NCBI GenBank assembly: GCA_004153385.1
Contig: SDAL01000003.1
Location: 124,001 to 188,000 of the forward strand
Origin: Paracoccaceae bacterium
GTDB taxonomy: Bacteria; Pseudomonadota; Alphaproteobacteria; Rhodobacterales; Rhodobacteraceae
Reading direction: 5' to 3'
Length of the DNA: 64,000 bases
Part shown: positions 1 to 64,000 of the stretch, piece by piece
Numbering within the stretch: position 1 is the first letter of the stretch
How the letters are laid out: the number at the start of each line of letters is the position of its first letter
The notes under the pieces: model-generated
The model's database searches: none
What the model was told of the DNA's origin: nothing
The model's input: the letters and a program-made list of their open reading frames with translations, nothing else
Program-made: the position numbers and the translations under genes

Positions 1-710
1 CGCTGATGCTGTCGGTGTCGCGCGGATATGTGGCCATGCAGGGCGAACAGGTCGTGGGCACGGCACTGTGTTCGGTAATGGGCGATGTCGCGGCGATCAG
101 CCTGATCATCGTGGATGCGACGTGTCGTGGCCAAGGTCTGGGCCGCGTCCTGATGGAGCGGGTCATAGCCGAAGGGGGGGCACGCGAATTGCGCCTGACG
201 GCCACGGCAGACGGGCTGCCGCTGTACGAAAAACTCGGCTTTGTCGCCCAAGGTCAGGTGGTCCAATATCAGGGGACTGCCCGCGCGATGACGCCCGAGC
301 AGGACGTCCGCACCGGCACTGCTACAGATCTGGCCGCCGCCAGCGACGCCGATCTGGACGCGACCGGCATGAGCCGCGCAGAGCTGCTCGAGTATATCGC
401 CCAAGACGGCAAGATTTTGACAACCAAGGGGGGCTTCGGCTTTTTGCGCGCGTTTGGTCGCGGCTATGTCGTAGGCCCCGTGGTCGCCCGCACCCCCGAG
501 GCCGCACGGGCACTGATCGCGGCCGCAGCCACCAGCCACGCGGGACAGTTTTTGCGCGTCGATTTCCCGCAGGAGCGGGAACTGGGACCGTTTGCTGAAA
601 GCCTCGGCCTGACACATGCCGGTGGCGGTGTGAAAATGACCCGCAATGGCCAGCCGCATATCACAACACATTACCAAACCTACGCGCTTGCTTCGCAAGC
701 CTTGGGATGA
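1..710 (+). CDS. GNAT acetyltransferase with second C-terminal GNAT-like domain (5' end outside window)
   Basis: The reading frame is open from the first base, so the true start probably lies before the window. The N-terminal part carries the acetyl-CoA binding signature of GNAT enzymes, CRGQGLGRVLM, near bases 120-150. The second half (about the last 130 residues, with FGRGYVVGPVVA) resembles the C-terminal acetyltransferase domain found after a GNAT domain in YitH-like proteins. Such proteins transfer an acetyl group to an amine; the substrate cannot be read from the sequence. It ends 13 bases before the aminotransferase start and is probably co-transcribed with it, which suggests a small amino compound as acceptor (inference). 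Confidence 0.8.
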   Translation, partial: LMLSVSRGYVAMQGEQVVGTALCSVMGDVAAISLIIVDATCRGQGLGRVLMERVIAEGGARELRLTATADGLPLYEKLGFVAQGQVVQYQGTARAMTPEQDVRTGTATDLAAASDADLDATGMSRAELLEYIAQDGKILTTKGGFGFLRAFGRGYVVGPVVARTPEAARALIAAAATSHAGQFLRVDFPQERELGPFAESLGLTHAGGGVKMTRNGQPHITTHYQTYALASQALG

Positions 711-723
711 ACGGGAGCTAATC

Positions 724-2094
724 ATGCTGACAAATTCGCTTGTTGAACTGGACCGCCAACACCTTATCCACCCTGTTTCGTCCTTTCACGGCCACGAGGC
801 GCGCGGCGTGCGTGTGCTGACGGGTGCCAAAGGGGCCACCGTCACCGATGCCGAGGGTCGCGAACTGCTGGACGGTTTCGCGGGGCTTTGGTGTGTGAAC
901 GCAGGCTACGGCCATGAAAGTGTCGTGGAAGCCGCCGCCGAACAGATGCGCCGTCTGCCCTATGCCACGGGGTATTTCGATCTGGGGGCCGAGCCGCCGA
1001 TCAGGTTGGCCGCCGCGTTGGCGGAACGTAGCCCCGGCGATCTGGATCATATCTATTTCTCCTTGGGCGGATCGGATGCGGTCGACAGCACGATCCGCTT
1101 TGTGCGCTATTACTGGCATGCCAAAGGCCAGCCGAACCGTGACCAGTTCATCTCGGTCGAGCAGGGCTATCACGGCTCCACCACGATGGGCGCGGGTTTG
1201 ACCGCGCTGCCGGGCTTTCACGAAGGTTTTGGCGTGCCCTACGCATGGCAGCATAAAATTTCGTCGCACTATCGCTATCGCAATCCGGTGGAGGGCGATC
1301 AGGCGATCATTGAGGCGTCTGTCGCGGAATTGCGCGCCAAAGTGGCCGATATCGGCGAGGATCGCGTTGCCGCCTTCTATGTGGAGCCGATCCAGGGGTC
1401 GGGCGGTGTATTGGTGCCGCCGAAGGGCTGGATCAAGGCCATGCGCGATGTCTGCACCGAGCTGGATATCCTGTTCATCGCCGACGAGGTGATCACGGGC
1501 TTTGGCCGCACAGGGCCGCTTTTCGCCTGCGAGGAAGAGGGCGTGGTCCCCGATCTGATGACGGTCGCCAAGGGGCTGACCTCTGGCTATGTGCCGATGG
1601 GGGCTGTGTTCATGCGCGATCATGTCTACCAGACCATTGCCGAAGGGGCAGGGGCCAAGGCCGTGGGTCACGGGTTCACCTATTCCGCCCATCCGGTGTC
1701 AGCGGCCGTGGCGCTGGAGGTGCTGAATCTTTACGAGGGTGGCTTGCTGGACAACGGGCGCAAGGCCGGCGCGCGCCTGATGGCGGGCTTGGAAGGGTTG
1801 CGCGATCACCCGCTTGTGGGCGATGTGCGTGGTCGCGGGATGTTGGCGGCGGTCGAACTGGTGACCGACAAGGACAAAAAGACCCCCCTGCCGGCAGAGC
1901 TGCAACCCGCCACCCGTCTGTTTGACCGGGCGTGGCAGGAAGGGCTGATCATCCGCTCCTTTGCGCAAGGGATCTTTGGTTATGCACCGCCTTTGTGCTG
2001 CACTGAAGAAGAGATCGACCAGATCGTGGCGCGCACCCGCAAGGTGCTGGATCTTACGCTGGACGATCCGGAAATCCGCGCGGCGATGCGCTGA
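724..2094 (+). CDS. Class III pyridoxal-phosphate aminotransferase
   Basis: This 456-residue protein is a fold-type I, class III (omega-) aminotransferase, which moves an amino group from an amine or omega-amino acid to an oxo acid such as pyruvate. The PLP-phosphate and ring region DEVITGFGRTG lies near residues 254-264 and the Schiff-base lysine is K283 in VAKGLTSG. Length is normal for the family. The start at 724 is preferred because GGGAG lies seven bases upstream; the frame is open further upstream but would overlap the GNAT gene. Its stop overlaps the start of the hydroxyacid dehydrogenase gene (ATGA), so the two are translationally coupled. Oxo acid made here could be reduced by that neighbour. 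Exact substrate is unknown. Confidence 0.92.
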   Translation: MLTNSLVELDRQHLIHPVSSFHGHEARGVRVLTGAKGATVTDAEGRELLDGFAGLWCVNAGYGHESVVEAAAEQMRRLPYATGYFDLGAEPPIRLAAALAERSPGDLDHIYFSLGGSDAVDSTIRFVRYYWHAKGQPNRDQFISVEQGYHGSTTMGAGLTALPGFHEGFGVPYAWQHKISSHYRYRNPVEGDQAIIEASVAELRAKVADIGEDRVAAFYVEPIQGSGGVLVPPKGWIKAMRDVCTELDILFIADEVITGFGRTGPLFACEEEGVVPDLMTVAKGLTSGYVPMGAVFMRDHVYQTIAEGAGAKAVGHGFTYSAHPVSAAVALEVLNLYEGGLLDNGRKAGARLMAGLEGLRDHPLVGDVRGRGMLAAVELVTDKDKKTPLPAELQPATRLFDRAWQEGLIIRSFAQGIFGYAPPLCCTEEEIDQIVARTRKVLDLTLDDPEIRAAMR

Positions 2095-3005
2095 TGGCGC
2101 TGCTGTTTTTATCAACGCCTGAGCGGGCGGCTGTGTGGAAACAGGTGTTCGATGCGGCCGGAGAAGAGATCATCATCGGGGCGGAGGCGGTTACCGACCG
2201 CGCCGCCATCACCCATATCCTGTGCTGGACCCCGCCACAGGATCTGAGCATCTATCCCAATTTGAAAGTGGTGATCTGCGCAGGCGCAGGCGTCGACCAT
2301 CTGCCGCCCATGCCAAAGGGTGTGCAGTTGTCGCGCACCATCGCGCCCGGGATCGAGGAAATGGTCCGCGACTGGGTGGTGATGTCCACCTTGATGCTGC
2401 ACCGCGACATGCCCGCCTATATCGATCAGGGCACACGTGGCGAGTGGCAGGCCCATTCCACGAAACTGGCCCGCACGCGGCGAGTGGGGATCATGGGGAC
2501 GGGTCGCATCGGCCAGCTTGTGGCCGGTTCCCTTCAATCGTTGGGGTTTCAGGTGTCGGGCTACAGCCGGTCCGGCCGGCCCGTCGCAGGGCTCGAGGTG
2601 TTCGATGCCGCCCGACGCGATGCATTTCTGGCGCGTAGCGATATCCTGATCGGGCTTTTGCCGCTGACCGGCGAAACCCGTGCCATGATGGATGGCGCGT
2701 TTTTCGGCCAGTTGCCGCAAGGGGCGCATATCGTACACGCGGGGCGCGGCGCGCAGCTGGTGCTGGATGATCTGCGCACCGCGCTGCAGGCAGGTCAGGT
2801 AAAATCCGCCATGCTGGATGTGACCGACCCAGAGCCATTGCCCCCCGATCACTGGGCATGGCGTGACCCGCGCGTGATGATCACCCCGCATGTCGGATCG
2901 TATACCGATCACGCAGAGGGCGCGCGCCACGCGCTTGCGGTAATAGAGGCCACACGCACCGGTGCCCCGGTTCCGGGCGTCGTGGATCCTGTCAAAGGCT
3001 ATTGA
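2094..3005 (+). CDS. D-2-hydroxyacid dehydrogenase, GhrA (glyoxylate/hydroxypyruvate reductase A) type
   Basis: A 303-residue NAD(P)-dependent D-2-hydroxyacid dehydrogenase that would reduce a 2-oxo acid such as glyoxylate or hydroxypyruvate. The Rossmann motif GIMGTGRIG is at residues 132-140. The usual catalytic triad of the family is visible: Arg218 in HAGRG, Glu247 in DPEPLP and His266 in TPHVGS. The short length and the lack of a long N-terminal catalytic part fit the GhrA branch. The start codon overlaps the stop of the aminotransferase. A GC-rich hairpin follows the stop codon, so the operon probably ends here. Substrate preference is inferred only from family. Confidence 0.88.
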   Translation: MALLFLSTPERAAVWKQVFDAAGEEIIIGAEAVTDRAAITHILCWTPPQDLSIYPNLKVVICAGAGVDHLPPMPKGVQLSRTIAPGIEEMVRDWVVMSTLMLHRDMPAYIDQGTRGEWQAHSTKLARTRRVGIMGTGRIGQLVAGSLQSLGFQVSGYSRSGRPVAGLEVFDAARRDAFLARSDILIGLLPLTGETRAMMDGAFFGQLPQGAHIVHAGRGAQLVLDDLRTALQAGQVKSAMLDVTDPEPLPPDHWAWRDPRVMITPHVGSYTDHAEGARHALAVIEATRTGAPVPGVVDPVKGY

Positions 3006-3012
3006 ACACGGG

Positions 3013-3043
3013 GGGGTGCGCGACCGGATCTGCTGCGCACCCC
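3013..3043 (+). terminator. Hairpin after the hydroxyacid dehydrogenase gene
   Basis: A 9-bp GC-rich stem (GGGGTGCGC at 3013-3021 paired with GCGCACCCC at 3035-3043) and a 13-base loop start eight bases after the stop codon. There is no long T tract, so it may be a weak terminator or an mRNA-stabilising stem. The rest of the 253-base gap before the next gene shows no further clear feature. Confidence 0.55.
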
Positions 3044-3258
3044 TGTAATAGAGAATAATCTGCCGTGCGAGGCATGGATTATGGTGTGAGGCACCCCTCC
3101 TTTCGCGGTGATACTGGATCAAGCGATGATCCACCGCATCGAGGCGGCGCATACGATCCACGTCAGGGCAATACGGTCTCCTCCCCACCGTAAAGCGCCC
3201 GCCCGACACGACAGCGCCGCGCATGTGAAGCGGTCAGAAACATAAAGGAAAGCCCGCG

Positions 3259-3996
3259 ATGGCAAGCACCACGACCGTAAAACCACTTGATACATTCGAG
3301 TATGTGACGTTCGATGTGGTTGGCACATTGATCGATTTCGAAGGTGCCATCATTGAAGGTTTGCGCGAAATCGCCACCGCAGAAGGTGTGCAAGTGGATG
3401 GCGAAACGGCGCTGGCACTGTATCGCGAGGCGCGGTATGCCCCTGATGCTGGCCTGTTTCCTGATGATCTGGCGCGCTGCTACAGCCAGATGGCACCGGC
3501 CCTTGGTCTGCCTGACACGCCCCGATACCAGCAGATTATGGTGGATACGGTAGGCGAGGCCAAACCGTTCCCGGATTCCGTGGCCAGCATGGCGACGCTT
3601 GCAAAGCATTATAAGCTGATTGCCATGACCAACGCCCGTCGTTGGGCGTTTGACAAGTTTGCCGAAAAGCTGGGCCAGCCGTTCTGGGCCAGTTTCACGA
3701 CCGATGACACAGGCTGTGAAAAACCGAACCCTGCGTTTTTCCATCAGGTGTTCGAGTTCGTGCAAAAGGATGGTGCCGACCGGCATAAAATTCTGCACAC
3801 CGCGCAAAGCCAGTATCATGACATCGGAATTTCGCGTGAACTGGGCATGACGAATGCGTGGATCCAGCGCCGCCATGACAAGGATGGGTACGGGGGCACG
3901 ATCGAACCCAAAAGCTTCACCCGGCCCGATTACCATTTCCACGCGCTGTCCGAACTGGCCGAGGCAACCGAGACCGCTCATTCCACCACGATGTGA
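3259..3996 (+). CDS. HAD-superfamily hydrolase, haloacid dehalogenase type II-like
   Basis: A 245-residue haloacid dehalogenase superfamily protein. The nucleophile motif I is FDVVGTL with Asp19, of the FDxxGT form common in 2-haloacid dehalogenases and related enzymes. Motif II is AMTNARR, and the motif III lysine is in GCEKPNPAFF. A Shine-Dalgarno AAGGAAAG sits just before the ATG. It could hydrolyse a C-halogen bond or a phosphate ester. Position between a hydroxyacid dehydrogenase and an oligopeptide-type importer suggests a small organic acid or its phosphate as substrate, but specificity cannot be set from motifs alone. Confidence 0.85.
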   Translation: MASTTTVKPLDTFEYVTFDVVGTLIDFEGAIIEGLREIATAEGVQVDGETALALYREARYAPDAGLFPDDLARCYSQMAPALGLPDTPRYQQIMVDTVGEAKPFPDSVASMATLAKHYKLIAMTNARRWAFDKFAEKLGQPFWASFTTDDTGCEKPNPAFFHQVFEFVQKDGADRHKILHTAQSQYHDIGISRELGMTNAWIQRRHDKDGYGGTIEPKSFTRPDYHFHALSELAEATETAHSTTM

Positions 3997-4067
3997 TCCT
4001 CTTTTCAGGCGGCTTAAAGATCGCCGGAATCAGACTTCACATATCCATTTGATCAGGGAGATCATTC

Positions 4068-5678
4068 ATGACCAAGACACCTACCAATTGGACCGGCCGC
4101 GACGACGCCATGGTCGAAGACATGATCCGGCGCGGGGCAACCCGCAGGCAGTTGCTGAAGATGCTGATGGCCTCTGGCGTCGGCGTGGCGGCAGGCGGAT
4201 CGTTGCTGATGCGGGCAGGGGCGGCGCATGCCGAAACGCCGGTATCGGGCGGGCATTTGCGCGCGGCAGGCTGGTCGTCTTCGACCGCCGATACGCTTGA
4301 TCCGGCCAAAGCCTCGCTTTCGACCGATTATGTGCGCTGCTGTGCGTTCTATAACCGCCTGACCTTCCTTGATGAAGCGGGCGAGGTCCAAATGGAACTG
4401 GCCGAGAAGATCGAGACCGATGACGCCAAAACATGGAATGTGACCCTGCGTTCGGGCGTGACGTTCCATGACGGCAAGACCCTGACGAGTGATGATGTGC
4501 TTTACTCGCTCAACCGGCATCTGGATCCGGCGGTCGGCTCCAAGGTCAATTCCATTGCCAAGCAGATGACCGAAATCACCAAGGTTGACGACCTGAACCT
4601 GCGTATCGTTCTGGATCAGGCCAATGCCGATTTGCCCGCCATTCTGGCGCTGCACCACTTCTTGATTATCGCCGACGGCACAACCGATTTTGCCAAGGCC
4701 AATGGCACGGGCGCGTTCATCTGCGAGACGTTCGAGCCGGGCGTGCGCTCTGTCGGCAAGAAAAACCCCGATTACTGGAAAGCCGAAGGCCCCTATCTCG
4801 ACAGTTTCGAGTTCATCGCGATCAGCGACGATAACGCCCGTGTGAACGCACTGTTGTCTGGCGATATCCAGCTTGCCGCCGCGATCAATCCGCGCTCGGT
4901 GCGTCTGGTGGAGAGCAATAATAGCGTGAAGACATCGGTCACCACATCGGGCAACTACTCCAACCTCAACATGCGCCTTGATATTGATCCCGGTGACAAG
5001 GCCGGCTTTGTCGAGGGGATGAAATATCTCATCAACCGCGAGGCGATCCAGAAATCGCTGTTCCGCGGTCTGGCCGAAGTGGCCAATGACCAGCCGGTCT
5101 CGCCCGCCGATCGCTATCACAACCCCAATCTGAAAGCGCGCGAATTCGATCCCGAGCGGGCAAAAGCCCTGTTCGACAAAGCGGGCCTTTTGGGCACGGA
5201 AATTCCGATTGTGGCCTCTGATGCAGCGACATCGTCGGTTGATATGGCGACGATTGTCCAGCAAGCGGGCCGTGATGTCGGGATGAACTTCAAAGTCGAG
5301 CGCGTGCCGTCAGACGGGTATTGGTCGAATTACTGGCTGAAGGCGCCGGTGCATTTCGGCAATATCAACCCGCGTCCCACGCCTGATATCCTGTTTTCTC
5401 TGCTGTACGCATCCGACGCGCCGTGGAACGAAAGCCATTATAAATCCGATAAATTCGATGCCATGCTTTCGGAGGCACGCGGCGCGCTTGACGAAGACAA
5501 GCGGACCTCGATCTATTGGGAAATGCAGGAAATGGTGGCCAATGAGGCGGGCACCGCGATCCCCGTTTATATCTCCAACGTCGACGCGCTTTCGTCCAAG
5601 GTGGGCGGGCTGAAACCCAACCCGCTGGGCGGTATGATGGGCTATGCCTTTGCAGAGTATGTCTGGCTGAAAGACTGA
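4068..5678 (+). CDS. ABC transporter substrate-binding protein, family 5 (oligopeptide/dipeptide type)
   Basis: A 536-residue periplasmic solute-binding protein of the DppA/OppA family. The N-terminus has a twin-arginine element (TRRQLLK, residues 25-31), a hydrophobic stretch and a likely cleavage site after AHA (residue 55), so export is probably by the Tat pathway. The body shows family 5 features such as the W-x-V-x-L-R-x-G-V-x-F-H-D-G block (WNVTLRSGVTFHDG). Ligands of this family include peptides, opines, glycine betaine derivatives and nickel. Two permeases and a fused ATPase follow in the same direction. A hairpin lies between this gene and the first permease. Confidence 0.93.
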   Translation: MTKTPTNWTGRDDAMVEDMIRRGATRRQLLKMLMASGVGVAAGGSLLMRAGAAHAETPVSGGHLRAAGWSSSTADTLDPAKASLSTDYVRCCAFYNRLTFLDEAGEVQMELAEKIETDDAKTWNVTLRSGVTFHDGKTLTSDDVLYSLNRHLDPAVGSKVNSIAKQMTEITKVDDLNLRIVLDQANADLPAILALHHFLIIADGTTDFAKANGTGAFICETFEPGVRSVGKKNPDYWKAEGPYLDSFEFIAISDDNARVNALLSGDIQLAAAINPRSVRLVESNNSVKTSVTTSGNYSNLNMRLDIDPGDKAGFVEGMKYLINREAIQKSLFRGLAEVANDQPVSPADRYHNPNLKAREFDPERAKALFDKAGLLGTEIPIVASDAATSSVDMATIVQQAGRDVGMNFKVERVPSDGYWSNYWLKAPVHFGNINPRPTPDILFSLLYASDAPWNESHYKSDKFDAMLSEARGALDEDKRTSIYWEMQEMVANEAGTAIPVYISNVDALSSKVGGLKPNPLGGMMGYAFAEYVWLKD

Positions 5679-5687
5679 CCCTCTCGC

Positions 5688-5714
5688 CGGGCGTGCCCTT
5701 TGGTGGTGCGCCCG
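5688..5714 (+). promoter_or_regulatory. Intercistronic hairpin between binding protein and permease genes
   Basis: CGGGCGTGCC (5688-5697) pairs with GGTGCGCCCG (5705-5714), with two G-T wobbles, making a 10-bp stem with a 7-base loop ten bases after the binding-protein stop. Such hairpins in ABC importer operons commonly protect the upstream mRNA or attenuate read-through, so that binding protein is made in excess over permease. That role is inference here. Confidence 0.5.
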
Positions 5715-5745
5715 ACTATCCATTCAATAAATGCAGAGGTGGCCA

Positions 5746-6705
5746 TTGCTTTTATCCTATTCAACCTCAATTCTGGTTTTGCAGCGCTTGGCTATTGCGC
5801 TTTTGACACTCGTGATCGTCTCTTTCGCGGTGTTCTTCGCGACCGAACTCTTGCCCGGTGATGTGGCCCAGATCCTTTTGGGCCAAGCGGCCACCCCCGA
5901 GGCCGTGGCCGGCCTGCGAGAGGCAATGGGGCTGAACCAGCCTGCCTTTTTGCGCTTTCTGGGCTGGCTTGCAGGATTGCTGCATGGTGATTTCGGTATT
6001 TCCTATGTCAACAACATGCCCGTGGCCGATCTGATCGGCGACCGGTTGGTAAACTCGCTCAGGCTTGCGGGCGTGACCACGCTGGTGTCTGTTCCGGTGT
6101 CGCTGTGTCTGGGGATCGGGGCTGCGATGTGGCGCGGATCACTGTTCGACCGTATCGTGACCGTCCTGACGATTTCGGTCATTTCCGTGCCTGAATTCAT
6201 GGTGGCCACACTGGCTGTGCTGATCTTTGCCGTGTGGCTGGGATGGTTGCCCGCACTGAGTTACGGTGCGGATGTATCGTCGTTTTCGGCCATGCTCAAA
6301 GCCTATGCGATGCCGGTGATTTCACTGTCGTTTGTGGTCTGTGCCCAGATGATCCGCATGACCCGCGCCGCTGTGATCGACACGATCAATACCCCTTATG
6401 TCGAGATGGCGCTGTTGAAAGGTGCCCGCCGGTCGCGAATGGTTCTGCGCCACGCGCTGCCAAATGCGCTGGGTCCGATTGCGAATGCGATCGCGTTGTC
6501 GCTGTCGTATCTGGTGGGCGGTGTGATCATCGTTGAAACAATCTTCAATTATCCCGGTGTGGCCAAGCTGATGGTCGATGCCGTGGCCACCCGAGACCTG
6601 CCGTTGATCCAGTCCTGCGCGATGATCTTCTGTGTCAGCTACCTGTCGCTTATTACGCTGGCAGATCTGATGGCAATTCTCTCCAACCCGAGGCTGCGCA
6701 AGTGA
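5746..6705 (+). CDS. ABC transporter permease, DppB type
   Basis: Inner-membrane permease of the oligopeptide importer family (binding-protein-dependent transport inner membrane component), about 319 residues with six predicted hydrophobic segments. The cytoplasmic coupling loop that contacts the ATPase is visible as VEMALLKGARRSRMVLRHALPNA, split here between EMALLKGAR and HALPNALGP. A TTG start at 5746 is chosen because AGAGGTGG (5735-5742) is well spaced before it; an in-frame ATG at 5731 has no ribosome site and would lie over that signal. The stop overlaps the next permease start (TGATG). Confidence 0.88.
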   Translation: MLLSYSTSILVLQRLAIALLTLVIVSFAVFFATELLPGDVAQILLGQAATPEAVAGLREAMGLNQPAFLRFLGWLAGLLHGDFGISYVNNMPVADLIGDRLVNSLRLAGVTTLVSVPVSLCLGIGAAMWRGSLFDRIVTVLTISVISVPEFMVATLAVLIFAVWLGWLPALSYGADVSSFSAMLKAYAMPVISLSFVVCAQMIRMTRAAVIDTINTPYVEMALLKGARRSRMVLRHALPNALGPIANAIALSLSYLVGGVIIVETIFNYPGVAKLMVDAVATRDLPLIQSCAMIFCVSYLSLITLADLMAILSNPRLRK

Positions 6706-7559
6706 TGAAACCCACAACCTCTCCATTCCGTTTCATGTCGCCGCGCCAGATGGGCTATTCGTTCAACTGGGTCGGGCGTATCGGTCTTGCGGTCATCGTG
6801 TTCTGGGCCTTGGTGGCAATCTTCGGGCCGATGTTGCAGCCCTATTCACCGGGCGAAATCGTCGATTGGGACTATTTCGGCCCGATGACCCACCAGTATC
6901 TGCTGGGCACCGACTATCTGGGGCGCGATGTGCTGTCGCGTATCTTGATGGGGGCGCGCTATACTGTTGGCATCGCGCTTGTGTCGGTGTTTCTGGCGTG
7001 CGCGGGCGGGGTTGTACTGGGGATGGTGGCCGCTGTTATCGGTGGCTGGTTCGACATGATCCTGTCGCGCCTTCTCGATGCGTTCAACGGCATTCCCTCG
7101 CTGCTGTTCGGGCTTGTGGTCGTGGCGGCGGTGGGCTCGTCGATTCCGGTTCTGGTAATGACGCTTGCGGCCATCTACCTGCCCGGTGCCTATCGCTTTG
7201 CCCGTGCGCTTGCGGTCAATGTCAACACGATGGATTTTGTGACAGTGGCGCGGGCGCGGGGTGAAAAGACGCCCTATCTGATCTTGCGCGAGATTTTCCC
7301 CAACATCCTCGGGCCGGTTCTGGCGGATCTGGGGCTCAGGTTCGTGTTTATCGTGCTGGTTCTGTCGGGGCTGTCGTTTCTGGGTCTTGGCGTGCAACCG
7401 CCCTATGCCGACTGGGGGGCATTGGTGCGCGAGAATATCGGTGCGTTGTCGTTCGGGGCGCCTGCGATCATCTTCCCGTCTGTCGCGATTGCGTCCCTGA
7501 CCATTTCGGTGAACATGTTCATCGACAACCTGCCCACCAAAATCCGCGATAGGAGCTGA
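6705..7559 (+). CDS. ABC transporter permease, DppC type
   Basis: Second permease subunit of the same importer, about 284 residues. It has the DppC-type N-terminal helix, the periplasmic HQYLLGTDYLGRDVLSR block that is typical of DppC/OppC proteins, and the coupling segment VTVARARGEKTPYLILREIFPN. ATG at 6705 overlaps the preceding stop codon; a GTG two codons' space earlier (6702) is possible but less likely. Three bases separate its stop from the ATPase start, so the transporter genes form one operon. Confidence 0.93.
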   Translation: MKPTTSPFRFMSPRQMGYSFNWVGRIGLAVIVFWALVAIFGPMLQPYSPGEIVDWDYFGPMTHQYLLGTDYLGRDVLSRILMGARYTVGIALVSVFLACAGGVVLGMVAAVIGGWFDMILSRLLDAFNGIPSLLFGLVVVAAVGSSIPVLVMTLAAIYLPGAYRFARALAVNVNTMDFVTVARARGEKTPYLILREIFPNILGPVLADLGLRFVFIVLVLSGLSFLGLGVQPPYADWGALVRENIGALSFGAPAIIFPSVAIASLTISVNMFIDNLPTKIRDRS

Positions 7560-7562
7560 GCC

Positions 7563-9227
7563 ATGTCGAACCAACCACTGGTATCCATCCGCGATCTGAA
7601 AATCGGGGCCACCACGGATGCGGGCCGCAGGGTAGAGATTATTCGTGGCGTCAGTTTCGATATCCAACCCGGCGAGATCGTGGCATTGATCGGTGAATCC
7701 GGCTCCGGCAAAACCACGATCGCGCTGTCGCTTATGGGCCATACCCGTACCGGTTGCGGCATCGACGCGGGCACGATCCGCATTGACCAGCATGACGTGA
7801 CCGCCATGTCCGAGGCCAAGCGCGCGCGCATCCGCGGCACAGAAGTATCCTATGTGCCGCAATCGGCGGCGGCGGCGTTCAACCCCAGCCAGAGGATCAT
7901 CGATCAGGTGATCGAGGTGACGGCCATCCACAAGCTGCTGGATCGCGATGCGGCTGAAAAAAAGGCCGTCGAGCTGTTTCGTGCGCTGGCACTGCCCAAT
8001 CCCGACACGATCGGGGCGCGCTATCCCCATCAGGTCTCAGGCGGGCAGTTGCAGCGATTGTCGGCGGCGATGGCGCTGATCGGAGACCCGAAACTGGTGA
8101 TCTTTGACGAGCCCACCACCGCGCTGGATGTGACCACCCAGATCGAGGTTTTGCGGGCGTTCCGCTCGGTGATGGAAAAAGGTGGCATGGCGGGGGTGTA
8201 TGTCAGCCACGATCTGGCCGTTGTGGCCCAGATCGCCGACCGTATCATCGTTCTGAAAAGCGGCGAGATTCAGGAAGAGGGCACAGCCCAGCAAATTCTC
8301 GATGCGCCCACCCATCCCTACACGCGCGAGCTGCTGGCCGCCTTCGAGCCGGTGCCGCATGTGCCGCTGGATGTGCCCCAAGACGCGTCCCGCCAGCCGA
8401 TCCTTGAGGTGCGCAACCTGAGCGCGGGCTACGGGCCTGTGCGCAATGGCGAGCCTGCGGCCAAGATCCTCAAAGATATCAACTTTCGTCTGCAACCGGG
8501 TAAGAACCTCGGGGTGATCGGTGAATCCGGATCGGGAAAATCAACGCTGGCGCGCGCGATATCGGGCATCCTGCCGCCCTATCAGGGCGAGGTTGTGGTC
8601 AATGGTGTGGTCCAAGAGCCAAGCCTTGCGCAGCGGAGCAAAGAACAACTGCGCCATGCCCAGATCGTCTTCCAGCTGCCCGATACCGCCCTTAATCCCG
8701 CCCAGCCCATCGGGGCCATTCTGGCGCGGCCCTTGCGGTTTTACCACAATATGCGGGGGGCGGCCTGCGAGGCCCGCGTGATCGAGCTGCTGGACATGGT
8801 GCAACTGCCTGCAGCCCTGCGCCACCGCTTGCCGGGCGAATTGTCAGGCGGTCAGAAACAGCGCGTCAATCTGGCCCGCGCGCTTGCAGCCGACCCCAAG
8901 CTGATCTTGTGCGACGAAATCACATCGGCCCTTGATACGGTCGTGGGGGCGGCAATCATCGAATTGCTCAAGGAGCTGCAGCGCGAGCTGGAGCTGAGCT
9001 ATATGTTCATCAGTCATGATCTGTCCACGGTCGAGGCGATCTGTGATGATGTTCTGGTGATGTATAAAGGCGAGGTCGTTGAAGCGCTGCCCGCGGCCCG
9101 CATGAGCGAGGATGCCCGCCATCCCTATTCACGGCTTCTGGTGTCGTCGGTGCCAAAGCTCGACACCGGCTGGCTGGCAGGGCTGGAGCAGGACCCCGAA
9201 CTGATTGCGCGGTTTGCCAACCGTTGA
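7563..9227 (+). CDS. Dipeptide-type ABC ATPase with two fused nucleotide-binding domains (DppD-DppF fusion)
   Basis: A 554-residue cytoplasmic ATPase that energises the importer. It holds two complete nucleotide-binding domains: the first has Walker A GESGSGKTT (about residues 44-52), signature VSGGQLQR and Walker B LVIFDEP; the second has Walker A GESGSGKST (about 320-328), signature LSGGQKQR and Walker B LILCDE. The segment ending each domain (HPYTRELL, HPYSRLLV) is the oligopeptide-transporter C-terminal motif. In most systems these are two separate proteins, as in the second transporter of this window. The fusion is a known arrangement in proteobacteria. Confidence 0.95.
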   Translation: MSNQPLVSIRDLKIGATTDAGRRVEIIRGVSFDIQPGEIVALIGESGSGKTTIALSLMGHTRTGCGIDAGTIRIDQHDVTAMSEAKRARIRGTEVSYVPQSAAAAFNPSQRIIDQVIEVTAIHKLLDRDAAEKKAVELFRALALPNPDTIGARYPHQVSGGQLQRLSAAMALIGDPKLVIFDEPTTALDVTTQIEVLRAFRSVMEKGGMAGVYVSHDLAVVAQIADRIIVLKSGEIQEEGTAQQILDAPTHPYTRELLAAFEPVPHVPLDVPQDASRQPILEVRNLSAGYGPVRNGEPAAKILKDINFRLQPGKNLGVIGESGSGKSTLARAISGILPPYQGEVVVNGVVQEPSLAQRSKEQLRHAQIVFQLPDTALNPAQPIGAILARPLRFYHNMRGAACEARVIELLDMVQLPAALRHRLPGELSGGQKQRVNLARALAADPKLILCDEITSALDTVVGAAIIELLKELQRELELSYMFISHDLSTVEAICDDVLVMYKGEVVEALPAARMSEDARHPYSRLLVSSVPKLDTGWLAGLEQDPELIARFANR

Positions 9228-9241
9228 GGAGGGCTGCCGCT

Positions 9242-9281
9242 CTTTGAGCTTTGCGACGGCCCTTTGAGTTTTGCGACGGCT
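9242..9281. repeat. Tandem 20-bp duplication after the ATPase gene
   Basis: Two adjacent 20-base units, both reading CTTTGAG(C/T)TTTGCGACGGC plus one base, differ at two positions. They lie between the ATPase stop and the terminator. A further GCCGTCG at 9288-9294 could pair with the CGACGGC of either copy. No function is evident. Confidence 0.7.
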
Positions 9282-9320
9282 TGCCGGGCCGTCGCTGGCA
9301 AATCCGTTCGGTGCCTTACA

Positions 9321-9345
9321 AAAGGGGCCGCCGCAGGCCCCTTTT
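9321..9345. terminator. Bidirectional rho-independent terminator
   Basis: A perfect 9-bp stem, AAAGGGGCC (9321-9329) with GGCCCCTTT (9336-9344), is followed by a T run on the plus strand and, because the stem starts with As, by a T run on the minus strand. It sits between the converging ends of the importer operon and the Lrp gene and can serve both. Confidence 0.9.
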
Positions 9346-9349
9346 TGCG

Positions 9350-9847
9350 TCATAGTTTATCTTCGAACAGCCGGCTTAACGGGATTTGCGTTTTGGCAAA
9401 CGGCGTTTTGATCACGACAAAGCTGAAATATTTATCCACCCCGATATCGTCGCGGTCAATCAGCGCCTCTATGATGTTTTGGTAATCCGAAATGCTGCTG
9501 GTCACGAATTTCGCAAGGTAATCATAGCCGCCCGAAACCAGATGGCATTCCACACAGCTGTCGATCTGTTCCAGCGCCTGCTGGAATCGCGCGAAATCGA
9601 TCTGGCGATGGTTTTTAAGCGTGAATTCTGTGAATACGGTCAGCGTCTCGCCCAGTTTGGGCACATCTATCTGGGCGCTGTAGCCTGTGATATAGCCGGC
9701 CTGCTGCAGCTTCTTGACCCGCATCAGGCAAGGCGATGGCGACAGAGCGACCCGCTCTGACAGCTCCACATTTGTAATCCGTCCGTTTCGCTGTAATTCG
9801 GCCAGAATTTTCAGGTCGATGCGATCCAACTTATAGGGCGCGTTCAT
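9350..9847 (-). CDS. Lrp/AsnC family transcriptional regulator
   Basis: A 165-residue feast/famine regulator. An N-terminal AsnC-type helix-turn-helix (LDRIDLKILAELQRNGRI through LSPSPCLMRVKKL) is followed by the ligand-binding RAM domain (about residues 70-155). Length is typical. Proteins of this family sense amino acids and often control an adjacent catabolic gene; here the divergent neighbour, 160 bases away, is a FAD-dependent amino acid or amine oxidoreductase, which is its likely target (inference). Confidence 0.93.
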   Translation of the reverse strand: MNAPYKLDRIDLKILAELQRNGRITNVELSERVALSPSPCLMRVKKLQQAGYITGYSAQIDVPKLGETLTVFTEFTLKNHRQIDFARFQQALEQIDSCVECHLVSGGYDYLAKFVTSSISDYQNIIEALIDRDDIGVDKYFSFVVIKTPFAKTQIPLSRLFEDKL

Positions 9848-10007
9848 GCGGTGCGTTTCCGTGTCAGATGTGGCAAAGGCCGGCAGGGGCCTTCGTGTTG
9901 CGATGGGCGGTGCGCAGACGAAAGGATATGCTGTCGTGCGGAGCGATTAGGCATAAGCCTCTGGTAGCGCGATGATACGTTTGACGCAAATGGTGGAGAA
10001 TGAAAAC

Positions 10008-11333
10008 ATGAACGCGCCCCTTAAACGCATTACTACACAAACAGACCTGCCACAGGCCGCAGATTGCGTCGTGATCGGGGCGGGCATTACGGGCGTTTGT
10101 ACAGCATATTGGCTGGCGCGTGCAGGCCAGAGCGTGGTTTTGTTGGAAAAAGGCCAGATCGGTGCGGAACAGTCCAGCCGGAACTGGGGCTGGTGCCGAC
10201 AACAAAACCGTGATGCGCGCGAATTGCCGTTGGCCACCAAAAGCCTTGATCTGTGGGAAGAAATGAGCCGCGATATAGGCGAGGATCTGGGCTTTCGCCG
10301 CTGTGGCCTGCTGTATCTGTCCAACGATAGCGCCGAAATCGAAGGCTGGGCGAAATGGGGCCGGTTTGCGCGCGCTGAAGGCGTGGACACCCGCATGCTG
10401 ACCCGCGCGCAGGCCACCGAGCGCGGTGCGGCCACCGGTCAGACGTGGGAGGGGGGCGTATGGTCTGCCTCCGACGGGATCGCCGATCCGTCGCGTGCCG
10501 CGCCCCTGATCGCCCGAGGTGTGATCAAACATGGCGGTGTGGTGGTGCAGAACTGCGCCGCGCGCGGTGTGGAAACCCAAGCCGGTGCGGTGTGCGCTGT
10601 TGTGACGGAAAAGGGGCGGATCGCGACCACGCAGGTTGTGGTGGCAGGTGGGGTCTGGGCGGGCAGCTTTCTGCATCAAAAAGGCATCCGGTTTCCGCAA
10701 ACGGCGGTGCGCAGTTCGATCCTGTCGGTGGCGCCTGGCGCAGAAGGCCTGCCGCCTGCGATGCATACCAAGGCCGTTTCGGTGACCCGCCGCGGTGACG
10801 GGGCGCATACTCTGGCCATTTCCGGCCGCGCCAATCTGGATCTTACGCCGGCGGCGCTGATGGGGGTGCGGCATTTCCTGCCGATGGCCGTCAAGCGCTG
10901 GCGTGCCTTGTCGCCCGGTGGCACCCAAGCGTGGCGCGCGGGCTTCGAGACGCGGCGGAAATGGGCGCTCGACCAGATCACCCCGATGGAGCGGATGCGC
11001 GTCCTGAACCCCGCGCCCTCCGCCCGCCTGATCCGCGAAACAGTGCAGGCGGCGTACCGGTTGCTGCCCGCACTCGAAGGTCTGCCGGTGCAGGCAACAT
11101 GGGCGGGTTATATCGACAGCACGCCCGATGGTGTGCCGGTGCTGGACACCGATACGGGCCTGCCGGGGCTGACATTGGCGGCGGGCCTGTCCGGGCACGG
11201 TTTCGGGATCGGGCCGGGGGTGGGGCATCTGATCGCCGACATGATCTTGGGCCGCGAGCCCATCACCCAGACCCGGCAATACAAGCTGGCGCGCTTTGAC
11301 AGCACCCAGTGGGGGCAGGTGGCCGAATTCTAG
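10008..11333 (+). CDS. FAD-dependent oxidoreductase, DadA/glycine-oxidase-like
   Basis: A 441-residue flavoprotein of the DAO (D-amino acid oxidase-like) superfamily. The dinucleotide motif VVIGAGITGVCTAYWLARAG is at the N-terminus and ESSRNWGW-like text (QSSRNWGWCRQQ) follows, as in small families of amine/amino acid dehydrogenases. The C-terminal LPGLTLAAGLSGHGFGIGPG block is the usual FAD-closing segment. ATG at 10008 is chosen over in-frame ATGs at 9972 and 9990 because TGGAGAA lies seven bases before it. It would oxidise a secondary or primary amine to an imine; the substrate is unknown. The gene converges on the next one, and their stop codons overlap in a shared CTAG. Confidence 0.88.
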   Translation: MNAPLKRITTQTDLPQAADCVVIGAGITGVCTAYWLARAGQSVVLLEKGQIGAEQSSRNWGWCRQQNRDARELPLATKSLDLWEEMSRDIGEDLGFRRCGLLYLSNDSAEIEGWAKWGRFARAEGVDTRMLTRAQATERGAATGQTWEGGVWSASDGIADPSRAAPLIARGVIKHGGVVVQNCAARGVETQAGAVCAVVTEKGRIATTQVVVAGGVWAGSFLHQKGIRFPQTAVRSSILSVAPGAEGLPPAMHTKAVSVTRRGDGAHTLAISGRANLDLTPAALMGVRHFLPMAVKRWRALSPGGTQAWRAGFETRRKWALDQITPMERMRVLNPAPSARLIRETVQAAYRLLPALEGLPVQATWAGYIDSTPDGVPVLDTDTGLPGLTLAAGLSGHGFGIGPGVGHLIADMILGREPITQTRQYKLARFDSTQWGQVAEF

Positions 11334-12439
11334 GGGCATGATGCGAACCGGCTGATCGCGAAGGGGGCAAGGGGTGTGGTGCACTGGCCGGTGGCCACCA
11401 GTTCCGCCATCACATCCCCGACCGCCGGACCCAACTGGAAGCCGTGGCCGCAAAACCCGAAGGCGTGAAACAGTCCCGGCGTTGTTGTGGATGGCCCCAT
11501 CACCGGCAACCCGTCCGACACATAGCCTTCGCAGCCCGACCATTGCCGGATGACGGCCACATCTGCCAGCGCGGGGCATAGCCGCACCACTTGGGCCAAT
11601 TGCGTGGCGGTCAGCGACGGATCTATCTTGGCAAAAGATCCGCAGGCCACCGGCACTTGCGCCACCGCGCCACCGAACACCACATTGCCGCGTTCGACCT
11701 GACGCAGATAGGCGCCGCGGTCTTGGCTCCACATGCCCACAACCGGCACGATGCGATGGGGCAGGGGCTCGGTCACGCCCATTTGCGGTCCGGCCATGCG
11801 CAAGGGCACATCTTCGCCGAACTGTGCGGCAATCTCGCGGCCCCAGGCGCCTGCGCAATTGACCACGACATCTGCGTTGAAATCTCCGCGCGCGGTGCGC
11901 ACCGTGAAACTTCCGTTTTGCGCATGGACCTGCACATGGCCTGCCTGATCGACGATTTGCGCCCCCGTACGTGCGGCGGCATCGGCGAATGCGGGCGCGA
12001 CCAGCCGCGGGTTCGCGCTGCCGTCCTGGGGTGAAAAGCTGGCACCGATTGCATCTGGCCCAAGCCCGGGAAACTGTTTGCGGAGTTGCGCAGGCTCAAC
12101 CACCTCCAGCGACAGGCCCCATGGGCGGGCGGCTTGCGCGAATGTCGTCATATCGTCAAAGGAGGGCTGATCGAAAATCAGGCGCAGGTGGCCTGTGGCG
12201 CGAAATTCCACATCACGGCCCAGCAGGCTTTCGGCCCGCCCCCAAAGCGCACGCGCGCGATGCGCCAGTGGCAGCTGTGGCAGGTAGCGCCCCGTGCGCC
12301 GGATGTTTCCAAACGACGCAACCGTGGCCCCTGCACCGATTGCACCGCGGTCTATCAAACACACCGGCAGGCCGCGCTGTGCGAGGAAAAAAGCCGTGGC
12401 ACTGCCCATCAGCCCGCCGCCCAGAACGATCGTTTTCAT
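11330..12439 (-). CDS. FAD-dependent oxidoreductase, HcnC/opine-oxidase beta/DadA-like
   Basis: A 369-residue DAO-superfamily flavoprotein. The FAD motif VLGGGLMGSATAFFLAQRG begins at residue 4 and the C-terminal FHAFGFCGHGFQLGPAVG segment completes the site. It is related to but distinct from the upstream oxidoreductase. Size and motifs fit the catalytic subunit of hydrogen cyanide synthase/opine oxidase-type complexes, whose other two subunits (small [2Fe-2S] protein and FAD/NAD-type subunit) are encoded at 17546-19353. The ATG at 12439 has a GGAG site upstream. It is divergent from the LysR gene, which probably controls it. Confidence 0.88.
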   Translation of the reverse strand: MKTIVLGGGLMGSATAFFLAQRGLPVCLIDRGAIGAGATVASFGNIRRTGRYLPQLPLAHRARALWGRAESLLGRDVEFRATGHLRLIFDQPSFDDMTTFAQAARPWGLSLEVVEPAQLRKQFPGLGPDAIGASFSPQDGSANPRLVAPAFADAAARTGAQIVDQAGHVQVHAQNGSFTVRTARGDFNADVVVNCAGAWGREIAAQFGEDVPLRMAGPQMGVTEPLPHRIVPVVGMWSQDRGAYLRQVERGNVVFGGAVAQVPVACGSFAKIDPSLTATQLAQVVRLCPALADVAVIRQWSGCEGYVSDGLPVMGPSTTTPGLFHAFGFCGHGFQLGPAVGDVMAELVATGQCTTPLAPFAISRFASCP

Positions 12440-12491
12440 GCCCCTGCTCCTTGATCGGTTGCGCTGTGCAGTGGGCTTAAAAGACCCTGCC

Positions 12492-12508
12492 TTGACACGC
12501 GATGTCAA
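12492..12508. promoter_or_regulatory. Dyad operator candidate for the LysR regulator
   Basis: TTGACA-CGCGA-TGTCAA is a perfect 6-bp inverted repeat with a 5-base spacer, placed in the 114-base gap between the divergent oxidoreductase and LysR genes. LysR regulators usually bind such dyads between themselves and a divergent target. Binding is inferred, not shown. Confidence 0.55.
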
Positions 12509-12553
12509 AGACCGGAAACGTCTTGTGTCATAAGTTCAACCTATGGATGGGTC

Positions 12554-13441
12554 ATGCGCGCACGCCAACTGGAAGTTTTCACCGCCGTTATGCGGGCAGG
12601 TACGGTGACCGAGGCCGCTCGGATGCTCAATATCTCGCAACCCGCGCTTAGCCAGATTTTGCGCCACACCGAGGACGAGCTGGGGTTCGCGCTGTTCAAT
12701 CGTGAAAAGGGGCGGCTTCATCCCACCCCCGAGGCGCAGGAACTTTACCCCGAGGCGGAGCGTCTGTTTGGCGAGCTGGAGGGGCTGCGACGCAAAACGG
12801 CGGACCTGAAGCTGGGGCGTGCGGGCTTGGTCAGGGTCGGATGTTCCACCCCGCCTGCGATGTCCATGCTGCCGCAGGTTCTGGTCGAATTCCGCCGTCG
12901 CCACCCCGATATCGTGCTGCGCTGCAATGTCGCGCCCTTGCAGTCGCTGCATGCGATGCTGCGCGAAGGTGATGTGGCCGTGGCGCTGGGGCTGACGGAT
13001 CTGTGTCCGCCCGATATCGCGGTGGAGGTTCTGGGATATACCGGTTTTTGTTGCCTGCTGCCGTCAGGACATCCGCTCGCGTCGCAAGATCAGGTGAGCT
13101 TGCCGGATCTGACCGCCCATGACGTGATCTCATATCGCGCCGCGACACGCCCCTATGACGAGCTGGATGCCGTCGCACGGCGCACCGGACACCGCTTCGT
13201 GCCGCAGCTGGAAATTGACACATCAATCTCGGCGGTAGGGTTCGTGCAGGCGGGTCTGGGTGTGGCGGTCGTGGATACGATGTTGCCATGGGCGCAGTTT
13301 TCGGGGTTGGAAATCCGCCCGCTGGCCGATGCGCCGCGCTTGCCGCTGTCGCTGATGACCCTGCGCGGAAAGATCCTGTCGCGCGCCGAGGACCTGATCT
13401 GTGACCAGATGCGCGAGACCGCCCATAAGTCCGACCTATAA
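12554..13441 (+). CDS. LysR family transcriptional regulator
   Basis: A 295-residue LysR-type regulator. The N-terminal winged helix-turn-helix is seen as RQLEVFTAVMRAGTVTEAA and LNISQPALSQILRH, followed by the effector-binding domain of two Rossmann-like lobes. Length is typical. It lies head-to-head with the HcnC-like oxidoreductase gene and 77 bases before the hydantoinase operon, so it is a plausible controller of both. The effector is unknown; it is likely the substrate of the pathway. Confidence 0.93.
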   Translation: MRARQLEVFTAVMRAGTVTEAARMLNISQPALSQILRHTEDELGFALFNREKGRLHPTPEAQELYPEAERLFGELEGLRRKTADLKLGRAGLVRVGCSTPPAMSMLPQVLVEFRRRHPDIVLRCNVAPLQSLHAMLREGDVAVALGLTDLCPPDIAVEVLGYTGFCCLLPSGHPLASQDQVSLPDLTAHDVISYRAATRPYDELDAVARRTGHRFVPQLEIDTSISAVGFVQAGLGVAVVDTMLPWAQFSGLEIRPLADAPRLPLSLMTLRGKILSRAEDLICDQMRETAHKSDL

Positions 13442-13518
13442 CCTCAGGCGCGATCCGACTTGGACATGGCGCGCCCTCTCTGGTCGTTTGGGCAAAACGA
13501 ACGGAGAAGGTGGATCGG

Positions 13519-15558
13519 ATGGACGGCCAGAGCATGGGCGAAGACTGGAAGATTGGTGTCGATATTGGCGGCACCTTTATGGATTTCTGCGCGTTGGAAG
13601 CAAATTCGGGGCGCATGGCATCGTTGAAAGTGCTGACCACCCCTGATGATCCCGGCGCCGAACTGAGCCGTGGTCTGGATTTGCTGGCCGAGCGCGAGGG
13701 GCTGGACCCGTCCCGTGTCAGCCGGTTCGTGCATGGCACGACTGTGGGGATCAATACGATCATCCAGCGCAAAGGCGCCAAGCTGGCGCTTTTGACCAAT
13801 GCGGGGTTCGAGGATGTGATCGAACTGGCACGGCTGCGCATGCCAGAGATGTATTCGCTGTTCTGTCACCGGCCCGAGCCCCTGATCCCGCGCGATATGA
13901 TCTTTGGCCTGCCTGTCAGGATGCGGCCCGACGGCACGCGTGTGGACGCCCCTGATGCGGTAGAAGGTGTGGTGGCGCAGGCGCGCGCAGCCGGTGCCCA
14001 AGGGATCATCGTGGCGCTGCTGCATGCATGGCGCGACAGCCGTCAGGAGGCAGAGATACGCGCCCAGATCGAAACCCTTGCCCCCGATCTGTTCGTGTTC
14101 ACCTCGGCCGAGGTCTGGCCGGTGATCCGCGAATACGAACGCACATCAACGGCGATCCTGAACGGATATGTGCATCCGCGTGTTTCGGGATATCTCAACG
14201 CACTCGAGGCGCGACTGGCGGCCAAGGCCGTGCCCGCCCGTGCGATGCTGACCAAATCCAACGGCGGTTTGATGAGCGCGCACGAGGGGCGGCGCGATTG
14301 TGTGTCGATGCTGTTGTCTGGCACGGCGTCGGGTGTGATCGGGGCGGCGTGGCTGGCCCGTCAGGCGGGTGAAAGCCGTATCCTGACGCTGGATATCGGT
14401 GGCACATCGGCGGATTTCGCGCTCATCATCGACGGGGCGGTTCAGTTCGGCTCTGATGAGCTGGTGGGGGAATTCCCGCTGCATATTCCGTCGGTTTCGG
14501 TCAGTTCCATCGGGATCGGCGGAGGTTCTATTGCCAGTGTGGATGCGCAAGGTCTGCTGCGTGTGGGGCCTGAAAGTGCAGGGTCTACCCCCGGTCCTGC
14601 CTGTTACGGTCGTGGCGGCACGCGCCCCACCGTGACCGATGCGATGGTCGTGTGCGGTTGGCTGGGCCATAGCGAAATGGCCTATGGCCAGTTGCAGATG
14701 ACACCTGATCTGGCCCGTGATGCCGTGGCCCCCTTGGCGCAGGCCATGGGCCGCTCGGTGGAGGAGGTCGCGCAGGCCATCCTTGATATCGCGATCTCCG
14801 AGATGTTTGTGGAGGTCGAGAAGCTCTCGTCGCGCGCCGGTGTGGATTTGCGTGATTTCGCGCTGATGCCCTTTGGCGGCGGTGGTCCGATGCTGGGGGC
14901 GTTTCTGGCGCGCGAGATAGGAATGTCGCGGGTGATCGCGCCGCGCCGTCCGGGGGTCGTCTCGGCGCTTGGCGGGCTTGTGGCCGATCTGCGCGGGGAT
15001 TTCATCCGCACGGTCTTTGCGGGCCTTGATCGGGACACACTGCCCCTGCTGCAAGATCACTTCCGCGCCCTGTCACAAGAAGGCCATGCGTGGCTTGTGG
15101 CACAAGGTCATACCGGCGCGGTCGATCTGAAGCTGTCGGCCGATATGCGCTATGGCGGCCAAAGCTACGAGATAGAGGTCGCGCTAGAGCCCGACTGGCT
15201 GCACGACGAAAGCAAAATGGCACAAGCCTTCCACCAGACCCACGCCCGCATCTATGATTTCGATGATCCCGCTGGCCGTGTCGAGGTTGTGAACCTGCGT
15301 CTTTCGGCGTTGGGTGATGCGCCCAAACCCGATCTGGGCGAGGCCGCCGATGTGGTGCCCGCCGACCCACGCGCTGTGTCGGTGTATATCGACGGCTGGC
15401 GCGATGTGGCGCTGTACACGCGCGCGAGCCTTGCACCGGCTGCGACGTTTGAAGGCCCTGCCATCGTCACGCAGGAAGACACCACATTCGCCATTCCGCC
15501 GGGCGCGGTGGCGCGGGTCGACGACACCCTCAACATCCACCTTGAATTTGCAAAGTGA
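13519..15558 (+). CDS. Hydantoinase/oxoprolinase subunit A (HyuA)
   Basis: A 679-residue ATP-dependent hydantoinase/5-oxoprolinase A subunit. The phosphate-binding VDIGGTFMDF lies near residues 13-22 and a second actin-fold motif ILTLDIGGTSADF is in the middle. Enzymes of this family cleave cyclic amides (hydantoins, 5-oxoproline) or carboxylate ketones such as acetone, using ATP and a B subunit. The ATG at 13519 follows GGAGAAGG with correct spacing; an upstream GTG at 13510 overlaps that site. The B subunit starts six bases after the stop. Confidence 0.92.
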   Translation: MDGQSMGEDWKIGVDIGGTFMDFCALEANSGRMASLKVLTTPDDPGAELSRGLDLLAEREGLDPSRVSRFVHGTTVGINTIIQRKGAKLALLTNAGFEDVIELARLRMPEMYSLFCHRPEPLIPRDMIFGLPVRMRPDGTRVDAPDAVEGVVAQARAAGAQGIIVALLHAWRDSRQEAEIRAQIETLAPDLFVFTSAEVWPVIREYERTSTAILNGYVHPRVSGYLNALEARLAAKAVPARAMLTKSNGGLMSAHEGRRDCVSMLLSGTASGVIGAAWLARQAGESRILTLDIGGTSADFALIIDGAVQFGSDELVGEFPLHIPSVSVSSIGIGGGSIASVDAQGLLRVGPESAGSTPGPACYGRGGTRPTVTDAMVVCGWLGHSEMAYGQLQMTPDLARDAVAPLAQAMGRSVEEVAQAILDIAISEMFVEVEKLSSRAGVDLRDFALMPFGGGGPMLGAFLAREIGMSRVIAPRRPGVVSALGGLVADLRGDFIRTVFAGLDRDTLPLLQDHFRALSQEGHAWLVAQGHTGAVDLKLSADMRYGGQSYEIEVALEPDWLHDESKMAQAFHQTHARIYDFDDPAGRVEVVNLRLSALGDAPKPDLGEAADVVPADPRAVSVYIDGWRDVALYTRASLAPAATFEGPAIVTQEDTTFAIPPGAVARVDDTLNIHLEFAK

Positions 15559-15563
15559 TCCCC

Positions 15564-17549
15564 ATGTTTGACAAAATGACCCTTCAGGTACTGGCCAACC
15601 ATGCCCGTGCAGCCGCCGAGAACATGGCCCACACCCTGCACCGGACCGCCCACAGCGCCTTTGTAAAAGAGACGCAGGATTTTACCGTCATGCTGATGGA
15701 CCGGCGCGGCGATACCTTTGCCGTGCCGATGGATCTGGGGGCGACGTGGTATCCGGGTCTGACCTACGGGCGCGCGATCGATATGGTCGAGGATTACCGT
15801 CCGGGGGATGTGGCCTTCACCAATGACCCCTACAGCGGCCATGTCGCGACCCATGCCCCCGATACGCATCTGTGGAAACCGGTCTTTGCCGAAGACGAGA
15901 TCGTGGCATGGACGGGCGGGCATATCCATAACACCGATATGGGCGGGGCCGTGCCTGCGTCGCTTTCGCGCTCGCTCACCGAGATACACCAGGAAGGGCT
16001 GCGCTTTCCGCCGATGAAACTGGTCAACGAAGGTGTGTTTGACGAACAGATCATGCGCATCATGTCGACCAATGTGCGCAAACCCGACCTGAATACCGGC
16101 GATATCAAGGCGCTGGTGGGCGCGCTGAATACCGGCGAGCGCAAGGTCCATGCGATGATCGAGCGGTTCGGCAAGACGGGGTTTGTCAGTGGTGTGGCCG
16201 CACTCAAGGATCAGGCCGAAGCACAGGCCCGCGCGATTTTGCAACAGATCCCCGATGGCGATTATGTCTTTGCCGATTATGCCGACGAAGATAGTGATGA
16301 GGCCAACCCCTGCCGGCTGAAACTCACACTGAAAATCCGCGATGATGCGGCCATTCTGGATTTCACCGGCTCCGATCCGCAGCTTGGCTCGTCGCTCAAT
16401 GTGCCCTCGGGCGGTGATCCGCGCCATACTATCTTGCTGGTGGGGGTGTATTATGTGCTCTACACGCTCAACCCCAAGATATTGCTTAATACGGGCCTGA
16501 CACGCCCGTTCAGCTGTATCGCACCCGAAGGCACGGTGCTAAACCCCGTGGCCCCTGCGGCGGTCGGAATGCGCTCGCTCACCTGCGCGCGGCTGCGCTC
16601 TGTCATCTTCGGGGCTTTCGCGCAGGCCATTCCCGACAAGATGCCGGCCGCGCCTGCGGGCAATAATTGCATCATCAATGTGATGACGCGTGACGAACGC
16701 ACACAGAAAACCGTCATCGCGGCGATCAATCCGGTGGTGGGCGGCGGCGGCGGCATGCCTCATCGCGACGGCACCAACGGGTCGGGTGCGGATGCGGCCT
16801 ATCTTAAAAACACCCCCATCGAGATCACCGAGACCGAAGTACCGGTGGAGTTCGTCAGATACGGTCTGGCGCAGGATTCAGGCGGGCCGGGCCTGTGGCG
16901 TGGCGGGCTTGCCACCGAAATGGCGTTCAAGGTCTTTGCCCCCGACAGCCGGATCACCGCACGCAACCGGGACCGCAGCTTCTTCCGGCCGTGGGGCACC
17001 GGCGGCGGGCGTGCCGCGGGTCTGGCGGCGATGACCGTGAACCCGGATACACCGCAGGCGCATAGTCAGGGTTCCAAGGATACGGCGATCTTGCAGCCGG
17101 GCGATGTGCTGGCGGTGCGCTCTGCGGGGGGCGGCGGGCGCGGCAATCCGATGTTGCGTGATCCTGCGCGTGTGGCGCGCGATGTCGCCTGCGGGTATGT
17201 GTCGGTGCAGGCGGCACGGCGCGATTATGGCGTGGTGCTTGCGGGCGGTGCGGTAGATGTGGCCGCAACGCAGGCCCTTCGCGCGGCCCAACCGGCAGTG
17301 TCCAAGGCGTTCTTCCACTTCGGCCCGGAACGCGAAGGGTATGAGGCGCAATGGACCGATGCCGCCTATGACCGGCTGACCGATATCCTCGCCGCGCTGC
17401 CGATCCACTGGCGGTTTTTCACCAAAACCGAGATCTTCCGCCGGATCGACGGGTCGGGGCCGGATGCGGTTGATGCGGCTTTCGCGGCCACCTGCGCGCG
17501 TTTTCCGGAACTGCCCTATCATGGCGCGATGCAAGAGGCCGCCGAATGA
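15564..17549 (+). CDS. Hydantoinase B/oxoprolinase subunit B (HyuB)
   Basis: A 661-residue partner of HyuA. Typical HyuB blocks are present: FVKETQDFTVMLMDRRGDTFA near the N-terminus, FTNDPYSGHVATHAPDTHLW, GHIHNTDMGG and a glycine-rich NPVVGGGGGMPHRDGTNGS region. ATG at 15564 is used because homologues begin close to this point; a GTG at 15555 overlapping the HyuA stop is also possible and no strong ribosome site decides. It ends in an ATGA overlap with the [2Fe-2S] protein gene, tying hydantoin-type hydrolysis to the dehydrogenase subunits. Confidence 0.9.
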   Translation: MFDKMTLQVLANHARAAAENMAHTLHRTAHSAFVKETQDFTVMLMDRRGDTFAVPMDLGATWYPGLTYGRAIDMVEDYRPGDVAFTNDPYSGHVATHAPDTHLWKPVFAEDEIVAWTGGHIHNTDMGGAVPASLSRSLTEIHQEGLRFPPMKLVNEGVFDEQIMRIMSTNVRKPDLNTGDIKALVGALNTGERKVHAMIERFGKTGFVSGVAALKDQAEAQARAILQQIPDGDYVFADYADEDSDEANPCRLKLTLKIRDDAAILDFTGSDPQLGSSLNVPSGGDPRHTILLVGVYYVLYTLNPKILLNTGLTRPFSCIAPEGTVLNPVAPAAVGMRSLTCARLRSVIFGAFAQAIPDKMPAAPAGNNCIINVMTRDERTQKTVIAAINPVVGGGGGMPHRDGTNGSGADAAYLKNTPIEITETEVPVEFVRYGLAQDSGGPGLWRGGLATEMAFKVFAPDSRITARNRDRSFFRPWGTGGGRAAGLAAMTVNPDTPQAHSQGSKDTAILQPGDVLAVRSAGGGGRGNPMLRDPARVARDVACGYVSVQAARRDYGVVLAGGAVDVAATQALRAAQPAVSKAFFHFGPEREGYEAQWTDAAYDRLTDILAALPIHWRFFTKTEIFRRIDGSGPDAVDAAFAATCARFPELPYHGAMQEAAE

Positions 17550-17908
17550 CCCAAGCGTCCCCTTTGCAACACGATTGCCCTGCCCTTGGACAGGGCCGTG
17601 CAATCCGTCTGGCCGAGGGCGCGCGGCCCGAAATCACGTTTTATATTGATGGCACGGCCGCTGTCGCACAGGCGGGGGACACCGTTCTGACCGCGATCTT
17701 GATGTCGCGTCGGGCGGTGCGCCATGCAGAGTTCGGCCCCGAAGAACGGGCCGGTTTTTGCCTGATGGGCGCGTGTCAGGATTGCTGGATCTGGACCGAG
17801 GAGGGGCATCGTTTGCGCGCCTGCTCCACCCCGATCAGGGCGGGTATGCGCCTGTGCCTTGCCCCGCCCGATCTATGGCCCGCCGGTATGAAAGCGAACC
17901 TGCCATGA
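17546..17908 (+). CDS. Small [2Fe-2S] subunit, HcnA/opine-oxidase type
   Basis: A 120-residue ferredoxin-fold protein. Four cysteines, C72, C77, C80 and C93, are arranged C-x4-C-x2-C-x12-C, which is the pattern for a plant-type [2Fe-2S] cluster in the HcnA/SoxA-alpha family. It would pass electrons from the flavin subunits. Its start overlaps the HyuB stop and its stop overlaps the next start (both ATGA). It is the small subunit of a heterotrimeric amine dehydrogenase whose catalytic flavoprotein is probably encoded at 11330-12439 (inference from context). Confidence 0.87.
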   Translation: MTQASPLQHDCPALGQGRAIRLAEGARPEITFYIDGTAAVAQAGDTVLTAILMSRRAVRHAEFGPEERAGFCLMGACQDCWIWTEEGHRLRACSTPIRAGMRLCLAPPDLWPAGMKANLP

Positions 17909-19353
17909 GCACTGTGTTGATTGTCGGGGCGGGACCTGCGGGCATACGCGCGGCCCAGATGCTGGTGCAGGCGGGTCTGCATCCGGTTGTGGTGGACGAG
18001 GCTGCGCGCGCAGGCGGGCAGGTCTATCGCCGACCGCCCGAGGGTTTCTTGCGCACGCCTGCGCAGCTTTACGGGACCGAGGCCGGTAAAGCCGTGCGTC
18101 TACATCGTGATTTCGATGAAATGGTCGCCCGCGGACAGATCACCTATCTGCCCGAACGTTCGGTCGTCGCGCTTTCTCCTAAATCAGCAGCAGACGGTGG
18201 AGGGGGCGTGGCCCATGTTCTGGGCACAGACCGGCGCGAGGTCGCCTATGACCGGCTGATTTTGGCCACAGGGGCGACAGACCGTCTGGCGCCCGTGGCG
18301 GGATGGCAGCAGGCGGGGGTGTATTCCTTGGGGGCCGCACAGATCGCGTTGAAGGCGCAAGGTGTATCATTGGGCCGCCGTATCGTGCTGGCGGGCACCG
18401 GACCGCTTCTGACATTGCTGGCCTATCAGCTGGTTTGTGCCGGTGCGCATGTGGCGCAGGTGTTGGATACATCACCGCTTGGCACGCAGATGCGGGGCGG
18501 TTTGCGCATGGCGGCGGCACGCCCGTGGGTCACGGCGCGCGGGCTGCGGCTGCGGGCGCGGCTGGGGCGCCGGTATAAAGCGGGCGTGCGGTTGGAAGAA
18601 ATCACGGGCGGCGTTGGCGGGGTAGAGGCCATCCGCTGGCGTGATGCCCGTGGCCACAGCCATATGACCGAGTGCGATATGGTCGGGCTGGGGTGGCATT
18701 TGCGCGCGGACGGGCACCTGCCCGATCTGGCGGGGGCAGAGTTCACATTCTCGCCGGTCTATCATCAATGGATGGTACAGGCCGACGAACTGGGCCGCGC
18801 GGGCGCGGGGCTGTATCTGGCAGGTGACGGGTTGGCGATTTTGGGCGCCGACGGGGCCGAACTGGCAGGGGCGCTGGCCGCCATCGCTTGCCTTGCCGAT
18901 CTGGGGCTGAGCCATCCGTCACCTGTGGGCCTTTTGCGACGTGCACGCCGGATGGCGCGGTTTGCCGAAGGGCTTGCACAGGCTTTCCCTTGGCCCGCCC
19001 ACGCTGTCGCAACCCTTTCCCACGATACTGTTATTTGCCGCTGCGAGGGGATCACCGCAGGCTGTCTGCGCCAGACGGCAACGCTGTCCGGGCCAGACGC
19101 CAATCGCGCAAAATCGCTTTCGCGCGTGGGGATGGGCCGGTGTCAGGGGCGCTATTGCCAACTGGCCGGTGCTGAAATTGTGGCTGCGGCCACTGCGCAG
19201 GATGTGGCCGACATTGGCCGGCTGCGTGCGCAACCGCCCGTGCGGCCGGCCCCGATCGGGGCGTGGTTAAGGCCGGCGGGCTGCGCCACGGACCCTGCGG
19301 CAAGGCTTGCGCCCGGCCAAAGGCAGATTCCTCTGCCTGACCGCGACATCTAG
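17905..19353 (+). CDS. FAD/NAD(P)-type dehydrogenase subunit with BFD-like [2Fe-2S] domain, HcnB/opine-oxidase A type
   Basis: A 482-residue flavoprotein. VLIVGAGPAGIRAAQ at the N-terminus is the FAD Rossmann motif and a second dinucleotide motif (IVLAGTGPLLTLLAYQ) lies in the middle. The C-terminus has a BFD-like [2Fe-2S] domain with C378, C380, C413 and C418 (CRCE ... GRCQGRYC). This layout is that of HcnB, OoxA/NoxA and the alpha part of sarcosine oxidase. The start at 17905 overlaps the stop of the small [2Fe-2S] gene; the frame is open further upstream but lies inside that gene. It probably relays electrons from amine oxidation to the respiratory chain. Confidence 0.9.
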   Translation: MSTVLIVGAGPAGIRAAQMLVQAGLHPVVVDEAARAGGQVYRRPPEGFLRTPAQLYGTEAGKAVRLHRDFDEMVARGQITYLPERSVVALSPKSAADGGGGVAHVLGTDRREVAYDRLILATGATDRLAPVAGWQQAGVYSLGAAQIALKAQGVSLGRRIVLAGTGPLLTLLAYQLVCAGAHVAQVLDTSPLGTQMRGGLRMAAARPWVTARGLRLRARLGRRYKAGVRLEEITGGVGGVEAIRWRDARGHSHMTECDMVGLGWHLRADGHLPDLAGAEFTFSPVYHQWMVQADELGRAGAGLYLAGDGLAILGADGAELAGALAAIACLADLGLSHPSPVGLLRRARRMARFAEGLAQAFPWPAHAVATLSHDTVICRCEGITAGCLRQTATLSGPDANRAKSLSRVGMGRCQGRYCQLAGAEIVAAATAQDVADIGRLRAQPPVRPAPIGAWLRPAGCATDPAARLAPGQRQIPLPDRDI

Positions 19354-19441
19354 CAGGTAATTCTGCACCTTGCGCGCATTCGGCAGCTTTGGCCGATGGT
19401 TGAGGGGGATAGTTTTGACAAACAAGATGAGGAGATGCCTT

Positions 19442-20893
19442 ATGCCCGGCTTCGACATCCCGCTGCCTGCGGGCCATTTCATTGCTGGTGCCTACGTGCC
19501 TGCAGATGAGGCCATTGACGTGATTTCACCTTCGACCGGTCTCAAGGTCGGGGCGATTGCCTGCGGTGATGCGCAGGTGGTGGACCAAGCGGTGCGTGCG
19601 GCCCGCGCGGCGCTGGCGCGCTCCAATTGGGGCGGTATCAGCCCGCGCGAGCGGCTGCGGGCGCTGCATGCATGGGCCGATCTGATCGAGGCTGAAGCAG
19701 ATACCCTTGCCCGGATGGAGGCCATCTGTTCCTCGCGCCCGGCCCAGCAGGCGCGCACCGGTGATGTGATGGTCACAGCCGAACAGATCCGGTTTTTTGC
19801 CGAATTCGCGGATAAGGAAGGCGGCCATCTTGTGCCGACATCCGATCAGGCGTTCGGCTATATCTCGGATCATCCTTACGGCGTGATCGGGGCGATTACC
19901 CCGTGGAACTTTCCGATTTCCATGGCAGGCTGGAAACTGGGTCCGGCGCTGGCGGCGGGAAATGCGGTGGTGATCAAACCCTCGGAGATGACGCCGTGGA
20001 CCACGCTTTATCTGGCAGAGCTTTCGGTGCGCGCGGGCCTGCCTGCGGGGCTGATCAATGTGGTTTTGGGCGATGGGCCCGTCACCGGCACTGCAATCAC
20101 CGGCCATCCCGATATCGATAAGGTGTCGTTTACCGGATCAACCCGTGCAGGCGGTGCGATCATGGAAAACATCGCCCGTACCGGCATCAAGCCGATGACG
20201 CTGGAGCTGGGCGGCAAAAGCCCGATGGTGGTGTTTGACGATGCCGATCTGGATCTGGCTGCAGACTGCCTTGATCGCGGGATCATGCCGAATGCGGGGC
20301 AGTTCTGCGTGGCAGGCTCGCGAATACTGGTCGCGCGCTCGGTGGCCGAGCCGCTGGCCGAAAAGCTCAAGGCGCGTTTTGCCCGTTATGCCCCTGCCGA
20401 CACGCTGGCAGACGAGGCCGGTTTTTCGCCGATCATTTCCGCAGGTCAGATGGCGCGGATCGATGGCATCGTTCAGGCCGCGCGCGCCCAAGGTGGCGAT
20501 GTGCTGTGTGGCGGCGCCGCATTCGATCGCGACGGCAGCTATTACCAGCCCACCTTGATTGCCGGCGTGGACCACAACAACCCCGCCGTGACGGAAGAAA
20601 TCTTCGGGCCGGTGGCCACATTCCAGACGTTCGAGACCGAGCAAGAGGCCATGGCACTGGCCGCCCATCAGACCTACGGGCTGTGTGCGGGCCTGTTCAC
20701 CCGCGACCTGTCGCGCGCCTTGCGCCTGACACGTCAGGTCGAGGCCGGAACGGTCTGGGTCAACCGCTATGGTCGTTCGCGCGATCACATCCTGCCCACC
20801 GGCGGCTGGAAGGCCAGCGGTCTTGGCAAGGATCTGGGCCGCGAGGCCTATCTGGCGAACCGGCGCACGAAATCCGTTCTGATCGACCTGTGA
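19442..20893 (+). CDS. NAD-dependent aldehyde dehydrogenase
   Basis: A 483-residue aldehyde dehydrogenase. Catalytic Cys289 is in GQFCVAGSR and the general base Glu255 in LELGGKSP; the cofactor segment ITPWNFP is also present. It oxidises an aldehyde to the acid with NAD(P). ATG at 19442 follows a GAGGAG site. It lies in the same direction as the dehydrogenase subunits, 88 bases downstream, and may oxidise the aldehyde released after amine oxidation. Substrate is inferred from context only. Confidence 0.9.
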   Translation: MPGFDIPLPAGHFIAGAYVPADEAIDVISPSTGLKVGAIACGDAQVVDQAVRAARAALARSNWGGISPRERLRALHAWADLIEAEADTLARMEAICSSRPAQQARTGDVMVTAEQIRFFAEFADKEGGHLVPTSDQAFGYISDHPYGVIGAITPWNFPISMAGWKLGPALAAGNAVVIKPSEMTPWTTLYLAELSVRAGLPAGLINVVLGDGPVTGTAITGHPDIDKVSFTGSTRAGGAIMENIARTGIKPMTLELGGKSPMVVFDDADLDLAADCLDRGIMPNAGQFCVAGSRILVARSVAEPLAEKLKARFARYAPADTLADEAGFSPIISAGQMARIDGIVQAARAQGGDVLCGGAAFDRDGSYYQPTLIAGVDHNNPAVTEEIFGPVATFQTFETEQEAMALAAHQTYGLCAGLFTRDLSRALRLTRQVEAGTVWVNRYGRSRDHILPTGGWKASGLGKDLGREAYLANRRTKSVLIDL

Positions 20894-20916
20894 ACGCCTC
20901 AAGGAAAGAAATCCCG

Positions 20917-21969
20917 ATGAATAGCTACCAGATTGCCCTGATCCCCGGAGACGGGATCGGTGTTGATGTGACCGATGCCACGATGGATGTGTTGAATGTG
21001 GCGGCGCGCAAGTTCGGATTTACGCTTGTGCCCGAGGCATTCGACTGGTCGTGCGCGTATTATCAAAAACATGGCGCGATGATGCCCGATGACGGGATCG
21101 CGACACTGCGCAGGTTTAACGCGATCTATCTGGGGGCCGTAGGCTGGCCCGATACGGTGCCCGATTCCGTCTCTTTGCACGGGCTTTTGCTGCCCATCCG
21201 CAAAGCCTTTACCCAATATGCCAATATCCGCCCGCACCGGCTGCTGGAGGGGGTGCAGGGACCCCTGCGCGCCGAGGGGTTCGATATTTTGTGCATTCGC
21301 GAGAATACCGAAGGCGAATATTCGGGCGCGGGGGGCCGGGTGCATCAGGGCCAGCCCAACGAGGTGGCGACAGAGGTCGCGATTTTCACCCGCACGGGCG
21401 TGGAACGGATCATCCGTTTCGGGTTCGAGCAGGCGCGCGCACGGCGCAAGCACCTGACATCGGTCACGAAATCGAATGCGCAGAAATATTCCATGGTCTT
21501 TTGGGACGAGGTCACAAAAGACGTGGCCAAAGACTATCCCGATGTGACCGTCAGCCATATGCATATCGATGCGATGGCCGCGAAAATGGTCATGGCGCCT
21601 CAGGATCTGGATGTGATTGTGGCCTCCAACCTGTTTGGCGATATCCTCACTGATCTGGGCGCGGCGATCCAGGGGGGCTTGGGCTTTGCGGCCTCGGCCA
21701 ACATCTGCCCCGATAAATCCGGCCCGTCGATGTTCGAGCCGGTGCACGGCTCCGCCCCTGATATTGCGGGTCAGAATATCGCCAATCCGATTGCGGCCAT
21801 CTGGTCTGGCGCGATGATGCTGGAGCATCTGGGCGAGGCAAAGGCCGCGCAAGCGGTTCTGGACGCAATCTCGGCCACGACCGCGCAAGGGATCGGTGTG
21901 CGCCCCGGTGCCAGCCGCACCGATGCGATCACCACCGCTATCAAAACTGCCCTGGAGGGCCAAGCATGA
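20917..21969 (+). CDS. Isocitrate/isopropylmalate dehydrogenase family, tartrate dehydrogenase/decarboxylase-like (TtuC type)
   Basis: A 350-residue member of the beta-decarboxylating dehydrogenase family. The N-terminal IALIPGDGIGVDVTD, the LGAVGWPDTVPDSVSLHGLLLPIRK region and CIRENTEGEYSGAGG match the tartrate dehydrogenase branch rather than leucine biosynthesis LeuB. The metal-binding aspartates are in DLDVIVASNLFGDILTDL. It uses NAD and Mn/Mg to oxidise tartrate, D-malate or related 2-hydroxy-dicarboxylates. It starts 24 bases after the aldehyde dehydrogenase with an AAGGAAAG site and overlaps the next gene by ATGA, so it belongs to the same operon. Confidence 0.87.
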   Translation: MNSYQIALIPGDGIGVDVTDATMDVLNVAARKFGFTLVPEAFDWSCAYYQKHGAMMPDDGIATLRRFNAIYLGAVGWPDTVPDSVSLHGLLLPIRKAFTQYANIRPHRLLEGVQGPLRAEGFDILCIRENTEGEYSGAGGRVHQGQPNEVATEVAIFTRTGVERIIRFGFEQARARRKHLTSVTKSNAQKYSMVFWDEVTKDVAKDYPDVTVSHMHIDAMAAKMVMAPQDLDVIVASNLFGDILTDLGAAIQGGLGFAASANICPDKSGPSMFEPVHGSAPDIAGQNIANPIAAIWSGAMMLEHLGEAKAAQAVLDAISATTAQGIGVRPGASRTDAITTAIKTALEGQA

Positions 21970-23435
21970 CCGTTCACGCCAAAATCGACATCCGTGCACA
22001 GCTGCGCGATCCTGCCTTGCTGACAGAGGCCGCGTTGATTGACGGTCAGTGGCATAGCCGCCCCGATATGGCAGTCCATGCGCCCGCCACCGGCACCGTT
22101 ATGGGCCATATGCCCGATTGCACCGCCACAGAGACCCAGGCCGCGATCACCGCCGCGCAAACAGCCCTGCCCGCGTGGAAGGCCAAAACCAATGCCGAAC
22201 GCGCCGATCTCTTGATGGCATGGTATCAGTTGATGCTGGATCATGCCGATGATCTGGCGCTGATCCTGACCACCGAACAGGGCAAGCCCTTGAGCGAGGC
22301 GCGCGGCGAGATCCAGTATGGTGCGTCATTCGTGCGCTGGTTTGCCGAAGAAGCCCGCCGCATCAACGGCCATATCATTCCCTCGCCCGTGGCCGGCAAA
22401 AAGATCTTTGCGATGAAAGAGGCCGTGGGCGTCTGTGCGATCATCACGCCGTGGAACTTCCCCAATGCGATGATCACGCGCAAGGTGGCACCGGGTCTTG
22501 CGGCGGGGTGCACGATGGTGATCAAACCGTCGGATTTCACACCCTATTCGGCGCTGGCCTTGGGCGTTCTGGCCGAACGGGCGGGTATTCCCAAAGGCGT
22601 GATCAACATCCTTACAGGTCGTCCTGAGGTCATTGGCGAGGCCCTGACCCAAAGTCCGGTCGTGCGCAAGCTGTCGTTTACCGGATCAACCCGGGTGGGG
22701 GCGCTTCTGGCCGAACAATGCGCCCCGACGTTGAAGAAGATGAGCCTGGAGCTGGGCGGAAACGCGCCATTTGTCGTGTTCGATGATGCGGATCTGGCGG
22801 CGGCGGTCGACGGCGCGATGGTGTCCAAATTCCGCAATGGCGGGCAGACTTGTGTATGTGCCAACCGGATACTGGTGCAATCGGGTATTCATGATGCCTT
22901 CGTCGCGGCGCTGGCCGAAAAGGTCGATGCGCTTCGTGTCGGGCCGGGCACTGGCGAGAACGTGGATATCGGGCCAATGATCAACGAGGCCGCGATCGAG
23001 AAGATCAATCGCCACGTGGAGGATGCGCTGGCCCATGGGGCCCGCAAGGCCACAAAGCCGCGTGAACTTGATCGTCAATATGCCGATCCGGTCGTGTTGA
23101 CGGGGGCGACAAAGGACATGCAGCTGGCCTCGGAGGAAACCTTCGGTCCCGTGGCCCCGATCTTCCAGTTCGACACGGAAGAAGAAGCGCTTGAAATCGC
23201 CAATGGCACACCTTTCGGGCTGGCGGCTTATTTCTATACCACAGATATGGGGCGGGCGTTCCGCTTCGGCGAGGCGCTCGAGGCCGGGCTTGTCGCGCTG
23301 AATACCGGTGCGCTCAGCCATGCCGAGGCCCCGTTCGGCGGGGTGAAATCCTCCGGGCTCGGGCGCGAGGGCGCGCAGGAAGGGATCGAGGAATATCTTG
23401 AAACGAAGGCCTTCCATTTCGGTGGTCTTGGCTGA
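21966..23435 (+). CDS. NAD(P)-dependent succinate-semialdehyde dehydrogenase-like aldehyde dehydrogenase
   Basis: A 489-residue aldehyde dehydrogenase of the GabD branch. Catalytic Cys296 is in GGQTCVCANR and Glu262 in LELGGNAPF; the FEEQGKPL-type block appears as LTTEQGKPLSEARGEI. It would convert succinate semialdehyde or glutarate semialdehyde to the acid, supplying the TCA cycle. The start overlaps the stop of the TtuC-like gene. A 26-bp perfect palindrome follows the stop and probably ends the operon. A roughly 90-bp piece closely matching bases 22573-22662 reappears at 24151-24240. Confidence 0.9.
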   Translation: MTVHAKIDIRAQLRDPALLTEAALIDGQWHSRPDMAVHAPATGTVMGHMPDCTATETQAAITAAQTALPAWKAKTNAERADLLMAWYQLMLDHADDLALILTTEQGKPLSEARGEIQYGASFVRWFAEEARRINGHIIPSPVAGKKIFAMKEAVGVCAIITPWNFPNAMITRKVAPGLAAGCTMVIKPSDFTPYSALALGVLAERAGIPKGVINILTGRPEVIGEALTQSPVVRKLSFTGSTRVGALLAEQCAPTLKKMSLELGGNAPFVVFDDADLAAAVDGAMVSKFRNGGQTCVCANRILVQSGIHDAFVAALAEKVDALRVGPGTGENVDIGPMINEAAIEKINRHVEDALAHGARKATKPRELDRQYADPVVLTGATKDMQLASEETFGPVAPIFQFDTEEEALEIANGTPFGLAAYFYTTDMGRAFRFGEALEAGLVALNTGALSHAEAPFGGVKSSGLGREGAQEGIEEYLETKAFHFGGLG

Positions 23436-23441
23436 CCGGCG

Positions 23442-23467
23442 GCAGGGCGGCGCGCGCGCCGCCCTGC
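23442..23467. terminator. 26-bp perfect palindrome, likely operon terminator
   Basis: Bases 23442-23467 form a perfect GC-only inverted repeat apart from one A-T pair (arms begin GCAGGGCGGC), six bases after the aldehyde dehydrogenase stop. It would make a very stable hairpin. There is no T tract, so it may act as a stem that stops RNA decay or polymerase with factor help. Confidence 0.6.
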
Positions 23468-24148
23468 GATCTGGGGGGTGATGTCGCGCGCAGAGGCCGC
23501 CGTGGCAGAACTGTCGGGATCCACCGCGTTGAAATACGCGATTTCTTCTGGTGTCGGGGCATCACATGGCCATGGGGCCGGAATGGCGCGTGGGGTACGG
23601 GTGTGTGGGGTACGGGTGTGTGGCGGCAAGCGGCCCGACCGGTCTTTCGCGCAATACGCAGTGGCTTGATATCCGTTTGTGGGTAGCAGGTGCGATGGTT
23701 TTACAGCCAAAGGCACACCTGTATCGGGCCTGATCCGGAACCTGCCCGAAGTCCGGTCTGGTCGGCCTGAAGATATATCTCGGGCAGGTCGCGGGCCGCG
23801 GTGCGGAAATGTTTCGCTTTTGGGATCACGTAGGACCACGCCGCGTGTTTTCGCAAAACCGATATGATGTTCATATCCACGATACTGCCCGTTTGTTGCC
23901 CGTGCCCGCCGGTATGGGCGACAGCGCACTCACATCCGCAGTAACGGCCAGCAGATCGATGCGCCCGGAATGTCGGGTGTGCGTTGGATAAACGCCTGCA
24001 TGGTATTGCGGCCGATCATATCCGGTGCAGTGACACAGGCCGCCGCGCTATTTGGCCCGCAAGGTCGATGCCGTCATGCATGGTTCTGTGATGGAGCAAC
24101 GCGGGTGTGACATCCTGCGCGCGCTCTTTCATAAATGCCGGTTTACAG
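23468..24148. other. Decayed DNA without an intact gene
   Basis: No open frame here has a credible start, ribosome site and protein-like composition. On the minus strand, 23701-23880 reads as a plausible protein piece (for example IISVLRKHAAWSYVIPKA and FRTAARDLPEIYLQADQT) that continues upstream only after a frame change (MQAFIQRTPDIPG near 23970-24010). This looks like the remains of a minus-strand gene; the family was not recognised. A perfect 15-bp tandem repeat lies at 23591-23620. Confidence 0.5.
23591..23620. repeat. Perfect 15-bp tandem duplication
   Basis: TGGGGTACGGGTGTG occurs twice without a gap. It lies in decayed, non-coding DNA and looks like a slippage product. Confidence 0.8.
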
Positions 24149-24241
24149 TGCCGGACGGACCGGTATTCCCAAAGGCGTGATCGACATCCTGACAGGTCGT
24201 CCTGAGGTCATTGGCGAGGCCCTGACCCAAAGCCCGGGCGT
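24149..24241 (+). pseudogene. Short fragment of a succinate-semialdehyde dehydrogenase-like gene
   Basis: About 90 bases here match the middle of the intact gene at about 22571-22663 with only a handful of substitutions; the encoded text is GIPKGVIDILTGRPEVIGEA against GIPKGVINILTGRPEVIGEA in the parent. The match fades near 24149 and stops at 24241, exactly where the converging minus-strand gene ends. No start, catalytic residues or flanking coding sequence are present, so it cannot be functional. It is either a partial duplication or the last trace of a second, closely related copy. Confidence 0.8.
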
Positions 24242-25875
24242 CATGTCAGGGGGCGCGGGGCGAGCTTGTGTATTCCGCGTGGACGAAAGGCGAAGGCATC
24301 GGGTTGGCCCAGAACGCTGGCTGCCGTGTGCACAACCGACAGCCACATCTCTGTCCCCTGCAATCCCGGCGGATGACCGTTGGCGAAGGCGATGCCGCGG
24401 CCGGTTTGCCACATCGATGCTACGCGGGCGATCAGGTCGCGGGCGATAGTTTCGGCCTCTTGGCGCCGGTGATCGCACTGGCGCAAACACAGCCACAAAG
24501 GATGGATCGTGTCGAGCAGATTGCAGGCCGTTTCGGTTGCCCCGTGAAAGCCGTTATAGGCGCGGTAATTGGCCAGTACCGTGTCTATCGCGGCCTTTGG
24601 GCAGGGAACCGGTCGTCCGAACTGGGCATAGCTGCCTCGTGTCAGCCGGTAAAACCCGTTGACGGCCAGCAATGCCCCCTGATCGCCTGTGGCGGGCCCC
24701 CACAGACCGGTGGCCTGATCGACATTCAGCGCAAGCCAGCCAAACAAAACCTCTGGGGTGCGCGCGCCGCCAGAATGTCGCGCGTTCAGATGTGCGGCCG
24801 TGGCGATTGCATCGACGGTTGCGCCCGCGCCCCATGCATTGTCGTGCCATGGCAGCGCTTCCAGCCACGCGCACAGATCTGCGGCGTCAAGCTCGACGGC
24901 CTGCACGCGGTAGGCCGGCGTGCAGCCTAGACAGCGCAACGCCCCCTCAACCGCCAGCACGTTATAAAGGGCAATCGGATCGTCGCGCAGGGCGCCCCCC
25001 TTGGTCGGGGGGCGGTCGGGGTCGGGAAACAGGCCGCTGACCGGATCCTGGGCGCGGATCAGGGTGTCTATGGCTTGTGGTTTGTCAGGCAACATATCAA
25101 GACCGTCACAGGCGGCGGCAATCTCGATTGCGTCGCACAGGTGGCGCAGCGCAGGTCGCGGTGTGCCGCTGGCATCGCACGACAGATACCCGCCCTGTTG
25201 TGTGCGGCAGGCAGCCAAAACATCGGGCCATTGCGCCGTTACCGTGCGGTTGAGCCTGTCGAGCGCACCATCAGGGGCGGCGATCTGCGGCGGGCTTGCG
25301 GCATTCGTGCGCATTTTCAGGACGCGGGCCGGCACCCCTCCCGCAACCGCCATTGCGGGGATATGTCCGCGCACCACCGCACCCGCCGCAATCACCGCAC
25401 CGTTTCCGATGCGCGCACCATCCAGCACGACCGCATTGGCCCCGATCCACACATCATCCCCGATATCGATGCCTTGGCTGACCAGCGGCTGCGAGCGTAT
25501 CGGAACATCGGTCTGCTGCGTGCCATGATCGAACCCCACCAAGGTTGCATGGGACGCGATGCGCACATCGTTGCCGATCGTGATTTTGCCCGACAGGCAG
25601 GCATAGGGGTTCACGCTGCAATCGTCGCCAAAAGCCAGATCACCGCGCAACAGCGCCTGCGCCGCGATCCACGAGCGCGCGCCCAGACACAAGGTATCGC
25701 ACAGCACGACGGCCCCATCCGCGACAAAGGCGGTAGGGTCGATCTTTGCGCCTGCGTGGCGCACCAGATCATCGCACCTGCGGCGATGGGCGGGGGCCTT
25801 GATATCGGCGGCGGTTGCGGTCCATGGCATCCAAGAAATGCGGCGGGTCCGAAAGGCTGTGTCGTCAACGGTCAT
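24241..25875 (-). CDS. Fusion protein: hexapeptide-repeat acyltransferase + alpha/alpha-toroid-like domain
   Basis: A 544-residue protein with two parts. Residues about 45-200 show the left-handed beta-helix of hexapeptide acyltransferases (ITIGNDVRIASHATLVGF, IDIGDDVWIGANAVVLDG, AVIAAGAVVRG) with the candidate catalytic His in GFDHG and the typical close GGVPARVL. The remaining 330 residues are helical with repeated GLW/GGF and HxDNAW-type segments (LPWHDNAWGAGATVDAI, TGLWGPATGDQGALLAVNG), like the alpha/alpha toroids of glycan-processing and terpenoid-cyclase-like proteins. ATG at 25875 is the first one giving a normal N-terminus. It is the last gene of the uronide operon, 435 bases after a binding-protein gene. 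An acetyl transfer to, or recognition of, an oligosaccharide is inferred. Confidence 0.75.
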   Translation of the reverse strand: MTVDDTAFRTRRISWMPWTATAADIKAPAHRRRCDDLVRHAGAKIDPTAFVADGAVVLCDTLCLGARSWIAAQALLRGDLAFGDDCSVNPYACLSGKITIGNDVRIASHATLVGFDHGTQQTDVPIRSQPLVSQGIDIGDDVWIGANAVVLDGARIGNGAVIAAGAVVRGHIPAMAVAGGVPARVLKMRTNAASPPQIAAPDGALDRLNRTVTAQWPDVLAACRTQQGGYLSCDASGTPRPALRHLCDAIEIAAACDGLDMLPDKPQAIDTLIRAQDPVSGLFPDPDRPPTKGGALRDDPIALYNVLAVEGALRCLGCTPAYRVQAVELDAADLCAWLEALPWHDNAWGAGATVDAIATAAHLNARHSGGARTPEVLFGWLALNVDQATGLWGPATGDQGALLAVNGFYRLTRGSYAQFGRPVPCPKAAIDTVLANYRAYNGFHGATETACNLLDTIHPLWLCLRQCDHRRQEAETIARDLIARVASMWQTGRGIAFANGHPPGLQGTEMWLSVVHTAASVLGQPDAFAFRPRGIHKLAPRPLT

Positions 25876-26310
25876 GGCAATATCCGAAAGGCTACGGCAA
25901 GGGGGGTGACGGCGCATGGGCTTTGCTACTTGCACGTGCCGGCGCGCGGCACAGGCACCCGTTGTGGCGCGCAGGTCATTGACGGCCCCGGGGCAAGACT
26001 GGCGGGGCAGGCACATCATACCCCACAACATGAAGCTCCCCCCCAAAGCCGAACCGGCCCCAACGATACGGATCGGCGCGGGTCGCATGATGGCGTGACC
26101 GCCCCGAGAGAACGGTGGCAGCGGTGGCGCGGCCCGCTGTCAAAAAGGCGGGGCACGGGGCCGGCGCACGGGGCTGCATGCGCTACGTCATTTGCCTCCC
26201 CCGACGTGTCACAGCCTGTCTGGTATACGCGCCCCGCAGGATCGGGTGTATGGCAGACGCAAGGGGCTGCGTGGTCCCGCTTGCGTCTTGCCCGCGCCGT
26301 CCTGGCCGGT
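25876..26310. other. 435-base gap between acyltransferase-fusion and binding-protein genes
   Basis: No gene with a credible start was found. The frame of the acyltransferase fusion stays open upstream to 26088 on the minus strand, but the text is low quality and rich in Arg, Pro and Cys, so it was not included. A hairpin lies at 26255-26288. Confidence 0.6.
26255..26288 (-). terminator. Hairpin downstream of solute-binding protein gene
   Basis: AGACGCAAG (26255-26263) pairs perfectly with CTTGCGTCT (26280-26288), and GGG/CCC inside can extend it. It begins 22 bases after the minus-strand stop at 26311. There is no T tract. It could terminate the operon or lower expression of the fusion gene beyond it. 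Confidence 0.6.
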
Positions 26311-27570
26311 TTAGTCCCCGAGCAGCGGTGCGACACCCTCATTCATCTGTGCGATCCCGTCCTCGATCGACACATTCTCTGTCATGATCAGATCATGGGC
26401 GCGGTTCAGGATCAGTTCGATCTCGGCGGCCTTGGCATTGACCGGCAGTTCCAGATAGGTCTGGCTGGCACGCAGGGCCGCACGGCTGTTATCGTCTTGC
26501 GGGAACCCGTCGGAGCTGGCGATCATTTCCAGCACCGTATCATCGACCAGCGCCGGCAGAACACCCGCCTTGGCCACAACGGCCGCACCTTCGGGGCCAG
26601 CCGCCCACCGCACAAACTCCAGCGCCGCCTCGCGGTGGGGCGAGTTGCTGTTCACCCCCAGTGAAGTGACTGTGGCCGCTGTGGTGCCCGCCGCCACGCC
26701 TTCGGGATGGGGCAGGCTGACAATGCCCCAGTTATCGGCCAGAGATTCGCCCGAATTCACTTTATCGATCTGGGTGCCGATAAACCACGATCCCATCGGC
26801 AACATCGCCACCTGCTCGTTATAGAACGGGCCCGAGTAATGCATGGCGGAGGTTTTCAGCGACGCATAGGTTTGCACAATGCCGTCCTGTTGCAAGGCCA
26901 GCGCCCGTTCGTACCACGGGGAAAGGAAGGAATAATCCTGCGCAATCAACGTATGTTGGCCGTCCTGAATACCGGGCAGCTGCACGGTGGAACGCCAGAT
27001 ATGGTTATGCGTGCCATAGACCTTGTTGGGACCAAAGCCCGTGGTCATCTCGCGGGCCACATCATCGTATTGGGCCCATGTCATATCATTTGTAGGATAG
27101 TCCACACCGGCTGCGTCAAACAGATCCTTGTTGTAATAAACCACCCAGATATCGGCGCGGAACGGCAGACCATAGAGCGCGTCATTCACGCTCAGCTCGT
27201 CGATCAGCCCGCCATAGGGGGCGGGGTCAACAGGGGGATCCAGCGCCTCGCTCAGGTTGACCAGCGAATTGGTGCGCACCAGTTGGGAATAGCTGGGAAT
27301 GTCCTTGATTGTCACGATATCAAGGTTTTCCGCGCCACCTGTCAGCTGCGTCATCAACATCTGTGGATAATCGGCCGAGCCAAGATCGGTGTATTCAATC
27401 GTCACATCGGGGTTTTTGGCGTGGTATTCTTCGGCCAGCGCGCGAAAGAACGGGGCCGCGTCCAGATCCCACAGCGCCCAGTTCAGCGTGACGTTATCGC
27501 CTTGGGCGTGGGCGCTGCCTGCGGCCAGCAGGGCGCCGATTAACGTGGTGGATTTCAGCAAGCTGTTCAT
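26311..27570 (-). CDS. Extracellular solute-binding protein family 1 (carbohydrate ABC importer), copy 1
   Basis: A 419-residue periplasmic sugar-binding protein. A Sec signal peptide (MNSLLKSTTLIGALLAAGSAHA, cleavage after AHA) precedes the mature domain with the usual family 1 features (NLDIVTIKDIPSYSQL, WVVYYNKDLFDAAGVDYP). A strong GGAGGAGA ribosome site precedes ATG. It is clearly a paralogue of the next gene: long identical runs such as the YYNKDLFDAAGVDYP block, EMTTGFGP and WYERALALQ are shared. It binds an oligosaccharide, probably one ending in an unsaturated uronic acid, judging from the GH88 and lyase neighbours. Confidence 0.92.
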   Translation of the reverse strand: MNSLLKSTTLIGALLAAGSAHAQGDNVTLNWALWDLDAAPFFRALAEEYHAKNPDVTIEYTDLGSADYPQMLMTQLTGGAENLDIVTIKDIPSYSQLVRTNSLVNLSEALDPPVDPAPYGGLIDELSVNDALYGLPFRADIWVVYYNKDLFDAAGVDYPTNDMTWAQYDDVAREMTTGFGPNKVYGTHNHIWRSTVQLPGIQDGQHTLIAQDYSFLSPWYERALALQQDGIVQTYASLKTSAMHYSGPFYNEQVAMLPMGSWFIGTQIDKVNSGESLADNWGIVSLPHPEGVAAGTTAATVTSLGVNSNSPHREAALEFVRWAAGPEGAAVVAKAGVLPALVDDTVLEMIASSDGFPQDDNSRAALRASQTYLELPVNAKAAEIELILNRAHDLIMTENVSIEDGIAQMNEGVAPLLGD

Positions 27571-27611
27571 GGGGTCTCCTCCTCCATTTTCAGTATCTGG
27601 TTGGCTGCGCG

Positions 27612-28889
27612 TTACTCCACGAGCGGTCCGATCTGGCGGTTCATCTGTGCGATACCGTCCGCGACCGAGGTGCTGGCGCTCATGATGGCATCGTGGCCAC
27701 GGTTGAGCATCAGCTGGATATCGGCGGCCTCGGGGTGGTAGGGCATTTCGATGAGGGTGTGGGCGGGGCGCAGGGCCTCGCGGCTGGCCGGATCGTCGGG
27801 AAATCCCGGCTGTGCGGCGATGATCGCGATGGCGTCATCGCTCAACAAGGCCGGAAAATTGGCGGTTTTGGCCACCACTGGCGCGCCTTCGGGACCGGCG
27901 ACCCATGCGACAAAATCCATGGCCGCCGCGCGGTTGGCAGAGTTTGCATTCACCCCGAGCGCGGTGACCTGCGAGGCGGTGGTGCCAGCGGGCACACCCT
28001 GTTCATGGGGGAAATTCACAATGCCCCAGTGCGCCGGGCCCCACTGCGCCGGTTGTGTCGTATCTGCCGCTTGCTGCAACATCTGGATACCCACAAACCA
28101 TGATCCCATTGGCATCATGGCCACCTGAGCGTTGAAAAACGGCCCCGAATAATGGGTGTTGGATGCCTTCAGCCCGCCATACTCCATTGCCACCCCGTCG
28201 CTTTGTAAGGCAAGGGCGCGCTCATACCACGGCTGTAGATAGTCGTAATTGCCGTCAATCGCGGTATGGCTTCCATCAAGGATTGCGGGCAACTGCACGG
28301 GCGAGCGCCATGTATGCAGATGCATCCCATAGACCTTGTCGGGGCCAAAGCCCGTGGTCATTTCGCGAGCGGTCGCATCGAATTGCGCCCATGTCATATC
28401 GTTTTTCGGATAGTCTACGCCGGCTGCGTCAAACAGATCCTTGTTATAGTAGACCACCCAGAAATCGCTGCGAAACGGCAGCGCAAACAGCCCGTGATCC
28501 AGATGCAGCGCGTCGCGCATACCAGTATAGCCCTCCGCGCGGGCGGGGGCTGTGTCTGACAGATCCACCAGCGCATTGGCGTGGACGAGCTGCGCATAAT
28601 TGGGGATGTTCTTGATGGTTACGATGTCGAGATTGTTCGCGCCACCGGCCATCTGTGTCATCAGCATCATCTCGTAATCCGCCGATCCAAGATCGGTCGC
28701 CTTGATCGTCACGTCGGGGTGGGTGCGTTCATAGGCCTCGATCAGCGGGGCATAATAGGCGGTTTTGTTCCAGTCCCATAATGCCCAGTGCAGGGTCACG
28801 GGGCGATCTTGTGCGGCGACCATGCCGGCAGTTGCCAGCGTGCCGAGAGCGGCGGCGAGCATGCCGGCGGATTTGACGGTGGGTGTCAT
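27612..28889 (-). CDS. Extracellular solute-binding protein family 1 (carbohydrate ABC importer), copy 2
   Basis: A 425-residue paralogue of the neighbouring binding protein, lying 41 bases upstream of it in the operon. Signal peptide MTPTVKSAGMLAAALGTLA with cleavage near VAA. The mature parts align throughout, with most differences in the ligand-facing loops, so the two copies may bind oligosaccharides of different length or decoration while sharing one pair of permeases. Its start overlaps the stop of the YesL-like gene (ATGA). Confidence 0.92.
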   Translation of the reverse strand: MTPTVKSAGMLAAALGTLATAGMVAAQDRPVTLHWALWDWNKTAYYAPLIEAYERTHPDVTIKATDLGSADYEMMLMTQMAGGANNLDIVTIKNIPNYAQLVHANALVDLSDTAPARAEGYTGMRDALHLDHGLFALPFRSDFWVVYYNKDLFDAAGVDYPKNDMTWAQFDATAREMTTGFGPDKVYGMHLHTWRSPVQLPAILDGSHTAIDGNYDYLQPWYERALALQSDGVAMEYGGLKASNTHYSGPFFNAQVAMMPMGSWFVGIQMLQQAADTTQPAQWGPAHWGIVNFPHEQGVPAGTTASQVTALGVNANSANRAAAMDFVAWVAGPEGAPVVAKTANFPALLSDDAIAIIAAQPGFPDDPASREALRPAHTLIEMPYHPEAADIQLMLNRGHDAIMSASTSVADGIAQMNRQIGPLVE

Positions 28890-29605
28890 CGCGTCTCCTG
28901 CGTGGCAGAAGCGGGCCGGCCTGTGGCACGAGAGGTCGCGTGGGCCTTGGCCGACAGGGCCGCAAATGTGACAAGCAGCACGCCGAGCGAAAAATTAGCG
29001 ACTGCCGGCAGGAAGACCGACACAGGATAGAACATCAGATGTGCCAGCCAAAGGGCAGCAACGGTGGCCATTGCGGCGGGCATATGCAGCGGGCTTGCCA
29101 ACGTGATGGCCGCCGCACGCCGGAGCAATCCGCCGCGCGTGTCCTGCGCATCCGACATCATCACCACCGCCTGCAATGCGCAGGCCGCGAAAAACAACGC
29201 CGCCGCCAGCAAGATGATCGCAGGGCCGGTATATATCACCGAATGCAGCGCCAGCTGGCCATAGATATAAACGCCATAGCCTGCGAGCCCCACTAGCAGG
29301 GCCGCCGCGCCCCCCAACCCGCTCGCCCGCCAGAACAAAGCCCTGAACGCCTGCATATAATCGCGCAGCAGATAGATCGGCTGGTCGCGCAACATCGCCT
29401 GCGCCACCCGTGCGCCTGCGGCATGGGCTGCGGGGATGGTGATGATCGCGAGACTGCTGATCGCGACCAGCAGGTTGAGCATGAAAAGATCCCATGCCTC
29501 GCGACGGATTGTGGCACCCAGCAAGGCCAGACCGGTTTTGGGCGGCATGTCCTTGGGAACACCCGGTCCCTCGCGGGTCCAACTGTCGCGCAGTCGTGCG
29601 ATCAT
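28886..29605 (-). CDS. YesL-like (DUF624) inner-membrane protein
   Basis: A 239-residue membrane protein with about five hydrophobic segments (for example DLFMLNLLVAISSLAIITIP, ALLVGLAGYGVYIYG and AIILLAAALFFAACAL). The LLRDYMQAFRALFWRASGLG segment and overall design match the DUF624/YesL family, encoded beside carbohydrate importers such as the Bacillus subtilis rhamnogalacturonan cluster. Its molecular role is not established; a helper of the importer is a reasonable guess. It overlaps both neighbouring genes by 4 bases. Confidence 0.78.
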   Translation of the reverse strand: MIARLRDSWTREGPGVPKDMPPKTGLALLGATIRREAWDLFMLNLLVAISSLAIITIPAAHAAGARVAQAMLRDQPIYLLRDYMQAFRALFWRASGLGGAAALLVGLAGYGVYIYGQLALHSVIYTGPAIILLAAALFFAACALQAVVMMSDAQDTRGGLLRRAAAITLASPLHMPAAMATVAALWLAHLMFYPVSVFLPAVANFSLGVLLVTFAALSAKAHATSRATGRPASATQETR

Positions 29606-30744
29606 GCCGCGGCCTGCGTGCCGGAGGGGGTGGGGGCGTAAAGAATAGACTCCTGCGTTTCAGGATCAAAAAGATGCAGATTGCTAAGATCGACGACCAG
29701 ATCCACCTGCTGATCATCGGCCACCGCATAGCGGGGCGACACGCGCGCGATGACATCCTGCCCGCCCAAGCGCATGTTCAGATGCATCTCGGCGCCCATC
29801 AGCTCCGACAATTCCACCTTTCCGCTCAGCTGTGCCAGATGGTCGGGATCAACCGCAGGGGGCGCGATTTCGTGGAAATCCTCTGGGCGGATCCCCAAAA
29901 CGACTTCGCGATCCAGATAGGGCGTGATGCGCGCGGCATCGAGGGTTGCAGGGAGCGGAAGCTCGGTGCCGTCAAACTCGGCCACAAACCCGGTCTCGCG
30001 CCGACGGATCGTGGCGGGCAGCATGTTCATTTGCGGCGCACCGATGAACCCCGCTACAAACATGTTTACCGGCTGGTCATACAGGCGCTGCGGCGTGTCG
30101 ACCTGAAGGATATGGCCGTCTTTCATCACGACGATCCGGTCGGCCATCGTCATCGCCTCGATCTGGTCGTGGGTCACATAGATGAAGGTGGCATCCAGCC
30201 GTTTGTGCAGTTTGGTGATTTCCGCGCGCATGGTGCCGCGCAGTTTGGCATCAAGGTTCGACAGCGGCTCGTCGAGCAGGAACACCTCCGGGTTGCGTAC
30301 CATCGCGCGCCCCAGTGCCACACGCTGGCGCTGCCCGCCAGACAGGGCCTTGGGCTTGCGGTTCAAAAGATGTTCGATGTCCAGAATGGCCGCCGCATCG
30401 CGCACCTTGCGGTCCACATCATCGGGCTTGGCCTTGCGCAGCGCCAGCCCGAAGGCCATGTTCTTATAGACCGTCATATGTGGATATAGCGCGTAATTCT
30501 GGAACACCATCGCGATGTCGCGGTCCTTGGATGGCACGTCGTTGACAAGATCCTCGCCGATATAAAGCTCCCCGTCAGAGACCTCTGCCAAGCCCGCGAT
30601 CATGCGCAATGTCGTGGATTTTCCGCATCCCGACGGACCGACGAACACCACGAATTCCTTGTCACGGATTTCCAGATCGATATCGTGGATCACGGTTGCC
30701 GCGCCGTAGGACTTTCGCAGTTTGCGCAGTGAAATGCTGGCCAT
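29602..30744 (-). CDS. Sugar ABC importer ATPase, UgpC/MsmK/MalK type
   Basis: A 380-residue ATPase that powers the sugar importer. Walker A GPSGCGKST (about 39-47), Q-loop QNYALYPHMTVYKN, signature LSGGQRQR, Walker B VFLLDEP and the switch His in YVTHDQIEAM are intact, followed by the C-terminal TOBE regulatory domain (from about residue 240, with VVLGIRPEDF). The CUT1 family is indicated. It overlaps the YesL-like gene and lies 24 bases after the GH88 gene. Confidence 0.95.
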   Translation of the reverse strand: MASISLRKLRKSYGAATVIHDIDLEIRDKEFVVFVGPSGCGKSTTLRMIAGLAEVSDGELYIGEDLVNDVPSKDRDIAMVFQNYALYPHMTVYKNMAFGLALRKAKPDDVDRKVRDAAAILDIEHLLNRKPKALSGGQRQRVALGRAMVRNPEVFLLDEPLSNLDAKLRGTMRAEITKLHKRLDATFIYVTHDQIEAMTMADRIVVMKDGHILQVDTPQRLYDQPVNMFVAGFIGAPQMNMLPATIRRRETGFVAEFDGTELPLPATLDAARITPYLDREVVLGIRPEDFHEIAPPAVDPDHLAQLSGKVELSELMGAEMHLNMRLGGQDVIARVSPRYAVADDQQVDLVVDLSNLHLFDPETQESILYAPTPSGTQAAA

Positions 30745-30768
30745 GGTTTTCCCCTCCCTGATCCGGTC

Positions 30769-31941
30769 TCACCAATAGGTGGACCAGCCTCCGTTAAGGC
30801 GCGTAAGCGCCTCCAGATAATAGTAATCGCCCCAAGAGACGCATTCATCGACCCCTTCGCCGCGGCAGGTGTTAAACGGGCTTTTCTTGGAATAGGTGCC
30901 GTGCAGCAACTGGCCGTTTGAGACATCGGGATCGGTTACGGCGTAATCACGCGCCAGACTGCCCAGCATCCGGCGGGCAAGATCGCGCCACGTCTCGGCA
31001 CTGTCCCCGCCCACCAGATCGGCCATTTCCAGAAGGCCACAGGCCACGATCGCGGCCGAAGAACTGTCGCGCGGCTCGTCGCCGTCGGTGAAGACCAGAT
31101 CCCAATAGGGGACCAGATCGGCGGGCAGTTTGCCCAGATAAAACGCAAGCAACCTATCGAACGTGTCGCGGTATTCCGGTCGCGGTTCGTAGCGGTAGCT
31201 GTAGGCCATACCGGTGATGCCCCATGCCTGACCGCGCGCCCATGCGCTGTCATCGCGATACCCCTGTTTTGTCGCCCCGTGCGAGGGCGCGCCGGTTTCG
31301 GGGTCCATGTAGAATGTGTGGAAAGTGGAATTATCAGGACGGATGGAATGCGCCAGTGTGGTACGCGTATGGGTCAGTGCGACCTCGCGGTAGGACGCAT
31401 CGCCGGTTTGTTCGCTGGCCCAGTAAAGCAGCGGCACATTCAGCAGGCAATCAATGATATAGCGGTATTCGTCGGGGTTGCCCTTGGCCCCCCATGCCTG
31501 CAAGAAGCCGCCCACGGGGCGATAGCGCTCCATCAGCTGGTCTGCGGCCAGCAGGCCTGCGCGGCGCCCGTCGTGACATTCCACCAGTTTCCACGCCGCA
31601 ACACAGGAGGGCTGGTATAAAAAACCCATATCATGATGATCGGTCGCGATCCGGTTTTCGATCCGGTGCAGGAAGGATTGCACCTGAATTTGCGCAGCGT
31701 GGCGAAACACGGGATCTTGGGTATGTTCGTAGGCCAGCCAGATCTGGCCCGGCCAGAATCCCGCCGTCCATTGATCATTGTCCACAGCCGGATAGAAATT
31801 CCCGACGCTGGAGTGGTTTTGCGCGCGGTAGGTGAACGCGGGCAGGTTGCGGCGTACCTGCGCGCAGGCCTGATCCAGGGCGGTTTGCAGTGCATCATCA
31901 TCCAGCGGCGAAACCGCCTCGATACGGGATTGAACTGTCAT
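30769..31941 (-). CDS. Glycoside hydrolase family 88 unsaturated uronyl hydrolase
   Basis: A 390-residue (alpha/alpha)6-barrel enzyme that hydrates the double bond of the 4,5-unsaturated uronic acid left by polysaccharide lyases, releasing it from an oligosaccharide. The two catalytic aspartates expected for GH88 correspond to D104 (HHDMGFLYQPS) and D164 (YIIDCLLNVPLLYW). No signal peptide is visible, so it acts in the cytoplasm on imported oligosaccharides. It lies three bases from the upstream permease gene. GH105 is related but the sequence and length fit GH88 better. Confidence 0.9.
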   Translation of the reverse strand: MTVQSRIEAVSPLDDDALQTALDQACAQVRRNLPAFTYRAQNHSSVGNFYPAVDNDQWTAGFWPGQIWLAYEHTQDPVFRHAAQIQVQSFLHRIENRIATDHHDMGFLYQPSCVAAWKLVECHDGRRAGLLAADQLMERYRPVGGFLQAWGAKGNPDEYRYIIDCLLNVPLLYWASEQTGDASYREVALTHTRTTLAHSIRPDNSTFHTFYMDPETGAPSHGATKQGYRDDSAWARGQAWGITGMAYSYRYEPRPEYRDTFDRLLAFYLGKLPADLVPYWDLVFTDGDEPRDSSSAAIVACGLLEMADLVGGDSAETWRDLARRMLGSLARDYAVTDPDVSNGQLLHGTYSKKSPFNTCRGEGVDECVSWGDYYYLEALTRLNGGWSTYW

Positions 31942-31944
31942 GGA

Positions 31945-32787
31945 TTATCCTTTCAGGCCGCTGGCTGCGACACCTTCCACAAAGAAGCGCTGCAGCGACA
32001 AGAAAACGACCAGCACAGGGATCAGCACCACGACAGAGGCCGCCATGATCAGCCCGTATTCCGACGAATATTGCGAGATGAACATCCGAAGTCCGATCTG
32101 GATCGTTTTCAGTTTGGTTTCGGTCAGGTAGATCATCGGCCCCAGAAAGTCGTTCCAGGTGGCGACGAAAGTAAAAATACACAGCGTGGACAGCGCGGGC
32201 TTGGACAAAGGCAGGATGATCCGTGCCCAGATCTGGTATTCGTTCATTCCGTCGATGCGCGCGGCCTCGCACAGCTCGTCAGGGATCGACATATAGAACT
32301 GGCGCATCAGGAACACACCGAAGGCCGTGAAGGCTTGCAGGCAGATCAGTGCCAGATGCGTATTGTTCAGCCCGAATTCCCGCATCATGATAAATTGCGG
32401 CACCATATAAACATGCCACGGCACCGCGATTGTGGCGATATAGCCCAAAAATAGCACGTTCTGATAAGGAAATCGCAGCTTGGCAAAGGCATAGGCCGCA
32501 AAGCTGGAGGTGAAGAGCTGCAGCGCCGTGACGATAACGGTGATCTTGGCGGTATTATAAATGAACCGCGCCAGCGGGATCTGGTGCCAGATCTCGACAT
32601 AGTTTTCCCAACGAGGTTGCGCAGGGATCCACTGGATGGGGAAGGCGAACACCTCGCGGTCGAGCTTCAGCGACGCCGACAGCATCCAGATAAAGGGCAA
32701 CAGCATCAGCGCGGTGATCGTCACGATCACAACATACAACAAGATGCGTGCCCCCGTGATCTTATGGCCCATGAATTTGATTTTCAT
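31945..32787 (-). CDS. Carbohydrate ABC importer permease, MalG type
   Basis: A 280-residue inner-membrane permease of the CUT1 class with six hydrophobic segments. The EAA coupling loop is visible as ELCEAARIDGMNEYQIWARIILPLSKPA (key motif EAARIDG). The C-terminus FFVEGVAASGLKG is the typical ending of MalG-like subunits. The ATG at 32787 is chosen because the reading frame upstream of it overlaps the other permease gene. It pairs with the MalF-type gene eight bases upstream. Confidence 0.93.
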   Translation of the reverse strand: MKIKFMGHKITGARILLYVVIVTITALMLLPFIWMLSASLKLDREVFAFPIQWIPAQPRWENYVEIWHQIPLARFIYNTAKITVIVTALQLFTSSFAAYAFAKLRFPYQNVLFLGYIATIAVPWHVYMVPQFIMMREFGLNNTHLALICLQAFTAFGVFLMRQFYMSIPDELCEAARIDGMNEYQIWARIILPLSKPALSTLCIFTFVATWNDFLGPMIYLTETKLKTIQIGLRMFISQYSSEYGLIMAASVVVLIPVLVVFLSLQRFFVEGVAASGLKG

Positions 32788-32795
32788 TCTGAACC

Positions 32796-33734
32796 TCAAT
32801 CTTCGCGAGTGAAACGGAATTGCACGACGGTGACCGCCAGCACGATCAGGAACAGCACCATCGCGACCATGCTGGCGTAGCCCAGATCCCACGAGATGAA
32901 CGCCTCGTTGTAGATATGATAGACCAGCACCAGCGTGGATGTGCCCGGACCGCCTTGGGTGATCATGAAGATCTGGTCGAAGACCTTGAAAGACTGGATG
33001 GTTAGCATGACCGACACGAAAAAGGTTGTTGGTGCCAGTTGCGGCACAGTGATGTGCCAGAATTTCTGCCAGCTGCTGGCGCCGTCCAGATCAGCGGCCT
33101 CATACAGATCGCCATTGATGCCTTGCAGCCCTGCCAGATAGATCACCATGAAATACCCGAGGTCTTTCCACACCCCGAAGAAAATCACGGTGACCATCGC
33201 CCAGGAACTGTCGGCCGCCCATCCGGGCAGGCTTTGTGGATCCACGCCTGCGGTATAAAGCAACATGTTCACCGGCCCCATCGCCGGATTGAAAAGCATG
33301 TTCCAGACCACTGCGACCGCCACAAGCGAGGCGACATAGGGGAAAAACATCGCCGTACGGAAGAAATTGCGCCCGATGATCTTTTCATTGAGCAATACTG
33401 CCACGCCAAGGGCAGCCGCCAGCGTAAGGGGCACGGAAAAGGCTGTGTAGATCAGCGTGTTCCACAGCGCCGCCTGAAAGGCTGAATCGTGAAACAACGC
33501 AAAGAAATTATCGAGGCCCGCGAACTGGATCGGATTTGATCCGTCCCAGTGCATGAACGCCAGCGCGAAGGCGAACAGAATAGGTCCGAGTGTGAAGATC
33601 ACAAAGCCCAGAAAATTCGGCGCGATAAACGAATAGGCGACCAGATTGGATCGGCGCTGGCGTTGCTTTTTGCTGAGCAGCGGACGTGCGCGCTGCTTCA
33701 CCGCAACATTGATGTTGGTGTTGGTGCTGGACAC
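32796..33734 (-). CDS. Carbohydrate ABC importer permease, MalF type
   Basis: A 312-residue CUT1 permease, first gene of the minus-strand operon. The coupling motif is YEAADLDGASSWQKFWHITVPQL (key EAADLDGA). A GTG start at 33734 is chosen because an unusually long purine run, GGAGGAGGAG at 33741-33750 (minus strand), lies six bases upstream; starting further upstream at 33803 would cover it. The promoter must lie in the 119-base divergent gap that also holds a 20-bp palindrome. Confidence 0.9.
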   Translation of the reverse strand: MSSTNTNINVAVKQRARPLLSKKQRQRRSNLVAYSFIAPNFLGFVIFTLGPILFAFALAFMHWDGSNPIQFAGLDNFFALFHDSAFQAALWNTLIYTAFSVPLTLAAALGVAVLLNEKIIGRNFFRTAMFFPYVASLVAVAVVWNMLFNPAMGPVNMLLYTAGVDPQSLPGWAADSSWAMVTVIFFGVWKDLGYFMVIYLAGLQGINGDLYEAADLDGASSWQKFWHITVPQLAPTTFFVSVMLTIQSFKVFDQIFMITQGGPGTSTLVLVYHIYNEAFISWDLGYASMVAMVLFLIVLAVTVVQFRFTRED

Positions 33735-33808
33735 GGGCGGCTCCTCCTCCTCCGTACCGGACACCCGCAATGCGGATGAACTTGTTGTATGCCTGTCTAT
33801 CATGTCAT

Positions 33809-33828
33809 AATAAGTTGATCAACATATT
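33809..33828. promoter_or_regulatory. 20-bp near-perfect palindrome, operator candidate
   Basis: AATAAGTTGATCAACATATT is symmetric around GTTGATCAAC with one mismatched pair. It lies between the divergent permease operon and lyase operon, about 26 bases before the lyase start. Its two half-sites (AACTTATT and AACATATT, read outward) recur before the GntR gene at 36479-36518, which makes the GntR protein the best candidate ligand (inference). Confidence 0.6.
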
Positions 33829-33853
33829 TGAGTACCCAAGGAAGGTACGCCTG

Positions 33854-35671
33854 ATGAGCACACATGTACCGCCACAAATTCTGGGCGTGCCGATCACTCT
33901 TCCAGACCGGCCAAGTCCGGTGGATGTGATCGCGCCGCGCACGGATCGCGGCGTTTGGAGCGGGCTTTCGGATGACATAACCGGCGCACTTTTGGCACGT
34001 GGGCAGGCCTGCGCCGCCACTCCCGCGCCGCCGCTTCTTGCCCGTGATCTTTGCGCCTTCACCCGTGACGGGGATCGCGCCGGTTTCGAGGCTAAATATT
34101 TCGCCCGCCGCCGCCGCCTGAACGGGTTGGCAATGGCAGCACTGGCCGAAGGAACGCCGTGCTGGGGGCCTGATCTTGCTGATGCCGCGTGGCAGATATG
34201 CGAGGAAACCGGATGGCAGCTTCCAGCCCATAATGCCCACATACGCGGAGGAGTTCGCGCACCGCTTCCCGATCCTGACCGGCCTGTTGTGGATCTGTTT
34301 GCGGCCGAAACCGCCGCCCAGTTGGCTGTTCTGGCTGCAAGCGCGGGCGATCTGCTAGAGGCCTGCGCCCCAACCATCACGGCCCGCATCATGCGCGAGG
34401 TCGATATCCGCGTGATAACCCCTTACCTGACAGAAAAAATTTGGTGGATGGGGGACCTTGACGGCCCCACCAACAACTGGACCGTATGGTGCACGCAAAA
34501 TGTGATGCTGGCAGCACTTTGCCTGCCTATCGAGCCTGCGCGGCGCCATAGCGTGCTGGTGCGCGCGATTGCCAGCCTTGATACCTTCCTGCGCGAATAT
34601 CCCGATGATGGTGCCTGCGACGAAGGCGCGATGTATTACCGTCATGCGGGGCTGTGTCTTTGGGGCGCGCTCCATCTGCTGGAACAGATTGCGCCGCAAG
34701 ATGTGGCCCGTGTGTGGCGCCATCCCAAGATTCGAAATATTGCCGCCTATATCGAGGCAGTCCATATCGCAGACCGGACTTATGTGAATTTCGCGGATTG
34801 CCCCGCGCTCAACCCCCGTTGCACCCTGCGCGAGGTGCTGTTTGCACAGGCAACCCGCAACGACAGGCTGCGTGATTTTGCGTGCCGTGATGCTGGCGCA
34901 GATGGATGGGACGACCTGCCTGACGAAATCAACCTGTGGTATCGTGCTTTGCAAGCGCTGCACGGGTCGATGCTTGATGCGCCCTTGCCGCCCGCACCGC
35001 CAAAGCGCGACGCATGGTATCCCAGTGTCGGGCTTCTGGTTGCGCGTGACGATGTGTTCACCCTTGCCGTGAAGACAGGCCATAACGATGATAGCCACAA
35101 TCATAACGATACCGGCAGCGTCATCTTGTACCGCGGTGCGCGGCCTGTACTGATTGATGTGGGGGTGGGCACCTATACGGCCCGGACATTTTCGCCCGAC
35201 CGCTACCAGATATGGACGATGCAATCGTCATGGCACAATCTGCCCGGTTTCGGCGGTGTCATGCAGCAGGCGGGCAGGGAATTTGCGGCCCGCGATGTGT
35301 GTGTCAGGCGCGATCACCAGATAGCAGAAATCGAAATGGAGCTGGCAGAGGCATGGCCCAAGGCGGCGCGGCTGCACGGATATCACCGACGGGTGGCGCT
35401 GGAAAAGAACCGCCGGGTCGTGATCGAGGATCGCTACGATTGTGATCTGCCAGCCGAACTGTCGTTGATGTTCGCCGAACCGCCGCAGATCACGTCGCAT
35501 GGCCTTGTTTTACCACGCCTTGCCACGATCACTATCGAGGGGGCGGGAAAAATCCGCCTTGACCACAGGCCCTGTGTCGGGGATGCCCGGCTGGAACACT
35601 CCTGGCCTGAAGGGGTCTGGCGGGCCGTTATCCCTGTGCAGGGCACCCGCCTATGCCTGACCATTAACTGA
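33854..35671 (+). CDS. Heparinase II/III family lyase-like protein
   Basis: A 605-residue protein with an N-terminal helical toroid and a C-terminal beta-sandwich, as in heparinase II/III-type polysaccharide lyases. The C-terminal part has the typical HNDDSHNHNDTGSVILYRG segment, with residues expected to bind metal or substrate, then LIDVGVGTYT and SSWHNLPGF. No signal peptide is seen, so it probably cleaves imported oligosaccharides. ATG at 33854 follows AAGGAAGG. The start further upstream would overlap the operator region. Substrate (heparin, alginate, ulvan-like or other uronan) cannot be fixed from sequence alone. Confidence 0.85.
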   Translation: MSTHVPPQILGVPITLPDRPSPVDVIAPRTDRGVWSGLSDDITGALLARGQACAATPAPPLLARDLCAFTRDGDRAGFEAKYFARRRRLNGLAMAALAEGTPCWGPDLADAAWQICEETGWQLPAHNAHIRGGVRAPLPDPDRPVVDLFAAETAAQLAVLAASAGDLLEACAPTITARIMREVDIRVITPYLTEKIWWMGDLDGPTNNWTVWCTQNVMLAALCLPIEPARRHSVLVRAIASLDTFLREYPDDGACDEGAMYYRHAGLCLWGALHLLEQIAPQDVARVWRHPKIRNIAAYIEAVHIADRTYVNFADCPALNPRCTLREVLFAQATRNDRLRDFACRDAGADGWDDLPDEINLWYRALQALHGSMLDAPLPPAPPKRDAWYPSVGLLVARDDVFTLAVKTGHNDDSHNHNDTGSVILYRGARPVLIDVGVGTYTARTFSPDRYQIWTMQSSWHNLPGFGGVMQQAGREFAARDVCVRRDHQIAEIEMELAEAWPKAARLHGYHRRVALEKNRRVVIEDRYDCDLPAELSLMFAEPPQITSHGLVLPRLATITIEGAGKIRLDHRPCVGDARLEHSWPEGVWRAVIPVQGTRLCLTIN

Positions 35672-35685
35672 AGAACGGAGAGAAT

Positions 35686-36480
35686 ATGACACTCAGCTTG
35701 CATATCTTGAACAAAACTCACGCCGTGATAACCGAATGCAGCGCCGAGGGCGAGGTCGCACTGGTCTATGATGCCGCTTATGCCGAGGGCGATATGATTG
35801 GCGTGACCGCGCCTGCGGACACCTATCTGTGGGTCTGGCTGGCCTGCGGTCTGCCCCCTGCGCTGGTCTATGCACAGGGCGGTATGTTTTGCCTGCCGGT
35901 ACCTTTTGGCGCAACCGCGCAAACCTACAGCCCGCGCGCTTTTACCGGTGAAATGCATCGCCTTCAGGCGCGGATCGCGCGGCCCGAAGAGGTGACCGCC
36001 CGCCGCGATCTGGCGCTCAACCCCTATGACCACCACGCAAACAAAACCCTGTTCCCGCATGTATCGGCCAATGCCGAAACGCGCGGCGAGGCGGTGTTTG
36101 CCGCCCGCAATGCGATTGACGGCGAGGTCGCAAACGACAGCCACGGCTTTTGGCCCTACACGTCGTGGGGCATTGCCAAAAATCCAGAAGCGGCGCTAAC
36201 GCTCGATTTCGGGCGCCGCGTGACAATCGACGAGGTCGCCCTGACGATCCGCGCCGATTTTCCCCATGATGCGTGGTGGACCGGTGCAAAGATCACCTTT
36301 GACGGAGCCGAGACACAGACAGTCGAATTGCGCAAAACCGGGCAAAGGCAGGGGTTTGCTATCGCGCCACGGCAGGTATCGACGTTGACGTTGCACAGCC
36401 TGATCAAGGCGGATGATCCCTCGCCCTATCCCGCGCTCACCCGGATCGAGGCGATGGGGTGGGATACCCCTGACCGGTAA
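35686..36480 (+). CDS. Uncharacterised protein with C-terminal beta-sandwich (discoidin-like) domain
   Basis: A 264-residue protein with no signal peptide. The second half (about residues 110-264) with HVSANAETRGEAVFAARNAIDG, HGFWPYTSWGI, LTLDFGRRVTIDEVALTIRAD and LHSLIKADDPSPYPALTRIEA looks like a galactose-binding/discoidin-type jelly roll that holds carbohydrate. The first half was not recognised. A GGAGAG site precedes the ATG, and the gene follows the lyase by 14 bases, so it is in the lyase operon. A role in handling the oligosaccharide is inferred. Confidence 0.7.
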   Translation: MTLSLHILNKTHAVITECSAEGEVALVYDAAYAEGDMIGVTAPADTYLWVWLACGLPPALVYAQGGMFCLPVPFGATAQTYSPRAFTGEMHRLQARIARPEEVTARRDLALNPYDHHANKTLFPHVSANAETRGEAVFAARNAIDGEVANDSHGFWPYTSWGIAKNPEAALTLDFGRRVTIDEVALTIRADFPHDAWWTGAKITFDGAETQTVELRKTGQRQGFAIAPRQVSTLTLHSLIKADDPSPYPALTRIEAMGWDTPDR

Positions 36481-36524
36481 CTTATTATAAATATCGTCAA
36501 ATAACTCGATAATATGTTATACCA
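36479..36524. promoter_or_regulatory. AT-rich promoter/operator region before the GntR gene
   Basis: The 71-base gap is strikingly AT-rich for this genome. It holds half-sites AACTTATT (36479-36486) and AATATGTT (36511-36518), both also found in the 33809-33828 palindrome, and TGTTATACCA (36515-36524), which resembles the TGGTATACCA core known for hexuronate regulators of the same FadR-type GntR family. Autoregulation by the GntR protein is inferred. Confidence 0.45.
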
Positions 36525-36551
36525 CTTACATTCAACGCTAAGGAATGGCCG

Positions 36552-37283
36552 ATGAAAAATGCGAATAACGGAGCTGTCCGGCGCCCGGAGTCTCTCTCGG
36601 TGCGTGTCGAAACGGATCTGCGTCAGGCCATTTCCAGCGGTGAATTCGCGCCCGGTGACAAGCTGCCCAGCGAGGCGCAGCTGATCCGCTCGCATGGCGT
36701 CAGCCGAACGGTGGTGCGCGAGGCGTTGGCGGCTTTGCGACTGGACGGGCTGGTGGAGCCGCGTCAGGGGGCGGGGGTGTTTGTTCTGGACCCTCGTCTG
36801 TCACCTGACTCGGGCCGTCAGGTGGAGCGTGCGCGCCTCGCCTCGATCCTTGAAATCCTTGAAGTGAGAACACCGGTAGAAGTGGCCGCAGCCGGTCTGG
36901 CGGCGCTGCGCCGGTCGCCCGCGCAAGAAGAGCATATCCTTGATTGCCATGCCGCGTTGATGCGCTGCATAGAGCGTGGCGCGCTGTTCGGGCATGCCGA
37001 TTTCGCGCTGCATCTGGCGATTGCAGAGGCCACGAACAACCGCCAGTTCACCGAATTTCTGGAAAAATACGGCGATGCGGCGGTGCCAAAATCGCAGATT
37101 GTGACAGGCGATATCCCCGACAGTGAACGGCAATACCACGAACAGCTGGTGATGGAGCATCAGGCCATCGTGCTTGCGATTTCGCGCTGCGATGGTCCGG
37201 CGGCAGAGCAGGCGATGCGTGATCATCTGATCGGCAGCCAGACGCGCCACCGTGAATTGCTGCAATCGGACAGGCTGGCGTAG
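36552..37283 (+). CDS. GntR family regulator, FadR subfamily (FCD domain)
   Basis: A 243-residue regulator with an N-terminal winged helix-turn-helix (residues about 15-80: GEFAPGDKLPSEAQLIRSHG, SRTVVREALAALRLDGLVEP, QGAGVFV) and a C-terminal all-helical FCD effector domain (LEVRTPVEVAAAGLAA, HLAIAEATNNRQF, with metal-ligand type Asp/His). FCD regulators often bind sugar acids such as hexuronates or KDG. It sits at the end of the lyase operon, so it is a likely repressor of the uronide locus. Confidence 0.92.
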   Translation: MKNANNGAVRRPESLSVRVETDLRQAISSGEFAPGDKLPSEAQLIRSHGVSRTVVREALAALRLDGLVEPRQGAGVFVLDPRLSPDSGRQVERARLASILEILEVRTPVEVAAAGLAALRRSPAQEEHILDCHAALMRCIERGALFGHADFALHLAIAEATNNRQFTEFLEKYGDAAVPKSQIVTGDIPDSERQYHEQLVMEHQAIVLAISRCDGPAAEQAMRDHLIGSQTRHRELLQSDRLA

Positions 37284-37395
37284 ACCAGCGGGGGGCCAGA
37301 ATAGAGCCGAGACATAAACCGCCTGGCCAAGGCGCAGGACCGATTGATTTCAGGTCTGCTGCAGGGGTCACGGCTCGCCAAACAGAAGCGGTGAC

Positions 37396-38147
37396 ATGTC
37401 TAACCTCTTTTAGCTGACCGAAGCGCACATCGCGCGCGTTGATCGCTCTTGTCCGAAACCCCACGACAGGCCTCGCGTTGATGACCGACGCGAGGCGGGC
37501 GGCATTATATCTATCAACTAGAATGACTTGAGGCTCCAAAAAACTATCGGTCGCACAACGCGCTCTACAACCGCTGTCAGCGGTGGCGCGATAAGGGGCG
37601 TCGCGCAGATGATGGCCGGCTTGGCGGTTCGGCATGGCGAGAACAAGACACTGATGATCGAGGTGAGCAGGCGATCGCCATGTGGTCGAGTGCGCCTCCG
37701 CAAGTCTCTGCCGGGCACAGCGTCCAGGCCCGGGCGCAAAAAAGGGGGGCGTGGCCGCCTGATGGATCGCACCAAGGGCCGCGCGATCAATGTCGTCGTC
37801 TCTACCGGGCAGGTCAGCGATTACGTCGGGGGGCGGCTCAGCGGCCTACCCGTGTCGATGGGCGGCTCGGGGTCGGGGCTGCGATGCGGACTGGTTCCAC
37901 CGCACCTTGCAAGACAAAACGATACGCGCCTGCATCCTTATCCCAAAAAGCCGCAAGATAACCGTGAACTACGACACGCGCCGCTGCAAACGCCCGACCC
38001 CGTATCGAGATCATGTTTGGCGGGCCCGAGGACTGGCGGCGGGTGGCAACCAGATACAACCGGTGACCAAAGATGGCCCCCTCAGCCATCGCTCCCGTCC
38101 CAAACCGCCCTCAATTGGCAATCGGCCCTGCGCCTGATGCCCGCCTA
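37396..38147 (+). pseudogene. Degenerate IS5-family transposase (IS427-type)
   Basis: A full-length transposase can be followed through several frames. It starts MSNLF then a TAG at codon 6, continues as LTEAHIARVDRSCPKPHDRP and RVDDRREAGGIISIN, then TAG, then MMAGLAVRHGENKTLMI, KKGGRGRLMDRTKG, STGQVSDYVGGRL, DADWFHRTLQDKTIRACI, PKSRKITVNYDTRRCKR and finally EIMFGGPEDWRRVATRYNR. These are the successive blocks of IS5-family transposases, including the DDE-bearing ones. At least two stops and several frameshifts kill it. Terminal inverted repeats were not recognised. It separates the GntR gene from the LacI gene. Confidence 0.88.
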
Positions 38148-38277
38148 GGCACGACCGGTCACAGATGGCCGCGACGGTAGCCAGTATCTCCGAAGTCCAT
38201 AACAAAGGATCTGTAATGAGCAGCCCCGTGGCCGACGGTGCATGTCCGGCACGTCAGCCCTATCGCATATGGGTCCC

Positions 38278-39309
38278 TTATGTTTTCAGCGCGGCAGGTG
38301 GCGGGGTGCGGCGCACTAGGGTCGTTGATCCGCGCACCTGCAACGTGCCTGAAATCTCGGCATTGACCGGTGTGCTGTCGGGCGCACGCATCACGCGCAA
38401 CAGCCGCCGCACGGCTTCGGCCCCGATTTCATGGCGCGGCACGCGTATGGTGCTCAGCGCAGGTGCGGACATTTGCGCGGCGGGGATGTCATCGAAGCCG
38501 ATCACCGACAGATCCTGCGGCACCTGTCGCCCCAACGCGTTGGCCGCAGCGATGACACCAAGCGCGGCTGCATCGTTGCAGCATTGAACGGCCGTAATTT
38601 CGGGATGTGTGGAAAGCGCCGCAAGGGCCGCGCGAAACGCATCACCGCTGCGCATGTCCTCAAGCGCGATCTCGTAACTGCGATCAGGGGTAAGGCCCGC
38701 CTGCGCAAGCGCCAGATCGGCGCCCAGAAAACGGTCGCGCACCGGCAGGCGGCGATCATGGGTAAGGCGCAAAATATGCCGGTGCCCCAGATCCAGCAAA
38801 TGGCGGCAGGCGATATATCCACCACTGCGATTGGCAGCCGAGGCGCTGGAGACACGGCCCGTAAGATCCATTCCGTTGGCAATCACAACAGGGATATCAC
38901 AGGCCAGGATTTCTTCTGTCAGGGCGGGTTGATCGAGGCTCAGCAGCAAGATGCCGTGGCGACCGGTCCGGTCGGTGCCGCTCAGCAGGTCTGGCGGAAG
39001 GCCCGATTGCGGGTCCAGCAGCCGGACCCGCACGGCCACATTCAGATCGCGCGCCGTGCGGGTGATCCCGTCCAGAAGCTGGGTCTGGAAATCGGGCGCG
39101 TCGGCGGCATCGGTATCGATCGAGGATAAAACGGTCACGCAGGGTCGCGCGCGCTCTCCGGCCCAGCCAAGTTTATCGGCATGAACCAGCACGTCGCGGC
39201 GGCGGGCATCGGAAATTCCGGGCGCGCCGCGCAGCACCCGCGATGCGGTGCTGACCGACACGCCCGCCGCCGTGGCGATGGCCTGCAATGTGACGCGTTC
39301 AGCCGGCAT
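38278..39309 (-). CDS. LacI family transcriptional regulator
   Basis: A 343-residue LacI/GalR-type regulator. The N-terminal HTH (VTLQAIATAAGVSVSTASRV) and hinge are followed by the periplasmic-binding-protein-like effector domain, ending with the family motif VIGFDDIPAAQMSAPALSTI. The ATG at 39309 overlaps the end of the DUF2264 gene by 11 bases, so the two are coupled. The 17-bp palindrome at 41240-41256 ahead of the DUF2264 and GH2 genes is the best candidate operator. The effector is probably a mono- or disaccharide of this pathway. Confidence 0.93.
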   Translation of the reverse strand: MPAERVTLQAIATAAGVSVSTASRVLRGAPGISDARRRDVLVHADKLGWAGERARPCVTVLSSIDTDAADAPDFQTQLLDGITRTARDLNVAVRVRLLDPQSGLPPDLLSGTDRTGRHGILLLSLDQPALTEEILACDIPVVIANGMDLTGRVSSASAANRSGGYIACRHLLDLGHRHILRLTHDRRLPVRDRFLGADLALAQAGLTPDRSYEIALEDMRSGDAFRAALAALSTHPEITAVQCCNDAAALGVIAAANALGRQVPQDLSVIGFDDIPAAQMSAPALSTIRVPRHEIGAEAVRRLLRVMRAPDSTPVNAEISGTLQVRGSTTLVRRTPPPAALKT

Positions 39310-41191
39310 GTGCGCTCCAGCGGGCAGGATCGATGCCGTGGTGTTCCAAAAGGGCGCGCGCGGTCTGTGGCAAGTGGAACGGGGCGGGGGCTTGTGCGGG
39401 GTCGGGGGCGGCATAGACCGCGGTGCCAACCCAAGCGGTGCCCGGTGCAATATTGCCTTGGAGTTGCGGCAAAAGCGTGCGCGGGAAGCGCAGGTTGGTA
39501 TTGGGGGCTGCGCGGATCACGCGGCCTTTGCGGGTGCCGTCCAGATCCACGATCCGCGACAGGGCCGAACGGGTTTGCACATTGGCATGGCCTGTGGCCT
39601 CGTCGATCCAGCTTGGCGGAGTATGCGGCCCGTCACCGGTGCGATCCACGCTGAACCCTCCCTCGGCCAGTTGCAGGGGCCGGTCGGTGGTAATCCGGTG
39701 GAGCCGGACATGCCAGCCCTCGGGCCCCATATCCAGCCAGCTGTCCACGCGGATCCCCGTGCAGGGCTCCCATACGCCCCACGCCATACCTGCATCTATG
39801 CCTGCGCGGGTAATGGTTGCCCGCGACAGCCACTGCGCCCCGTCATGGCTGATGGCGATGCCGCAATCGACCGCGCGGCGTTCGGGGCGGTCGCCCCACG
39901 CATCCGATGCCATGGAAAATGCAAACGCCGATGAATAGGCAAAGCGCGCATATTTGGCATCATGCCCGCGATGTTCGCGCCCGTCCTGACCGCCGGTCAG
40001 CACCAGCGCATCACCGGCGCTGCGGCGCATGATGAACCCGCCGGTATCGGACACCACGCGCCCGCCCGGCAGATTTTGCGCAGGCTCCTCGTGGGCGGAC
40101 CAGAACGGATGGTCTTCGGGCAGCGCCAGTACCAGAAGCGATTTTAGCGCCCAATAGGGCGATCCGGGTGCATTATACCCCTCCGACATCATAAGGTTGG
40201 GATAGCTGTAGCCCACGCTTAGAACGCCGTCACGCTCGGCTATGGGTTGATCAGACCACCAGCGCAGGTGGCGCAGCAACAGGCCCTTGATCCTGCCCCA
40301 TGGCAAAACCTCCTCGTTGGCGAATGCGCAGGCCGCCCAGAACGCGCCTTGGGCAAAGCGGTAGGTCAGCGAGCGTCCGAACGGCACCGCCGCCCCGTCA
40401 TCGGCAAACCAGTGCTGGAAATCTTGCGCGAAATCATGTGCGCGGGCGCGGTAGCGGGCGGCGTAATCGGGGAATAGATCAGACGCGACCTGCGCCACGA
40501 TCAACCCGTAAAAATGCATCGCCATGGGGGTGTAATAATCCAGCTGATACCATTTGCCATCGCGGTAATAGCCGCCCTCAAGATGGAATTCCTCCAGCCG
40601 GTCCATCGCCGCGCGCGTGTCGGCCTCAGACCAGTCCTGCCCGACATGGCGCAGCGCCAGATTGACCAGAACACGGAAGAACAGCCAATTGTTATCAGCC
40701 ACCGGCTGGGTGTTGATGCGCCGCAGCCACTGCGCCAGCCGCGTTTTGGCGGTCTGTGACAATTGCTCCCAAAACCGCTCGGGCGCCAGCAGAAGGGCCA
40801 GCGACAGCCCCGCCATTTCGACCAGCCGCTGGTCATATGCGCCGGGCTCGCCCCAGTATTCAGGGTGGTCGGGGTCTGTGCCGTGATCAAGGCCTGTGGC
40901 CCAACCGGCGGCGTGGGTATGATCGAACCCGCCCGCAAGCAGTGGTGCAAGCCCCCATAGCGGGCGCGCAAAACTCTCCATCTCGGCGGCGGGGCTGGAA
41001 TAGTGAACGCCGCTTGCCCCCAGCCGGATACGCGCGCGCCCTTGCGACATATGTGGCAAAAGCGGTGCAATCAGATCTGTGGTCGCGCGCGCCAGATCGG
41101 TTCGGGTGCGCAAAGGGTTTGCGTACAGCGGGTTGGCCTGCGCCAGCGCCTTGGTTGTCGGGTCGAAATACCACGCTGCTTTGATCGCCAT
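39299..41191 (-). CDS. DUF2264 domain protein, probable cytoplasmic glycan-processing enzyme
   Basis: A 630-residue protein. The first 370 residues match the DUF2264 alpha/alpha-toroid (NPLRTRTDLARATTDLI, ESFARPLWGLAPLLAGG, NNWLFFRVLVNLALRHVG, GGYYRDGKWYQLDYYTPMAM, PFGRSLTYRFAQGAFWAACA), followed by a beta-rich C-terminal part. DUF2264 genes are often found in polysaccharide utilisation clusters; the fold resembles glycosidases and lyases but the reaction is not established. CAGGAG precedes the ATG. It leads a two-gene unit with the LacI regulator. Confidence 0.85.
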   Translation of the reverse strand: MAIKAAWYFDPTTKALAQANPLYANPLRTRTDLARATTDLIAPLLPHMSQGRARIRLGASGVHYSSPAAEMESFARPLWGLAPLLAGGFDHTHAAGWATGLDHGTDPDHPEYWGEPGAYDQRLVEMAGLSLALLLAPERFWEQLSQTAKTRLAQWLRRINTQPVADNNWLFFRVLVNLALRHVGQDWSEADTRAAMDRLEEFHLEGGYYRDGKWYQLDYYTPMAMHFYGLIVAQVASDLFPDYAARYRARAHDFAQDFQHWFADDGAAVPFGRSLTYRFAQGAFWAACAFANEEVLPWGRIKGLLLRHLRWWSDQPIAERDGVLSVGYSYPNLMMSEGYNAPGSPYWALKSLLVLALPEDHPFWSAHEEPAQNLPGGRVVSDTGGFIMRRSAGDALVLTGGQDGREHRGHDAKYARFAYSSAFAFSMASDAWGDRPERRAVDCGIAISHDGAQWLSRATITRAGIDAGMAWGVWEPCTGIRVDSWLDMGPEGWHVRLHRITTDRPLQLAEGGFSVDRTGDGPHTPPSWIDEATGHANVQTRSALSRIVDLDGTRKGRVIRAAPNTNLRFPRTLLPQLQGNIAPGTAWVGTAVYAAPDPAQAPAPFHLPQTARALLEHHGIDPARWSAHAG

Positions 41192-41239
41192 CGCAAACTC
41201 CTGTTTTTATGCATTGAGCATTTGCAAGATTATCTTGTC

Positions 41240-41256
41240 TATGCAAACTTTGCATA
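41240..41256. promoter_or_regulatory. 17-bp perfect palindrome, LacI-type operator candidate
   Basis: TATGCAAA-C-TTTGCATA is a perfect inverted repeat in the 98-base gap between the divergent DUF2264-lacI unit and the GH2 gene. A second, looser set of TGCA half-sites lies at about 41208-41226. LacI-family operators are palindromes of this size; binding by the LacI protein at 38278-39309 is inferred. Confidence 0.65.
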
Positions 41257-41289
41257 AATATTTTTCGTCTGGCAATGGGGGAGACGGTC

Positions 41290-43521
41290 ATGGCGCAGAA
41301 AATCAGGATGAACGATGGATGGCGTTTTGCACCCGCCTCACCCGATGATGCGTCAAAACAAGCGGTTTTCGTGACCTTGCCCCATACAGCTGTAGAACTG
41401 CCACTGAACTATTTCGATGAAACGGCCTATCAGCAGGCGTTTATCTATCAGCGCCACATCGACTGGACCGATCAGATGCATGACCACGAGGTCTGGCTGC
41501 AATTTGACGGTGCGATGGCCGATGCGCATGTGTCGATCAACGGGACCCAAGTGGCGCATCACAGCGATGGCTACACGCCGTTTCGCGCCCGTTTGACCCC
41601 ACATCTGACGCGTGGCGAAAATCTGGTCACGGTCACGATCAGCGGCGTTGAAAACCCCGATATTCCGCCGTTTGGCGGGCGGATCGATTATCTGACCTAT
41701 GCAGGGATCTATCGCGATGTCTGGCTGGTCACGGCCCCGAAAACCTATATCGAGCATGTGAAAATCGAAACACCCGATGCGATGGAGGCGTGCAAAACCG
41801 TTCTGGCGCGGGTGTCGCTTGGGGGCGCTCAAGGTGCTGCAGGCGGCACGTTGCATGCGGTCATCCGCGACGGCGCAGGCACGACCATCGCCGCGCAATC
41901 TGTGGATGTTGCGGGTGACGCCCCCGAGATCAGGTTCACGGGGCTTTCGGGGATGGCACTATGGGATCTGGATGATCCGGTGCTTTATACACTCGATCTG
42001 GAACTGGTGACATCTGCCGGCGCGGATCGCGATGTGACGTCATTTGGCATTCGGCACGCCGAATTTACCGCGCAAGGGTTCGTTCTGAACGGTCGCGTGC
42101 TGAAGTTGCGCGGACTGAACCGGCATCAGAGTTTCCCGTATTGGGGCTATGCGCAGGGTCGGCGCAGTCAGGAACGCGACGCGGAAATCCTCAAACATGA
42201 TCTGGGCTGCAATATCGTGCGCACCGCCCATTACCCGCAATCGCCCTGGTTTCTGGACCACTGCGACCGCATCGGTCTGTTGGTGTTCGAAGAAATCCCC
42301 GGCTGGCAGCATATCGGTGACGAGACATGGAAAGCGCGCGCCGTGGCCAATGTCGAGGCGATGATCCGGCGCGACTGGAACCATCCGTCGATCATCCTCT
42401 GGGGGGTGCGCATCAACGAAAGCCAAGATGACCACGCCTTTTACACACACACCAACAAGGCCGCCCGCGCACTTGATCCCACGCGGCAAACGGGGGGCGT
42501 GCGGTTTCTGACCGACAGCGAGTTGCTGGAGGATGTGTATACCATGAACGATTTCATCCTTGGCGATTTTGAAAAACCCGATACAAACCGCCCGCGCACC
42601 CCCTTGCGCCCTGTGGCAGAGACCACGGGCCGGAAAGATCCGGTGCCGTATCTGGTCACCGAGTATAACGGCCATATGTATCCCACCAAGGCAGGCGACC
42701 CCGAGCAACGCCACGCCGAGCATACGCTGCGCCATCTGGAGGTGCTGAACGCAGCTTATGGTGACCCGCAGATTTCGGGGGCCATCGGCTGGTGCATGGC
42801 CGATTACAATACCCACAAGGATTTCGGATCGGGCGACCGGATCTGTCACCATGGCGTGACGGATATGTTTCGCAACCTCAAACCTGCGGGCTACGCCTAT
42901 GCTTCCCAACAATCACCCGACCAGCGTTTGGTGTTCGAGCCGGTGACGGTCTGGGCGCGGGGGGAGCGTAACATCGGGGGTGTTCTGCCGCTGATCATTC
43001 TGACCAATTGTGACAGGGTCGATCTGGAATATGGCGGTGTCACAACGCGCGTGACGCCCGATCACGACAGGTTCCCGCATCTGCCCCATCCACCCGTGAT
43101 TATCGAGGCCCGCCATCTGTCGAAAGATGCGTTGGGGCGTTGGGGGATGGCGTGGCGGGACGGCCTTCTGACAGGCTATCTGAACGGTACGCCTGTGGCC
43201 ACGCGTCGCTTTGTGGCCGATCCCGTGCCCACGCAGTTGCAGCTGTGCGCGGATGCCGATCATCTGGATGCGGCGGCCCAAGACGAGATGCGGGTGATCG
43301 TGCGCGGGCTGGATCAGGCCGGTAACCTGCTGCGGTTTCTCAACGATACGGTGCAGATCGCGATTGACGGGCCTGCGCGTCTGATCGGTCCCGATTGTGT
43401 CACCCTGTCGGGCGGGGCCGCCGGTTTCTGGCTGCGTGCGACAGGACAGACGGGTCAGGCCCATATCACAGTTCAAAGCCCGCGTTTCGGCACGGCGCGG
43501 CTAACGCTGCCTGTAAGATAA
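41290..43521 (+). CDS. Glycoside hydrolase family 2 protein (beta-galactosidase/beta-glucuronidase-like)
   Basis: A 743-residue GH2 enzyme with the sugar-binding jelly roll first (WLQFDGAMADAHVSINGTQV), then the immunoglobulin-like domain, then the TIM barrel. The acid/base Glu377 is in WGVRINESQD and the nucleophile Glu458 in VTEYNGH. The N-terminal RGLNRHQSFPYWG motif region is also typical. No signal peptide is seen, so it is cytoplasmic and removes a non-reducing-end sugar from imported oligosaccharides. ATG at 41290 has GGGGGAG six bases upstream and is preferred over ATG 41275. The stop codon lies inside a 17-bp tandem duplication. Confidence 0.92.
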   Translation: MAQKIRMNDGWRFAPASPDDASKQAVFVTLPHTAVELPLNYFDETAYQQAFIYQRHIDWTDQMHDHEVWLQFDGAMADAHVSINGTQVAHHSDGYTPFRARLTPHLTRGENLVTVTISGVENPDIPPFGGRIDYLTYAGIYRDVWLVTAPKTYIEHVKIETPDAMEACKTVLARVSLGGAQGAAGGTLHAVIRDGAGTTIAAQSVDVAGDAPEIRFTGLSGMALWDLDDPVLYTLDLELVTSAGADRDVTSFGIRHAEFTAQGFVLNGRVLKLRGLNRHQSFPYWGYAQGRRSQERDAEILKHDLGCNIVRTAHYPQSPWFLDHCDRIGLLVFEEIPGWQHIGDETWKARAVANVEAMIRRDWNHPSIILWGVRINESQDDHAFYTHTNKAARALDPTRQTGGVRFLTDSELLEDVYTMNDFILGDFEKPDTNRPRTPLRPVAETTGRKDPVPYLVTEYNGHMYPTKAGDPEQRHAEHTLRHLEVLNAAYGDPQISGAIGWCMADYNTHKDFGSGDRICHHGVTDMFRNLKPAGYAYASQQSPDQRLVFEPVTVWARGERNIGGVLPLIILTNCDRVDLEYGGVTTRVTPDHDRFPHLPHPPVIIEARHLSKDALGRWGMAWRDGLLTGYLNGTPVATRRFVADPVPTQLQLCADADHLDAAAQDEMRVIVRGLDQAGNLLRFLNDTVQIAIDGPARLIGPDCVTLSGGAAGFWLRATGQTGQAHITVQSPRFGTARLTLPVR

Positions 43522-43537
43522 CGCTGCCTGTAAGACA
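43504..43537. repeat. 17-bp tandem duplication across the GH2 stop codon
   Basis: ACGCTGCCTGTAAGATA (43504-43520) is followed directly by the same 17 bases with one change (43521-43537). The GH2 stop TAA straddles the join, so the duplication may have created the present C-terminus. Confidence 0.8.
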
Positions 43538-43940
43538 ACGCAGCCGCGCGAGGGCGGGCAGGCCGGATAGATGCGGAGCCCTGATCTCACCGCAGGCTCA
43601 TTGCGGCGGCGGTTTTTGCGCTGGCGATGGGCCCGCTGGGTCAGGCGTGCGGGGGTGGCGCCTGTCGCGGAAACGAGCGCGAGGGCGGTCGGCATGTGAT
43701 CAGGCTCCAGACACGTCAAGGTATCGGCAGAACAGGACGGTCACAGCGCGGGCCACCGCTGAAAGAACACCCTTCGGGCATCGGTTGTCTTGGCGTGCGA
43801 CACGCCGCCAGTTCTTCATACGTCTTTTGTGATCGCAGGTCTCGCCGGTCAGCGCGCCCCGTCATAATACGAACCAGCACGCGCCTATTGGTTGTGCAAG
43901 ATCTTTGGTAGACCAAAGTCCCTTGGTGTATCTCTCGCAC

Positions 43941-44516
43941 GCAAGCGATGGCGATCCATTTAAAAAAAGCTGACGATTGCAGCCCCCAGATGTGATCGTT
44001 TCCAAAGAAAAACTTGGTCCACGCGGGCAAAGTCTGCGCCTGAGATGTCGTATCAGTTAGAAACAGCGCCAACACTTCCTGCGACAACAAGGTGGCCAAG
44101 GTCACAAACGGTGACGGCACTCAAGAACGCGTGACCAGCAGGCCATTGACCGTTCCGGCACGTGTCGCACTGCGGGAGGGCCGCGCAAAACCACTCCAAA
44201 AAGACAAGCCGCATGTGATGGCTGTGGTCATTTTCAAGGCAGGCATCATGGCATCGATGTATATATCCAGCGTGCCTGCGATCAGCAGCCCCCCGCGGGG
44301 ATCGCGATCAGTGCGATGGTGCGGCTGCATTGGCCAGCCGGACGTTTCGAAAGCCGACAGGAAATTCGGACAATGTAAGACATAGGAAAAAAACACGAGT
44401 ATCAGGGCCATGTCCGTAAAAACACCCATCTCTGGGCGACCGAGGATATCCGCCAGATTGAAGGACGCTCTGGTTGAGATCGTGCGAGGCGAGATGACAT
44501 AGGGTTTGGCCATCAT
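43941..44516 (-). pseudogene. Degenerate ribose-type (RbsC/AraH-like) sugar ABC permease
   Basis: On the minus strand one frame reads in order: LILVFFSYVLHCPNFLSAF, GGLLIAGTLDIYIDAMMPAL, MTTAITCGL, GTVNGLLVTRS, an in-frame TGA (44121-44123), VPSPFVTLATLLSQEVLALF, LTDTTSQ and FFFGNDHIWGLQSSAFF. These blocks are the successive conserved parts of CUT2 permeases (the usual forms are PNFLS, GGIDLSVG, GLVNGLLVT, PPFVVTLATL). The premature stop, garbled membrane segments and loss of the C-terminal half show it is dead. Confidence 0.8.
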
Positions 44517-45162
44517 TTCGGCTGATGGCGAAGTGACCTGCGCGCGTCAGCGTGCGCTTTTCGCGACACCCTCGAGTGCGCCATCGCCTTGGTTGCATCG
44601 ATGATCAGCGTCACCAGATCCGGACCAAAGTTGTCATAAAAGGGCGCGCTTGGACCAGTGAGCTTTACGCCATTTGCCTCAAAAGGGAGGGACACATCGT
44701 CGACATCTTTGTGAACCGGGTTGGAAAAAACGTCCGCGATCAATGCTGCCATAATGGCCGGCTTGACGCCAATCGCATCACAATGCGGCACCGATCATGG
44801 CGGATCGTCATCCACACTTGGCCTTTGGCAGACAGTCTTTTCATGCGTTATCAGGCGTGTTGCCGCCTTTCCCTGCTATTGACGCCGCGCCGTGCTGGCA
44901 CATCTGAAAACCTGCCCGACCGCAGATCAACAAAGCCTCAAGCCGTGGCAGATTGCGTTATTTATGCCTGCGCGTCGACGGCCACGACCAACGATCAGAC
45001 GCGCGCGGCGCTGCAGGTGATCGACGTGTCGCTGTCGGGGGTGACTATCCCGCGACATTTCGTGGCGAGCCACGACATGAAGCCGAAAGTATTTGCCAAG
45101 GCGCTGGACGGGAAAGGGCGCGCCGCATTGCCCTGCGTATTCAGGGCAAGTGCCCAGCCATG

Positions 45163-45191
45163 GCGACTGCGACTGCGACTGCGACTGCGAC
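45163..45191. repeat. GCGACT hexanucleotide repeat, about 4.8 copies
   Basis: GCGACT is repeated four times and followed by GCGAC with no interruption. It lies 45 bases before the small exported protein gene, so copy-number change could alter promoter spacing, but no promoter was identified. Confidence 0.85.
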
Positions 45192-45235
45192 AATTTGCAC
45201 ATTGTGATGCAGGGGGGGAATGGTAATCTCGGCCT

Positions 45236-45595
45236 ATGCGAGCACGATCATATTTCCGCGCTTTGGGGTTGGTTTTTGTGACCCTGTTGGCCGTTGCTTT
45301 CGCATCGGACATGTCGGTGCGTGCCGCCGAGCAGGTCTACGAAGTGCAGCGCCAGATCGGGAAAGCGGGGGCAGGCACCAGCCTATGCGCGCCGTCCTCT
45401 TCCGAGCATGATCATAAACGCAGCTGTTCTTTGTGCCATCTGATTTCCAGTTGTGATCTGCCGCCAAGCGCGGGCCTTTTGCTGATCGAGATCGAGCGCG
45501 ATCTGATTGCCCGGGTCATCTTGCCGCAAATGCGCCGCGATGCCGCGCGCCCGCGAGATCCGGCCACACCTGCACGCGGACCACCTGCCTGCTGA
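45236..45595 (+). CDS. Small exported protein with Cys motif (DUF2946-like), partner of PepSY protein
   Basis: A 119-residue protein. A hydrophobic N-terminal segment (ALGLVFVTLLAVAFASD) followed by VRAA suggests a signal peptide or anchor. The mature part has CSLCHLISSC, a small cysteine/histidine cluster that could hold a metal, like DUF2946-type proteins encoded near metal and heme uptake genes. The proline/arginine-rich C-terminus is unremarkable. It lies 63 bases before the PepSY gene in the same direction. The family assignment is tentative. Confidence 0.55.
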   Translation: MRARSYFRALGLVFVTLLAVAFASDMSVRAAEQVYEVQRQIGKAGAGTSLCAPSSSEHDHKRSCSLCHLISSCDLPPSAGLLLIEIERDLIARVILPQMRRDAARPRDPATPARGPPAC

Positions 45596-45658
45596 GAGAA
45601 AACCGTTCCACCTTTTCGGATTTATCTGCGCTTCAGGCGCACTCTCGGGATTACTACA

Positions 45659-47020
45659 ATGACTTCTTTTACTGACGTGCCGCACAAGTTTGCGGCGCAG
45701 CGCGGTATGCTGCGCGCCTTTATGCTGCGACTGCATTTCTATATTGGCGTGTTTGTCGGCCCGTTTATTTTCGTCGCGGCCCTGACGGGGCTGCTCTATG
45801 TGCTGACACCGCAGATTGAAAGCCGGCTTTATGCCGACGCGCTTACCACCCCGTCACAAGGGGTGGCGCGTAGCCTGACCGATCAGGCAGAGGCCGCGGT
45901 GGCCTATCTGGACGCACCGCTGTCTGTATCCGCAGTGCGTCCCGCCACCGCAGCCGGCAAAACCACGCGTATCATGTTTTCCGATCCAGACCTCGGACCG
46001 TCGGAAAACCGCACGATCTTTATCGATCCGGTTACGCTTGCGGTGCGCGGCGACATGACGACCTATGGCACCAGCGGTATTTTGCCGTTCCGTATCACCC
46101 TTGATTATCTGCACCGTAATCTTTTGCTGGGCGATTGGGGGCGGTATTACAGCGAGCTTGCCGCGTCTTGGTTGTGGGTGGTGGTTTTGGGTGGTGTGAT
46201 CTTGTGGGCGGGTCAGGCCCCGCGCCGCCAGCGCTTGCGCGAAATGAGCGCCTCACGGCGCAGGCGATGGATCCACGGCACGATAGGGGTCACGCTTTCG
46301 GTTGTGTTGGTGTTTGTGTCCGTCACTGGCCTGACATGGTCGCAGGCGGGCGGGCAGCGGATCACCGATCTGCGCAACCGCCTTGGATGGGTGACGCCAT
46401 CTGTCAGCACAACGCTTGCAGGCGCGCCATCCCCTGTCGACCAACATGCCGGGCACAGCGGTCACACCATGGCAATGACGGCACGCGAGGACCGGCTGGA
46501 TCAACTGGATGCGGTCGCTGCGGCGTCGCGCACCGCAGGGCTGGACAGCCCGATGCTGGAAATCCGCCTGCCCAAGCCGGATCAGGCATGGATGGTGCGC
46601 GAATATGATCGCAGCTGGCCGACGCAGGTCGATACGATCACACTGGCACCGCAAACCTTGGCCGTGACCAGTCGGGCAGATTTCGCAACCTTCACGATAA
46701 TCCCCAAGCTGGTGCGTTGGGGGATCGATGCGCATATGGGGGTTTTATTCGGTGTCCCCAACCAGATCGTTATGGCGCTGGTGGCCTTGGGGTTGATGGT
46801 GAGCATCGGGTATGGCTATGTGATGTGGTGGACACGACGCCCTGCGGCAGGGGGCTTGCCTTTGGCGGGCGCATGGATGCGTCTGGCCCCGTGGATGCGG
46901 GGGGTGTGGCTTCTTGCGGGCGCCGCTGTGGGATGGGCGCTGCCGGTTCTGGGCCTCAGCCTTCTGGTCTTTGTCCTAATCGATATGGTGCGCTGGTGGC
47001 AGGCCCGCAGGCGCGCCTGA
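45659..47020 (+). CDS. PepSY-associated TM-helix domain protein
   Basis: A 453-residue inner-membrane protein. The N-terminal LRLHFYIGVFVGPFIFVAAL plus TGLLYVLTPQIE is the PepSY_TM signature; four hydrophobic segments in all are seen, at the N-terminus, around WLWVVVLGGVILWAG, around GVTLSVVLVFVSVTG, and near the C-terminus, with periplasmic PepSY-like parts between. A His-rich patch (DQHAGHSGHTM) lies in the large loop. Such proteins often accompany siderophore or heme uptake and may be metal reductases; that function is inferred from family context. Confidence 0.88.
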   Translation: MTSFTDVPHKFAAQRGMLRAFMLRLHFYIGVFVGPFIFVAALTGLLYVLTPQIESRLYADALTTPSQGVARSLTDQAEAAVAYLDAPLSVSAVRPATAAGKTTRIMFSDPDLGPSENRTIFIDPVTLAVRGDMTTYGTSGILPFRITLDYLHRNLLLGDWGRYYSELAASWLWVVVLGGVILWAGQAPRRQRLREMSASRRRRWIHGTIGVTLSVVLVFVSVTGLTWSQAGGQRITDLRNRLGWVTPSVSTTLAGAPSPVDQHAGHSGHTMAMTAREDRLDQLDAVAAASRTAGLDSPMLEIRLPKPDQAWMVREYDRSWPTQVDTITLAPQTLAVTSRADFATFTIIPKLVRWGIDAHMGVLFGVPNQIVMALVALGLMVSIGYGYVMWWTRRPAAGGLPLAGAWMRLAPWMRGVWLLAGAAVGWALPVLGLSLLVFVLIDMVRWWQARRRA

Positions 47021-47028
47021 GCAATCTC

Positions 47029-47070
47029 GACCACGCGGCGGTTTCAGGAAACAAAATCTGCTGCGTGGTC
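47029..47070 (+). terminator. Hairpin after the PepSY gene
   Basis: GACCACGCGGCGG (47029-47041) pairs with CTGCTGCGTGGTC (47058-47070), 13 bp with two G-T wobbles and a 16-base loop, starting eight bases after the stop. No T tract follows. The remaining 470 bases before imuA show no other clear feature. Confidence 0.5.
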
Positions 47071-47544
47071 CTTGCGGGGTCTGTCTGATCCTTGGACAAA
47101 TTTCGCCTCGTGACACCAAATACGATATGATCGCGTCTTCGTGCCGAAGTAGGGGCAAAGCAAATGCGCGGTTCGCAGCTGTAAATCATGCAGGCCTTTG
47201 TTTTCAGGCCCACCGGATCAATACCGCTGCCGGCGGTTGGCATGATGTCGATCACAAAACATGGGCGGCAATCCGTATTCGGGGCGGCGAAACTCTGAGG
47301 GGCTTTTAAGGGAAAAACCATTCGTTGGCCGGATATTATGCCTGTGCAGATGGCGCCTTGTTATGGGGGCAGGGACAGTTGCCTACGCGCTTGCAGCGCA
47401 AGTGCGCGCGTGATTGCATATACTCTCGTGCCGCTGGAACTTGCGCTGCAATCGCGACCAAAGGTTCATGCGGGTTTGGCGTGGGCGACGTCATCTGCTA
47501 GGGTTAAAGGAGAATGGCGGCACTACACTCGCAAGGCGCTTCAC

Positions 47545-48099
47545 ATGCGTGATATGACAATGTTTCCACTGCGTGCCGGGCGCGTGCACGAAGTCTGTGG
47601 CCCGTCGGCTATAGGGTTTGCGGCGGTGGCTGCGGCCCAAACCGCGAGCGGGGTGCTCTACATCCGCGAACGCTGGCACACCGAACAGATCCACCCCTCC
47701 GGCTTGGGCGCGATCCTGCCGCCAGAGCGTGTGCTGCTGGCGCGCCCCGCCAATCACACCGATGCGCTGGCCGTAGCCGAGGAAGCGTTGAAAGACGGGG
47801 TGCTTCCTTTCGTCATTATCGGGATAAGCCAGCCGTTAAATTTGCGCGAAGGACGCCGGTTGCAGCTTGCTGCCAAAGCCGGCGGCACAACAGGCCTGTG
47901 CCTGATCGCGCAGAATATGGGATCGAATGCGGCTGAAACGCGGTGGCGGGCCAGCCCCGTTTTTGATCGTGCATATGCGGACTCGACACTGATGCGGTGG
48001 GAAATTATAAAGAACAAATCAGGAACGAATGGGGCGTGGCATGTTCGCTGGGATGCCGAAAGACATTGTATGCATGTGGTTTGCCCGGCTCCCGAGTGA
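47545..48099 (+). CDS. imuA: ImuA-like mutagenesis accessory protein
   Basis: A 184-residue protein of the ImuA (SulA-related, RecA-like) family, recognised from GRVHEVCGPSAIGFAAVAAA, LYIRERWHTEQIHPSGLGAIL and from position directly before imuB and dnaE2. It acts in SOS-type translesion mutagenesis, linking RecA to the ImuB-DnaE2 polymerase. ATG at 47545 is chosen because homologues begin just before this GRVHEVCGP block; ATGs at 47554 and 47560 are alternatives. A 12-codon open frame with a good AAAGGAG site overlaps this start (47514-47552). The gene overlaps imuB by about 47 bases. Confidence 0.82.
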   Translation: MRDMTMFPLRAGRVHEVCGPSAIGFAAVAAAQTASGVLYIRERWHTEQIHPSGLGAILPPERVLLARPANHTDALAVAEEALKDGVLPFVIIGISQPLNLREGRRLQLAAKAGGTTGLCLIAQNMGSNAAETRWRASPVFDRAYADSTLMRWEIIKNKSGTNGAWHVRWDAERHCMHVVCPAPE

Positions 48100-49660
48100 T
48101 CGGGTTTTGCGCATGCGCGCGATGGATGTGCCTTTTGTGCTAAGCCTGCGCGAGCAAAATGCCGAGCGGATCTATTGTCTTAACCGCACGGCGGAGCGGG
48201 TGGGATTGCAACGTGGCATGGCTTTGGCGGATGCGCGCAGCTTTTGCCCCGATCTGGTTGTACATCCCGCGCGACCAGATCTGGACAGGCGGTTTTTGGC
48301 GGCATTGCGGCGATGGGCCACCCGTTATTGCCCTTGGGTCAGCCGTGACGGGGTCGATGGGCTGGTGCTGGATGTGACGGGGGCGGTACATTTGTGGGGC
48401 GATCTTGCGGCCATGCTGGCGGATATGCAGGCCCATGCGGCGCGGGCGGGGCTGGGGCTGCATCTGGGCCATGGGGCCACGCGGGGGGCTGCGTGGGCGC
48501 GCGCGCATTACGGGGCCACGCCGCAGGCCACGCTGGAGGATCTGGACGTGGCGGGCCTTCGGGTGCCCGCATCGGTCGTGGTGGGTTTACAGCGCTTGGG
48601 CCTGCGCCGGATCGGGGATCTGGAAAAGGCGCCACGGGGGCCTTTGGCGCGCCGGTTCGGGGCAGAGCTGATGATGCGGCTGGATCAGGTGATGGACCGC
48701 CACCCCGAGCCTGTGACCCCTGAACAAGAGCCGCCCCATTTCGGGGTGCGACTGACGTTGCCCGAGCCGGTGGGCTTATGCGGCGATGTCATGGCGGCGC
48801 TGGCGCGTTTGTTGGCGACGTTGTGCCAGAAGCTGAAGGCGCATGAGGCGGGCGCACGGGTGATCGTTGTGCAGTTGCGCCGTGTGGATCAGGCCAGCCA
48901 GCAGATCACGCTGCGACTGGCAGCTCCGATGCGCGATGCGGCACGGATGCTGCCCCTGTTCGAGCGCGAGGTGACCGGCATCGACGCCGGCTTCGGGATC
49001 GACCAGATCCGGCTGGAGGCGGCGGTGGTGGAGCCTTTGGCCCATCAACAGCTGGGATCTGCCGCCGCGACCCGCACCCCCGACAGGTTGAGCGATCTGA
49101 TCACGCGGATCGGAACCCGTATCGGATTGGAGAATGTGCAACGGATCGTGCCTGCCGACAGCCATATCCCCGAGCGCAGCTTCCAGATCCTGCCTGCCGC
49201 GTTCAGCCCCCCTGAAAGCGCGGCGAGGGGAACACATCCGCGCCCGCTTGTGATGTTCGATCCCGAACCGTTGAACCCCACCGCCATGGTGGTGGCAGGG
49301 CCGGGCCAGACGAACACGGGCGGGGCCTGCGCGCCGGTCGACGGGGCTGACGCAGGGCAGGGCCCCCGCATCTCGGGGCAGGCGGCGGGGGCCGCCGATT
49401 CCCCGCCTGTGGTCGCCGCTGGTCCAGCGCGCCTCATCCGACCCGCCCCGCCCGAGCGCTTCCGCTGGCGTCGTATGGTGTTTCACACCGGACGCGCTAT
49501 TGGGCCGGAGCGGATCGCGCCACAATGGTGGGACCATTGTGAGGGATGGCAGGGGGGCATGCGCGATTACTGGCGTGTGGAGACACGCGAGGGGCGCAGA
49601 TTATGGTTGTTTTACACCCCGCAAAACCCTGACTGGTTCGTGCAGGGAGAATTTTTGTGA
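48053..49660 (+). CDS. imuB: ImuB, Y-family polymerase-like mutagenesis protein
   Basis: About 535 residues. The N-terminal WFARLPSDRVLR, RGMALADARSFCPDL and the little-finger-like domain are typical of ImuB, a catalytically dead relative of DinB that acts as a hub for DnaE2. The acidic residues of active Y-family enzymes are not evident near the start, as in ImuB. The start is uncertain among ATGs at 48041, 48053 and 48074, all inside imuA. The C-terminal part has a low-complexity Ala/Gly/Pro linker before a WRVETREGRRLWLF tail. Its stop overlaps the GTG start of dnaE2. Confidence 0.88.
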   Translation: MPKDIVCMWFARLPSDRVLRMRAMDVPFVLSLREQNAERIYCLNRTAERVGLQRGMALADARSFCPDLVVHPARPDLDRRFLAALRRWATRYCPWVSRDGVDGLVLDVTGAVHLWGDLAAMLADMQAHAARAGLGLHLGHGATRGAAWARAHYGATPQATLEDLDVAGLRVPASVVVGLQRLGLRRIGDLEKAPRGPLARRFGAELMMRLDQVMDRHPEPVTPEQEPPHFGVRLTLPEPVGLCGDVMAALARLLATLCQKLKAHEAGARVIVVQLRRVDQASQQITLRLAAPMRDAARMLPLFEREVTGIDAGFGIDQIRLEAAVVEPLAHQQLGSAAATRTPDRLSDLITRIGTRIGLENVQRIVPADSHIPERSFQILPAAFSPPESAARGTHPRPLVMFDPEPLNPTAMVVAGPGQTNTGGACAPVDGADAGQGPRISGQAAGAADSPPVVAAGPARLIRPAPPERFRWRRMVFHTGRAIGPERIAPQWWDHCEGWQGGMRDYWRVETREGRRLWLFYTPQNPDWFVQGEFL

Positions 49661-52600
49661 CTCGCGCCGAAAATCCTGCCCAGCGGCTGCGTGATCCGCG
49701 GTCATCACCATCCCCATCACATAACGGGCAGGGTACGGGGTCGTTTGGGGCTGTGGGGCATCCGGTGCCTGACACGACCCGATCTGAGGCGGGCCTTGTG
49801 CAAAAAGGGAGCTATGCCGAACTGGCGGTCACGTCGAATTTTACGTTTCTCACAGGGGCCTCCCACCCCGAGGAACTGATGTTGCGGGCCAGCGAATTGG
49901 GGCTTTCGGCCATTGCGGTAACGGACCGGAACACTCTGGCGGGGGTGGTGCGGGCGTATTCGGCGCTCAAGGCGCTCAAGGAGCAGCAGGCAGATCATGT
50001 GCGGGTGCGCTCGTCCCATCAGGTGGACAGCTGCACGCGCAGGGAGGTGGGCCATCCCGTTGATCTTGATATCCCGCACTCGCCGCAGCTGCCAAAACTG
50101 CTGGTGGGTGCACGGTTGGTTTTGCGCGATTGCCCGCTTGACTGGATTGCGCTGCCCCAAGACCACGACGCCTATAAACGTTTGTCGCGTTTGCTCAGCG
50201 TGGGAAAAGCGCGCGCCCCCAAGGGGGAATGCTATCTGGATCTGGCGGATCTGGAAGAATGGGCCTGCGGCATGATCTTGATAGCTGTGCCGCCTGCGGG
50301 CCGGATGGTGGGCGATCTTGTGTCGCTTGCCGCGCCATTGCAGCGGATACACCGGTCCTTTCCCGCCACCACCTATCTGGGGGCGGCACCGCGCTATGAT
50401 GGCAGCGATCAGGCATGGTTTGACGGTTGCGCCGCTTTGGCCATGCGATGCTCCACCCCGATGGTCGCGATGGGCGATGTGGTGATGCATCACGGGGGCA
50501 GGCGTCCGCTGGCCGATGTGCTGACCTGCATGCGCGACGGGATCGGTATCGACCAGATCGGCACACGCGCTTTGCCCAATGGCGAACGCCGCCTGAAAGG
50601 GGCGCAGGATATGGCGTGGATATTTCGCCGTCACCCTGCAGCCATCCGGCGCACGCTGGAGATTGCCGCGCGGTGCAGTTTCGATCTGTCACACCTCAGC
50701 TATAGCTACCCTGTTGAGGGAACGGCCGACGAAGCCCCGCAAGCCCGGTTGGAGCGGCTTGTGCGCGCAGGCGTGCGGCGGCGATATCCAGATGGCGCGC
50801 CCGAGCGAGTGAAGACCTTGATGGACAAGGAACTGGCGCTGGTGGCAGAGCTGGATTACGCGCCCTATTTCCTGACTGTCAACGACATCGTCGCCGAAGC
50901 CCGTGCGCGCGATATCTTGTGTCAGGGGCGCGGCTCTGCGGCGAATTCCATTCTGTGCTATCTGCTGGGTATCACAGATGTCAGCCCCGATATGATCGGT
51001 ATGGTGGTGGAGCGGTTCATCTCGCGCCACCGCCGTGAACCCCCCGATATCGATGTGGATTTCGAACACGAGCGCCGCGAGGAAATCATTCAGTGGATCT
51101 ATCGGAAATACGGCCGCCACCGTGCAGGGCTGTGTGCGACGGTGATCCATTTCCGCGCGCGGGCCGCGATCCGCGAGGTGGGCAAGGTCATGGGATTGTC
51201 GCAAGATATCACCACACGGCTATCAGGCGATATCTGGGGCCATTCGCACAACGGGGCCGATCCCGAACGGGTGCGGGCCTTGGGGCTGGACCCCGATGAC
51301 CGGCGGCTGGCGCTGACCTTGCGGCTGATTGGCGAGATTATCGGGTTTCCACGCCATCTTTCGCAGCATGTGGGCGGGTTTGTGATCACACAAGACCGGC
51401 TGGACGCGCTGTGCCCGATAGAGAATGCTGCAATGGAGGGGCGCACCTGTATCGAATGGGACAAGGACGATATCGACGCACTGGGTATCCTGAAGGTCGA
51501 TATCCTGTCGCTGGGGATGCTTACCTGCCTGCACAAGGGCCTCGATCTGCTGGCCCGGCACGAAGGGATCACCCATACTCTGGCAACAATCCCGCAAGAT
51601 GATGCGCCGACCTATGAAATGCTGACCCGTGCCGATGCGGTCGGGGTGTTTCAGGTGGAAAGCCGTGCACAGATGAACTTTTTGCCACGGATGAAGCCGC
51701 GCATATTTTACGATCTGGTGATCGAGGTGGCGATCGTGCGGCCCGGCCCGATTCAGGGCGGCATGGTCAAACCCTATATCCGCAGGCGTCAGGGGCTTGA
51801 AGCGCCAGAGCCGTTCGGCCCCGCACTGGAGGCGATCACCCGCAAGACGCTTGGCGTGCCGCTGTTTCAGGAACAGGCCATGCAAATCGCGATCGTGGGT
51901 GCGGGATATGCCCCTGACGAGGCCGACCACCTGCGCCGCTCGCTGGCGTCCTTCCGGCGGATGGGTACGATTGGCGCGCATCGCGACCGCTTTGTGCGTG
52001 GCATGCGTGAACGGGGCTATGCCCAAGATGTGGCCGACGCCTGTTTCGCCCAGATCGAGGGCTTTGCCGATTACGGCTTTCCCGAAAGCCATGCGGCGGC
52101 TTTCGCGCTTTTGACCTATGTATCCTCATGGATGAAATGCCATCATCCGGCGATTTTTGCCTGTGCCTTGCTCAATTCGCAGCCGATGGGGTTTTACGCC
52201 CCCGCCCAGATCGTGCGCGATGTGCGCGATCATGGTGTCGATGTGCGGCCGGTATGTGTGAACCATTCCGAATGGGACAGCATACTGGAGCGTAGCCGCG
52301 ACGGGCGTCTGGCGCTGCGTCTGGGGTTTCGTCAGATCAAGGGATTTCGTGCCGAGGAGGCGGACTGGATCGTGGCGGCACGTGGTAACGGCTACCCCGA
52401 TCCCGAAAGCCTGTGGCTGCGCGCAGGGACCGCGCCCAAAACACTTGAAAGCCTGGCCGAGGCCGATGCGTTCGCAAATCTTGGCCTGACGCGACGCGAT
52501 GCGCTTTGGGCGGTAAAGGCGATCCGGTCGTCCGCGCCATTACCTCTGTTTTCCAACCCGCTGGATGGCGAGGGGCTGCGCGAGCCTGCCGTTGATCTGG

Positions 52601-53199
52601 CGGCCATGCATCTGGGCGAGGAGGTGGTAGAGGATTACCTTACAATGCGGCTGAGCCTGCGCGCCCATCCGATGGAACTGCTGCGCCCGCTTCTGTGCGC
52701 GGGCGGTCAGGGGGCGGGCAACCCGGGCGTGGCCAATTCGGGCGTGGCCAATTCGGGCGTGGGCGGTGATCTGACGCCGCACGACCGTTTGGTGGCGGCG
52801 CCGTTGGGGAGTGTGACCATCTGCGGACTGGTCATCACGCGCCAGCGTCCGGGCACCTCGTCTGGCGTGATTTTCCTGACCCTGGAGGACGAGACAGGCG
52901 TGGCCAATGTGGTGGTCTGGCCCAAGCTTTACCAAAAATACCGGCGTGCTGTGATGGGGGGGCGGCTGTTGCGCATAACCGGCCGGCTCGAGCGAGAGGG
53001 GATCGTTACCCATGTGATTGCCAGTGTGATCGAGGATGTCTCCGGTCATTTGTCGCAAATGAACCACCCGATGAGCGATGCCGTGGGCGAGACCCATGCC
53101 CCAGCCGACGCCGTGCCCAGACATAGCAAAATGCGCCCCACAGCCCTTCACCCCCGTGAGCAGGCCAAGCGTTTGTTTCCCAGCCGCGATTTCCACTAG
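49657..53199 (+). CDS. dnaE2: Error-prone DNA polymerase DnaE2 (ImuC)
   Basis: An 1180-residue C-family polymerase for damage-induced mutagenesis. After an unusual 50-residue N-terminal extension comes the PHP domain (AELAVTSNFTFLTGASHPEE), then the polymerase core with catalytic aspartates D464 and D466/D468 in PPDIDVDF, the GRGSAANS motif, and a C-terminal OB fold (VTICGLVITRQRPG, FLTLEDETG). GTG at 49657 overlaps the imuB stop and has an AGGGAGA site. A short Gly/Asn/Ser linker before the OB fold carries a 15-bp DNA repeat. It completes the imuA-imuB-dnaE2 cassette. Confidence 0.95.
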   Translation: MTRAENPAQRLRDPRSSPSPSHNGQGTGSFGAVGHPVPDTTRSEAGLVQKGSYAELAVTSNFTFLTGASHPEELMLRASELGLSAIAVTDRNTLAGVVRAYSALKALKEQQADHVRVRSSHQVDSCTRREVGHPVDLDIPHSPQLPKLLVGARLVLRDCPLDWIALPQDHDAYKRLSRLLSVGKARAPKGECYLDLADLEEWACGMILIAVPPAGRMVGDLVSLAAPLQRIHRSFPATTYLGAAPRYDGSDQAWFDGCAALAMRCSTPMVAMGDVVMHHGGRRPLADVLTCMRDGIGIDQIGTRALPNGERRLKGAQDMAWIFRRHPAAIRRTLEIAARCSFDLSHLSYSYPVEGTADEAPQARLERLVRAGVRRRYPDGAPERVKTLMDKELALVAELDYAPYFLTVNDIVAEARARDILCQGRGSAANSILCYLLGITDVSPDMIGMVVERFISRHRREPPDIDVDFEHERREEIIQWIYRKYGRHRAGLCATVIHFRARAAIREVGKVMGLSQDITTRLSGDIWGHSHNGADPERVRALGLDPDDRRLALTLRLIGEIIGFPRHLSQHVGGFVITQDRLDALCPIENAAMEGRTCIEWDKDDIDALGILKVDILSLGMLTCLHKGLDLLARHEGITHTLATIPQDDAPTYEMLTRADAVGVFQVESRAQMNFLPRMKPRIFYDLVIEVAIVRPGPIQGGMVKPYIRRRQGLEAPEPFGPALEAITRKTLGVPLFQEQAMQIAIVGAGYAPDEADHLRRSLASFRRMGTIGAHRDRFVRGMRERGYAQDVADACFAQIEGFADYGFPESHAAAFALLTYVSSWMKCHHPAIFACALLNSQPMGFYAPAQIVRDVRDHGVDVRPVCVNHSEWDSILERSRDGRLALRLGFRQIKGFRAEEADWIVAARGNGYPDPESLWLRAGTAPKTLESLAEADAFANLGLTRRDALWAVKAIRSSAPLPLFSNPLDGEGLREPAVDLAAMHLGEEVVEDYLTMRLSLRAHPMELLRPLLCAGGQGAGNPGVANSGVANSGVGGDLTPHDRLVAAPLGSVTICGLVITRQRPGTSSGVIFLTLEDETGVANVVVWPKLYQKYRRAVMGGRLLRITGRLEREGIVTHVIASVIEDVSGHLSQMNHPMSDAVGETHAPADAVPRHSKMRPTALHPREQAKRLFPSRDFH
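52726..52755 (+). repeat. In-frame 15-bp tandem repeat in dnaE2
   Basis: GGCGTGGCCAATTCG occurs twice in tandem and begins a third time, encoding GVANS-GVANS-GV in the linker before the OB fold. Being in frame it only changes linker length. Confidence 0.85.
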
Positions 53200-53390
53200 C
53201 CGCAGGTGCGCACCCTCATGTGCGGGTTTAGCCCTTCACCATCCGGTTGTGGTCTGAAAAAACGCATCGGGGCATCGCAAACACAGGGGCCCTGTGCGTT
53301 GCAAGCCCCCAGAAAGGAAGAGGTGAACACCTTGCCACGCACGATACAGGCCGCGGCGAAACGGCAGGGTCTTGGCCTCAAACGATGACC

Positions 53391-53660
53391 TTAGGCGTTA
53401 TTGATCGTGCCTATCTCTTCTTTATTGCGATAGTGTACGAAGTTTCCGGTGATTTCTTCGCCGGACTTTCGAACGTAAAAACGGCCTTCTTTATAGTCTA
53501 CTTCGCCATGCTTGCTGTCGACAAAGGAAAACGGCCCTTGCGTTTGGGCGGCTTGGGCAATGGTTTGGTCCGTGCCATCAGCTGTCGCGATGACAATGGT
53601 TTGCGGATGACCATCGGTATCTAAGTAGTGGAGGACATCCCCATGTTGGAAATCGTGCAC
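53391..53660 (-). CDS. Small acidic protein of unknown function
   Basis: An 89-residue protein, acidic and without cysteines or hydrophobic segments (begins MHDFQHGDVLHYLDTDGHPQ, ends EEIGTINNA). It is not recognised. A GTG start with an AAAGGA site seven bases upstream on the minus strand and protein-like composition support it as a real gene. It stands alone between dnaE2, which converges on it, and a decayed insertion element; its base composition is lower in GC than its neighbours, which may mean it was acquired. Confidence 0.65.
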   Translation of the reverse strand: MHDFQHGDVLHYLDTDGHPQTIVIATADGTDQTIAQAAQTQGPFSFVDSKHGEVDYKEGRFYVRKSGEEITGNFVHYRNKEEIGTINNA

Positions 53661-53858
53661 GTTTCAGTCCTTTCAGGTTGCCTATAGCGTCAGTTGATAA
53701 GTTGTATCGACGCGGATCTTTTTCAATTACCGCAAAATGATTGTTTTTTCTTTTCGTCCGCTTGCTGCAAGGCGACCGGTCTTTGTGCCAAGGGCTGTGC
53801 CGTATGATGCCCCTCAGCCTATGGCGGGGTCTAACCCGCCCCCATTTGGGCCCTTCGT

Positions 53859-54616
53859 TCATAACGAGAGGCTCCAAGGGCATGATTTTGATGATCATGG
53901 GGGTCGGTTTTGAGCAAGCGCGCCTGACATGGAACCGTCAACTGGCTCGGCACGCCTGCCGTGGCGTCTGGCTTTCGTGCGGTGAATACGGCCGGCGCGA
54001 CGGTGGTGTTGTGTCGCCATTGGGCCAGCTTTCGCGGGGGATCGTCCAAAGATGTCAAAGATCTTCTCGTAGAAAAACGCATCGCTCAAGGCGGGCGTTG
54101 AAAAAATTCGATGACGTGTCGTGATGCGGTTTGCTTGGCGCGATGTCGTGCCACGGTGCATCATTTTGCTTGGCCGGTGGCACAATGCCCCCGCTTGTGA
54201 CCTCCGTCTCCTGATCACTGACCATGCATCACGGTTTTTCCTGATCCCGCGCACCAGTGCGTCCAGCCCGCGGGCCACACAGGCCTCCATCAGACTGGTG
54301 TCGGCAATCAGGCACAGGTTGTGCGGCAGCAATCGTCGTCCACCGTCAACATACGGACCTTGCGTGAAGCACCGAGGCGGCCCTACAAAAGCCCAGCAAC
54401 CATCGGCATCCAGTTGCCCCGCCTCCGGCATCGGCACGCGCGTTCAGGCCACTTTCCGTTCGATGCCCTATCCGGGTCTGGGGGCGCGGTGATCCATTTG
54501 TCCAGCGTTGACATGCCAACACCCAGATCGTCAGCCACCTGTTTATGCGCGCGCCCGCTTGTCAGCGCGATACACACCGCATTCTGGCGGACTTCGTCTG
54601 CCCGTTCCGGTCCCAT
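53859..54616 (-). pseudogene. Degenerate IS3-family insertion element (orfA-orfB remnants)
   Basis: The minus strand starts with a clear OrfA N-terminus at 54616: RADEVRQNAVCIALTSGRAH then QVADDLGVGMSTLDKWI. The rest of orfA and the start of orfB are lost. Pieces of OrfB follow in changing frames: LCLIADTSLMEACVARGLDA, SDQETEVTSGGIVPP, APWHDIAPSKP, SNFFNARLE, SLDDPPRKLAQWRHN and GSMSGALAQN, ending at a stop at 53859. These match the order of blocks in IS3-family transposases. Several stops, frameshifts and an internal deletion make it non-functional. Confidence 0.85.
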
Positions 54617-55073
54617 AGTCAGGCGGCTTTGTGGCGGTAAATGCTATCAAAGGAGCCGTATCACACCCTGACAGGACCAAAGATGACATCCGCTGCATTT
54701 GCTGGATGAGGGAAGCTGGCATGACGTCTTTCAGACTGCGGTTGCGCCGTTTTGCCAAGTCGGGCGCCGCCTGACTGGATCGGGGCTATCGGGTGGTTGT
54801 GCAAGATGGCGATGCGTAGAGTTTCGATCTTGCACAGCGCTTTCCAGAAGACCTCTCGCGGGAAAAGCTGTCAGGTGCCTTTGCACAGCTCTGTTTTGAC
54901 AGCTCGCCGCTTTGCTCGAGGGTCTGGGTCAGGCAAGCCCATGGCTCAGGTTCCGGCCCGCTGTTTGTCCAGAAGGATTTCTGACGCGCTTGCCGGCGGC
55001 ATGGGCGCGGCCGTATCGAACGTCTTTATATCCAGAATTTTGCGCGATCGCCCGATCATAGTGTGAACAGGTT
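54617..55073. other. Gene-free stretch between IS3 remnant and tRNA-Leu
   Basis: About 460 bases with only short open frames of poor composition. It may contain more insertion-element debris (a stem of the IS3 end would be expected near 54630-54690) but terminal repeats were not identified. Confidence 0.55.
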
Positions 55074-55160
55074 TGGTGCGGGCGGTGGGACTCGAACCCA
55101 CACGGGCACTAGGCCCAACAGATTTTAAGTCTGGTATGTCTACCATTCCATCACGCCCGC
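55074..55160 (-). tRNA. tRNA-Leu(UAA)
   Basis: On the minus strand the acceptor arms GCGGGCG and CGCCCGC pair, the T loop reads GGTTCGAGTCC, and the anticodon loop is CTTAAAA with anticodon TAA (on a stem CCAGA/TCTGG-like pairs). A long variable arm and GATGGAATGGTAGAC D-region fit leucine. The CCA end is encoded (complement of 55074-55076). It reads UUA and possibly UUG codons. Its 3' end faces the decayed mobile DNA. Confidence 0.95.
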
Positions 55161-55345
55161 ATCTGGCAGTATTGGCTACATGGTTGATCGCGCCAAGGCA
55201 AGCCCAAGCTTTTACGATTTGCAACGGAATGCAAACTTGAACGGAGTGTCCCAAATTCGCAGGGCCGATCGAGATTGAACGTGAAATCGATGGCGCACCG
55301 AATTTCGGGATGCGCCTCGTGCACCGGTTCCGGCGCGGTTCGGGG

Positions 55346-55371
55346 TGGGTGTTCGGGATGGGTGTTCGGGC
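55346..55371. repeat. 13-bp tandem duplication
   Basis: TGGGTGTTCGGGA is followed directly by TGGGTGTTCGGGC, in the gap between tRNA-Leu and the luciferase-like gene. Confidence 0.75.
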
Positions 55372-55381
55372 CATACACATA

Positions 55382-55408
55382 CCGGCCCGCGAAAGGTCTG
55401 CGGGCCGG
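55382..55408 (-). terminator. GC-rich hairpin downstream of the luciferase-like gene
   Basis: CCGGCCCGC (55382-55390) pairs perfectly with GCGGGCCGG (55400-55408), 30 bases beyond the minus-strand stop at 55438. No T tract is present. It is the likely transcript end for the monooxygenase gene. The rest of 55161-55437 shows only the 13-bp repeat. Confidence 0.6.
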
Positions 55409-55437
55409 AACAAGGTATGAATGCACGGCTTGGCTCC

Positions 55438-56457
55438 CTAGCGCCAGCCAAGCGCCGGGGCCACATGTGTCAAGATCGCTTCCAGCACATGGGCGTTATA
55501 GTCCACACCCAGCTGGTTTGGCACCGTCAGCAACAGTGTATCAGCTTCCGCAATCGCTGTGTCGGCTTTCAGCTCCTCAATCAGCTTGTCGGGTTCGCCC
55601 GCGTAGGAGCGCCCGAAGATGGAGCGTTGTTCATCAATGAAACCGGTCTTGTCGCGCGCCTGATTTGCGGTGCCAAAATAGGTCCGGTCCAGATCGTTCG
55701 TGATCGCGAAAATCGACCGGCTGACCGAGACGCGCGGGCTGTGTGCGTGACCGGCCTTGGCCCATGCATCACGATAGGCGCGGATCTGGTCGGCCTGCTG
55801 GACGTGGAACGGCTCGCCCGTTTCGTCATCCTTGAGGGTCGAGCTTTGCAGGTTCATCCCCAGTTTGGCGGCCCATTGTGCGGTCTTGTTTGATCCGGCC
55901 CCCCACCAGATGCGATCACGTAGGCCCGCCGCATGGGGTTCCAGCCGCAAAAGTCCGGGCGGGTTCGGGAACATCGCATGCGGATTGGATTCGGCAAAGC
56001 CTTCGCCGCGCAACAGATCCAGAAAGACCTCTGTGTGACGGCGCGCCATATCCGCTTCGGTTTCGCCCGGCGCGGGCTGATATCCGAACTGTCGCCAGCC
56101 ATCAATGACCTGTTCGGGCGAGCCGCGGCTGATGCCCAGTTGCAAACGCCCGCCCGAGATCAGATCGGCGGCGCCTGCGTCCTCCACCATGTAAAGCGGG
56201 TTTTCATAGCGCATATCAATGACACCGGTTCCGATGTCGATACGCGAGGTCCGCGCGCCAACGGCGGCCAGAAGCGGAAACGGAGAGGCCAGTTGGCGTG
56301 CAAAATGATGCACACGGAAATAGGCCCCGTCCACGCCCAGCTCTTCGGCGGCGACGGCAAGGTCGATGGATTGCAGCAATGTGTCCGCCGCCGATTGAGT
56401 GTGCGACCCGCGTGCGGGCGACCAGTGGCCAAATGACAGAAAACCAATGTTTTTCAT
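55438..56457 (-). CDS. LLM-class flavin-dependent monooxygenase (luciferase-like)
   Basis: A 339-residue TIM-barrel flavin-dependent oxidoreductase. The start KNIGFLSFGHWSPARGSHTQ, the HHFARQLASPFPLLAAVG segment, RIDIGTGVIDMRYENPLYMVEDAG and GGRLQLGISRGSPEQV are typical of the bacterial luciferase-like family that uses reduced FMN and oxygen. The ATG at 56457 follows a GGAG site; the longer frame upstream is not needed. Substrate is unknown. It is a single-gene unit, divergent from alanine dehydrogenase. Confidence 0.9.
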   Translation of the reverse strand: MKNIGFLSFGHWSPARGSHTQSAADTLLQSIDLAVAAEELGVDGAYFRVHHFARQLASPFPLLAAVGARTSRIDIGTGVIDMRYENPLYMVEDAGAADLISGGRLQLGISRGSPEQVIDGWRQFGYQPAPGETEADMARRHTEVFLDLLRGEGFAESNPHAMFPNPPGLLRLEPHAAGLRDRIWWGAGSNKTAQWAAKLGMNLQSSTLKDDETGEPFHVQQADQIRAYRDAWAKAGHAHSPRVSVSRSIFAITNDLDRTYFGTANQARDKTGFIDEQRSIFGRSYAGEPDKLIEELKADTAIAEADTLLLTVPNQLGVDYNAHVLEAILTHVAPALGWR

Positions 56458-56624
56458 GTGGAGATACTCCGGTTGTTTTGTCAGCAAGCCGGCATGGATC
56501 ACTGGATCAGCCCGGGCCTGCGCATCGCGTGTAAAGTAAGATGTGTGCCCGCTTGCGCCAAGATCGCCCCACGCGCAGATCCTGTGCGTATATGAGGGCA
56601 GTTTCAGCGCGCCTCGTGGGGTGG

Positions 56625-56690
56625 ATTATTCTCTAAAAAGGATATTTTATCGAAAATACTTCGCAATAAGTCCAATAATATCGGGGTAAG
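56625..56690. promoter_or_regulatory. AT-rich divergent promoter region
   Basis: Within the 341-base gap between the luciferase-like and alanine dehydrogenase genes this stretch is clearly AT-rich (ATATTTTATCGAAAATAC, then CCAATAATATC). It is the likely promoter and regulator site for the alanine dehydrogenase gene, which in relatives is under Lrp-type control; no box was firmly identified. Confidence 0.35.
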
Positions 56691-56798
56691 TTGCAATGAC
56701 ATCGCCGCAATTTAAGTGTTTGATGGACAGACAAGGCGAAAACGCCGCAGCGAGGTGGCCACAGACAGGCCCCAGACAGTATTCAGGGAGGATGCAAA

Positions 56799-57920
56799 GT
56801 GAAAATCGGTTGCCCCAAGGAAATCAAGAACCATGAATATCGCGTCGGCCTTACGCCGGAAAGCGCCGCAGAGCTGGTAGGCCATGGTCATGACGTTTTC
56901 ATCGAACGCGGTGCGGGTTTGGGCATTGGTGCCGATGACGCCGCCTATGAGGCCGCAGGCGCTGTCATGACGGATGTAGACGATGTGTTTGCCCGGGCCG
57001 ATATCGTGGTCAAGGTAAAAGAGCCCCAAGCCGTGGAGCGCAAGAAGCTGCGCGCGGGGCAGGTGCTTTATACCTATCTGCATCTGGCGCCCGATCCCGA
57101 ACAGACCCGCGATCTTATGGCGTCGGGGGCGACCTGCATCGCCTATGAAACGGTCACCGGACCGGATGGGGGGTTGCCGCTTCTCAAGCCGATGAGCCAG
57201 GTCGCAGGGCGGATGGCCGTGCAGGCCGGCGCGCATGCTTTGGAAAAAGCGCAAGGCGGGCGCGGCGTGCTTTTGGGGGGCGTGCCGGGGGTCCTGCCGG
57301 GACGTGTCGTGATCATCGGCGGTGGTGTGGTCGGGCGCAATGCAGCCAGCATGGCCGTGGGGTTGGGCGCGGATGTCACCTTGCTGGACCGCTCCAATGA
57401 CGTGCTGGAGGCAGTGGATCGCCAGTTCGGTGGACGGGTCAAGACGCTTTATTCCTCTGCCACCAATCTGACCAATGCTGTATGCGCGGCAGATCTGGTG
57501 ATCGGGGCGGTGCTTATTCCGGGTGCGGCGGCACCCAAACTGGTAAGCCGTGCATTGCTGTCCCAGATGCAGCCCGGCGCGGTTGTGGTGGATGTGGCCA
57601 TTGATCAGGGGGGATGTTTTGAAACCTCGCGCGCCACGACCCATGCCGATCCGATCTATACCGAGGAAGGCGTGGTACATTACTGCGTGGCCAATATGCC
57701 TGGTGGTGTGGCGCGCAGTTCGACCTATGCGCTCAATAACGCCACATTGCCGCATTTGCTGCGGCTGGCCGATCTGGGCGCAGCCGAGGCAATGCGCCGC
57801 GATCCCCATCTCTGTGCAGGTCTGAACGTGGCAGGCGGGCAGATCACCTGCGCACCGGTCGCGCAGGCACAGGGGATGGAGGCCATCTCGCTGCAAGAGG
57901 CGCTGCAAAAACTGGGGTGA
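56799..57920 (+). CDS. ald: Alanine dehydrogenase
   Basis: A 373-residue NAD-dependent L-alanine dehydrogenase that interconverts alanine and pyruvate plus ammonia. The N-terminal [20 protein letters not shown] is diagnostic; the substrate-binding K74 (VKVKEP) and catalytic H95 (YTYLHLAP) are present, and the NAD motif is [16 protein letters not shown] start at 56799 has AGGGAGG seven bases upstream. It may feed amino groups taken in by the adjacent peptide-type importer into central metabolism; that link is by position only. Confidence 0.95.
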
Positions 57921-57966
57921 TACAAGCCGCCCCGCCGGTTCAGAAAGGGGCGTGCCCGGGTCCGCA

Positions 57967-58009
57967 GGGGGGGGAGGCAGAAAACGCGGCTTTATGCGCC
58001 TGCCCCCTT
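57967..58009 (+). terminator. Imperfect G/C hairpin after alanine dehydrogenase
   Basis: A G run with AGGC (57967-57978) can pair with GCCT and a C run (57998-58009) with one mismatch and two wobbles, around a 19-base loop, 47 bases after the stop. It may separate ald from the transporter genes. Evidence is modest. Confidence 0.4.
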
Positions 58010-58124
58010 GCGCTTGGCGTGTCGGATGCGCCATGTCTTCGCATACCTTTGGCCCGATCACATCGGCGTGCGGTGTACCGCCTGCGCCGGACATGGGGCC
58101 TTGGATCGGACGGGGGATGCGATA

Positions 58125-59633
58125 ATGGCGATGACAACTCTATCGGGGCCGCGTGCGGGGCTGTTCTGGGCTGGCTTGATCTGTGCGGCGCTGGCGATGG
58201 TGCCGGCGTTCGCGCAGGGCGACAGATCTGTGACCTTTGTCCAGGCGGTAGAGCCGCAGGGCCTTGATCCGAGCGTCGGATCGCCCGTGGCCGCGGGGCA
58301 GGTGACATGGCAAAACGTGTTTGAAGGCTTGGTGCGGATTGACCGCAACGGGGCTGTGTCCCCCCAGCTTGCCGAAAGTTGGCGGATCTCGGACGATGGC
58401 CTGCGTTATGAGTTCCAGCTGCAAAAGGATGTGAAGTTCCACAACGGGGCGCCCTTTGATAGTGCGAGTGCGAAGTTCAGTATCGACCGGATCTTGTCGG
58501 ATCGCTCCACCAATGGCCAAAAGGCGCTTTATTCCGTGATAGAGGAGGTCTCGGCCCCCTCGCCCTACCGGCTTGTGCTGCGCCTGAACAGACCGGCCTC
58601 CAATCTACTATACTGGTTGGGATTTCCCGCAGCCGTCATGGTAGAGCCGCAATCGGCCCCCACCGACCAGACCCAGCCCGTGGGCACTGGCCCGTTTGTC
58701 GTGACCGAGTGGCGCAAGGGTGACCGTGTCGTGATGCGCGCCAACGCCGACTATTGGGGCGATGCGCCTGAAATCGATCACCTCGTGGCGCGTTTCATCG
58801 CCGACCCGCAGGCACAGGCTGCAGCCTTGCAATCCGGGCAGGCGGATGTGGTGGCAGAATTTGGCGCGCCGGAAATGTTCGCCCGTTTCCAAAGCGATCC
58901 GCGTTTCACCACCCATGCCGGCACGGGCGAGATGGAGGTGGTCGCCGGCATGAACAATGCCCGCCCGCCATTTGATAACCCCGATGTGCGCGCGGCCCTG
59001 ATGATGGCGATCGACCGCACACAGCTGCTGGCGGCGGTCAACTCCGGCCTGGGCACGCCGATCGGATCGCATTTCTCGCCCGCAAGCCCGTTTTACGAGG
59101 ATCTGACGGACGTCTACCCCTATGATCCGGCCCGTGCGCGCGCACTGTTGGAAAAGGCGGGGTATGGCGCGGGGTTCAGTTTCACGATGAAAGTGCCAAC
59201 GCGGGCCTATGCGCAGCGGTCCGCCGAAATCCTGCAGGCGTTTTTCCAGCAGATCGGGGTGGACGCGCGGATCGAAAGCTCGGATTTTCCGGCAAGCTGG
59301 ATTGGCGATGTGTTTCGCGATACGAATTACGATATGACGATTGTCGGGCACGCCGAGCCACTTGATATCGGCATATATGCCCGTGACCCCTATTACTTCA
59401 ATTATCACAGCCCCGCCTTTGAGGCGGCCATAAGCGGGATCGATCAGGCCACCACACCACAGGCCCGACGCGACGGATACCGTCAGGCGCAGGAAATACT
59501 GGCCCGGGACGTGCCGGCCCTGTTTTTATACTCGGCACCTAAACTGGGTATCTGGAACAAGGATCTGGCGGGTTTATGGGAAAACGGGCCGGTTCCGGCC
59601 AATGATATGACGGATGTGCATTGGCTGCGTTAA
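58125..59633 (+). CDS. ABC transporter substrate-binding protein, family 5 (second importer)
   Basis: A 502-residue periplasmic binding protein of the DppA type. A Sec signal peptide (AGLFWAGLICAALAMVPAFA, cut after AFA) precedes the mature chain. Family blocks include GLDPSVGSPVAAGQVTWQNVFEGL (split by position), YEFQLQKDVKFHNGAPF and RDPYYFNYHSP. ATG at 58125 follows GGGGGA. It leads a complete importer of five genes. The ligand may be a peptide, opine or polyamine-like compound. Confidence 0.92.
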   Translation: MAMTTLSGPRAGLFWAGLICAALAMVPAFAQGDRSVTFVQAVEPQGLDPSVGSPVAAGQVTWQNVFEGLVRIDRNGAVSPQLAESWRISDDGLRYEFQLQKDVKFHNGAPFDSASAKFSIDRILSDRSTNGQKALYSVIEEVSAPSPYRLVLRLNRPASNLLYWLGFPAAVMVEPQSAPTDQTQPVGTGPFVVTEWRKGDRVVMRANADYWGDAPEIDHLVARFIADPQAQAAALQSGQADVVAEFGAPEMFARFQSDPRFTTHAGTGEMEVVAGMNNARPPFDNPDVRAALMMAIDRTQLLAAVNSGLGTPIGSHFSPASPFYEDLTDVYPYDPARARALLEKAGYGAGFSFTMKVPTRAYAQRSAEILQAFFQQIGVDARIESSDFPASWIGDVFRDTNYDMTIVGHAEPLDIGIYARDPYYFNYHSPAFEAAISGIDQATTPQARRDGYRQAQEILARDVPALFLYSAPKLGIWNKDLAGLWENGPVPANDMTDVHWLR

Positions 59634-59635
59634 AA

Positions 59636-60589
59636 ATGGCTGCGTTTAAGCGGATCGCAGGGCGGGTGGTGGTCAATGGCATCGCGCTTTTGCTGGCGTC
59701 GGTGGTGATTTTTGCCTTGGTCAAGGCGGCCCCCGGAGACCCTGCGCAGATCATGTTGGGGACATCGGCCGCGCCAGATACGCTGGCTGCGTTGCGCGTA
59801 CAGCTCGGCCTCGACCAGCCGTTGATCTGGCAATATCTGGGGTGGCTTCAGGGGATCGTGAGCGGCGACATGGGGCAATCCTACACCTATGATGTGCCGG
59901 TATCTGGGCTGGTGGCAAGCCGCGCGGCGGTCACATTGCCGCTTGCGGCGCTGGCCAGCACAGGCGCGGTTATGTTGGCAGTGCCGCTCGGGGTCTGGGC
60001 TGCGGCCCGCCCGGGAGGGGGCGCGGATATCGCGGCGACGGTGCTGGCCCAGATGGGAATTGCGGTGCCGAATTTCTGGATCGCGATCGTGTTGATCCTT
60101 ACGGTGTCGTTGGGGTTGGGATATTTTCCTGCGGGCGGGTTTCCGGGATGGCAGTCCGGTTGGGTGTCTGCGCTGCAGGCGCTGATATTGCCTGCGATCT
60201 CGCTTGGAATTCCCCAAGCCGCGGTTTTGACGCGCGTGACACGCGCGGCTGTTCTGGATCTGATGCACGAGGACTTCATCCGTACCGCCCGCGCAAAAGG
60301 GCTGAGCCTGCGCCAAGCACTGTGGCGCCATGCCGTGCCGAATGCACTTTTGCCTGTGGTGACGATGTTGGGGCTGCAAATTCCGTTTCTGATCTCGGGC
60401 GCGGTGCTGGTGGAGAATGTGTTCAACCTGCCCGGTATCGGTACACTGGCCTATCAGGCCTTGGCGCAGCGCGACCTGATCGTGGTGCAAAATGTGATCT
60501 TGCTATTTGCGGCGCTCGTGCTGGTGATGAATGTGCTGACAGATACGCTGGCAGTCATGCTTGATCCCAGATTGCGGGGCCGCGGATGA
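59636..60589 (+). CDS. ABC transporter permease, DppB type (second importer)
   Basis: A 317-residue inner-membrane permease with six hydrophobic segments; the coupling loop reads EDFIRTARAKGLSLRQALWRH with key residues RTARAKG. The ATG at 59636 begins two bases after the binding-protein stop. A TTG at 59621 in frame would overlap that gene and is less likely. It ends in an ATGA overlap with the next permease. Confidence 0.93.
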   Translation: MAAFKRIAGRVVVNGIALLLASVVIFALVKAAPGDPAQIMLGTSAAPDTLAALRVQLGLDQPLIWQYLGWLQGIVSGDMGQSYTYDVPVSGLVASRAAVTLPLAALASTGAVMLAVPLGVWAAARPGGGADIAATVLAQMGIAVPNFWIAIVLILTVSLGLGYFPAGGFPGWQSGWVSALQALILPAISLGIPQAAVLTRVTRAAVLDLMHEDFIRTARAKGLSLRQALWRHAVPNALLPVVTMLGLQIPFLISGAVLVENVFNLPGIGTLAYQALAQRDLIVVQNVILLFAALVLVMNVLTDTLAVMLDPRLRGRG

Positions 60590-61431
60590 CGGATCGGCAT
60601 GGCAAACCGCGCGGCCTGCGCCGCTTGATGAACCTGCGGATCGGGGCCGCGCTTACGGGGATGTGGTGTGTGGTGGCCTTACTCAGCCGGTTCTGGACAC
60701 CTGCCGATCCGACGGGCATGAATATCGCGCAGCGTTTGCAACCGCCCGGTGTGGGTGGTGTACTGGGCACAGATCAGATCGGGCGCGATATCGCCTCTGT
60801 CATCATGTCGGGGGCGTGGACATCGCTGGGGATTGCGGGGCTTGCCACCTGTCTGGGGGGCGCCGTGGGCATTGGTCTGGGGCTTTATGCCGCAGGCATG
60901 GGCAAGCGGACGGAGCGTATGATCATGACGGTGCTAGGGGTGCTTTTTGCCTTCCCGCCCGTGCTTTCGGCAATTTTGCTGGGGGCGATTTTGGGCCCCG
61001 GTGCCCTGACCGCGGTTCTGGCCATCGGGGTGTTTATGGTTCCGGTGTTCGCGCGCATTACGCGGTCCGCTGCGGCGCAAATCTGGACGCGTGAATATAT
61101 TGCGGCGGCCTTTATGGCTGGAAAAACCCGCCTGCGCATCAGCATGGAGCATGTCTTGCCCAATATCGCGGGGCAACTGGTGGTGCAGGTAACACTTCAG
61201 ATGGGGTTGGCAATTCTGGCGGAGGCAGGGTTGAGCTATCTTGGTATGGGCGTCGCGCCGCCCACGCCCAGCTGGGGCCGGATGCTGGCCGATAGCCAGA
61301 CCTATCTGTCAAGCGCGCCGCATCTTGCGGTTGTTCCGGGGCTGGCGATTGCGCTTGCGGTTTTGGGGCTGAACCTGTTGGGCGACGGCCTGCGCGATCT
61401 GGCAGACCCGCGCAAAGGGGGGGCAGGATGA
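60586..61431 (+). CDS. ABC transporter permease, DppC type (second importer)
   Basis: A 281-residue permease with the DppC-type LGTDQIGRDIASVIMSGAW block and the coupling segment REYIAAAFMAGKTRLRISMEH. It overlaps both neighbours by ATGA, so the transporter genes are translationally coupled. Confidence 0.93.
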   Translation: MTDRHGKPRGLRRLMNLRIGAALTGMWCVVALLSRFWTPADPTGMNIAQRLQPPGVGGVLGTDQIGRDIASVIMSGAWTSLGIAGLATCLGGAVGIGLGLYAAGMGKRTERMIMTVLGVLFAFPPVLSAILLGAILGPGALTAVLAIGVFMVPVFARITRSAAAQIWTREYIAAAFMAGKTRLRISMEHVLPNIAGQLVVQVTLQMGLAILAEAGLSYLGMGVAPPTPSWGRMLADSQTYLSSAPHLAVVPGLAIALAVLGLNLLGDGLRDLADPRKGGAG

Positions 61432-62240
61432 GCCTGCAAGTGCGCGATCTTTCCATCGGCTTTCCATCGTCGGGGTCAACGGGCGTGGACGGGTCTGTCG
61501 TGGCGGGGGTGGATCTGGATCTGCACGCGGGCCAGACGCTGGGGCTGGTGGGGCAATCGGGATCGGGAAAATCGCTCGTATCGCTTGCGATGATCGGGCT
61601 TTTGCCACAAGGGGCTGTGGCCCAAGGGCAGGTGACATTCGGGGGGCGCAACCTGCTGGACCTGCCGGAGCGCGAGATGTGCGCCATGCGCGGGCGCCGC
61701 ATCGGGATGGTGTTCCAAGAACCGATGAGTGCGCTGAACCCCACCATGCGAATCGGCGCCCAGATTTCCGAAGGGCTACGGCTGCATCAAAGAATGTCGC
61801 GCAAGCAGGCCCGCGGCCACGCGCGCGACTGGATGGAGCGGATGCGGATCGCGCGGGCGGCGGAACGTCTGGACAGCTATCCGCATGAATTGTCCGGTGG
61901 CCAGCGCCAGCGGGTAGGGCTGGCCATTGCGCTGGCGCTGCGTCCCGATGTGCTGATCGCGGACGAGCCGACCACGGCGCTTGATGTGACCGTCCAGGCC
62001 GAAATTCTGGCGATTTTGCAAGAACAGGTCCGCGATCTGGGCATTGCGCTGATGTTGATCTCGCATGATCTGGGCGTGGTCGCGCAGCTGGCCCAGCGGG
62101 TGGCGGTATTCTATCATGGCCGCAAGATCGAGGAAGGCCGCACCGCTCAAGTGCTGCACCAGCCGCAAGCCGAGCATACCCGCGCGCTGATTGCGGCATT
62201 GCCCGCGCGGGCGCGTGCCGAGCTTGGGGGCGGGGTATGA
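61428..62240 (+). CDS. ABC transporter ATPase, DppD type (second importer)
   Basis: A 270-residue ATPase with Walker [10 protein letters not shown], signature LSGGQRQR, Walker B VLIADEP and switch ISHDLGVV. Ends with the [14 protein letters not shown]-like oligopeptide motif. In this importer the two ATPases are separate genes, unlike the fused one at 7563-9227. Confidence 0.95.
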
Positions 62241-63028
62241 GCGCGTTGTTACATGTCGAAGGGCTGAGCCGCAGCTATATGCTGGGTGGGCACCGTATCA
62301 AGGCACTGGACGAGGTCGGATTCACGCTGGGACCGGGCCGTATCATGGGCATCGTGGGCGAATCCGGGTCTGGCAAATCAACGCTCGCGCGGCTGGTCAT
62401 GGCGCTTGACAGGCCCGATCCGGGGCCACATTCCGGTCAGGTCAGGCTGAACGGGCAGGACCTGTTTGCGCTCCCCCCGCGCGCATTGCGCCGTGCGCGC
62501 CGCGATATGCAGATGGTGTTCCAAGATCCCTATGGCTCGCTTGATCCGCGCCAGAAGGTCGGGCGGATCGTGGCGGAGCCACTGCATCTTTTGCCGGATC
62601 GTCCAACAGGGCGTGCCCGCCGCGAGATCGTCGCCCAGGTGCTGCACGCGGTCGGGTTGGGGGCGGAGGCGATGGCGCAATATCCCCATGCCTTCTCGGG
62701 GGGGCAACGCCAGCGGATCGCCATCGCGCGCGCACTGATCACCCGCCCCAAGCTGCTGGTCGCAGACGAGGCAACATCGGCGTTGGATCTGACGGTGCAA
62801 CGCCAGATACTGCAGCTCATCCGGTCCCTGCGTGATCGCCAAGGGCTGGGGGTGCTGTTTATCAGCCATGATCTGGCTGTGGTCGAGGATCTATGTGACG
62901 AGGTCGCTGTGATGCATAACGGGCGGATAGTGGAGTTAGGGGCGATGAACGAGATCATCGCTCGCCCGCAATCCGCCTATACGCGTAGACTGATCGCCGC
63001 CCAACCAAGCCTGCGCGGGCTTGGTTGA
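62237..63028 (+). CDS. ABC transporter ATPase, DppF type (second importer)
   Basis: A 263-residue ATPase with Walker A GESGSGKST, signature FSGGQRQR, Walker B LLVADEA and ISHDLAVV. The region QMVFQDPYGSLDPRQ is the typical DppF Q-loop. Its stop ends the operon; the convergent gene follows 310 bases later. Confidence 0.95.
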   Translation: MSALLHVEGLSRSYMLGGHRIKALDEVGFTLGPGRIMGIVGESGSGKSTLARLVMALDRPDPGPHSGQVRLNGQDLFALPPRALRRARRDMQMVFQDPYGSLDPRQKVGRIVAEPLHLLPDRPTGRARREIVAQVLHAVGLGAEAMAQYPHAFSGGQRQRIAIARALITRPKLLVADEATSALDLTVQRQILQLIRSLRDRQGLGVLFISHDLAVVEDLCDEVAVMHNGRIVELGAMNEIIARPQSAYTRRLIAAQPSLRGLG

Positions 63029-63338
63029 GGATGCATCATCTTAAAAGAAATGTAATATTTACAGATTAATACGGATGGTTGTTCATCCAATGCTCTACAG
63101 TCTGCGCTATCGTGAGGGTTGTCGGCGGCGTAAATACGCCCGCCCAGGACGCTCTGACGCACGCGGCGGCCGATCAGGCGGCAAAGGAATTTTTAGTAGC
63201 TGGAATTAATACTTTATTATTAAATATCAATATTCTATTAACATAAGTTAATGTATTGAGCGAGGTATGGCTGATGTCATCTGGCCTGTCGGCAACAAGC
63301 CAGAGTCAATCGGTGTGTTCGCAAGCCGCGCTTTTCTT
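63029..63338. other. Convergent intergenic region with AT-rich tract
   Basis: The 310-base gap between converging genes has no open frame of note. Bases about 63185-63255 are extremely AT-rich for this genome and include the inverted repeat ATTAAC-ATAA-GTTAAT (63237-63252). As both flanking genes end here, a promoter is not expected; it may be a nucleoid-protein binding site or a foreign scrap. Confidence 0.5.
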
Positions 63339-64000
63339 TCATTTTCCGGGCAGGTCCGCGTCGGCTTTCAGGCGAAGAAGGTTCAGCAAGGCAACCGCAC
63401 GCATGTCGTCAAGCTGGCGGATGGAATGCCCCTCGCGCAAGGGACGCGTGGCATCGGCCATGTGCGCGATCAGTTCGGGCGTGATCTCGGGGGTTTTCAT
63501 ATCGTCCCACCAGCTTTGCATTGCAGGGCCCAGATGATCCAGCGCATGGGCCATGCCGCCGTCACCGCCCGCCAGCTCAAGGTTCATCAGCGGGCCCATC
63601 AGCGCCCACCGCAACCCCGGCCCGTGGGTGATGGCGCAATCCACATCCTCTGCGCTGGCCACACCGCTGGCGACCAGCTGGAGTGCTTCTGCCCACAGCG
63701 CGGCCTGCAGCCGGTTGGCGATATGGCCGGGCACTTCCTTGCGCAGCACAATCGGAGTTTTGCCCAGTGCTTCATAAAAGAGTTTGGCGGTGGCGACCGC
63801 ATCATCGCTGCCATGGTCCCCCTTAACGATTTCCACCAGCGGAATAAGATGGGGTGGGTTGAAGGGATGGCCGATCAGCACCCGTGATCCGTGCTGGCAG
63901 GCGGCCTGTATTGGTGTGATGCGCAATCCAGAGGAGCTGGAGGCCAGAATTACCTCGGGCGGCAACAGCGCATCCATCTTGGCAAAAAGCGGGATCTTGA
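63339..64000 (-). CDS. 3-hydroxyacyl-CoA dehydrogenase family protein, L-gulonate 3-dehydrogenase/lambda-crystallin-like (5' end outside window)
   Basis: The frame is open to the window edge, so this is the C-terminal part (about 220 residues) of a longer protein. GHPFNPPHLIPLVEIVKGDH and KEVPGHIANRLQAALWAEAL are the catalytic-His and dimer-interface segments of NAD-dependent 3-hydroxyacyl-CoA dehydrogenases; GVASAEDVDCAITHGPGLRW and AFMGP-like ALMGPLMNL point to the short lambda-crystallin/L-gulonate or L-carnitine dehydrogenase branch. The NAD-binding N-terminus is not visible. An internal ATG at 63977 is not the true start. Confidence 0.85.
   Translation of the reverse strand, partial: KIPLFAKMDALLPPEVILASSSSGLRITPIQAACQHGSRVLIGHPFNPPHLIPLVEIVKGDHGSDDAVATAKLFYEALGKTPIVLRKEVPGHIANRLQAALWAEALQLVASGVASAEDVDCAITHGPGLRWALMGPLMNLELAGGDGGMAHALDHLGPAMQSWWDDMKTPEITPELIAHMADATRPLREGHSIRQLDDMRAVALLNLLRLKADADLPGK

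Follow-up and report, generated by a model that had tools for sequence, protein, structure and literature searches.

Among the closest described systems are loci for the breakdown of glucuronate-containing glycans. According to the available text of its description, the chondroitin pathway of Bacteroides caccae PUL25 comprises a PL35 lyase, a GH88 enzyme, the hexosaminidase GH109 and a glucuronate dehydratase (PMC12269599). This dehydratase, BcGDH, is a beta-D-glucuronate dehydratase that turns saturated glucuronyl ends into unsaturated ends for GH88. Activity was absent from alanine mutants of ten residues in its active site; the authors caution that their test sugar, chondrosine, is turned over poorly (kcat/Km 0.54 per min per mM), and they attribute this to an amino group in place of an acetamido group (PMC12269599, available text). 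Haloarchaeal glycosaminoglycan loci have GH88, GH154, GH2 and an ABC importer in common with the locus studied here, as far as the available text describes them (PMC13260240). The word "acetyltransferase" is absent from the main text of the PUL25 paper as available to us, as are both "acyltransferase" and "acetyltransferase" from that of the haloarchaeal paper, yet Haloarcula sp. GH36 carries, beside its GH88 and DUF2264 genes, a gene that fuses an acyltransferase to an (alpha/alpha)6 toroid. No account of such a fusion was found in the open-licence literature, in line with a first-pass annotation of the present DNA, which knew of no described function for this two-part protein.

The window, a stretch of 64,000 nucleotides from a Paracoccaceae bacterium (contig SDAL01000003.1), follows the lyase, GH88 and dehydratase logic of PUL25 as described in the available text (PMC12269599), but with a PL33-like instead of a PL35 lyase, with ABC import and with the fusion protein. 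On the minus strand, two ABC permeases with predicted starts (F, 32796..33731, and G, 31945..32778; both PF00528) are followed by a GH88 unsaturated glucuronyl hydrolase (30769..31941, PF07470), whose closest relatives are unsaturated glucuronyl hydrolases of the glycosaminoglycan type (4e-107 to the solved UGL gbs1889), an ABC sugar transporter ATPase (29602..30744, PF00005), a DUF624/MusI-like membrane protein (28886..29605, PF04854; NF052431 under cut-off), ABC sugar-binding proteins B (27612..28889) and A (26311..27570; both PF01547, 58% identical to each other) and finally the fusion gene. The binding proteins thus stand in tandem at 26311-28889 of this strand, while the sister locus L019 has one only. 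Upstream, on the plus strand, lie a PL33-like heparinase II/III-type lyase with predicted start (33854..35671, PF07940), a protein with an F5/8 (discoidin)-like C-terminal part (35686..36480, PF00754 under cut-off) and a GntR/FCD regulator (36552..37283, PF07729 and PF00392). A LacI-type regulator with predicted start (38278..39309, minus strand; PF00356 with 37.2 bits against a cut-off of 27, and PF13377), a DUF2264 protein (39299..41191, minus strand; PF10022, 431 bits) homologous to the beta-D-glucuronate dehydratase (formerly GH154), and a GH2 glycosidase (41275..43521, plus strand; PF02836, PF02837 and PF18565) follow. The lyase is clearly homologous to the solved PL33 structure 8r73 (1.5e-69 over 507 residues), and inspection by eye revealed no signal peptide on it. 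The PL33 enzymes characterised so far take hyaluronan, heparosan, chondroitin sulfate and gellan as substrates, according to the available text of one report (PMC11848413). Together, the ABC importer, lyase, dehydratase homologue, GH88 and GH2 point to a likely route for glucuronate-containing oligosaccharides.

The first-pass annotation had placed the fusion gene after a GH88 gene and two sugar-binding proteins, at the end of a uronide operon. The gene is indeed the last of that series. However, a gap of 435 bases lies between the stop codon of the last binding protein (from 26311) and the likely start of the fusion gene, so membership of the same transcript remains a conjecture. A simple pattern scan saw no minus-strand terminator- or promoter-like site within this gap; over positions 23400-34000 the scan returned 5 promoters against 4.6 expected and 14 terminators against 7.9 expected (sd 2.6). 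The locus is also larger than had been described, as it takes in the PL33-like lyase, the GntR and LacI regulators, DUF2264 and GH2, up to 43.5 kb.

The fusion gene itself (24241..25875, minus strand, stop included) encodes 544 residues in one open frame; the frame could be extended to 26088, and the start sites of homologues fall near the same ATG. Residues of about 37-190 (25306..25767, minus strand) form a left-handed beta-helix acyltransferase domain, which matches the Hexapep profile PF00132 (E 3.8e-16; 58.5 bits against a cut-off of 27, with the best stretch at residues 137-170) and whose best sequence relatives in the PDB, namely DapD-type, LacA and maltose acetyltransferases, are all beta-helix proteins, with alignments inside residues of about 37-195. 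In the HMMER alignment to 1kqa, His117 (codon 25525..25527, minus strand) falls on LacA position 115, which we take to be the catalytic histidine of LacA. A histidine stands here in all 83 aligned rows, which comprise the window, 79 of 80 homologous loci (L083 being left out), the related genome G109, a Haloarcula and a Streptomyces; in this alignment the rows from the 80 loci end one residue short. With LacA, Maa and WbbJ-type O-acetyltransferases the domain thus has the beta-helix, the His at LacA-115 and matching final coils in common, but the window protein is fused to a toroid and its NCBIfam matches, as far as listed (25 of 49), lie far under the cut-offs. All of these listed matches fall in the helix half, none reaches the curated cut-offs for LacA, Maa, WbbJ, NeuD, DapD or others (best 85.4 bits against 243), and the top name is WbbJ O-acetyltransferase. 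An AlphaFold2 model of the whole protein as a monomer (30 homologues) reached a pLDDT of 82 and a pTM of 0.65; pLDDT under 50 at residues 186-200 suggests a loose linker between the halves. In the Pleomorphomonas homologue (L040 9329-11047) the beta-helix has 12 additional residues, a repeat of the adjacent coil.

Residues 203-544 (24244..25269, minus strand) are confidently modelled on their own as an (alpha/alpha)6 toroid, a barrel of helical hairpins with twelve helices (pLDDT 93.5, pTM 0.92). Hence both parts proposed in the first-pass annotation are borne out, the acyltransferase by profile match and the toroid by a confident structure prediction. Both folds are of known kinds, but the toroid shares no more than its fold with the protein prenyltransferase (GGTase/FTase) beta subunits, GH88, GH76 and sugar 2-epimerases that, with complement thioester domains, are its top Foldseek neighbours, with weak E-values (at best 1.0e-3 and, in the search with the toroid on its own, 3.9e-3). 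No sequence relation was found to the PDB (no solved relative by sequence or profile at E 5 and E 10), to Pfam (no significant match for 30 members scanned, best E 0.045) or to the window's GH88 family; nor did we find a sequence match to a known unrelated enzyme, which had been named as grounds for abandoning the proposal. Three candidate identities were rejected. The toroid is not a copy of GH88 (hhalign probability 0.4 %) or of DUF2264 (0.9 %), and its likeness to protein prenyltransferases is one of fold, as the prenyltransferase toroid PF00432 matches 2 of 30 fused members at best E 0.045 and the stand-alone toroids described below at best E 0.03, both under the curated cut-off. As judged from the model, the domain is a toroid fold without a close solved relative.

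Twelve polar or aromatic toroid residues (D248, Y304, W348, D355, N406, Y409, R410, R413, C451, D455, T508 and E509) are each identical in all 83 rows, which span archaea, actinobacteria and alphaproteobacteria. Conservation and the order of these residues along the chain suggest a putative polar site, probably a pocket. The earlier description of the toroid as Trp/Gly/His-rich is half right: the invariants counted are mostly Asp, Glu, Arg, Tyr, Trp, Asn, Gly and Cys, and among the positions counted the sole invariant histidine is H536 near the C-terminus, with H458 in 82 of the 83 rows. Since both H117 and the toroid residues are conserved, we argue that both domains work in every genomic context, the Rhizobium clade with a lone fusion gene included.

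A search of species-level genomes with the toroid only returned 419 matching stretches, and the fusion gene is common among Hyphomicrobiales; the best 80 of the 419 represent 80 distinct loci. The helix half is present in 80/80 of these, and in 79 the two parts share one frame, among them L035, truncated where its contig ends and beginning with residue 51. In Marinicella sp. W31 (L083 9446-11040) two overlapping frames hold one part each, which may reflect decay or assembly error. The fusion also occurs in G109, another genome from the same family as the window, in two genomes of the phylum sample (G230 and G433, with the helix half confirmed in both) and on one plasmid each of Haloarcula, a haloarchaeon, and Streptomyces; the plasmid records covered here label the gene mostly "acyltransferase". 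A frame joined by sequencing error, another possibility raised at the outset, is rejected by the single frame in 79/80 loci and by the fusion in other phyla. Judged by these sequences, the fusion is a real, old and conserved architecture.

Counted by BLAST to the window's genes and to those of one Devosia locus with identity thresholds, in flanks of up to 10 kb and sometimes shorter, which makes all numbers lower bounds, the best 80 of 419 loci hold DUF2264 in at least 40, ThuA in at least 30, a 2-hydroxyacid dehydrogenase in at least 28, an Opp-type transporter in at least 25, GH88 with ATPase and permeases in at least 19 and a PL33-like lyase in at least 16. None of eight marker genes used in the pattern counts occurs in the flanks of 30/80 loci, 27 of which belong to one Rhizobium/Rhizobiales branch. 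The window-type operon recurs in A. vitis (lyase, permeases, GH88, ATPase, DUF624, binding protein, DUF2264, fusion), while a Devosia/Martelella type combines an Opp importer, DUF2264, hydroxyacid dehydrogenase, fusion and ThuA. On the Haloarcula plasmid the fusion neighbours an IclR gene, GH88 and DUF2264, and a span of 7 kb takes in the fusion together with GH88 and DUF2264. On a quick tree, in which long branches are joined, including the window with L019 and Haloarcula with Streptomyces, GH88 company changed (gains or losses) at least 5 times and the three contexts together 8 times. Plasmid pRL12 of R. johnstonii 3841 carries a lone fusion gene at 586 kb and, about 120 kb away at about 708-718 kb, a locus with PL33, GH88 and DUF2264, which shows that the link between fusion and uronide genes outlasts the operon.

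The most constant partner is DUF2264. All 40 loci without it in their flanks come from genomes that carry it elsewhere, so that it is found in 80/80 fusion genomes (best 80 of 419). As the fusion genomes are mostly of one order, this co-occurrence is partly a matter of kinship and inflated. In the phylum sample DUF2264 exceeds its cut-off in 20/398 genomes, the 3 fusion genomes among them; in the class sample in 5/367, where the window genome is the sole fusion genome; and among relatives in 5/195, with both fusion genomes among the 5. Both genes are missing from the 15 listed genomes that share the window's genus. Among the relatives G109 alone is informative, its agreement given the window having a chance of about 4 in 194; in this genome DUF2264 sits in an Opp/hydroxyacid-dehydrogenase locus that is not close to the fusion gene. 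The Haloarcula plasmid carries DUF2264 as well, and a search of the Streptomyces plasmid alone did not find it. Because DUF2264 occurs without the fusion in 17 of 20 genomes of the phylum sample, the fusion looks accessory to DUF2264 and not the reverse.

The window's DUF2264 protein matches the solved BcGDH (9o4u) at 2e-25 and also a relative. The ten BcGDH residues probed by mutation (E74, R78, N176, N177, W178, F181, Y229, R285, Y289 and Y354) all have counterparts of the same letter in an alignment read by hand (E72, R76, N167, N168, W169, F172, Y220, R273, Y277 and Y339). Given the family homology and these ten retained residues, the protein is a homologue of BcGDH and a putative glucuronate dehydratase. 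Proteins filed under DUF2264 may thus often be uronate dehydratases, in archaea (L110) too.

On sequence evidence, the toroid family extends beyond the fusion. In the 398 phylum genomes, a profile search found 3 fused proteins (window, G230 and G433) and 11 stand-alone proteins of 368-427 residues, in whose loci the helix half was not found; stand-alone and fused toroids are related in profile comparison (E 3.7e-16). A glycosyltransferase GT2 homologue adjoins the stand-alone gene in 11/11 cases and a GT4 homologue in at least 4/11 of these short loci, and Pfam identifies the glycosyltransferase neighbours in L105 and L106. A more distant stand-alone toroid of 386 residues, from G153 of the class sample, lies in an alphaproteobacterial operon (L118 4253-10414) of the order binding protein, permease, permease, toroid, GH2; it was caught by the profile only (E 1.8e-5 per genome), and a BLAST search at E 1e-3 that used the window toroid as query missed it. 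Its place in a sugar locus and that of the others beside glycosyltransferases indicate that the domain can occur without the acyltransferase. An alignment of seven sequences including stand-alone proteins keeps counterparts of W348, G351, G390, C451, D455, R470 and G494. No Pfam or NCBIfam family was found for the toroids of the stand-alone loci (L092-L102, the wider L103-L106, and L108). The family, for which no name in either database was found, is thus fused in bacteria and archaea and stands alone elsewhere, and it is tied to a newly recognised route, the removal of uronic acid by dehydration and GH88.

The analysis shows the two folds of the fusion protein and their conserved union, the conservation of His117 and of the toroid residues, and the gene company with the homology and active-site match of DUF2264. 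This supports in part the first-pass suggestion of an enzyme that would recognise an oligosaccharide end with its toroid and acetylate it, or the reverse. Since its relatives keep company with genes of acidic-sugar breakdown, the protein probably handles a so far undescribed step of that breakdown. Specifically, we propose a trimeric, acetyl-CoA-dependent sugar O-acetyltransferase of the uronide-oligosaccharide route whose toroid holds or processes that sugar, a reading for which we see the chances as evenly balanced. It would be a cytoplasmic two-domain enzyme. Its beta-helix half would trimerise, bind acetyl-CoA at the subunit interface, use His117 as general base and acetylate a hydroxyl, less likely an amine, of the imported sugar or an intermediate, and the toroid would offer the conserved polar site that holds, and possibly also processes, the same sugar. 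It would work with the PL33-like lyase, with GH88 and, most of all, with the DUF2264 homologue, which would turn saturated glucuronyl ends into GH88 substrates. Should acetyl transfer be a step of this route, it would supply a missing reaction in the breakdown of glucuronate glycans by soil and plant-associated bacteria.

The protein could instead run a side reaction like that of LacA, which serves disposal: sugars that the pathway cannot use would be acetylated for exit from the cell, and the toroid would merely broaden or position sugar binding. LacA, with its aligned His, and maltose acetyltransferases are among the closest solved relatives, and the fusion gene stands at the operon end in the window and alone in many Rhizobium. 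Yet twelve toroid residues invariant from archaea to actinobacteria and alphaproteobacteria exceed the needs of a loose binding surface, and the presence of DUF2264 in 80/80 fusion genomes (best 80 of 419) also speaks against disposal, which we regard as unlikely. Equally unlikely in our view is that the toroid itself cleaves or rearranges the glycan, for instance in a hexosaminide step, with acetylation by the first domain preparing the substrate. The L118 operon indicates that a sugar locus can use the domain in the absence of the acyltransferase, although that protein was reached by profile only; GH88, GH76 and 2-epimerases are among the Foldseek neighbours, but the hhalign results above give no profile link to GH88 or DUF2264. 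Among the acids D248, D355, D455 and E509 just D455 is kept in 7/7 rows including stand-alone proteins, which argues against a catalytic toroid. The published chondroitin locus adds the hexosaminidase GH109, according to the available text (PMC12269599), and neither the window locus nor the annotated A. vitis locus has a gene that name or profile marks as a hexosaminidase; however, GH2 could cover this step, and the genes typed in the 80 loci are a part of the total.

The glycosyltransferases beside the stand-alone toroids are a pointer to synthesis rather than breakdown, and as such count against our preferred reading, as do the 30/80 loci with none of the marker genes in their flanks, the separate places of fusion gene and DUF2264 in G109, the share of kinship in the co-occurrence and the Streptomyces plasmid, on which DUF2264 was not found. 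If the glycosyltransferases are given more weight, together with WbbJ O-acetyltransferase as the best NCBIfam name, far under its cut-off, and with the lone fusion gene of many Rhizobium, the fusion would modify the cell's own surface glycan and be linked to uronide genes by habit only. No glycosyltransferase occurs among the genes typed or annotated in the window, A. vitis, Haloarcula and Martelella loci, and we consider this the least probable of the explanations. A further reading, to which we give little credence, joins the fusion protein more tightly to its DUF2264 partner. Here the toroid would grip the non-reducing glucuronyl end, and acetylation, for example of O4 or of a neighbouring amino sugar, would prime the substrate for DUF2264, which would then expel acetate, or meet its preferred acetamido neighbour, instead of slowly expelling water, and pass the product to GH88; acetylation might likewise precede cleavage. 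The constancy of DUF2264 and the dehydratase's poor turnover of a non-acetylated test sugar fit such a scheme. On the Streptomyces plasmid (L111 6887-20187) the fusion lies amid GH28, an apiosidase-like protein, a BNR-repeat protein and Opp genes, neighbours which suggest that pectin-type uronides may be the target there.
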